Assembly (NCBI GenBank): GCA_029287395.1
Contig: JARFRF010000111.1
Coordinates: 1 to 33,253, forward strand
Reading direction: 5' to 3'
Source of the DNA: Methyloceanibacter sp.
GTDB taxonomy: Bacteria > Pseudomonadota > Alphaproteobacteria > Rhizobiales > Methyloligellaceae
Length of the DNA stretch: 33,253 bases
The translations under genes and the position numbers were made by a program. Within the stretch, counting starts at the first letter, position 1. The number at the start of each line of letters is the position of its first letter. Positions 1 through 33,253 of the stretch are shown here, in pieces. The notes beneath the pieces were generated by a model. That model searched no databases. It was not told the origin of the DNA and saw only the letters and a list, made by a program, of their open reading frames with translations.

Positions 1-1
1 C

Positions 2-1567
<1,566 letters not shown>

Positions 1568-1589
<22 letters not shown>

Positions 1590-2674
1590 TCCCGACTGAC
1601 GGCGTCGACTTCTACGCAACGCCAAAAATGGTAGAGCGCCGACGCAAACACCGCGACGGCACCAGCCTGGTGTGCGAGCCCCAGCTCGATCGGTACGAAA
1701 GCGAGCAAGGTCCAGATACCAAGTGCGACCTGCAACAAAGAGAGGATGGCGACTGCCCAGGCACTTGCCCGCAGATAGGCTGCCTCTGGCTTACAAGCTA
1801 GCCACACAGCCTGCACAACAGCGGCAAGAACTACAGCGTAGCCAAGCATGCGGTGGTTGAACTGCACTGTAAGCGGGTTCTCAAAGAGGTTGACGTACCA
1901 CGGTTGCAAGACACCGAGCCCTGTAGGGATGACCGACTCGTTCATCAGCGGCCAAGTATTGAAGCCCATGCCTCCGTCGATCCCGGCGACAAAAGCACCA
2001 GCCATGAGTTGAAGAAATACGAGCAAGAGGACGAGGCCGGCCACAAGCGAGGGTCCCGTAGCCCCAGCGCGAGCTTTCTCAGTCCATCCAAGGCCGAGGA
2101 TTAGCCAAAGCGTGTAACCGAGAATAACAATGGCTAAGCCAAAATGCGCCGCCAACCGGTACTGACTGACGTCGATACGGTCCACCAGACCGCTCTTGAC
2201 CATGTACCACCCCAGCACGCCTTGCAAACCGCCCAACACGAAGAGTCCGATGAGGCGCGGCAGCAAGGCGCGCGGGATATAGCCTGCCAACCAGAAGGCA
2301 ACAAAGGGCACGAAGAACATAAGGCCGATGAAACGACCCAGGAAGCGATGCGCCCACTCCCACCAATAAATCGTCTTGAAGCCCGCCAGGTCCATTCCTC
2401 GGTTAACCTGGGTGTACTCGGGAATCTGCTTGTAGGCGTCAAACGCCGCTTGCCAATCCGCGTTAGACAAAGGCGGAATGATGCCCACGATGGGCTGCCA
2501 TTCCGTAATGGAAAGGCCTGAGTCGGTCAGGCGCGTTGCGCCACCTACGAGGATCATCGCGACGACGAGAAGTGCAATCGCAGAAAGCCAGACGCGCAGG
2601 AGCCGGACATGCCGTGTGTGCGCATTTTCATCCCTCAAAGCGCCTGATAGGGATTGTGTCTCGGAAACACTCAT
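1568..2674 (-). CDS. ctaA: Heme A synthase (CtaA/COX15 family)
   Basis: This inner-membrane protein has about eight hydrophobic helices and converts heme O to heme A for aa3-type cytochrome oxidase. The four histidine-containing helices typical of the family are visible: WEWAHRFLGR, YRLAAHFGLA, VQFNHRMLGY and GLAHQAGAV. The loop GGATRLTDSGLSITEW after the first helix is a COX15 signature. I chose the ATG at 2674 (368 residues, MSVSETQ). A GTG at 2722 in the same frame would add 16 residues that do not look like family sequence. The gene is convergent with metY and overlaps its 3' end by 22 bases. Family assignment is secure. Heme-O specificity is inferred from the family. Confidence 0.95.
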
Positions 2675-2744
2675 GATGCGGTGATACCCGGCTCTTCGTA
2701 AGAACTCAACGGCGAGGCTCACGGCCTAAAAAGGGTCAGACAAC

Positions 2745-2948
2745 ATGAGCGGAAAATCGCGCAAACTCGTTGGCACTATCGTGCTGCTATTCTCTCTGGC
2801 GATTTATATCGTGATTGTTGGAGCAATTGGCGCAGGCCGTATTACCGAAGCGCACTGGTTCTTTCAGTTCATCTACTTTCTCGTTGCGGGGCTTCTTTGG
2901 GTCGCGCCAGCAGCGGTCCTTATTCGATGGATGGCTCGCCCCGACTGA
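2745..2948 (+). CDS. DUF2842 family small membrane protein
   Basis: This 67-residue protein has two predicted transmembrane helices, roughly residues 8-28 and 40-62, and ends in LIRWMARPD. The pattern (basic RKLVGT start, two helices, IRWM-RPD tail) matches the alphaproteobacterial DUF2842 family, whose function is unknown. It starts 70 bases from the divergent ctaA start, so the two may share a control region. An AAGGG ribosome-site-like stretch precedes the ATG. Confidence 0.85.
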   Translation: MSGKSRKLVGTIVLLFSLAIYIVIVGAIGAGRITEAHWFFQFIYFLVAGLLWVAPAAVLIRWMARPD

Positions 2949-2967
2949 CGGCGCATTTCCACGCCGT
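2948..2967 (+). terminator. Possible weak hairpin after the DUF2842 gene
   Basis: ACGGCG (2948-2953) and CGCCGT (2962-2967) form a perfect six-base inverted repeat with an eight-base loop, starting at the last base of the stop codon. No U-tract follows, so termination is uncertain. The rest of 2968-3118 holds nothing recognisable. Confidence 0.3.
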
Positions 2968-3118
2968 TACGCCTTAGCATTCTTCACCCGTTGGAGTCCC
3001 TTCCTATCGCAAAGGGCGTGCCCCGCTGCGTATGGGCCAGATCCCAGCAATCACCAATCAGAGACACGTGAGGTGAAGCGGTCAAGTGATCTTTATGCGC
3101 CGGGTATCGCACGCATGT

Positions 3119-5962
3119 TTAGCCAGCGCGTCTACTGCCAAAAAGCGAGAAGCGATGCCGCTTTCTCGCAACTGGGTCGCCATGGAGAACGATTGGACAG
3201 CCCAGATGCTGAACAATTGACAGCGCCTCTTCTGCATCTTCCGGCGCCGTATTTGGCGGAAGCACAGCGACAGCGACGGGAAGCTCGAACTTCAACGCGG
3301 GCATAAGATTCTCGATGCTATCCATATCGGCGTGCAAAACGACGCAATCGTATGTCTGCGTGAGCGCCTCGAAGATGCGCATAAACTTGTCCGGTGCGTC
3401 GATGCCAGCATTCAAGTTTGGATCGCCAGCGGGAATGACCTGAAGCGTCGTTCCTTCGTCGAGTTTTATGACGTCGGCAAAATCAACGACGCCGTCCGCA
3501 AGTTCTGAGAATCCGGGCACGCGAGGCATGCTCAACTGCCCCGACACTACGGCACTACCCTTGGCCAGATCGACCAACGCGACCTGCGCATTGCGGCCGG
3601 CAAGGTCGCGCGCAATTCCAATCGCTGTCTGCGCAGACTGAGCCTGTGACGATAAACCCGCAACAAGAGCGGTACGGGGGGCTCCTCCCGTGGAAATTTC
3701 CAGAGTGGTGTCGATCAAATCGTCAAGCGACGTGATTGCGGGACCAAGGTCTTCAACGCTCACGCTTGGTTCGAGGGGCTGCTGAGGGTGGTCGTCCATA
3801 GAAGACCATGGAATTCGCTGGGTGAGATAGTGTCTTAGATCGTTGGGCTGGAGCGGTCTCTCCTCTCGATCGCGCTCTAGTTGGCGTGGACCGCTGGAGC
3901 GTCGCCTAGGCGCATTCGCTACACTCGGCACCTCGCTCTGCCGAATTGCGTCTTGTCGAAAGCGCCTCATCAGATCCCTCGAGAATGCGGATGGCGCGTC
4001 TTCTGTCGTCGCATTGGTCATTGGAACCTCGTAAGAACCATTCTCTGCCTCGCCATTCATGGGCGATCCGCCCCGAGGACTTGGTTTGCCGGCTGCAGCG
4101 GCGGCTTCGGCGTCCGCAGCGGTCCGTGCGACTACGGTGCTTGATGGCGCTGCCAGCGCCGCAAGGACGCCTTTACTCTTTGTCGTAGGCTGCTTCCGCG
4201 ACGCGCCCCTGATTTTCATCGCCGGATTGAACTGCACCCCTGTCTTCGCGGCGGTTCTCTTGTTCGCGGAGGCTTTACGCAAAGGCGGAGCTGTATCTGG
4301 TGAAAGGTGATCCTTGTTCGCACGGGCCTGCCGCAACGATCTCGGGCCATTAGGTGATGCGCTGGGGCGATCCTTGACGGCAAGCCAGGATGGGGGCTTA
4401 GCAGTGTCTGCCGTGCGCCTTGCAGAGTCCTGTGCCTTTTTCGGCCGCGTGCCATCGCGTGCTTTGCCCGCGGCGGATCGCCTCTGATCTCGCATGAGTT
4501 CAACCGCTGGCCTCGATGCGGCTGCGCCACCGGCCGGCACATTCTGCAAGGATTGCTGTCGCCGTTTCCGCCTACCGGCCTCAAGCATCGCTTTTGCAAG
4601 TACGCCGGCGATCATCAAAAGAGCCGTTGCCGCCGCCACCAACAGTGCAACAGGACCACGGCGGGGATAGTTTGGCAGAACCGAAGCATGGGCGCGTGAA
4701 ACGATTGCCGCTTGTGACGACACAGCGCTTACATCGTCACCCGAGGACGCGTCGCGCGCTCGCGCCAAATACGAGTTCAGGAGATCGCGATTGGCTTTCG
4801 CCTCCCGCTCTAGGGCTTGAAGCTTTGCCTGCGCGCTCGACTGCCCCGCCGTGAGGGTCTTCGCGTCATTGAGGCTTGCCCGCAACGATGCTTCTCGCGC
4901 CGCGGCGATCTGCGCCTGGTTCTCTAAGCTCTTGACCACCTTCTGCGCTTCTACTCGGATCTGAGCGCGCATATCGGCCAGCTCGGATTTCAGCTGCTTC
5001 ATGCGCGGGTGAGCTGGCAACAATACCGCGGACTGTTCGGTGAGTTCGCGCTGCACTGACGCGCGCTGTTCAATCGGGTTGATAACGGCCTGCCAGTTCA
5101 GCGCTTCGAGCGTGGCATCGATATCGCCGCCTTGCGCCAGCATTTTTTCGGTGAGTTCCGCGCGCGTCTGCGCCTCGGACTTTTGTGCCTCAGCCAAGAT
5201 AAGTTCGCTGTTGAGCTCTGAGAGCTGCTGTGCATTTAGCGCTGCATTGGTGCTAGGCTCAGAAAGAGCCTTAGAGGCCTTGAACGACTCCAGTGCCGCC
5301 TCGGAGTCGGCGGTCGCTTTGCGAAGTGCGTCAATCTGCGCATCCACCCAAGTCTCCCCCGCCTTTGTCTCCTCGATCTTGGCGTCGCGCTGCCAGGCGA
5401 CGTAGCCGTTTGCCAACTTGTTGGCAATGTCAGCAGCAAGCTGCGGGTCGCCCGATTGATATTCGATCGCAACCACCGAAGTGTTTGACAATTGGCGCAC
5501 ATCAAGATGACGCGCCACCGTGTTTGCGGCCCGTTCCTGCGGTGACCCTTCTCTGGTGTAGCTAAGACCGAGAGCATCAAGTAACTCGTCGATCGGCGTT
5601 GCATCGGCATCGCGCAGAAAGGCTTCGTCCCTGAACAGGCCAAGATCGTTCACGACCCTCAAAATGTGATCGCGGGATTTCAGGAACTGCACTTGGCTGC
5701 GCACCGCCTGTGCATCAAGCTCGGCTTGGTAGCCCGCGCTACCCTGTTCATTGGTTGGACGCGTGAATGCTGTTGCCTCTTTCTGCACACCGATGCGCGC
5801 CTCGGACGTATAAAACGGTCGCATCGTGGACAGCGCAACGAACGTTATCGCTCCAGCAAGGAACGACACCGCTACGACTCGCCACTTGGCCCGCCACAGC
5901 ACGGCGCCAGGACTCCGGCGTTCGATGTCATCTGCCGGTGGGCCGCTTGAGGGCTTCGTCAC
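3119..5962 (-). CDS. Wzc/ExoP-like polysaccharide chain-length protein with degenerate kinase domain
   Basis: This 947-residue inner-membrane protein is of the polysaccharide co-polymerase type. Residues 28-47 form a first helix. Residues 50-430 form a Wzz/GNVR-like periplasmic region with long Ala/Glu/Gln coiled coils, and residues 434-456 form a second helix preceded by a PNYPRRGP motif typical of Wzz proteins. Residues 465-740 are a very basic, low-complexity cytoplasmic linker. Residues 743-947 resemble the P-loop fold of CpsD/ExoP tyrosine kinases, but the Walker A position reads GLSSQAQSAQTAIG with no GKS/T lysine. Walker A' is reduced to VALVDLAKG, and there is no C-terminal tyrosine cluster. 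I infer a chain-length and export scaffold without autokinase activity. The start is a GTG. The gene is divergent from the export lipoprotein. Confidence 0.85.
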   Translation of the reverse strand: MTKPSSGPPADDIERRSPGAVLWRAKWRVVAVSFLAGAITFVALSTMRPFYTSEARIGVQKEATAFTRPTNEQGSAGYQAELDAQAVRSQVQFLKSRDHILRVVNDLGLFRDEAFLRDADATPIDELLDALGLSYTREGSPQERAANTVARHLDVRQLSNTSVVAIEYQSGDPQLAADIANKLANGYVAWQRDAKIEETKAGETWVDAQIDALRKATADSEAALESFKASKALSEPSTNAALNAQQLSELNSELILAEAQKSEAQTRAELTEKMLAQGGDIDATLEALNWQAVINPIEQRASVQRELTEQSAVLLPAHPRMKQLKSELADMRAQIRVEAQKVVKSLENQAQIAAAREASLRASLNDAKTLTAGQSSAQAKLQALEREAKANRDLLNSYLARARDASSGDDVSAVSSQAAIVSRAHASVLPNYPRRGPVALLVAAATALLMIAGVLAKAMLEAGRRKRRQQSLQNVPAGGAAASRPAVELMRDQRRSAAGKARDGTRPKKAQDSARRTADTAKPPSWLAVKDRPSASPNGPRSLRQARANKDHLSPDTAPPLRKASANKRTAAKTGVQFNPAMKIRGASRKQPTTKSKGVLAALAAPSSTVVARTAADAEAAAAAGKPSPRGGSPMNGEAENGSYEVPMTNATTEDAPSAFSRDLMRRFRQDAIRQSEVPSVANAPRRRSSGPRQLERDREERPLQPNDLRHYLTQRIPWSSMDDHPQQPLEPSVSVEDLGPAITSLDDLIDTTLEISTGGAPRTALVAGLSSQAQSAQTAIGIARDLAGRNAQVALVDLAKGSAVVSGQLSMPRVPGFSELADGVVDFADVIKLDEGTTLQVIPAGDPNLNAGIDAPDKFMRIFEALTQTYDCVVLHADMDSIENLMPALKFELPVAVAVLPPNTAPEDAEEALSIVQHLGCPIVLHGDPVARKRHRFSLFGSRRAG

Positions 5963-6104
5963 GTTTCCAGACTCATTTTGCGGATCAGCATATCACCAGC
6001 AATAGGCCCCGATTGCCGTAATCAAAGGCTTAAGCGTCGCTTCGAATTAGAACGGCCATAGGGCGAACGCTATAAGGACGGCAGGTTCAGAACGGCACAT
6101 TAGC

Positions 6105-6120
6105 TTAACCTTTGTTAACC
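6105..6120 (+). promoter_or_regulatory. TTAACC direct repeat upstream of the export lipoprotein gene
   Basis: TTAACC occurs twice, at 6105-6110 and 6115-6120, in the 160-base region between the divergent Wzc-like and export genes. It resembles a CtrA-type TTAA-N7-TTAA box, but the spacing is six rather than seven bases. It may be a regulator site; the identity is unproven. Confidence 0.25.
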
Positions 6121-6173
6121 CCGTGAGGTCTAGGATTCGGGCGTACCATGTCCTGGAGCCACTAAATGAGCTG

Positions 6174-6830
6174 GTGCCGTATCACGGTCAGCGCCAAGCC
6201 CTCGCGCTCGTGCTCTCGTTGCGTGTAAGTGGCCTTGCTGGTTGTACGGGTGCCGCTATTCCAAGACTGACGTCCCCGGACCTGGCGCTGTCCACATCCC
6301 TGCTGGGATCCCGCAAGACCTTTCCGGCAGGCGCAGGACACGCATCGCCAGGGTTGCCGGTGGCGCGCACCACCGCCTACACGCTCGACTCAGGAGATCG
6401 CGTCCGCATTCTCGTCTTTGGACAGCAAAACCTTTCGAACGTTTATAACGTCAGCGCCGCTGGAACGGTCGCCGTTCCCCAGATCGGCCAGGTCCGAGCC
6501 CGCGGGCTTACCAGCGCTGAACTCGCGCGCCGGGTCGCCGCCAAACTCGGCAGAGAATTGATAAAAGACCCGCAGGTGACTGTGGAAGTCGTTGCTTACA
6601 GACCGTTTTACATCCTTGGACAGGTTGGGCGTCCAGGACAATATCCTTACGTCCAAGGTCTTACCGTGGAAAATGCCGTGCCAATTGCCGAGGGATATAA
6701 ACCCCTCGCAAAAAAACGCCTTGTACAGCTCTCTCGGAAATTCGACGGCGTCGTATCAACCCTCAAGGTCCCTACGGATTATCCAGTTCAACCCGGCGAC
6801 ACTATTTACGTGCTCCGACGCCTGTTCTAA
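6174..6830 (+). CDS. Polysaccharide export lipoprotein (Wza/OPX family, short form)
   Basis: The protein has a Poly_export domain (TTAYTLDSGDRVRILVFGQ, then VPQIGQVRARGLT) followed by one SLBB-like segment (YILGQVGRPGQYPYVQGLTV), and ends QPGDTIYVLRRLF. At about 218 residues it matches short OPX proteins that lack the large C-terminal region of E. coli Wza. These act in the outer membrane as export partners of Wzc-like proteins. A lipobox, GLAGC, is present. The start is unclear: frame-consistent GTGs lie at 6123 and 6174, neither with a good ribosome site. The best site (GGAG 6155-6158) precedes an ATG at 6166 in another frame, which suggests a one-base deletion in the signal peptide. The mature domain is intact. 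Confidence 0.8.
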   Translation: MPYHGQRQALALVLSLRVSGLAGCTGAAIPRLTSPDLALSTSLLGSRKTFPAGAGHASPGLPVARTTAYTLDSGDRVRILVFGQQNLSNVYNVSAAGTVAVPQIGQVRARGLTSAELARRVAAKLGRELIKDPQVTVEVVAYRPFYILGQVGRPGQYPYVQGLTVENAVPIAEGYKPLAKKRLVQLSRKFDGVVSTLKVPTDYPVQPGDTIYVLRRLF

Positions 6831-6876
6831 TGCTCAGCACCAGGAGAACACACCCCTTTTCTAGATTCCGGTCACC

Positions 6877-8031
6877 GTGAGCCTGAACTTCCGAATACTG
6901 CATTGCATGCGCGCGCCTGTGGGCGGTCTCTTTCGCCACGTTCATGACCTTGCGCTCGGTCAAGCGGAGCTTGGTGCCGATGTTGGGATCGTCTGCGACT
7001 CAACTGCCGGTGGGCCCGAGAGCGACGTTGCACTACATAGGCTTCAAGACTGTTGCAAGCTGGGCGTCACACGTATTCCGATGGCGCCCAAGCCTCACGT
7101 CAGTGATTGGTCTGTTTATCGGCGCATTGCGAAACTTGGTCGCAGTATGGAGATCGACGTTCTACATGGCCATGGAACAAAGGGCGGCGCCTATGCACGC
7201 TTGGCCGGAAAGAAACTCCGAAAGAAGAAGACGAAGGTTGTCTATACGCCCCACGGCGGCTTGGTCCATTATTCACCATCATCAGTTTCTGGGAAGCTTC
7301 ACTTTTGGTGGGAGCGCAGACTCGCTCCCCTGACCCACGGACTGATTTTCGAGAGCATGTTCGCCGGCAACCGTTATGCCGAACTCGTTGGCCGTCCAAC
7401 CTGCCCTGCCCGGGTGATCTATAACGGGCTGCAGCGACATGAGTTCTATGAGTCTCTCTTGGCCGACGACGCGGTCGATTTCGTTTACGTGGGGGAGTTG
7501 CGGAAGGCAAAAGGTGTAGATGTGTTCCTGCGAGCGCTCGCGCAGCAGCAATCGGCCTCTCCTGCGCGCGCCATCATCGTGGGTTCCGGCCCAGACGAAA
7601 AACACCTGAAACGGCTCGCCCGGCGGTTGGGATTGGCCGACAAGGTGGCTTTCGCTGGGTCGCAACCCGCTCGCACCGCGTTTGTGCGAGCTCGATGTGT
7701 GGTTATCCCCGCCCGCGAAGAATCTCTGCCCTACATCGTCATAGAGGCGGCGGCGGCTCAGATGCCGATTATTGCCACGAGTGCCGGAGGCATCCCTGAA
7801 ATCACGGGGGATATTTCCATACCGCTTGTGCCGCCGGGGGATGTGGATGCGCTTGCCACTCAGCTGCAAGCTTTTCTTGCAGACTCCGGGCCGTACTTGC
7901 GGCATGCAGTGGAACTTCAGCAGCACGTTGCGGACGTCTTTTCCACAGTCATGATGACCCGGGAAGTCGTTGATTTCTATATAACTGATGTGGGCGCCGG
8001 CGCGCACAGAGCACCCCCTGCAGACGTCTAA
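6877..8031 (+). CDS. Glycosyltransferase family 4 protein
   Basis: This 384-residue GT-B glycosyltransferase carries a Gly-rich N-terminal loop (APVGGLFRHVHDLALGQ), the HGHGTKGG and YTPHGG motifs of the acceptor half, and a GT4 C-terminal half (FVYVGELRKAKGVDVFLRAL; IVGSGPDEKHLK). The E-x7-E nucleotide-sugar motif is present in REESLPYIVIEAAAA, followed by IIATSAGGIPEI. It presumably adds a sugar to a lipid-linked exopolysaccharide precursor at the inner membrane. Donor and acceptor cannot be read from sequence. The start is a GTG, 46 bases after the export lipoprotein gene, so the two are likely co-transcribed. Confidence 0.88.
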   Translation: MSLNFRILHCMRAPVGGLFRHVHDLALGQAELGADVGIVCDSTAGGPESDVALHRLQDCCKLGVTRIPMAPKPHVSDWSVYRRIAKLGRSMEIDVLHGHGTKGGAYARLAGKKLRKKKTKVVYTPHGGLVHYSPSSVSGKLHFWWERRLAPLTHGLIFESMFAGNRYAELVGRPTCPARVIYNGLQRHEFYESLLADDAVDFVYVGELRKAKGVDVFLRALAQQQSASPARAIIVGSGPDEKHLKRLARRLGLADKVAFAGSQPARTAFVRARCVVIPAREESLPYIVIEAAAAQMPIIATSAGGIPEITGDISIPLVPPGDVDALATQLQAFLADSGPYLRHAVELQQHVADVFSTVMMTREVVDFYITDVGAGAHRAPPADV

Positions 8032-8124
8032 ATCCGGTTGCCTTCCGGTCGGCCTCCAGCAACACGCCCCTTCAGCTTACGGCTCGCCCATACCGGCAAC
8101 GGTGGCGATGAACGTTGGGCAAAA

Positions 8125-8157
8125 GAAAGCCCCGGACGGGGGGCTGCCGGGGCTTTC
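8125..8157. terminator. Strong hairpin after the glycosyltransferase gene
   Basis: GAAAGCCCCGG (8125-8135) and CCGGGGCTTTC (8147-8157) form a perfect 11-base inverted repeat with an 11-base loop, 93 bases after the stop codon. On the minus strand it is followed by TTTT, and on the plus strand only CTTTC closes the stem. It could terminate transcription in either direction, or be an RNA element. Confidence 0.55.
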
Positions 8158-8185
8158 AGAATGGTTCCTGTTTGGGGGGAACCTG

Positions 8186-8207
8186 GGCGGAGGAGGGAAA
8201 CTCCGCC
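8186..8207. repeat. Second small inverted repeat in the 8.0-8.7 kb gap
   Basis: GGCGGAG (8186-8192) and CTCCGCC (8201-8207) pair perfectly around an eight-base loop, 28 bases after the stronger hairpin. There is no U-tract on the plus strand. The remaining gap (8208-8696) holds no ORF with recognisable protein sequence and no clear promoter. Confidence 0.4.
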
Positions 8208-8696
8208 TACAATCACTCTAGCACTGTTTGCGACTCGCAGAAAATGACAAAATTGTGTTCCAGGTGAAATTTGATAGGCCCACCTGGGAGTCACTCTCCT
8301 GCAACAGTCGGCGGCCTTTTTGGGCAAACAAGGCTGCTGCCCGATATTCGCCCAGATTGGAGCCGTAAATTGGTGCATTACCTGTTGACGCGGGGGCACG
8401 AGGGAAACGGAGGGAGCCTTGCCACATGGCGGGGCTTCTTCTGGTTTTTGGTCCCTACCCTTCATCTTCACATAAGTCTGTGTCGAGAAATGCCTCACCG
8501 CTGCGGTGGTGGCTGCACGCTTGCACGCGCTGTACAACCGCGGGGTCAGGTTCGCCTCTTGAACAGCCCAAGTCACTATCCCAAGTCCGGAGCGGAACAC
8601 GTCCTTCGAGAAGCGCTGGCTTGCGTCCCCGCTCCCAGGATGGCGCGCATAACAATCACTGCGCGGCCGCACGGCACACAGGAGACTCCTCGTTAA

Positions 8697-10487
8697 ATGA
8701 AGAAAGAGCTCAACCGCCGCGAGGTTTTGGCCGGAACCACCGCGCTGATCGGTTCCGCAAGCGCCGGCGCCACCCATGCACAGACGAACGCCGCCGACCT
8801 TGTGCTGCTCAACGGCAGAATAACCACCATGGACCCGGCACACCCGGAAACGACTGCGCTGGCTGCACGCGACGGCGTGTTTGTGGCCGTAGGTTCGGAC
8901 GACGAGATGCGCGACCTGATCGGCCCGTTCACTCAAGTGATCGATGCCCGTGGACAGCGCGTCATCCCAGGCCTTAACGACAGCCACACTCATGCGATCC
9001 GCGGTGCCGTAAACTATAACCTCGAGGTGCGCTGGTACGGTGTCGACTGCCTTGAGGAGGCGCTTCACCTGCTCCGTGAACAGGCTGAGCGAACGCCGAC
9101 TGGCCAGTTCATTCGCGTCCGCGTCGCCGGGGGATTCTCCGAGTTCCAGTTCAAGGAAAAGCGTCTGCCGACGGTTGCGGAACTGGATGTGGTGTCGCCG
9201 GATCACCCGGTGCTCATCCACCATCTCTACAAACTGACACTGCTGAATACGAAGGCCGTGGAATGGTACGGTTATGACAAGCCCGGCCATCCAGAGTACC
9301 CAGGCGGGATCATCGAGAAGGACGCGGGCGGTAACGCAACCGGGAGGTTGCTCGCTGCACCTTCGGGTCTGCTTATGTACAAGACGTTAGCGGCGGCGCC
9401 GAAGCTTGCGATCCGTGATCAGATCAATTCGTCGCTTCAATATTTCGATGTTCTGAATGAGCTTGGGATTACCTCGGTCTCGGATGCGGGCGGTGGCGGC
9501 ATGGCGTTTCCGGACGCCGACCCCTACAAGGTCATCCGATGGCTACATGAGCACGGCCTTCTGACTACGCGGATCGGCTATCACTCGTTCCCACAACAAA
9601 AGGGCAAGGAGCTATCCGACTACCAGACTTGGACGGCGGAGATTCGCGCTGGCGCCGGGGACGACATGCTCAAGTTCGTTGGCGCGGGTGAAAACCTGTC
9701 ATGGGCTTCCTACGATTTTGAGATCTTTGGCGAAGCGCGCCCAGATATTGACGATGGCGCGGAGGACTACCAGCGCCAGATCATGACAGTGCTCGGCGAA
9801 GCCCGCTGGCCGTTCCGCCAGCACATTACCTACGATGAAACTGGTGACCGTCTGCTCCCGGTATACGAGGACGTTGCCAACGGTGCAGGGCTGACGCCGG
9901 GCTGGTTTGTCGACCATATCGAGACGTTCAGCCAGAAGAACTTGGAACGCATTGCAGCGCTGGGCGGCGGCATTGCATTACAGAATCGCATTCAATTTCA
10001 AGCGGAAGACTTTGTAGTCAACTACGGCACCGAAGCGCTGAAAAAGACTCCAAATTTCCGGGCGATGCTGGACTTAGGCGTTCCCGTTGGCGGTGGCACC
10101 GATGCGACACGAGTGACCTCTTTCAATCCTTGGTACTCAATCCAATGGATGACGACCGGCCTCTCTCGCGGGGGAATGCGGATGTATGACGATGCCAACC
10201 TCTTGACGCGGGAGGAGGCATTGCGTCTCTGGACCATCGGATCGGCCTGGTTTACTGGCGATGCTGGCAAGAAGGGCGCGATTACGCCTGGCCAGTTCGC
10301 CGACTTTGCTGTGCTCGACCGTGACTATTTCTCGGTAACCGATGCTGAGATCGCCAGTCTCAAATCCGAGCTGACTGTCGTTGGCGACCAGGTTGTCTAT
10401 GGCGCAGGAATCTTTGCGCGCGACGATCTCAAGCACATCCCAGAGGTCAGCCCTGATTGGTCTCCCGTGATCCTTCAGCGGGGCTGA
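8697..10487 (+). CDS. Tat-exported amidohydrolase (YtcJ-like, Amidohydro_3)
   Basis: This 596-residue metal-dependent hydrolase has an N-terminal twin-arginine-like signal (NRREVLAGTT, then a hydrophobic stretch and an ATHAQ cleavage region), predicting export to the periplasm. Features of the YtcJ-like amidohydrolase family are visible: ADLVLLNGRITTMDP, the metal-binding NDSHTH (His97, His99), WFVDHIETF, and GGGTDATR near the C-terminus. The substrate is unknown; relatives act on amides or ureas. A GGAG site lies about 12 bases before the ATG. It follows a 665-base non-coding stretch and stands alone, so it probably has its own promoter. It looks complete. Confidence 0.88.
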   Translation: MKKELNRREVLAGTTALIGSASAGATHAQTNAADLVLLNGRITTMDPAHPETTALAARDGVFVAVGSDDEMRDLIGPFTQVIDARGQRVIPGLNDSHTHAIRGAVNYNLEVRWYGVDCLEEALHLLREQAERTPTGQFIRVRVAGGFSEFQFKEKRLPTVAELDVVSPDHPVLIHHLYKLTLLNTKAVEWYGYDKPGHPEYPGGIIEKDAGGNATGRLLAAPSGLLMYKTLAAAPKLAIRDQINSSLQYFDVLNELGITSVSDAGGGGMAFPDADPYKVIRWLHEHGLLTTRIGYHSFPQQKGKELSDYQTWTAEIRAGAGDDMLKFVGAGENLSWASYDFEIFGEARPDIDDGAEDYQRQIMTVLGEARWPFRQHITYDETGDRLLPVYEDVANGAGLTPGWFVDHIETFSQKNLERIAALGGGIALQNRIQFQAEDFVVNYGTEALKKTPNFRAMLDLGVPVGGGTDATRVTSFNPWYSIQWMTTGLSRGGMRMYDDANLLTREEALRLWTIGSAWFTGDAGKKGAITPGQFADFAVLDRDYFSVTDAEIASLKSELTVVGDQVVYGAGIFARDDLKHIPEVSPDWSPVILQRG

Positions 10488-10531
10488 GCCGCCAGAAACC
10501 ATCTGCTATCTGACGATGGGGCGACGCGTAC

Positions 10532-10546
10532 CGGCACGTTGTGCCG
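10532..10546. repeat. Small inverted repeat after the amidohydrolase gene
   Basis: CGGCAC (10532-10537) and GTGCCG (10541-10546) pair around a three-base loop, 44 bases past the stop. No U-tract follows, so it is only a weak candidate terminator. Confidence 0.3.
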
Positions 10547-10608
10547 CTACATGTTGGCGAACAGGGTAAACCGCACTAAGCTGCTGGGGCTTCCGATGAG
10601 GTAGAGCC

Positions 10609-11190
10609 ATGAGCATCTCCCGGCATTGCTTGCTCTTTGCGTTCGCATTTGGGGTCTACTTACACAGTGGCGGCAGTAGTTACGCGTCTTGTGATCCCTC
10701 CGATCTAGACTGCTTGTTGGGCGAGTTAAAGGGCAAACGCCCGCCTTCAGCTACCATGGGACACCGCGGCCCAGCAGCGGCGCCGCCTTCAGCACCGGCT
10801 CCAGCAGCAGCTCCGCCAATGCGTGCTCCAACAGCAGCTCCGCCAATGCGTGTGCCAGCAGCAAGGAGCACCCAATCAGCAAGTGTTCCTCTACCGGCCA
10901 TTCAAGCGGCAACGAGTGCCTTTGTCGGCCCGCATATGTATCCGCCACGCAATTACGGTGCCTACGGAATTGTTGCGTTCCCGTCTTTGCCTACACCGGG
11001 TACGGCAGCTCGCTACATAAAAGTCTGTGAAGCCTATGTCGCGACGCTTCCACCAGCATCGACCACTGAGATTCCCGAGGATCGGCAAATGGTGACGGTA
11101 TGGCCGGTTACCGATCCCAATCTTGCACGTACGCTCTCAGAGTTGACTCATGCTGGTGATCGCATCGAAGGGGTGCAAGCAAGCGGTTGA
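10609..11190 (+). CDS. Secreted Ala/Pro-rich protein, 5' part of a frameshifted gene
   Basis: The 193-residue product has a signal peptide (hydrophobic residues 7-24), a cysteine-containing segment (CDPSDLDCLL), and an Ala/Pro/Met-rich stretch with a repeated nine-residue unit. A folded segment follows (YIKVCEAYVATLPP, RQMVTVWPVTDPNLARTL). It stops at 11188-11190, but the sequence downstream in the +1 frame continues like the same protein. Removing one G from the GGGG run at 11170-11173 would give a continuous protein of about 297 residues through 11503, with EGCKQAVESYGF at the junction. I recognise no named family. Either it is a broken gene or the sequence has a homopolymer error. Confidence 0.6.
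   Translation: MSISRHCLLFAFAFGVYLHSGGSSYASCDPSDLDCLLGELKGKRPPSATMGHRGPAAAPPSAPAPAAAPPMRAPTAAPPMRVPAARSTQSASVPLPAIQAATSAFVGPHMYPPRNYGAYGIVAFPSLPTPGTAARYIKVCEAYVATLPPASTTEIPEDRQMVTVWPVTDPNLARTLSELTHAGDRIEGVQASG
10798..10851 (+). repeat. Two tandem 27-base units in the Ala/Pro-rich region
   Basis: Units at 10798-10824 and 10825-10851 differ at one base and encode APAAAPPMR and APTAAPPMR. The repeat is in-frame, so changes in copy number would only lengthen the linker. Confidence 0.8.
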
Positions 11191-11503
11191 AAGCTATGGC
11201 TTCCAGACTGCCTTAACTGCGCTACGGCATTCGACTGGACCATTGGCAGGAAGAGGACCGTTCTTGTTGGCGTGGTCACCCGCAAGCGCCAAAGGCAGAA
11301 AGGATGTGCTCGTCCTCGTGGCCAACCTTTCGGACGCAGGGACTGATGAAGAACTACTGCTGCGATTTCAGCAGTGGCGCAACGACATCGAGGGGAACCC
11401 CGACATCTTCAAGGATCAGTGGACTGTGCAACGGCTCACCACAGCCATTCGGCATTGGGCAGATGGCTGGGGCAAGCTCATATTTGCGTCGGGTGGGGGC
11501 TAG
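11150..11503 (+). CDS. Conserved hypothetical, 3' part of the frameshifted gene
   Basis: This 117-residue frame overlaps the end of the preceding frame and carries the better-structured half: AVESYGFQTALTAL, GRGPFLLAWSPASAKGRKD, VLVLVANLSDAGTDEELLLRF and DQWTVQRLTTAIRHWADGWG. The ATG at 11150 has no ribosome site, sits inside the upstream coding region, and lies just before the expected junction. It is therefore probably not an independent start. I infer this is the C-terminal domain of the secreted protein that starts at 10609, separated by a +1 frameshift. The LAWSP and WADGWG stretches resemble an uncharacterised Hyphomicrobiales family that I cannot name. Confidence 0.5.
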   Translation: MLVIASKGCKQAVESYGFQTALTALRHSTGPLAGRGPFLLAWSPASAKGRKDVLVLVANLSDAGTDEELLLRFQQWRNDIEGNPDIFKDQWTVQRLTTAIRHWADGWGKLIFASGGG

Positions 11504-11514
11504 AGCGACACACG

Positions 11515-11727
11515 ATGGAAGGCATACTTAGGATACTTCTTGAGCAAGTTCCTGCATTGCTCTGTGCCGTAGTGGTGGTCAGCATTGTTGGGCCAACGAC
11601 ACGCGGCGGCGCAATCGTACTAGGTTTGGTTACCTTTGCTGTTGCAGTGCTGCTTACGCAGATGGTGCGAGCGATCTGGAAGGCCGCTTTCCGGAAAAAT
11701 ACGCCGCCCTCTGAACCCGGTGCTTAG
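11515..11727 (+). CDS. Small hydrophobic membrane protein, unknown
   Basis: Starting at the ATG at 11515, this encodes 70 residues with two hydrophobic helices (about 12-28 and 33-52) and a short basic, Pro-rich tail. It begins 11 bases after the preceding stop, which suggests co-transcription with the secreted protein gene. I recognise no family. A longer reading from 11374 overlaps the upstream gene and is less likely. Confidence 0.55.
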   Translation: MEGILRILLEQVPALLCAVVVVSIVGPTTRGGAIVLGLVTFAVAVLLTQMVRAIWKAAFRKNTPPSEPGA

Positions 11728-11840
11728 CGGGCGTTGCAGGCTTTAGAGATTTGCTGGCCGAACGACCGTAATAATGACCACCCCCCAGACAATGAAGGAG
11801 TGGCCCTGCCCTCCGAGCCTGACAAGTGAGCCCAATCCGC

Positions 11841-12041
11841 CTAACGACTGATAAGCCAAAAGATCAGGCTCAATACGGCGCTAACCAGCAGCGAAGTGCC
11901 GAGAGGCAAATAGTACGTGAAGTTCTCTCGTTCGATAACAATATCGCCCGGCAGTCGGCCAAGTCCCAGTTTGGCGATGAAAGGCCAAAGTAGCCCTGCG
12001 GCAACTAAGACCAGACCAAAGATGATGAGCGTTCGGGACAT
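11841..12041 (-). CDS. DUF2905 family small membrane protein
   Basis: This 66-residue protein has an N-terminal helix (about residues 5-25), the central motif GLGRLPGDIVIERENFTYYL and a C-terminal helix ending in ISR. The LPGDI core is the signature of DUF2905, a widespread inner-membrane family of unknown function. It is convergent with the gene at 11515, with 113 bases between them that show nothing clear. Confidence 0.88.
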   Translation of the reverse strand: MSRTLIIFGLVLVAAGLLWPFIAKLGLGRLPGDIVIERENFTYYLPLGTSLLVSAVLSLIFWLISR

Positions 12042-12100
12042 GGTTTTTGGTACCCCGGCAGGCCGGGCGGGACGCCTCGCGCCCTCTTATCCCTCAAAGG

Positions 12101-12490
12101 CTATTCGTACTCTTGGAACGCTTTGTCGAGTTTCTTTTTCAATTCTAAACAAGGTTGTTGTAGGTTTCTTATCCCCGGCCCGAGACTTTCGATTGCCGCT
12201 TGGTCGTCTCCGTTCAATATCTTCAAATTCGACGCATGAGTGGCAGTAATGAAGTCCGCTTTTGATTTGTCGAATTTTTCCGCTGCCGCAAAGAAATAGT
12301 CGGATAAGTCTTTTAGAAACTTCTCTGGACGCCCCACTTTTTCCGAAATGGCATAAGTTAGCTTATAGTGAACACTGCAATTGGCGGCCATCTGTGCCAC
12401 CGTCTGTCTACTCGGTTCTAGCGTTTCAGCGTTTGCTTGTCCGCTGATGGTCAACGCCAAGGCGGCAAAGGTGATGGCGATGCGTTTCAT
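12101..12490 (-). CDS. Hypothetical secreted protein
   Basis: The 129-residue protein begins with a classical signal peptide (MKRIAITFAALALTISGQANA, cleaved before ETLEPS), predicting periplasmic location. The mature part of about 108 residues has two cysteines (NCSVHYK and QPCLEL), which could form a disulfide, and is mostly helical in character. I do not recognise the family. It lies between the DUF2905 gene and tRNA-Pro on the same strand, 59 bases upstream of the DUF2905 gene. Confidence 0.6.
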   Translation of the reverse strand: MKRIAITFAALALTISGQANAETLEPSRQTVAQMAANCSVHYKLTYAISEKVGRPEKFLKDLSDYFFAAAEKFDKSKADFITATHASNLKILNGDDQAAIESLGPGIRNLQQPCLELKKKLDKAFQEYE

Positions 12491-12599
12491 AGGAAGCTCC
12501 TGAAATGAGAAGACACGTCGTGCCCCACGGCTCTCGGCTGTAATCCCCGCGCAGTTCTCGTTTGGTTTCGCTTATGGGGCGGCCAACTCATCGAAAAAA

Positions 12600-12677
12600 T
12601 GGTCGGAGCGGGGAGATTTGAACTCCCGACCCCCGGTCCCCCAGACCGGTGCGCTAACCGGGCTGCGCTACGCTCCG
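12600..12677 (-). tRNA. tRNA-Pro (anticodon GGG), CCA encoded
   Basis: The minus strand folds as a 78-base tRNA. The acceptor arms CGGAGCG and CGCTCCG pair fully. The anticodon stem CCGGT/ACCGG encloses loop CTGGGGG with GGG at 12640-12642, and the T-arm GGGAG/CTCCC encloses TTCAAAT. The encoded CCA lies at 12600-12602. A run of Ts on the minus strand directly after CCA (12594-12599) probably ends transcription. The position just downstream of merR on the same strand is seen in other Hyphomicrobiales. Confidence 0.96.
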
Positions 12678-12763
12678 ACATTCCGGTTTTGGGCGAACTG
12701 CATATACCGGTTCGCCGCAAAGAAACAAGCGAAAGCAGGAGAATCCGTCGGAACTCCCCCTTC

Positions 12764-13210
12764 TCAGTCGCTGCGGTCTGCGTCCGCAAGGATCTGCCGG
12801 CATATGGCAATCTCTTCGATCACCGTCGAGAGAGAGTCGTCGACGGCCCCAAGGCCATCCGGAAGGGCGGTGCGGATGACGTTAGTCCCTGCTGCTGGGT
12901 CGTCTTGCGGCATCGCGTCGTCAGCGGCCGGCTGATCGCCGAGACTCTCGTAATCCATGACATAGCGCGGCCCCTGTTCGCGCAAGATTTTTTGAACACC
13001 GCGAATGGTGTAGCCATCACTGTAAAGCAAGAGTCTTATCCCGCGGAGGAGCGCGACGTCCTCTGGCCGATAGTACCTGCGACCGCCGCCCCGTTTCATG
13101 GGTTTGAGTTGGCTGAACTTGGCCTCCCAAAACCGCAGAACGTGTTTGGGGACGTCCAGTTCATCCGCCACTTCACTGATGGTACGAAAGGCTTCGGGTG
13201 CCTTCTCCAA
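12764..13210 (-). CDS. MerR family transcriptional regulator
   Basis: This 148-residue protein has an N-terminal MerR winged helix (residues 9-75: [25 protein letters not shown], then [16 protein letters not shown] and [14 protein letters not shown]) and a short acidic tail. There are no cysteine metal ligands, so it is not a classical metal sensor. Its place directly after ihfA, 27 bases away and on the same strand, is conserved in Hyphomicrobiales. The target is unknown. Confidence 0.9.
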
Positions 13211-13237
13211 AGCACTCCTCCTCGCGGACCGGTGACG

Positions 13238-13555
13238 CTAGTCCTGGGAGTTGCCCCCGGATAGCGACTCGTTGATCCGCTGCTTCATAATATTGCTGGC
13301 GCGGAAGACCAACACGCGCCGTGGCGTGATAGGAACCTCCTGCCCGGTCTTCGGGTTCCGGCCAATCCGCTCGCCCTTCTCGCGGATACCAAACGACCCA
13401 AACGAAGACAGCTTCACTTGGTCGCCGTTTTCCAAGCTCGACACAATTTCGCGGAGCACGAGCTCCACGATCTCTGCCGACTCATTTCGAGGTAGACCCA
13501 CCTTTTTGAACACGGCTTCCGCTAGATCAGCCCGTGTCAATGTCTTCCCGCCCAT
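13238..13555 (-). CDS. ihfA: Integration host factor subunit alpha
   Basis: This 105-residue HU/IHF fold protein carries [16 protein letters not shown] at the dimer interface, the [15 protein letters not shown] core and the [17 protein letters not shown] beta-arm with the intercalating proline. The length and the IHF-alpha-like N-terminus distinguish it from HU. It bends DNA as a heterodimer with IhfB, which is not in the window. It is the third gene in the plsX-fabH-ihfA-merR run. Confidence 0.95.
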
Positions 13556-13688
13556 CGTCTTACTGCTCCCCCAAAAGTCGCGGGTCGAACAGGGATGCTA
13601 GCCGAGCGGCTAACTACGGGTCAATCGCCCGTCGCATCAAATTCCTGATTTTGCGTCATAATATCGAAAGGTGTGGCTTTCGCAGCAC

Positions 13689-14666
13689 TCACCAGCGAAT
13701 GAGCAGCGCCCCCCAGGTAAAACCGCCGCCCATCGCCTCGAGCAGTACCAGGTCGCCCTCTTTGATCCGGCCATCCGAACGAGCCGCTACCAGAGCAAGT
13801 GGAATTGACGCAGCTGATGTATTCGCGTGCTTTTCAACGGTCATAACGAGCCGCTCGCGCTCCAAGCCAAGTCTTCTTGCCGCGCCGTCTAAGATACGCT
13901 TATTCGCCTGGTGTGGCACAAACCAGTCTATGTCTGCCGGTGTGTAGCCAGCTTTTTGCAGTGTTTCCAGGATTACGTCGCTAATCTTGGTAACCGCGTG
14001 TCTAAACACCTCGGGGCCATCCATGCGGAGATACCCTACTGTGCCTGTTGAGGATGGACCGCCATCTACGTAGAGCTTATCGCGATACCGGCCATCCGAA
14101 CGTAGAGTTGTAGCTAGGACCCCTCTCTCCGTATGCGCACCGTTCGGTTTTTGTGCCTCCAAGACCAAAGCCCCAGCCCCATCGCCAAAAAGCACACATG
14201 TCGAGCGGTCTTCCCAGTCAAGGATGCGCGAGAACGCTTCGGAGCCGACGACCAATGCGCGATTGAACTGTCCGCTCTTCAGGTAGTTGTCAGCTGTCGA
14301 GAGCGCAAAAACAAAACCCGAGCACACGGCCTGCATGTCGAAGGCGGCCCCGTCCGTGATGCCTAGCTCCGCCTGGATAGTGACGGCCGTAGCAGGAAAA
14401 GTCTGATCGGGCGTAGAGGTGGCAAGAACGATCAAGTCGATATCGCTTGCATCCATTCTGGCGTCGACGAGCGCTCGTTTGGATGCCTCGATCGCCATGG
14501 AGGATGTCAGTTCGCCGTCAGCCACAATGCGGCGTTCGCGAATACCTGTCCTCGCCACAATCCACTCATCGGACGTGTCGACGGTCGCCATCAGATCTTT
14601 GTTGGTGACAATGCGCTCGGGCAGATAGCCGCCGACACCCATCACCACTGACCGCAAATTAGACAA
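13689..14666 (-). CDS. fabH: 3-oxoacyl-ACP synthase III
   Basis: This 325-residue condensing enzyme starts fatty-acid synthesis by joining acetyl-CoA to malonyl-ACP. The Cys-His-Asn triad is present: Cys115 in DMQAVCSGF, His252 in FVPHQANKR and Asn282 in [10 protein letters not shown]. The [16 protein letters not shown] motif is also intact. The gene follows plsX by 18 bases in one transcription unit, matching the classical phospholipid/fatty-acid gene pair. Confidence 0.97.
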
Positions 14667-14684
14667 CTAACCTACTCCGACCGC

Positions 14685-15728
14685 CTAAGCCGCCCCGTCG
14701 AGTTCGAGCTTTTCGTGAAAATGCGCGACATCGGTGCCAAGTCGTTCTACGACACCGCTGAACGCCATCTCGTAGGCCAAATCAACCGCGCTGGCGAAGC
14801 CGGTTTCATCGGTTCCGCCGTGACTCTTCACAACAATCCCATTCAGGCCCAGGAAAATTCCGCCGTTGAGTTGCCGGGGATCCATCTTCTCTTTCAAGGC
14901 ACGGAATGCGCCTTGCGCTAAGAGCGCACCTAGGCGGGACAAAAATGACTGTCCCATGGCAGCTCTAAGGTATTGCGCAATTTGATTAGCCGTTCCCTCG
15001 GCGGTCTTCAAGGCGATGTTCCCTGTAAAGCCGTCGGTCACGACCACATCGACGACGCCGTGGCCGATGTCATCACCCTCAATAAACCCGTGGTAATGGA
15101 TAGGCAGCGGCGCTTCCTTGAGGACGGCGGCCGCTTCTCGGATCTGCTCGACGCCTTTGACTTCCTCGACACCGATATTGAGGAGGCCAATGGACGGTTT
15201 GTTCATGCCAAGGAGCGCCCGAGCCATGGCCGCCCCCATAAGGCCGAACTCCACAAGTTGGCGGGTGTCGGCGCCGACGTTGGCGCCAACGTCAAGAACG
15301 ATGCATTCGGCGTCGACCGTCGGCCATATGGCTGCGATGGCAGGTCGATCAATACCTTTGACCGTCTTCAAGCAAAACTTCGACATGGCCATCAACGCGC
15401 CCGTATTGCCGGCAGAGACCACGGCATGGGCCCGCCCATCGCGCACCGCTTGGATCGCCAGCCACATGCTCGACTTCCAGCGTCCACGGCGAAGCGCCTG
15501 GCTCGGCTTGGCATCCATCGCGATCGACACGTCCGAATGGATGATTTCCGATTTAGCCACCAGCTCAGGGTGGTCCTGAAGCGCCGCTGTGATCTGGCCC
15601 CGATCGCCGACAAGAACGAACCGCATATTGGGGTGACGCACGAGCGCAAGGGCCGCCGCCGGGATGACCACGCTGGGACCATGATCCCCGCCCATTGCGT
15701 CGAGCGCTATGGTGACTGGAGCAGCCAT
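14685..15728 (-). CDS. plsX: Phosphate acyltransferase
   Basis: The 347-residue protein makes acyl-phosphate from acyl-ACP, the first step of phospholipid synthesis in the PlsX/PlsY route. [11 protein letters not shown] near the N-terminus, [12 protein letters not shown] and DVGANVGAD are PlsX signatures. I chose the ATG at 15728 ([14 protein letters not shown]). A start at 15779 would add 17 atypical residues. The 123 bases before it, after the yceD-like gene, contain no rpmF. Confidence 0.96.
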
Positions 15729-15851
15729 TCTCCAATACCGATCTGGAAGATTAAGGCCCCGGCACTCGCGCCGCGACACCCCCGTAGACCGAACCCGAAT
15801 AGACGCAAAAGCCGGTCAGTGACAACCTGATTTTATGAGTCGACGCGTATC

Positions 15852-16406
15852 TCAGGACTTCTTAAGCCCTTTGAGGACCGCAAATGGGTTGTTTTTGGGC
15901 ATTTCTACAGGATCTTTGGCATCAGACCATTGGAACTGCGCGCCCGTCTTCTTTGGGTAAGGATCGAGCGCGGTGGCCAGCGTCTCGTAGACAAGAGGCC
16001 CAAGATCGATGGCATCACCGTCGATGGGCTCGGGCCAATCGATCACCGCCGCTTGACTGGGATCCTCTGCGCGCTGCTGAAGCGCGTCAATTTTTTCGGG
16101 CGGCCAAAACTCAACGTCGACAGGTATATCGATCTGCGCCGGGATGGGCTCTAAGGTCACCACACATGTCTGCACCACATCCGCTCGCAGACGGCCTGTA
16201 AGGTGCACCCTCTTCCCGCTTGTCTGCCGCAGCCGGTAATCCAACCTGGCATTGCTCAAGTCCCGCAGATCGAGCAAGCGCATAATTGCCAAACGCTCCT
16301 CCTCGTCGATTTCCATCGAGCGCTCGGAACTCGGATCAACCGTTGCAAGTTTCACTTTGCGCGTCAGTGGCGCGGTTTGGCCCTCTTCGTTGAGAGACTG
16401 TGTCAT
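15852..16406 (-). CDS. YceD/DUF177 family protein
   Basis: The 184-residue protein matches DUF177 (YceD), a family found with ribosomal or fatty-acid genes and implicated in 23S rRNA metabolism, though its role in alphaproteobacteria is unclear. The core GRLRADVVQTCVVTLEPIP with its conserved Cys and the acidic DLGPLVYETLATALDPYP segment are visible. I chose the ATG at 16406 (MTQSLNEEG). It starts 11 bases after the upstream chaperone gene's stop, suggesting one operon. Confidence 0.88.
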   Translation of the reverse strand: MTQSLNEEGQTAPLTRKVKLATVDPSSERSMEIDEEERLAIMRLLDLRDLSNARLDYRLRQTSGKRVHLTGRLRADVVQTCVVTLEPIPAQIDIPVDVEFWPPEKIDALQQRAEDPSQAAVIDWPEPIDGDAIDLGPLVYETLATALDPYPKKTGAQFQWSDAKDPVEMPKNNPFAVLKGLKKS

Positions 16407-16417
16407 AGCCTGGAGCC

Positions 16418-16972
16418 TCACTCCCTTCGGACTTCCGGAAACTGCAACCGACCAGCCCATATCTGTTCCATCGGCTGGTTCTCGAGCTCCTGCAACATCG
16501 CTTTAACATACGGAGTCAGCCGCGCCCCTACTTCTCCTGCCGTTTTCTCGTCCAAGGGCAAGTTGGCGGCGATCTCGGTTTCGAGCGCATCGTCGCTCTC
16601 ATTGGCGGCACGGTCGTAATCTTCAATGAGCGTCGCACCGCTTGCCACGAGCTTGCGTACCTTTTTGGGCACAGACAGATCGCCCACGCCAATCTCACGC
16701 AGAACGGTGTCCATATCCGCTACAAATCGGTTCGACAGATCCTGAGCGACCAGCGCGCCCTCTGGTCCCGCATCCTTCAACCGGCGAAACACTGCGAAGA
16801 GATGGATCGTGAGCACGGAGAAGCGCCCTTCAAGCGTGTCCGGCACGCCAAGCCTTTGGTAATAAATTGGAAGTCGCGCCTGCGCCATAATCGCACCGTA
16901 GAGATTTTCTGCAGGAGGAGCATCGCCGCCCCAGGGCAGCAGCTTGGCGAAGGGCTTTAGAGACCAGGACAT
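16418..16972 (-). CDS. Ubiquinol-cytochrome c chaperone family protein
   Basis: The 184-residue protein belongs to the CBP3/UQCC1-like family, which assists assembly of the cytochrome bc1 complex. The segments LYGAIMAQARLPIYYQRLGVPDTLEGRFSVL and MDTVLREIGVGDLSVPKKVRKL are typical. No signal peptide is evident, so it should act at the cytoplasmic face. It is first in the chaperone-yceD-plsX-fabH-ihfA-merR run and divergent from bamE, with 77 bases between. Confidence 0.9.
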   Translation of the reverse strand: MSWSLKPFAKLLPWGGDAPPAENLYGAIMAQARLPIYYQRLGVPDTLEGRFSVLTIHLFAVFRRLKDAGPEGALVAQDLSNRFVADMDTVLREIGVGDLSVPKKVRKLVASGATLIEDYDRAANESDDALETEIAANLPLDEKTAGEVGARLTPYVKAMLQELENQPMEQIWAGRLQFPEVRRE

Positions 16973-17049
16973 TTCCTTTAAATTCTAGCAGAGAATCTGG
17001 GTTACTTCAGACTTATTAGGATCCAGATCGACCGAGGGGAAACGCTGTT

Positions 17050-17553
17050 TTGCGGAACACCAGGTTGGCACCGATAAAGGCAACATTGCCTGTATTTGCG
17101 GCGCTGTTTCTTGGAACGGCGGCCATCGGCGGCTGCACGGGTCAGATTGACAGGCACGGTCACGTTTTTATCGACGTTGATCTAGACCAGGTTCGGCCTG
17201 GGATGTCCAAGGCAGACGTTAAGACGGTACTTGGTTCACCCGATACGACGAGCGCGATCGGCGGCGATGCGTATTACTACATCTCATCGACGATGAAGAC
17301 CGTGGCATTCCTTAAGCCCAAGGAAATCGACCGTCAGGTTGTAGCGGTGTACTTCGGCGGCACCGACCAGGTTACCGAAGTAGCGCGGTACGGCATCAAG
17401 GACGGCGTCCTGGTCAACTACTACAAGGGCGAGACTCCGGCACGAGGCAAGGACCTTTCCTTCCTCGAGCAAATGTTCGGCAACCTTGCGAACCGACAGA
17501 TGTTCAAGAAAGACCAAGGCGCGCCTGGCCCCGCCGGCATCCCCGGCATTTAG
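17050..17553 (+). CDS. bamE: Outer membrane protein assembly factor BamE (SmpA/OmlA)
   Basis: The 167-residue lipoprotein has a signal peptide ending in the lipobox IGGC. The BamE fold segments LDQVRPGMSKADVKTVLGSPD and DAYYYISSTMKTVAFLKP follow, then VVAVYF. BamE stabilises the BAM complex that inserts beta-barrel proteins into the outer membrane. The start is a TTG at 17050, set by a strong GAGGGGA site at 17034-17040. The tail is unusual: after FKKDQ it reads GAPGPAGIPGI, a short collagen-like stretch. It stands alone on the plus strand, divergent from the chaperone gene. Confidence 0.92.
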   Translation: MRNTRLAPIKATLPVFAALFLGTAAIGGCTGQIDRHGHVFIDVDLDQVRPGMSKADVKTVLGSPDTTSAIGGDAYYYISSTMKTVAFLKPKEIDRQVVAVYFGGTDQVTEVARYGIKDGVLVNYYKGETPARGKDLSFLEQMFGNLANRQMFKKDQGAPGPAGIPGI

Positions 17554-17564
17554 TCCGAAAGATA

Positions 17565-17590
17565 GCCCCGCTCCTGTTGAGGAACGGGGC
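17565..17590. terminator. Terminator hairpin between bamE and hppA
   Basis: GCCCCG (17565-17570) pairs with CGGGGC (17585-17590), extended inward by TCCT/AGGA around a GTTG loop with one mismatch. It starts 12 bases after the bamE stop and is followed by a weak GGTTT tail. It sits between convergent genes and may serve both. Confidence 0.6.
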
Positions 17591-17627
17591 CGGTTTCCTG
17601 TCGAAATGGCCGAACGACCAACAGCTG

Positions 17628-19745
17628 CTACTGTTGTGCGAGAACCGCGAGCAGCAGCAATGCCACGATATTCGTGATCTTAATCATCGGGTTCACAGCG
17701 GGACCCGCCGTGTCCTTGTATGGATCACCAACCGTATCGCCGGTAACGGCAGCCTTGTGAGCCTCCGAGCCCTTACCGCCATGATTACCGTCTTCGATGT
17801 ACTTCTTTGCGTTGTCCCAAGCACCGCCGCCCGCTGTCATGGAAATGGCGACGAACAAGCCCGTCACGATTACACCCAGGAGCATGGCGCCCAATGCCGA
17901 GAAAGCAGCACTCTTGCCGGCGATCCAATTGATCAAGAAGAAGAACACTATGGGCGAAAGAACCGGGAGCAGCGAAGGAATGATCATTTCCTTGATAGCT
18001 GCCTTGGTCAGCAGATCAACAGCCCGGCCGTAGTCTGGACGGTCCTCGCCCTTCATGATGCCAGGCTTCTCCTTAAATTGGCGCCGTACTTCCTCCACAA
18101 TGGCGGAGCCGGCGCGGCCAACAGCCGTCATGGCGATGCCGCTAAACAAATAAGGAAGAAGTCCGCCTAGGAAGAGCCCGACAACCACATAGGGGTTGGA
18201 CAACGTAAACTCTGGGTTGACCCCTTCAAAATAGGGATACTGCGCTGCGTTGGCCGCGAAGTACTTGAGGTCTTCCGTATAGGCCGCAAAAAGGACCAAC
18301 GCACCCAGGCCAGCTGATCCAATTGCGTAGCCCTTGGTGACCGCCTTGGTGGTATTGCCGACGGCATCCAAAGCATCCGTTGTTTTGCGCACATTCTCTG
18401 GAAGTCCCGACATTTCGGCGATCCCGCCAGCATTGTCGGTAACAGGGCCAAAGGCATCAAGCGCCACAACCATTCCCGCCAAAGCAAGCATGGTCGTGAC
18501 AGCAATCGCGATGCCGAAGAGCCCCGCAAGATTATACGTTCCGATGATGCCCGCCATGATGACGAGAGCCGGCAGCGCAGTCGATTCAAGAGAAACTGCG
18601 AGGCCCTGAATGACATTGGTTCCGTGCCCAGTGACCGATGCTTTTGCAATCTCGTGAACGGGTCTGAACTTTGTCGATGTGTAGTACTCGGTGATGACCA
18701 CAATCAGCGCAGTCACAATAAGCCCAACGACGCCGCAATAGTATAGAGAGCGACCTGTGAAGCTGACTTCACCGATGCTCATCTTGGTGTCCATACCCAC
18801 CATCAGCTCGGTGACGGGCCAAAGCGCAATAAGCGACAACACGCCCGTAGCGATCACGCCCTTATACAGCGCACCCATGATGGATTGACTGGAACCGAGA
18901 CGAACGAAGTAGGTTCCGATGATCGACGTGACCACACAGGTGGCGCCAATCGCCAGCGGATAAAGCATCATCGGTTCGGTCAGATCACCCGTGAAGTAGA
19001 TCGATGCGAGCACCATGGTCGCGACGACTGTCACGACGTAGGTTTCGAACAAGTCAGCGGCCATACCGGCGCAGTCGCCGACATTATCACCAACATTGTC
19101 TGCAATGGTTGCTGGGTTGCGCGGATCGTCTTCCGGAATTCCAGCTTCCACCTTGCCGACGAGATCGCCACCAACGTCGGCACCCTTTGTGAAAATGCCG
19201 CCACCAAGCCGCGCAAAGATGGAGATTAGTGAAGCGCCAAAACCGAGCGCAACGAGCGCATCGATTACCACTCGCGATGAGGGGTCATGACCGAGGATCG
19301 CCGTCAGCACCCAGTAATAGACTGCAACGCCGAGAAGCGCCAAACCGGCGACCAGAAGTCCTGTGATGGCTCCAGACTTAAAGGCAATGCTCAGTCCATC
19401 GGCGAGACTTTTCGTTGCTGCTTGTGCGGTACGGACATTCGCACGCACTGAGACGTTCATGCCGATATAGCCCGCGACACCTGAGAGAATGGCACCGAGC
19501 GCGAACCCGATCGCTGGCAAGATGCCAAGCAAGAAGATCAAAGCGATAAAGATGACGACCCCAACCAGGCCGATAGCCTGATATTGGCGCGACAGGTAAG
19601 CCTGCGCTCCTTCTTGGATCGCCGCGGCAATTTCCTGCATCTTTGGCGTGCCGGTATCGGCAGCCAGAATGGCATTCCTCGTCAGAACGCCATACGCGAT
19701 CGAGGCCGCGCCGCAGGCAATAATGGTGTAGAGAACCCATGTCAT
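17628..19745 (-). CDS. hppA: Membrane-bound H+-translocating pyrophosphatase, K+-independent
   Basis: This 705-residue protein with about 16 helices couples pyrophosphate hydrolysis to proton export at the inner membrane. The catalytic motifs [23 protein letters not shown] and [19 protein letters not shown] are intact. The residue pair that decides K+ dependence reads [10 protein letters not shown], with Lys467 and Thr470. In the family, Lys plus Thr marks the K+-independent subtype, as in Rhodospirillum rubrum. The C-terminus ([14 protein letters not shown]) is typical. A GGGGA site precedes the ATG. It is convergent with bamE. Confidence 0.96.
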
Positions 19746-19870
19746 CGAAGACTGTCCCCGTTCATTAGATTCGTTGGACTTTGGATGAATCGCGGCTGCT
19801 TAAATGACGTGGCAGGCGTCCGCCGCTTGTTTCCCCCGGTGAGTGGACTTGAGCCGCCGCGGAAAATGCC

Positions 19871-19891
19871 AAAATTGCGTCAGCGACGCAA
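19871..19891 (-). terminator. Rho-independent terminator of the rib-nusB-thiL operon
   Basis: TTGCGTC (19875-19881) and GACGCAA (19885-19891) form a perfect seven-base stem with a three-base loop. On the minus strand it is followed directly by TTTT (19871-19874) and T-rich sequence. It lies 50 bases downstream of the thiL stop. Confidence 0.75.
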
Positions 19892-19941
19892 CAGAAGCCA
19901 GGTCCATTAGTACGAAGGGCGGAGACGACGGCCTCCCGCGC

Positions 19942-20931
19942 CTAGAAGTGGCTAAAGCCTTTAGATTTCAGTTTGATAGCGCGTCCGCCGTCATCCAGCA
20001 CACGAACTTCCTCTGAGCCCGTGATCGTGGCCAGCTGGTAAAAGACCACCGCATGCTCCGCGACTTCCGATTCGAAGAGGTCCGCAGACGTTTCCGATAC
20101 GGCGATCAGCGGCACGTAGTCATCACCGCCGGCCACCAGATATTCCAGTAAACTTGGCGCGGCACTAAGTGCCTTTCGCGCCGCGGAGGAGAAGGGAATG
20201 CTCGCTGTATCAATATCGGCTCCCACGTGCGAAACACTGCAAAGCTTCTCGACGTCTGCGACGAGGCCATCCGAAACATCGATCGAAGCCTTCGCGAAAT
20301 TACGGATGAGCAGCGCCGCGCCCGTCGCTATCGGCGGACGCCGGTAGTAGTCAGTAAGGTAGGCGACGTCTTCCGACGAAAGAGCCCAAGTGTTCGCCAG
20401 TGATGGGTCCTCCAGGAGCTTCAGCCCAAGGTAGGAATCGCCGATCGGCCCTCCAACATAGAGGCGGTCGCCGGGCTTGGCGCCAAGCCGCGTAATAGCC
20501 GCCTCGTGTTGTACAAGTCCAAGTGCGGTAATGGTGATAACGAAAGGCCCGGACGTCGCCGTCGTATCCCCCCCGATTAGAGAGATCCCAGTAAGGTCCT
20601 GAGCCTCCGACAATCCGCCTGCAAAAGCCTCCAGCCAATCCATTTCAGTGTCGGGTGGGAGCGCGAGCGAGAGGGTATAGACATAGCCATGGGCGCCTTT
20701 GGCTGTAAGGTCCGACATGTTGACGGCCAGCGCCTTGTACCCGATCGACGCCGGTGGATCATCTTTGAGGAAGTGGACGCCGCTGACCAACGTATCGCAG
20801 GTCACGACGAGCTGGTGATCGTCTGTGATAGTCAGGACCGCCGCGTCGTCTTTCAAGCCCAGCGCGCCGGAGTCCTTCGCGAGAGGCGCAAAAATGCGGG
20901 CAATTATGTCAAATTCCTCCGCCATTGCCAT
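19942..20931 (-). CDS. thiL: Thiamine-monophosphate kinase
   Basis: The 329-residue protein phosphorylates thiamine phosphate to thiamine diphosphate. It belongs to the PurM/ThiL ATP-binding family: DDAAVL near residue 28, KALAVNMSDLTAKGA, GISLIGGDTTAT and IDVSDGLVADVEKL are the metal/ATP motifs. A GAGGTG site supports the ATG at 20931, and a second ATG lies two codons later. It follows nusB by 30 bases and ends the rib operon, an order common in proteobacteria. Confidence 0.95.
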   Translation of the reverse strand: MAMAEEFDIIARIFAPLAKDSGALGLKDDAAVLTITDDHQLVVTCDTLVSGVHFLKDDPPASIGYKALAVNMSDLTAKGAHGYVYTLSLALPPDTEMDWLEAFAGGLSEAQDLTGISLIGGDTTATSGPFVITITALGLVQHEAAITRLGAKPGDRLYVGGPIGDSYLGLKLLEDPSLANTWALSSEDVAYLTDYYRRPPIATGAALLIRNFAKASIDVSDGLVADVEKLCSVSHVGADIDTASIPFSSAARKALSAAPSLLEYLVAGGDDYVPLIAVSETSADLFESEVAEHAVVFYQLATITGSEEVRVLDDGGRAIKLKSKGFSHF

Positions 20932-20961
20932 TGCGCCACACCTCTCTGATCTGCCTTGAGT

Positions 20962-21459
20962 TTAGTCCTCACCTACCGCGCGGCGTGTCAATTCCTCCGA
21001 CCGAACTTTCCTGGCTAAACGGTCCAACACACCATTGACGACTTTGGGTTCCTCGCCACTGAAGAATGCGTGGGCTATATCAACATACTCGTTGATTACG
21101 ACCCTGGCCGGGACGTCGTCACGCACGCAAAGCTCGAACGCCGCAGACCGCAGAAGCGCCCGCAAGATCGAGTCAACGCGATTCAGGCGCCACCCTTCTG
21201 CCAACTGCTGATCCAGCATCGGGTCGAGGCGGCGCTGTTCCCTGACCACGCCGTCAACAAGATCGTGGAAAAACTCGCCCTCGGCCGCATGATACAGCTG
21301 TCCTTCGATCGCCTGACCGAGCCGATGCATTTGGAACTCTGAGACGACCTCATTCAGGTCGATCCCAGTCATGTCCATTTGGTAGAGAGCCTGAACAGCT
21401 GCAAGACGCGCAGCGCTCCTGGAGCTGGCGCGATCCGTGGTTTTGGTGCCTTGTGCCAT
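20962..21459 (-). CDS. nusB: Transcription antitermination factor NusB
   Basis: The 165-residue all-helical RNA-binding protein carries the N-terminal SAARLAAVQALYQMDMTG and the C-terminal VINEYVDIAHAFFSGEEPKVVNGVLD motif of NusB. NusB works with NusE (S10) in rRNA antitermination. It starts four bases after ribH, so translation is probably coupled. Confidence 0.96.
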   Translation of the reverse strand: MAQGTKTTDRASSRSAARLAAVQALYQMDMTGIDLNEVVSEFQMHRLGQAIEGQLYHAAEGEFFHDLVDGVVREQRRLDPMLDQQLAEGWRLNRVDSILRALLRSAAFELCVRDDVPARVVINEYVDIAHAFFSGEEPKVVNGVLDRLARKVRSEELTRRAVGED

Positions 21460-21463
21460 GCTG

Positions 21464-21934
21464 CTAACGCCGGCTCGCCGATGAGAACTGCTCCTCGAGC
21501 CGCATCAAGGTCAGACACGCACGCGCGGCATCGCCGCCCTTGTTCCGGCCGTCCACGCTCGCCCGTTCCCATGCCTGTTCCATACTCTCACAGGTAATGA
21601 TCCCCGATCCGATGGGAATACCGTGTTGCAACGCGAGTTGGTTCAATCCAGCCGCGGATTCCCGCGCGACGATATCGAAATGACTGGTCTGCCCGCGAAT
21701 AACACAGCCGAGCGCAATGCAGGCGCGGTGCCTACCAGCCCGCCCAACGAAACCGTTCGCGAGTGCGAGGCTTAGCGCCAGGGGGATCTCGAGCGATCCT
21801 GGTACGGAAATTTCCTCATACTCGACATCGTTCCCCCGAAGTTCTTCGGTGGCGCCACGCGCGAGCTCATCTGCGATCTCTTCATAGAACCGCGCGGAGA
21901 TGATCAAAATTGAAGTGGGGCCCTTACGGCTCAT
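21464..21934 (-). CDS. ribH: 6,7-dimethyl-8-ribityllumazine synthase
   Basis: The 156-residue protein condenses 5-amino-6-ribitylaminouracil with dihydroxybutanone phosphate in the penultimate riboflavin step. The lumazine-synthase segments are visible: ISARFYEEIADEL, SVPGSLEIPLAL, GCVIRGQTSHFDIVARES with the catalytic His, and IPIGSGIITCESMEQAWERA. It starts five bases after the ribBA stop. Confidence 0.96.
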   Translation of the reverse strand: MSRKGPTSILIISARFYEEIADELARGATEELRGNDVEYEEISVPGSLEIPLALSLALANGFVGRAGRHRACIALGCVIRGQTSHFDIVARESAAGLNQLALQHGIPIGSGIITCESMEQAWERASVDGRNKGGDAARACLTLMRLEEQFSSASRR

Positions 21935-21939
21935 GATGA

Positions 21940-23061
21940 CTACTCCAGGCCGCGATGACCAACGACCGTCAATCCGTACCCCTCAAGGCCAACGATCTTG
22001 CGCGCCGGCGAATTCGATAGCAGAACCATCTCGCGAACGCCAAGGTCCAAAAGGATCTGTGCGCCAATTCCGTAGTCCATCAAACGAGCCTGAGCACCTC
22101 CCGCAGCGCTCTTATTTAGTCTAGCCGAGATGGCGTCTGGGCGAGATTCACGGATCAAGACGACCACGCCCCGGCCTTCTCGCTCAATAATGTTCAGCGC
22201 CTTGCGGATGCAGTTTTCGCAGCCGGGCGCGAGCATGTCTTGAATCGTATTGACGGCGTGCACACGAACAAGAACGGCCCCGCCCGAAGCGATATCGCCT
22301 TTAACCAGGGCCACATGTTCAATCGGATCGACTGTCGTGGCATAGACCTTTGCCTGGAAAGGCTCGCCATGTGCACCCTCTATGGTGGTGTCAGCGACCG
22401 CCTTTACGAGATGATCGTAGCGAAGACGATAAGCAATAAGGTCCGCAATCGTTGCGATCTTTAGGTCGTGCCGCTCGGCGAAAGTCACAAGGTCTGGCAG
22501 GCGCGCCATCGTGCCATCGTCGTTCATGATCTCGCAAATCACACCAGCAGGGTTCAAGCCTGCAAGCCGCGAAATATCAACTGCTGCTTCAGTATGCCCG
22601 GCTCGCACAAGCACACCGCCCTCCTTGGCCAAAAGCGGGAAAACGTGGCCGGGCGTCACGATATCTCGATGATCCTTAGTCGGATCAATTGCAACCGAAA
22701 TCGTGTGGGCACGATCATGGGCAGAAATACCCGTCGTAACGCCTTCGCGGGCCTCGATGGACACCGTGAAGGCCGTCGAATGCCTAGAGCGATTGGACTG
22801 CGACATCAGCTCAAGTCGTAATTGCTTTGCCCGCTCGGCTGTGATGGACAGACAAATGAGACCGCGGCCATGCTTAGCCATGAAGTTGATCGCGTCCGGC
22901 GTGCCCATTTGCGCCGGAATGACGAGATCGCCCTCGTTCTCTCGATCCTCGGCATCAACAAGAATGAACATCTTGCCGTTGCGCGCGTCCTCGATCACTT
23001 CTTCAATGGGCGACAGAAGACGCTTGAGCTCCGTGATTTCTGCCGCAGTCAAAGCCGTCAC
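21940..23061 (-). CDS. ribBA: 3,4-dihydroxy-2-butanone-4-phosphate synthase with degenerate GTP cyclohydrolase II domain
   Basis: The first ~205 residues are a DHBP synthase with EDRENEGDLVIPAQ and the ISAHDRAHTI/HVFPLLAKEGGVLVRAGHTEA core, intact for making the four-carbon unit from ribulose 5-phosphate. The C-terminal ~165 residues follow the GTP cyclohydrolase II fold, but the zinc triad C-x10-C-x-C is reduced to GCENC and the catalytic R-x-EGRG motif reads IRESRPDAIS. I infer this half does not hydrolyse GTP; related alphaproteobacterial RibBA proteins share this state. The start is a GTG that overlaps the ribE stop (GTGA). Confidence 0.93.
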   Translation of the reverse strand: MTALTAAEITELKRLLSPIEEVIEDARNGKMFILVDAEDRENEGDLVIPAQMGTPDAINFMAKHGRGLICLSITAERAKQLRLELMSQSNRSRHSTAFTVSIEAREGVTTGISAHDRAHTISVAIDPTKDHRDIVTPGHVFPLLAKEGGVLVRAGHTEAAVDISRLAGLNPAGVICEIMNDDGTMARLPDLVTFAERHDLKIATIADLIAYRLRYDHLVKAVADTTIEGAHGEPFQAKVYATTVDPIEHVALVKGDIASGGAVLVRVHAVNTIQDMLAPGCENCIRKALNIIEREGRGVVVLIRESRPDAISARLNKSAAGGAQARLMDYGIGAQILLDLGVREMVLLSNSPARKIVGLEGYGLTVVGHRGLE

Positions 23062-23663
23062 GAATGCACTCCTTCCACTTCCGACAATCTGGCCGCATAT
23101 CGCGCGAGTAAATCGACTTCAAGGTTTACCAAATCACCTGGCTGCCGTTGGCCCCAACTTGTATGGCTCAGAGTGTAAGGGATGATGTTCACGTCGAAGC
23201 GTGGCCCTTCCACTTCGTTGACCGTCAACGAAACCCCATTGAGGGCAATCGACCCTTTCGAAGCGATGAACTTGGCGAATTCTACGGGGACTTCCAGAAG
23301 GAACCGCACACTTTCGCCGTCCGGGAACCGTGAAACGACCTTGGCAACGCCATCGACATGTCCCGTGACGATATGGCCGCCAAGCTCTTCCCCTAGAGCC
23401 AGCGCGCGCTCAACGTTGATCCCACGGCCCGGCTCCCACGATCCCATTGTCGTGTGGCTTAACGTCTCGTTCGACGCGTCTATCTTGACGACGGATCCAC
23501 CACTTTTCGCCTTTTTGATCTCCGTGAGCGTCAGGCAGCAACCATCAAAAGCAATTGAACTCCCGAGGTCGAGGGTCTTTCGCTTGTAGGGAACATGGAT
23601 ACTGAATTTACCGCCTTCGCGCGCAACAAGCGTGCCTAGGCCGCTGACAATGCCGGTGAACAT
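23058..23663 (-). CDS. ribE: Riboflavin synthase alpha subunit
   Basis: The 201-residue protein dismutates two lumazines to riboflavin. It has the two expected lumazine-binding repeats: MFTGIVSGLGTL with DGCCLTL and NVERAL in the first, and GHIVTGHVDG with LNGVSLTVNEVEGPRF in the second. I chose the ATG at 23663, because the family starts MFTGIV. It overlaps ribD by 28 bases and ribBA by four, indicating tight co-translation. Confidence 0.95.
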   Translation of the reverse strand: MFTGIVSGLGTLVAREGGKFSIHVPYKRKTLDLGSSIAFDGCCLTLTEIKKAKSGGSVVKIDASNETLSHTTMGSWEPGRGINVERALALGEELGGHIVTGHVDGVAKVVSRFPDGESVRFLLEVPVEFAKFIASKGSIALNGVSLTVNEVEGPRFDVNIIPYTLSHTSWGQRQPGDLVNLEVDLLARYAARLSEVEGVHS

Positions 23664-24769
23664 GCTTTGATCCTGCGCCAACGCATCATTCGGTCCGGAC
23701 CGAAGTTGCGTGTGGCAGTAAGTGTGAATTGGCCACTGTCGGCAAATCGATCAAGCCCTCTGCCTCCAAAAGGCGTCAAGCCATCCTCTCCAGCAAGAGC
23801 GGCACCCTGATATACAATCGCCTCATCGACAAGATCGGCATCAACAAACGCTTCGGCAATCGACGGCCCGCCTTCGATCAACACCCGCGTGATGCCGCGA
23901 CTAGCCAGAGTCTCCAAAGCACCTTCAGGACTGATCATACCCTGGTCGTTGAGCGGAACCGAGAGGATCTCCGCCGCTTTCGAGCGCAGTAACTCCGCAT
24001 TTGCTTGGGGCCGTTCTGCCGCGCAGAGCAACCAAACTGGGGCCTCCCCAGACTCGAACAAGGACGCGCTAGACGGCGTGCTCAAATGTCGGTCCATCAC
24101 TACACGGACGGGGGATCGCGATAACAGGCCAGGCAGCCGACATGTCAAAGAGGGGTTGTCTGCCGTCACTGTCCCGCGCCCGACCAATATTGCATCGTTC
24201 GTTGCACGAAGCAGATGACCATGCGCGCGAGCTTCTAGGCCGGTGACCCAAACTGGCTTGCCGTTACCTCGCGGAACGCGTCCATCGGAGCCGAGCGCCA
24301 ACTTGAGCGTCACGGCAGGGCGGCCTTCCGTAACTCGCAGAATGTGCCCCAGCGTCAGGCTCGTCATCTCATTGGTCCCAACACCCTCCAGGACTTCGAT
24401 TCCCGCATTCCTGAGCTGCTTGATGCCATTCCCGGCTGTTCGGGGATCCGGGTCGCGGATACCAACAACAACCCTCTGAACCTGTGCAGCGATGATCGCA
24501 CCAGAACAGGGCGCGCCCCTCCCACTTTCGTGAGCACATGGCTCTAATGTCACGTAGAGCGTGCTACCTGCCGCGCGGTCCCCTGCCCGCTCCAGCGCGA
24601 TCGCTTCGGCATGCGGCCGTCCGCCAGGCGCTGTCCAGCCACGTCCGACGATTTCGCCAGACGGCGCCACGACCACGGCGCCGACAGCAGGGTTTGGCCA
24701 AGCTAGGCCAAGGCCGCGTCTGGCGATCCGGGCGGCATGAGACATGAAATTTGCATCGCGCGTGTCCAT
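23636..24769 (-). CDS. ribD: Bifunctional riboflavin deaminase/reductase
   Basis: The 377-residue protein has an N-terminal cytidine-deaminase-like domain with the zinc motifs PHAEAIAL and PCAHESGRGAPC. A C-terminal reductase domain follows (LKLALGSDGRVPRGNG, LVGRGTVTADNPSLTCR, ITRVLIEGGPSIAEAF). It performs two successive steps on the pyrimidine intermediate. It follows nrdR by 15 bases. Confidence 0.95.
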   Translation of the reverse strand: MDTRDANFMSHAARIARRGLGLAWPNPAVGAVVVAPSGEIVGRGWTAPGGRPHAEAIALERAGDRAAGSTLYVTLEPCAHESGRGAPCSGAIIAAQVQRVVVGIRDPDPRTAGNGIKQLRNAGIEVLEGVGTNEMTSLTLGHILRVTEGRPAVTLKLALGSDGRVPRGNGKPVWVTGLEARAHGHLLRATNDAILVGRGTVTADNPSLTCRLPGLLSRSPVRVVMDRHLSTPSSASLFESGEAPVWLLCAAERPQANAELLRSKAAEILSVPLNDQGMISPEGALETLASRGITRVLIEGGPSIAEAFVDADLVDEAIVYQGAALAGEDGLTPFGGRGLDRFADSGQFTLTATRNFGPDRMMRWRRIKACSPALSAA

Positions 24770-24784
24770 AGAGGCGCGCCTTAC

Positions 24785-25288
24785 TCAGTCGTCGAGCGCA
24801 TTCGAGTCGCGCTTATCCAACTTACCGTCTTCGTCGTCGGCTCCGGCAAGTTCTCCAAGAAGGGCCTCAAAATCTTTCGCCTCGCGGAAGTTCTTATAAA
24901 CCGAAGCGAAACGAACGTAGGCGACGTCGTCTAGTCCTTTAAGGGCTTCCATAACCAGGTGACCGATGGTTTCAGAATTGATGTCGCTTTCACCCATGTT
25001 CTCGAGCCGGCGGACAATGCCACTAACCATGCGTTCGGTTCGCTCTGGGTCGACAGGCCGCTTGCGCAATGCAATCTGGACCGAGCGCATTAGCTTGTCC
25101 CGGTCGAATGGAATTCTGCGCCCGCTCCGCTTAATCACGGTCAATTCGCGAAGCTGGACGCGCTCGAATGTTGTAAAGCGGCCGCCGCAGTCTGAGCAGA
25201 CGCGGCGGCGCCGAATTGTCGTGTGGTCCTCGCTAGGACGCGAGTCCTTCACTTGCGTATTGGTGCTGCCGCAATAAGGGCACCGCAT
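24785..25288 (-). CDS. nrdR: Transcriptional repressor NrdR
   Basis: The 167-residue protein has an N-terminal zinc ribbon (Cys3-x2-Cys6 and Cys31-x2-Cys34) followed by an ATP-cone domain (residues ~49-139, [16 protein letters not shown] to [13 protein letters not shown]). It senses ATP/dATP and represses ribonucleotide reductase genes; none is in the window. The acidic C-terminal tail makes it slightly longer than the usual ~150-160. It lies 43 bases after glyA. Confidence 0.97.
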
Positions 25289-25331
25289 GGGCGACCGCCC
25301 TCCTGTTCGTCAACACCAAGCCGTCTGGCGC

Positions 25332-26621
25332 TTAAACCTTATAGATCGGAAAACGCCCGCAAAGCTCAATGGCCTGCTGCTTCACCTTCTCCTCGACGGC
25401 ACCGTTCTTTTCTTCGCCATTGGCCACCAAGCCGTCGAGCACTTCGAGAATCATGCTGCCGACCTGCTGGAACTCGCCGACGTCGAAGCCGCGCGTGGTG
25501 CCGGCCGGCGAACCAAGACGGATGCCCGAGGTCACCATGGGTTTCTCAGGATCAAACGGGACGCCGTTCTTGTTGCACGTAATGAATGCACGACCGAGCG
25601 CTTCCTCAGCGGCTTTGCCGGTGAGCCCTTTCGGCCGCAAGTCGACCAAAATCAAGTGCGTATCCGTGCCACCCGACACCAGTGCCAGCCCGCCATCGAC
25701 AAGCGTCTGACCCAGCGCTCTACAGTTGTCTACGACCCGCTTGATGTAGTCCTTGAACGAGGGCTGCAAAGCCTCGCCGAAGGCAACGGCCTTGCCCGCA
25801 ATCACGTGCATCAGAGGACCGCCTTGCAGGCCTGGAAACACGGCAGAATTAATTTTCTTGCCGATATCTGTGTTGTTCGACACCACCAAGCCAGAGCGCG
25901 GTCCGCGCAATGTCTTATGCGTCGTCGTCGTGCAGATGTCGGCATAGGGCAACGGGCTGGGATGCAGACCTGCCGCCACGAGCCCGGCAAAATGAGCCAT
26001 ATCAACGTGGAGGTAGGCGCCAACGCCATCGGCAATCTCGCGGAAACGCTTAAAGTCGATATGACGCGGATAGGCCGATCCGCCTGCGATGATCATCTTC
26101 GGCTTGTGCTCATTGGCCAGGCGCTCGACTTCGTCATAGTCGATTAGGTTGGTGTCCTCGGTCACGCCATATTGGACGGCGTTGAACCACTTGCCAGATT
26201 GATTTGGCGGCGCGCCATGGGTCAGGTGACCGCCCGCGGCCAGGCTCATGCCCAAGATGGTATCGCCCGGCTTGATTAGAGCCAGCATAACGGACTGGTT
26301 GGCCTGTGAGCCAGAATGCGGCTGCACGTTCGCAAACTCGCAATTGAACAGCTGCTTAGCGCGGTCGATGGCGATATTTTCCACCTCGTCCACGTACTGA
26401 CAGCCGCCGTAATAGCGACGCCCGGGATAGCCTTCGGCATATTTGTTCGTGAGGAGCGTTCCGACGGCGTCGATCACAGCCTGCGAAACAATGTTCTCAG
26501 ACGCGATCAGCTCGATCTCATCTTGCTGCCGCTGGCCTTCGCGCTCGATTGCGGCCCAGACGTCGGGGTCGCTATCCTTCAAATGCTCATTAAAGAAATC
26601 TTTGGCGGTTTTCTGCAACAT
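25332..26621 (-). CDS. glyA: Serine hydroxymethyltransferase
   Basis: The 429-residue PLP enzyme interconverts serine and glycine while charging tetrahydrofolate. [12 protein letters not shown] near the N-terminus, [21 protein letters not shown], the PLP-lysine motif [11 protein letters not shown] (Lys236) and [20 protein letters not shown] are all intact. The ATG at 26621 has a clear AAGGAG nine bases upstream. A TTG at 26627 is in frame but less likely. It starts the glyA-nrdR-rib run. I see no glycine riboswitch in the 270 bases upstream. Confidence 0.97.
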
Positions 26622-26630
26622 CTCCAACTG

Positions 26631-26636
26631 CTCCTT
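26631..26636 (-). promoter_or_regulatory. Ribosome binding site fixing the glyA start
   Basis: AAGGAG on the minus strand lies nine bases before the ATG at 26621 and only three before the in-frame TTG at 26627, favouring the ATG. Confidence 0.6.
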
Positions 26637-26897
26637 GAGCTTAAACTTGTTTTGGGCCCGAAAGCTCCCACCGCTGAGCGGGGTCTCAGATCCGCGGGAT
26701 CAGGCTGATTTCGCTCGCTCTACCACATGTCGCGCGGTGACGCTAGCAACGCCCCAAGAGTAGAGATATTTCACTCAGCCTAATCTACGAACAACTGCAA
26801 ACTATCTTATTCGAGCTCGTTGACGAGTGAAACACAGCGCCCATGCCGCCCCGCTCTTAAGTTGGAACAGCGGCTCTGGTGCCGATGCATATTCGCT

Positions 26898-28274
26898 TTA
26901 GTAGTTGGACGCGTATGTTCCGCGGGTATCGAGGTTGTAGATGTCCGGGCGGAAATGGACCATGCCGTCCGGCGTACCCCACGCGCTGATATACGTGAAG
27001 TAAACCCCAATCTGTTGCGTGGCCGGCACGTTTTCCTGAACACCTGTATGCCTCAGGGACTGGATACGTGAGAGGTTCCAAGACGGATTGTTGTCAAGAA
27101 TCCAAGCTGCCAAGCGATCGACGTTGTGCGTTCGAACGCATCCATGGCTCTCAAAGCGAACGGCCTTGCCGAAGAGGCTTTTTAACGGTGTGTCGTGGAT
27201 ATAGACCGCATGGTTGTTCGGAAAGTCGATCTTGATGTAGCCAAGTGAGTTCTCCTCCCAAGGCTTCTGGCGGAAACGATAGCCCTGAACCTCCCTGCCA
27301 TACCAATCGATAGACCGGGGATCTACGATCCTGCCCTGCCCGTCAATGGCCTCCATACGGTATGCGGCAAGCATGTCCTGCCCGCGGCTTGAGAACTGTT
27401 GCCCCTTCGGAATTAGGTCCGCTTTGACAATGCTTCTGGGCACGTTCCAGTAGGGATTGAACTTAACCTGCGAGACCGTGCTCGACAGCGTTGGGGTTTG
27501 GTGCTGAACCTTGCCGACCACCGCCGTGTTCCGCAGCTCGACTCGTCCACCCCGGACGGCTTCCACCTGCGCTGCGGGGACATTGACCTGGATGTAGCGG
27601 TTCCTTGTTTTGCCAGCCCTGCGCTGCAGCCGCTTCAGGCTTGCTTGCAGCTGTGCCAGACGCGTGCCGGCCGGCACGTTCAGGGCTGCAACTGTCGCCT
27701 TCGAGTCCACGACACCGGTTGCCGGGAGGCCATGGCGATATTGGAACCGCTTCACTGCCGTGACGGTCGCTCTGTCATAACGACCCGGCTCGTAGCCCGC
27801 CAACAAGTCGCCGCTGATTTGAAGGCGGCGCTGAAGCGTCTGGATATTCGTGCCACGCCGTCCCGGTTTCATGGCGACAGGCTGGACCATCGGCCAGCCC
27901 CCCTGGGCGACGATGGCCTGATACTGCTGAATAGCTGATCTGGTGGCAGCGACATTCCCCTTCTCGAGCGTCGGCGTGCCCAATCCGGGGTTGAGGATCA
28001 TCGCGACTTCTGGGTCGCCAGTGGGCAACTCAGAGCGGGTCACCTCCCCTTGAGGCTGAGTATTCCGCGAGCCGCCGTTGAATAGACCGCCGAAAAGACC
28101 TCCATTGCCACCAGCGCTGCCTTGCGTCGCCGGTTGACCTTGGCTGCTGCGCGATTTGAACATGTTGAACGGGCCAGCGCTCAGCGGCTGCACGCTTGCG
28201 CACAGCAACGCTACCGCGAGCCCGCCGATCGTCAGCCGTGACCCGTACCTCACAACAGCAGCCAAATTGGGCAT
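26898..28274 (-). CDS. L,D-transpeptidase with peptidoglycan-binding domain (LdtP-like)
   Basis: The 458-residue envelope protein has a signal sequence (residues 10-33), a Gly/Asn/Ser-rich low-complexity segment (40-75), a peptidoglycan-binding helical domain (137-200), and a YkuD catalytic domain with ESHGCVRTHN (Cys379). It should make 3-3 cross-links or attach proteins to peptidoglycan in the periplasm. It lies downstream of a MarR gene in the same orientation, the arrangement of ldtR/ldtP in Liberibacter and rhizobia, so LdtP is the likely name. Confidence 0.93.
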   Translation of the reverse strand: MPNLAAVVRYGSRLTIGGLAVALLCASVQPLSAGPFNMFKSRSSQGQPATQGSAGGNGGLFGGLFNGGSRNTQPQGEVTRSELPTGDPEVAMILNPGLGTPTLEKGNVAATRSAIQQYQAIVAQGGWPMVQPVAMKPGRRGTNIQTLQRRLQISGDLLAGYEPGRYDRATVTAVKRFQYRHGLPATGVVDSKATVAALNVPAGTRLAQLQASLKRLQRRAGKTRNRYIQVNVPAAQVEAVRGGRVELRNTAVVGKVQHQTPTLSSTVSQVKFNPYWNVPRSIVKADLIPKGQQFSSRGQDMLAAYRMEAIDGQGRIVDPRSIDWYGREVQGYRFRQKPWEENSLGYIKIDFPNNHAVYIHDTPLKSLFGKAVRFESHGCVRTHNVDRLAAWILDNNPSWNLSRIQSLRHTGVQENVPATQQIGVYFTYISAWGTPDGMVHFRPDIYNLDTRGTYASNY

Positions 28275-28459
28275 ACGCCGCTCCCGTCACCTGCGGCAAA
28301 TTCCACGCGAGTATAGGCGGAATGCTGCCGGAGCTCTAGCCGTTTCCGACGCCATTGAATCCCGGCATAACCTTAACAATCCCTAACTACTCTATGGTAA
28401 TCGCCGGTGGTTCTGCCGACCCAATCTATCGTCCTACGGATTGAGACCTGTTCCCTCAT

Positions 28460-28479
28460 GCCGCGCAGGACGGCGCGGC
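28460..28479. repeat. Inverted repeat between ldtR and the L,D-transpeptidase gene
   Basis: GCCGCGC (28460-28466) and GCGCGGC (28473-28479) pair around a six-base loop, 125 bases downstream of the ldtR stop. No U-tract follows on the minus strand. It may be an attenuator or terminator, or unrelated. The rest of the 329-base gap (28275-28603) shows no gene. Confidence 0.35.
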
Positions 28480-28603
28480 TTCCATATCTGGACTTAGTAT
28501 TAAAAGAAGATTTGGACGAATTTGCGCTCGGGCGCGGACAACGCCGGGACTCCAGGGTACGATGGCCCTCCCATTGACCCCAACGCTTGCGACGCGCTGC
28601 TGG

Positions 28604-29125
28604 CTAGAGCTGGTAGCGGATCTGGTCAGACCAAAAACGCTGCAGGCGGTCCATCGACTTGTTGAGGGCCTCGAGATCATTCTGAGCGACGCCCCCTACC
28701 TGTTCAAGCGATCCCAATTGGCGCTCAAACAACCTATTGACCACATTAGATATTTCACGGCCCTTGTCCGTCAGGCTTACGCGAACGGAACGCCGATCGG
28801 TTGTCGAACGCTGATGGTTCACGAAACCAGCTTGAACAAGCTTTTTCAGATTGTAAGAAACATTCGAACCAAGGTAGTAACCGCGCCCAGTCAATTCTCC
28901 GGCAGTGACTTCGTTGTCGCCAATATTGTACAATAGTAATGCCTGAATACTATTTACATCGGTCCGTCCAAGACGCTCAAATTCATCCTTGACCACATCG
29001 AGAAGCAACCGGTGAAGTTGCTCAATCAATTTTAGTGAGCCAATGTAAGACGTCTTAAGATCTTTTTTCTCAGGAGCGCTTTCATTCGCCTCCATTTCCA
29101 AAGAAACATTCATCGCCAACCCCAT
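28604..29125 (-). CDS. ldtR: MarR family regulator, LdtR-like
   Basis: The 173-residue protein is a winged-helix MarR regulator: the DNA-binding helices lie in AGELTGRGYYLGSNVSYNLKKLVQAGFVNHQ, and the wing in STTDRRSVRVSLTDKG. Long N- and C-terminal helices form the dimer interface. Its length and its position upstream of an L,D-transpeptidase match LdtR, which controls ldtP and osmotic/envelope functions in Liberibacter and related bacteria. An alternative ATG lies at residue 5. An AT-rich region with repeated TTAAGC precedes it. Confidence 0.85.
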   Translation of the reverse strand: MGLAMNVSLEMEANESAPEKKDLKTSYIGSLKLIEQLHRLLLDVVKDEFERLGRTDVNSIQALLLYNIGDNEVTAGELTGRGYYLGSNVSYNLKKLVQAGFVNHQRSTTDRRSVRVSLTDKGREISNVVNRLFERQLGSLEQVGGVAQNDLEALNKSMDRLQRFWSDQIRYQL

Positions 29126-29182
29126 TTAGTTGTTGTTTTAGCCAACTTGGCGATGACTATAAGACCGCCCCGACTAAGAGGC

Positions 29183-29225
29183 GCTTAATCGAAACGCTTA
29201 AGAGTCGATAAAATTCTAAGCTTAA
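29183..29225 (-). promoter_or_regulatory. Three TTAAGC motifs in the ldtR promoter region
   Basis: On the minus strand, TTAAGC occurs at 29225-29220, 29201-29196 and 29188-29183, all in the same orientation and 58-100 bases before the ldtR start. The central parts form short palindromes (TAAGCTTA at 29217-29224, CTTAAG at 29197-29202). This could be an operator for LdtR or another regulator. Confidence 0.35.
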
Positions 29226-29269
29226 TTCGCGTTGATGTTTGCCTTTTTCCTCTTTGATTCCAACGACTC

Positions 29270-30343
29270 TTACTGAATCTGCTTCTGTTGGCTCAGTTCG
29301 AGTTCGTTGGCTAGGGGGGTATCGAACAATCTTTCAATGCTGGCATCATCAACCTCGGAAACGGTTTCTGGCGCCCAACGCGGTGGTTGGCCTTTACCCG
29401 CAATTCTAGCGTCTATGCCTTCTTTGAAATCTGGCATGGTGACAATGTGAGACGCGAGGCGATACTCCAGCTTCAAGGCCTCTTCCAAGCTCAACGACTT
29501 TCCGCGCAGCATTTGCCGCAGCGCGATCTTCAGCGACGTTGGCGACTTTTCTCGCAAGCTGGCGGCTGTCTGCTTCGCCCAGGCCTCATAGGGTCCCTCG
29601 GGTTCACTATCGAGCCGTTCGAGGATCTCTTCCACCGTTGGCGCCGAGAAAACCCGATTGATTGCAGGCGTGAGCCGGACTAGGTCGCCTTCTCCTGGGT
29701 CTTCATGAAGGCCGTCAAGAAGGCGATCGATCGGGTGGTTGTCTGCGAGTGCTTTTTTGATAACGCCGAAATAAGCGGACGGGATGTAGTGGCTTACGAG
29801 GCGCAAACGATGCGCATCTGCGGGACCGATCACAGCGCCGGTTAGGGCCAGATAGGTTCCGACCCAGCCGAATAAGCGGGGAAGGAAATAGGTCCCGCCA
29901 ATGTCGGGCAGAAAGCCGATGCCGACTTGAGGCATGGCGAACCGGTAGCCCTCTCCCGCGATACAATGGGTCCCAAGTAGTGAAATCGCGACGCCACCAC
30001 CGAAGGCTAACCCATTGATCAGCGGTACATTCGGCCGGATGAATTTCTCAAGAACCCAAACATGGGTATAAGCTGAACGGTAGAACGCGCGTATCTCGTC
30101 AATAGCTCCGTCTTTGTTCCATTGGTTAAGTACTTTCAGATCCCCGCCGCTGCAGAAGACCTTAGGGTGCGTCGACTCCATTACGACGCCGTAGATCTGC
30201 GCTGCTGGCTCCCACCGGCGGTAGTTGGAGCTCAAGGCCTCGAACATTTCGCGCGTGAGCGCGTTGAGCCTATCCGGCCGATCGAGGGTGACGACACCAG
30301 CGCGGTCGTGTTCCTCGAAAGTTATACCAAGCGGTTCGGACAA
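29270..30343 (-). CDS. Enoyl-CoA hydratase/isomerase family, 3-hydroxyisobutyryl-CoA hydrolase-like
   Basis: The 357-residue crotonase-fold protein has the ECH_2 layout of HIBCH: VTLDRPDRLNALTREM, FCSGGDLKVL, the oxyanion loop NGLAFGGGVAISLLG, then FAMPQVGIGFLPDIGGTYFLPRL and a C-terminal DFKEGIDARIAGKGQPPRW. HIBCH enzymes hydrolyse 3-hydroxyisobutyryl-CoA in valine breakdown using a Glu and an Asp eight residues apart. Here the Glu is Gln139 (CAA) while Asp147 is kept. Activity is therefore doubtful or altered. The start appears to be TTG, preceded by a GAGGAT site. Confidence 0.85.
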   Translation of the reverse strand: MSEPLGITFEEHDRAGVVTLDRPDRLNALTREMFEALSSNYRRWEPAAQIYGVVMESTHPKVFCSGGDLKVLNQWNKDGAIDEIRAFYRSAYTHVWVLEKFIRPNVPLINGLAFGGGVAISLLGTHCIAGEGYRFAMPQVGIGFLPDIGGTYFLPRLFGWVGTYLALTGAVIGPADAHRLRLVSHYIPSAYFGVIKKALADNHPIDRLLDGLHEDPGEGDLVRLTPAINRVFSAPTVEEILERLDSEPEGPYEAWAKQTAASLREKSPTSLKIALRQMLRGKSLSLEEALKLEYRLASHIVTMPDFKEGIDARIAGKGQPPRWAPETVSEVDDASIERLFDTPLANELELSQQKQIQ

Positions 30344-30462
30344 ACGCGCAGATCCTCGCGAATGGGGAAAACAGGTGCGTGGTTCAATAGTCCGGCGCAG
30401 CTACCATTCCAGAGCGCAAACCACAAGCCAGTGCTGAGCGGCACGTTCGGACGGGGCTGGCG

Positions 30463-31878
30463 ATGAGCACGCGAAGTGTCGAGGGATGGCTGTATAGATG
30501 GTCCGGTGGTCTGCTCGCCGCCAAGCTTGTGGTCGTCGCACCGCTCCTCGCTACGGCGCATGCTCAGCAGTTCAATCCGTTTCAAAACCAGAATGCGACA
30601 ACTCGCGAAGCACCAACGCCCCCTCGAAGGGCTGCTCCGCGAAGGCCCGAGCCTCCCAGCCTGCCTGAGAGAAAACGAGCGGTTCCGACTGCTCCTGCTG
30701 AAGTTTCGGCGGTTTCGGCGACCCCCCAAGAGGCACCTTCGGAGGTCTCAGCGGGGCCGAACGCCACACCTGCCGCCCCTAGCGCGCGCCCTGCTCAAGA
30801 TGCCGTTGCTCTAAGTCCACCAGAAGAAGTCCCCGCGGCAAACGCCGAGAGGCCTGCCGCGTCGGCTGATGTCCCTGCCCCCGCTGATGAAAAAACCGAA
30901 GCGCCGATAGGCGCTAAGCTGGAGGAAGACAGTGACGTCGTTCAGGACGAAGCCACCCCAGCATCGACTCCTGAGGCTGTCGAGACGCTTCCGCTCCACC
31001 CTATTCGCAATCCCGTGCGGTCAGGTTCCGATCCCAACGCCGCCGCCCACCCAAAGGTCGTTGCGGCGCTTGAGCAGTGCGTGGAACTCCTGGACGGGCT
31101 TCACCTGGAGTACGAACATCTAGACTCAATCCGTCGGGGGCCATGCGGGACGACTGCGCCCATCAAGCTGAAGTCGATTGGTAAGAACCCCAAAATTGCT
31201 GTTTCCCCGCCAGCTACGGTCAATTGCACCGTGGCCGCAACCTTGCACGAATGGTTTGAGACTTCGGTACAACCGACGGCGGAGGCACTCGGAACAAGCG
31301 TCGTAAAAATAAAGAACGCGGCGTCCTATATGTGCCGAAACCAGTACGGCAGGTCGGATACCAAGCTGAGCGAGCATGCAAAGGCCAATGCCCTAGATAT
31401 CAAGGCGTTTGTTCTCGCATCGGGGCAGACCATCCCCATCCTCGGGAACTGGCCCTACGGCTACCGGCCAACGCGCCCGCGGCTCGCCGATGCCCCGTGG
31501 CCCAATCCATTGCGGCCTCACTCATCCCTAAAGGCCGCGGTTTACAAGTCGCCAGGACTAAGCAGCGCCGATGAGACGCTCGATCATGAGCGCTTCACTG
31601 AAGAAGCCGAAGAGTTCTCGAGTATGGCGACACATCCCTTCTTCAAGCCGATGTTCGTCGCGCCAGCCGAAATTTTGATGCCTGAGGAGGAGGAGCCCGA
31701 GGGACCTGTACCCGAGGGGAACATAAGCCGAAAGGAAGCGAAGGCGTTCTTGAGAACGATCCATGGCGATGCCTGCAAGATCTTTTGGACTGTGCTGGGT
31801 CCAGAAGCGAATGCCGCCCACCGCGATCATTTTCATTTCGATATGCGCAAGCGGCGCTATGTCAGGATTTGTCAGTAG
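30463..31878 (+). CDS. Extensin-like (M15-type fold) secreted protein
   Basis: The 471-residue protein has a signal sequence (about residues 18-35, ending ATAHA), a ~150-residue Ala/Pro/Glu-rich disordered region, and a C-terminal Extensin-like_C domain. This has a cysteine-containing start (AALEQCVELLDGL), SEHAKANALDIKAF and AHRDHFHFDMRKRR. The His/Asp pattern resembles zinc DD-carboxypeptidases of the M15 fold, suggesting action on peptidoglycan, though this is not shown for the family. A ~75-residue insert with an acidic EEEEPEGP patch separates the two histidine motifs. It is divergent from the HIBCH-like gene. Confidence 0.88.
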   Translation: MSTRSVEGWLYRWSGGLLAAKLVVVAPLLATAHAQQFNPFQNQNATTREAPTPPRRAAPRRPEPPSLPERKRAVPTAPAEVSAVSATPQEAPSEVSAGPNATPAAPSARPAQDAVALSPPEEVPAANAERPAASADVPAPADEKTEAPIGAKLEEDSDVVQDEATPASTPEAVETLPLHPIRNPVRSGSDPNAAAHPKVVAALEQCVELLDGLHLEYEHLDSIRRGPCGTTAPIKLKSIGKNPKIAVSPPATVNCTVAATLHEWFETSVQPTAEALGTSVVKIKNAASYMCRNQYGRSDTKLSEHAKANALDIKAFVLASGQTIPILGNWPYGYRPTRPRLADAPWPNPLRPHSSLKAAVYKSPGLSSADETLDHERFTEEAEEFSSMATHPFFKPMFVAPAEILMPEEEEPEGPVPEGNISRKEAKAFLRTIHGDACKIFWTVLGPEANAAHRDHFHFDMRKRRYVRICQ

Positions 31879-31987
31879 ACGCACTGGCATCGTGAACCAC
31901 TGCTGCTGAGGGCTCTAGCGAGGCTCATGAATTGGATGATAAGCTCCCGCACTTTGGGAACCTCCTCAAGTGTGTGACAGTAAATCG

Positions 31988-31992
31988 AGGGA
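31988..31992 (+). promoter_or_regulatory. Ribosome binding site supporting the hemB start
   Basis: AGGGA lies ten bases before the GTG at 32003. The earlier in-frame GTG at 31970 has no such site. Confidence 0.45.
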
Positions 31993-32002
31993 TCCGTATC
32001 GC

Positions 32003-33082
32003 GTGGCGCCACGAACCGACGAAAAGGCAATTTCTCTCCGCACGGAACGCGTGAAGCGCGGAACGCCCGCTGAGCCCCAGGAGCTGAGTCAAGGCTTTCC
32101 CGCTACCCGCCTTCGGCGGAACCGTCGCGCGGATTGGTCCCGACGGCTTGTCCGGGAAACGCACCTCACCGCCGACGATCTCATTTGGCCAATCTTCGTC
32201 ATTGACGGGGACCGGGCCCGTGAGGAAGTGAATGCAATGCCCGGCGTCGCTCGGCTGTCTATCGACCTTGCCGTTCGCGGTGCCGAGGACGCGGCTGAAA
32301 TTGGCCTGCCGGCGATCGCACTATTTCCCTATACCGATCCCTCGCTGAGAGACGAAGCGGGCAGCGAAGCGTTTAACCCTGGCAACCTTGTCTGCCGAGC
32401 GGTCCGCGCCATCAAGCAGGCGGTTCCTCAGATCGGCATTATCTGCGACGTGGCACTCGATCCCTACACAATCCACGGTCACGACGGCCTGCTCGACGAG
32501 GATGGCCGGATCAACAACGATCGATCCGTCGAGGCGCTTGTGACCCAGGCACTGGTTCAAGCAGGGGCCGGCTGCGATGTGCTTGCGCCGTCCGACATGA
32601 TGGACGGACGTGTCGGCGCCATTCGCGCTGCCCTGGAGGCCAACGGGCACGCCGACACGCAGATCATGAGCTACGCCGCCAAGTATGCCTCGGCCTTCTA
32701 CGGCCCCTTCAGAGACGCCGTAGGATCAGGAGCGCAACTCCACGGCGACAAGAAGACCTACCAGATGGACCCGGCGAATAGTGCCGAGGCAATTCGGGAA
32801 GTCAAGTTCGATGTGATCGAAGGCGCGGACATGGTCATGGTCAAACCGGGCCTGCCGTATCTCGACATCGTCTGGCGCATAAAGGAGGCCTTCGGTCTGC
32901 CCACCTTCGCCTACCAGACATCCGGAGAATACGCCGCACTCGTGGCCGCTGCCGAAAACGGTTGGCTGGATCGGGAACGTGTTGTGCTTGAAACCTTGCT
33001 CGCGTTCAAACGGGCTGGCGCCGACGGCGTATTCAGCTACTTCGCACCTGAAGTCGCTCGGCGCCTCAAGGACCAATTCTAG
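32003..33082 (+). CDS. hemB: Delta-aminolevulinic acid dehydratase (porphobilinogen synthase)
   Basis: The ~359-residue enzyme joins two aminolevulinates to porphobilinogen in heme synthesis. The two active-site lysines are present: Lys227 in SYAAKYASAF and Lys281 in VMVKPGLPYLD. The metal site reads CDVALDPYTIHGHDG without the zinc cysteine triad, so it should be of the Mg-dependent type usual in alphaproteobacteria. I favour the GTG at 32003. Another GTG lies upstream at 31970, and the first ~25 residues are poorly conserved. Confidence 0.95.
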   Translation: MAPRTDEKAISLRTERVKRGTPAEPQELSQGFPATRLRRNRRADWSRRLVRETHLTADDLIWPIFVIDGDRAREEVNAMPGVARLSIDLAVRGAEDAAEIGLPAIALFPYTDPSLRDEAGSEAFNPGNLVCRAVRAIKQAVPQIGIICDVALDPYTIHGHDGLLDEDGRINNDRSVEALVTQALVQAGAGCDVLAPSDMMDGRVGAIRAALEANGHADTQIMSYAAKYASAFYGPFRDAVGSGAQLHGDKKTYQMDPANSAEAIREVKFDVIEGADMVMVKPGLPYLDIVWRIKEAFGLPTFAYQTSGEYAALVAAAENGWLDRERVVLETLLAFKRAGADGVFSYFAPEVARRLKDQF

Positions 33083-33096
33083 AGGAAGCGGCTCGA

Positions 33097-33253
33097 TTAG
33101 TCCGTCACCTTCATTTTGGTGAACAGAAGAGTCGCCTCTCTCGATTTGTCGAAATTGTCGCCCGACACGCCGAAGCGCCAACCACCCTCCGGTGCCTGGC
33201 CCCTCACCTCTCGCACCTTCGTGACGTTGATATAGAACACAAGGCTGTTGCCG
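33097..33253 (-). CDS. Unrecognised protein, C-terminal end (partial at window end)
   Basis: The minus strand is open from the window edge to a TAA at 33099-33097, giving 51 residues: NSLVFYINVTKVRE, GGWRFGVSGDNF and a final LLFTKMKVTD. The composition looks coding, but I recognise no family. It is convergent with hemB, 14 bases away. Confidence 0.55.
   Translation of the reverse strand, partial: GNSLVFYINVTKVREVRGQAPEGGWRFGVSGDNFDKSREATLLFTKMKVTD

Follow-up and report, generated by a model that had tools for sequence, protein, structure and literature searches.

The window, a 33,253-nt stretch of Methyloceanibacter sp. contig JARFRF010000111.1, contains a gene whose product (the window protein, encoded at 3119–5962 on the reverse strand; Table 1) is best explained as a PCP-2 type co-polymerase of the Wzx/Wzy pathway. 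Its fused BY-kinase-like domain would be an anciently dead pseudokinase, which is kept for its surface, not for phosphotransfer, and acts as a scaffold. The probability of this reading is estimated at about 0.7.

Protein Architecture and Fold

The only Pfam match of the window protein is Wzz at residues 21–107 (34.3 bits, cut-off 25.5). NCBIfam TIGR01005 covers residues 20–471 with 200.4 bits (cut-off 411.7), and TIGR01007, the polysaccharide tyrosine autokinase, matches residues 752–877 weakly (E 0.0011, 18.5 bits against a cut-off of 108). The Wzz domain and two flanking helices at residues 18–45 and 437–471, predicted by AF2 and putatively inserted in the membrane, are the features of PCP-2a. 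The mean pLDDT of the full-length AF2 model is only 52.8.

Table 1. Features of the window protein gene and its neighbors.
Feature	Position	Strand	Basis or remark
Polysaccharide co-polymerase with C-terminal BY-pseudokinase domain	3119..5962	-	947 aa, GTG start
First membrane helix, residues 18–45	5828..5911	-	AF2 helix and hydrophobic stretch; membrane insertion putative
Periplasmic Wzz/PCP module, residues 46–436	4655..5827	-	Pfam Wzz at 21–107 and long AF2 helices
Second membrane helix region, residues 437–471	4550..4654	-	AF2 helix and hydrophobic stretch
Disordered linker, residues 472–740	3743..4549	-	pLDDT <50 over 460–741; length and charge variable among relatives
Linker island PSWLAV, residues 524–529	4376..4393	-	Also G014, G004, G005, G009, G003; variant in G001
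Linker island GVLAALAAP, residues 598–606	4145..4171	-	Also G014, G004, G005, G009; variant in G003
Linker island RFRQDAI, residues 667–673	3944..3964	-	Pattern also G014, G004, G005, G009, G003
NDLRHYLTQR motif, residues 707–716	3815..3844	-	NDLR[HRD]Y[LM] in 14/14 domain-holding genus rows, window included
BY-pseudokinase domain, residues 741–927	3182..3742	-	Profile and predicted fold
Degenerate P-loop (Walker A position), residues 769–777	3632..3658	-	Alignment with GK[ST] paralogues
Outer-membrane polysaccharide export (Wza/OPX) protein, divergent	6123..6830	+	Poly_export 4.9e-22; 47.5% to S. meliloti neighbor
GT4 glycosyltransferase	6877..8031	+	41.8% to S. meliloti neighbor
CtaA/COX15, syntenic flank	1568..2722	-	Sequence match and synteny with S. 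meliloti
DUF2842-type small gene, syntenic flank	2745..2942	+	tblastn with S. meliloti gene, 33%, E 1.7e-10

The C-terminal domain is predicted to keep the BY-kinase fold. In a profile search, BceF, VpsO, CapAB, Etk, and Wzc come first (E 3.4e-22 to about 2.5e-11), with ParA/MinD behind them. The AF2 model of the domain was built on an alignment of three sequences and has a mean pLDDT of 66.8, with 62–86 in ten-residue blocks of the core. With this predicted model, BY-kinases are the best matches in both structure searches: they are all 50 among the matches listed by Foldseek (CapA2B2 at 1.2e-8), and the first 19 rows of VIA-align (Z 15.8–18.2, rmsd 2.8–3.7 over 178–201 residues), where the next family follows at 13.8. 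A reading made from the sequence only had described a co-polymerase with a dead domain of kinase fold, and the profile, the predicted fold, and the motif alignment below agree with it.

Loss of the Catalytic Motifs

Motif positions were defined with seven paralogues retaining GK[ST], all of which keep the Walker A Lys and the Walker B Asp. Aligned with them, the window protein shows Ser in place of the Walker A lysine, Gln in place of both P-loop glycines, and Ala in place of the Walker A Ser/Thr. The Walker B Asp position is occupied by His. In Walker A', the first acid is Asp and the second is Ala, so that the first A' Asp is the sole one kept of Walker A, A', and B. There is no Tyr in the last 30 residues. 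Both absences proposed earlier, of the Walker A lysine and of the tyrosine cluster, are thus confirmed.

The same loss is seen among relatives. In an alignment of 46 rows, which were drawn from the genus, family, and order and include the window, Walker A Lys is present in 1, Walker B Asp in 5, and the first Walker A' Asp in 43. The last 30 residues contain 0, 1, and 2 Tyr in 26, 19, and 1 of these rows. GK[ST] appears in 4 of the 46 rows but never at the P-loop column, so a misaligned Walker A lysine was rejected. Since only one row (L063, with DKS) has Lys at the Walker A column, and that row is devoid of the P-loop glycines, the motif loss is old. As far as the aligned sequences go, it is common to the order and not peculiar to the window protein.

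Among 56 matching genomes, 45 (including that of the window) gave rows, and L038 is the 46th. The other 11 are G013 (frame change), G045 (ORF cut by the contig end), and nine whose loci lie outside the alignment (G029, G036, G037, G040, G046, G055, G056, G059, and G060). One best match was taken per genome, and therefore the counts describe this lineage, not all co-polymerases of those genomes.

The Linker

Residues 460–741 have pLDDT below 50 in the full-length model, close to the linker of about 275 residues that was noticed earlier. Its description as basic holds for the window protein but not for the family. The net charge here is +26 over the 242 residues counted, or 10.7 per 100, while ten other rows range from −16 to +24 (−11.9 to +4.8 per 100 residues). 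The leash is 94 to 502 residues long among the eleven rows measured; three of the 14 names (G020, G021, and G017) gave no row, as the end motif was not found. Judging from these rows, the linker is strongly basic here and carries conserved islands, and basic charge is not a conserved property. A frameshift as the origin of the basic linker was rejected for the window: islands common to relatives lie in the ORF's own frame, indicating that the linker is genuine coding sequence in the correct frame. In G013 and G007, a frame change breaks the linker ORF, possibly through draft errors. G013 is not among the 46 aligned rows, and the C-terminal rows of both were kept in the counts of the linker motifs and of the internal Met.

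EX2RX2R is the oligomerisation motif of Wzc/Etk/CapB. Among 54 rows scanned, it is seen in the window protein (inside the linker), G054, G041, and the paralogue p_G018. Because it is not conserved, an octamer like that of Wzc cannot be assumed for the window protein, and this counts against the scaffold explanation.

Selection and Proposed Role

Purifying selection acts on the pseudokinase: its dN/dS in the three closest pairs is 0.112, 0.068, and 0.139, and that of the linker is 0.272, 0.289, and 0.417. One pair, G001/G016, speaks against a scaffold: the pseudokinase shows 0.369, above CtaA (0.228) and the co-polymerase half (0.149).

It can be proposed that the Wzz-type periplasmic module and the two membrane helices form the usual co-polymerase cage, which would meet the divergently encoded Wza. 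The pseudokinase, on its long disordered leash, would be a phosphorylation-independent cytoplasmic scaffold. It may dock to the co-polymerase base and/or to cytoplasmic glycosyltransferases making the repeat unit. The polymer would be of the same kind as the product of the syntenic rhizobial locus. A scaffold role had been suggested from the sequence, and a BY-kinase fold devoid of catalytic motifs fits it, by analogy with the proposals for EcpK and HfsB.

The Freed Pseudokinase

In the sister genomes G002 and G006, the co-polymerase half and the linker are gone from the locus, and the domain remains as an ORF of 246 and 250 residues, respectively. Among 30 family genomes, 21 have a match to the freed domain, and the open frames are shortest in these two (261 and 283). 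An alignment of 617 bases, which takes in the region upstream of the start, shows the two to be 72% identical, and the deletion is therefore probably common to both. It might be that the pseudokinase has a job of its own apart from the co-polymerase, such as holding or regulating the adjoining GT4, with fusion as just one placement; this is a tentative alternative, compatible with the scaffold explanation and not exclusive of it.

Several observations favor such a job. The dN/dS of the freed ORFs between G002 and G006 is 0.161 (bootstrap 0.102–0.23), with 0.088 for GT4 and 0.113 for CtaA. In a substitution-only neutral simulation (4000 runs), both frames stayed open 43 times at 0.3 changes per site, once at 0.59, and never at 1.0. 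The freed starts follow ribosome-binding matches of 6 and 5 bases, and 5 bases are reached by 2 of 152 other in-frame ATGs. No Wzz domain, priming transferase, or polymerase was found in either draft. An in-frame stop and a frame change interrupt Wza in G002, where GT4 is open. On the other side, Wza is also open in G006 (225 aa), and the drafts are 82% (G002) and 84% (G006) complete, so that what is missing might include a co-polymerase. The freed ORFs are known from genome sequence, in two genomes and probably by one event. Whether the pseudokinase is a functional unit, freed by deletion in one clade and kept by selection beside the glycosyltransferase after loss of the co-polymerase module and, according to the drafts, of the polymerase and priming enzyme, is accordingly somewhat doubtful.

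Upstream of the NDLRHY motif, 7 of 12 fused rows and both freed rows have a Met at a common position. The ribosome-binding match at this putative internal start is moderate (4 bases) in G012 and G007. From these facts, some fused genes may also yield a free pseudokinase by initiation at this Met. The window has no ATG, GTG, or TTG at that position.

The Locus and the Possible Decay of the Window Copy

The S. meliloti cluster, presumably the SMc01795 locus, consists of CtaA, DUF2842, GNAT, co-polymerase, divergent Wza, GT4, priming transferase, and an O-antigen-ligase-type polymerase. Five of these eight genes (CtaA, DUF2842, co-polymerase, divergent Wza, and GT4) are present in the same order in the window, and no match to GNAT, the priming transferase, or the polymerase was found anywhere in it. 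All eight are found in the congeners G014, G005, and G016. Low-molecular-weight phosphatase genes (PF01451) are seen in 9 of 9 genomes searched, and thus their presence is uninformative about a phosphatase partner.

Neither a priming transferase nor a polymerase of this pathway was found in the draft genome of the window (81% complete). The pathway may therefore deviate from the standard one in this species, which counts against the scaffold explanation. So does the number of unique changes in the co-polymerase half, which is 7–8 times that of G014: the ratios of the window lineage to G014 are 78:11, 72:9, and 99:13 with three outgroups. For CtaA, they are 24:10 and 20:11. The contrast in rate between the co-polymerase half and GT4 gives p 0.048 and 0.10. 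That between the co-polymerase half and the pseudokinase varies with the outgroup (Fisher p 1.0, 0.0016, and 0.012) and is therefore no proof of decoupling of the two halves in the window lineage.

As the pathway enzymes were not found in the draft and the co-polymerase half evolves fast, the window copy may be decaying. The gene would then be a relict in a species that lost the priming and polymerising enzymes. The end branch of the window pseudokinase is also long (0.36, against 0.01–0.05 in the nearest relatives), and neither this gene nor any Wzz domain was found in the congeners G008, G010, and G015. However, the 947-codon frame is intact, the adjoining Wza and GT4 are open, and dN/dS with G014 is 0.137 for the co-polymerase half and 0.157 for the pseudokinase, rough estimates as dS exceeds 1. 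A relict is thus rather unlikely.

Control by Another Kinase

An active BY-kinase or a GK[ST] paralogue could act in trans to control the dead domain, as the sequence-only reading suggested for another kinase. A second co-polymerase with intact GK[ST] is present in four congeners (G003, G005, G012, and G013), and second co-polymerases are also present in G004, G014, and G016. PssP2 interacts with the Walker-bearing PssP, according to PMC4182512. The genome search argues the other way. TIGR01007 is above its cut-off in one of 19 genomes searched, G018, which belongs to another genus, and in none of the 17 of the window's genus, its own included. The only Wzz match in the window's genome is this gene, besides a weak match with two internal stops, and there is no tyrosine tail to phosphorylate. 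Regulation by another BY-kinase is not borne out here, and trans control in general is very improbable. Cryptic nucleotide binding or catalysis via an unusual P-loop has the kept first Walker A' Asp in its favor, but it can be dismissed nearly entirely, as the window protein is devoid of the lysine, the P-loop glycines, and the Walker B Asp, and these positions vary freely among relatives.

Comparison with Known Systems

The preferred reading, a co-polymerase with a scaffolding pseudokinase, has several counterparts. Wzc/ExoP-type PCP-2a BY-kinases have the same domain order and fold as the window protein, but they contain the catalytic motifs and the tyrosine cluster, both of which it lacks. 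The 712-residue co-polymerase gene in L078, which going by the S. meliloti gene numbering is presumably SMc01795, has no P-loop lysine and has the same neighbors as the window gene. Unlike the latter, it has no long linker and lies in a complete locus, in which GNAT, the priming transferase, and the O-antigen-ligase-type protein are all present. SMc01795 is given as a fused pseudokinase variant in PMC12004946, citing Cuthbertson et al.

PssP2 of R. leguminosarum bv. trifolii resembles the window protein in domain make-up. As described in PMC4182512, it has a Wzz module and a C-terminus of BY-kinase fold without Walker A, A', and B motifs and tyrosine cluster, and is encoded in a Wzx/Wzy-type locus. 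It differs in its 586 residues, its shortened periplasmic part, and the about 75 residues between the second membrane segment (to about 334) and the AAA-domain match (from 409). Removal of the last 153 residues changes the amount and chain length of exopolysaccharide: the abstract states reduced high-molecular-weight polymer of greater length, and the discussion more polymer with high-molecular-weight fractions dominant. PssP2 interacts with the transferase PssC, and also with PssP and PssT (PMC4182512).

EcpK with EpsV (Myxococcus xanthus) and HfsB with HfsA (Caulobacter crescentus) are alike in a BY-kinase fold that lacks the catalytic motifs and the tyrosine tail, and EcpK and HfsB are proposed as co-polymerase scaffolds in PMC12004946. 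In those two systems, the pseudokinase and the co-polymerase are separate proteins. In the window, the domain of predicted BY-kinase fold likewise lacks these motifs and the tail, a feature of phosphorylation-independent PCP-2 systems. It is in the same polypeptide as the co-polymerase, and in G002 and G006 it has been freed by deletion.

The loss of catalytic motifs in such co-polymerases is already in print for PssP2, SMc01795, and EcpK/HfsB, and alone it is not new. No title on the co-polymerase of this genus or on a freed pseudokinase was among the literature matches listed. Less ordinary are the long floppy linker and the retention of the dead domain alone, with the remainder of the protein gone, in two related species. 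A conserved dead domain on a leash of such variable length, freed in two sister genomes, offers natural experiments on how a dead BY-kinase aids a co-polymerase.

Catalytic Motifs of the C-Terminal Domain

The frame of the 947-residue protein is unbroken and reads as a polysaccharide co-polymerase. In its predicted model, residues 460–741 have very low confidence, and the C-terminal domain comes next. By itself this domain gives a weak BY-kinase family match (TIGR01007, E 0.0011). The profile of its 46-row alignment finds BceF, VpsO, CapAB, Etk, and Wzc (E 3.4e-22 to about 2.5e-11), with ParA/MinD ranked below the BY-kinases. With an AF2 model of residues 701–947, based on an alignment of three sequences (mean pLDDT 66.8), BY-kinases are all 50 of the PDB rows shown by Foldseek, and the VIA-align Z is 15.8–18.2 for BY-kinases, with the first ParA/MinD row at 13.8.

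Features of the window and of related loci
Feature	Position	Strand	Source
Wzz	N-terminus of the co-polymerase, window 3119-5962	-	Pfam
Helices	Residues 18-45 and 437-471 of the window co-polymerase	-	AF2 model
420-aa ORF	Window 8028-9290	-	
Amidohydro_3 gene	Window 8697-10487	+	
Housekeeping genes	Window 17628-33082		
Short GT4 match	L037 5869-6078		
Co-polymerase-like stretch	L002 (G000:C205:1826-2095)		

The motif columns were set by adding seven GK[ST] paralogues from the same genome set to the alignment, in which each row is the best match of one genome from the genus, family, or order. In the window, Walker A has S at the lysine, Q at both glycines, and A at the Ser/Thr position. The Walker A' acids are D then A, and the Walker B aspartate is H. 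No tyrosine is present in the last 30 residues. These losses bear out the sequence-only reading, which had described a dead kinase domain. Among the 46 rows, window included, Lys is seen at the Walker A position in one (L063, without the glycines), while Asp is at the Walker B position in five and at the first A' position in 43. Many order-level rows are only 12–25% identical in the pseudokinase domain; strict orthology may not hold for some of them. Since the rows are best matches across genus, family, and order, the motif loss is old and common to this lineage.

Linker

Across eleven measured rows, linker length varies between 94 and 502 residues (242 in the window). Its net charge in the window is +26, or 10.7 per 100 residues. 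The other ten range from −11.9 to +4.8 per 100, so the linker, previously called basic, is basic in the window but not as a conserved property. It contains the conserved islands PSWLAV, GVLAALAAP, R-[FMIL]-R-x-D-x-[IN], and NDLRHYLTQR, the last of which lies closest to the domain and is seen in all 14 genus rows that contain the domain. The other three are shared by the window with G014, G004, G005, G009, and G003, one as a variant.

Met is found at a common place before NDLRHY in seven of the 12 fused rows (L039, L040, L041, L043, L044, L048, and L049), and one codon nearer in G001. A 4-base ribosome-binding match is seen at this Met in G012 and G007. An internal start here in fused genes is possible.

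Selection and Rates

The linker is the fastest part in the three closest pairs, with dN/dS of 0.272, 0.289, and 0.417, against 0.056, 0.053, and 0.093 for the co-polymerase half and 0.112, 0.068, and 0.139 for the pseudokinase. Wider estimable pairs give 0.074–0.157 for the pseudokinase, with the exception of G001/G016 (0.369); the window/G009 pair is saturated and gives no estimate.

Unique changes in the window lineage and its congener G014 are 78:11, 72:9, and 99:13 in the co-polymerase half (three outgroups), 15:2, 9:8, and 28:12 in the pseudokinase, 24:10 and 20:11 in CtaA, and 30:11 and 30:9 in GT4. Based on these ratios, the co-polymerase half is quick even within this quick-evolving lineage (p 0.033 and 0.005 vs. 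CtaA; 0.048 and 0.10 vs. GT4). The outgroups differ on whether the pseudokinase has been spared (p 1.0, 0.0016, and 0.012). Another stretch of the window's genome, L002, weakly matches co-polymerase residues 7–96 (28%, E 9e-4) with two internal stops, and may be a remnant of a second co-polymerase.

Pseudokinase without Co-Polymerase

In two congeners, G002 and G006, the locus position and neighbors are kept, and the co-polymerase half and linker are missing. The leftover ORF (246 or 250 residues) starts a few residues ahead of the NDLR motif. The two are 72% identical across 617 bases, including sequence upstream of the start, and pair in the domain tree (97/97); the deletion is therefore probably common to both. 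No Wzz domain was found in either draft (82% and 84% complete). In G002, GT4 is open, while a stop and a frame change interrupt Wza; the Wza of G006 is open.

Between these freed ORFs, dN/dS is 0.161 (bootstrap 0.102–0.23); GT4 has 0.088 and CtaA 0.113. Out of 4000 runs of a substitution-only neutral simulation, 43, 1, and 0 kept both frames open at 0.3, 0.59, and 1.0 changes per site, respectively. Ribosome-binding matches at the freed starts span 6 and 5 bases; among 152 other in-frame ATGs in these genes, 2 have a match this long. A freed-domain search matched 21 of 30 family genomes. Apart from G002 and G006, the open frames are fused and at least 538 aa long; the exception is G007 (315), which has a frame change upstream.

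Locus

The S. meliloti stretch L078 encodes a 712-residue co-polymerase without the P-loop lysine, which we take to be SMc01795 from gene numbering; its record has no such tag. On one side are a divergent Wza, GT4, a priming transferase, and an O-antigen-ligase-type protein; on the other are GNAT, DUF2842, and CtaA. Its neighbors CtaA, DUF2842, Wza, and GT4 are shared with the window. All eight locus genes are present in congeners G014, G005, and G016, and five (CtaA, DUF2842, co-polymerase, Wza, and GT4) are retained in the window. GNAT, priming transferase, and polymerase have no match within the window, and neither of the latter two was found in its genome (81% complete). The priming transferase is seen in 10 of 17 genus genomes and the polymerase in 5 of 12. 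In G008, G010, and G015, co-polymerase, Wzz domain, and priming transferase were all not found; the pathway has been lost repeatedly within the genus.

The Amidohydro_3 gene lies just past GT4, at a place taken in congeners by the priming transferase and polymerase. It had no ORF match at the corresponding place in G002 or G006. The 420-aa ORF overlapping it has no Pfam match and is probably not a gene. In L037, a Methyloceanibacter record, the GT4 beside Wza matches over only 28 residues of a 69-residue ORF, and the G009 priming transferase begins at the edge of another contig. This GT4-priming transferase arrangement is a probable rearrangement or assembly break. Among the ten genes scanned farther along the window are ordinary housekeeping genes: H+-pyrophosphatase, AIR-synthase-related protein, riboflavin genes, SHMT, L,D-transpeptidase, enoyl-CoA hydratase, extensin-like protein, and ALAD.

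Possible Function and Comparison with Known Systems

The best reading is that the pseudokinase would act as a phosphorylation-independent scaffold of the co-polymerase. The sequence-only reading had also suggested control by another kinase. Action in trans by a separate BY-kinase is disfavored: although at least four congeners carry GK[ST] paralogues, none of the 17 genus genomes has a gene above the TIGR01007 cut-off. Three readings can hold at the same time, and their confidences overlap: the pseudokinase as scaffold, a role of its own for the domain, and decay in the window's species.

This analysis adds a leash of highly variable length carrying conserved islands, support for purifying selection on the pseudokinase, and its persistence without the co-polymerase in two draft genomes. 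The dead domain itself is genuine and of old origin, and others of its kind are already known. PssP2 is a close printed parallel for the scaffold: PMC4182512 describes it as lacking the tyrosine cluster and every Walker motif, reports altered polymer amount and length upon removal of 153 C-terminal residues, and gives PssC, a glycosyltransferase, together with PssP and PssT as partners. A scaffold role is also proposed for EcpK and HfsB in PMC12004946, which names fused pseudokinase variants, SMc01795 among them.
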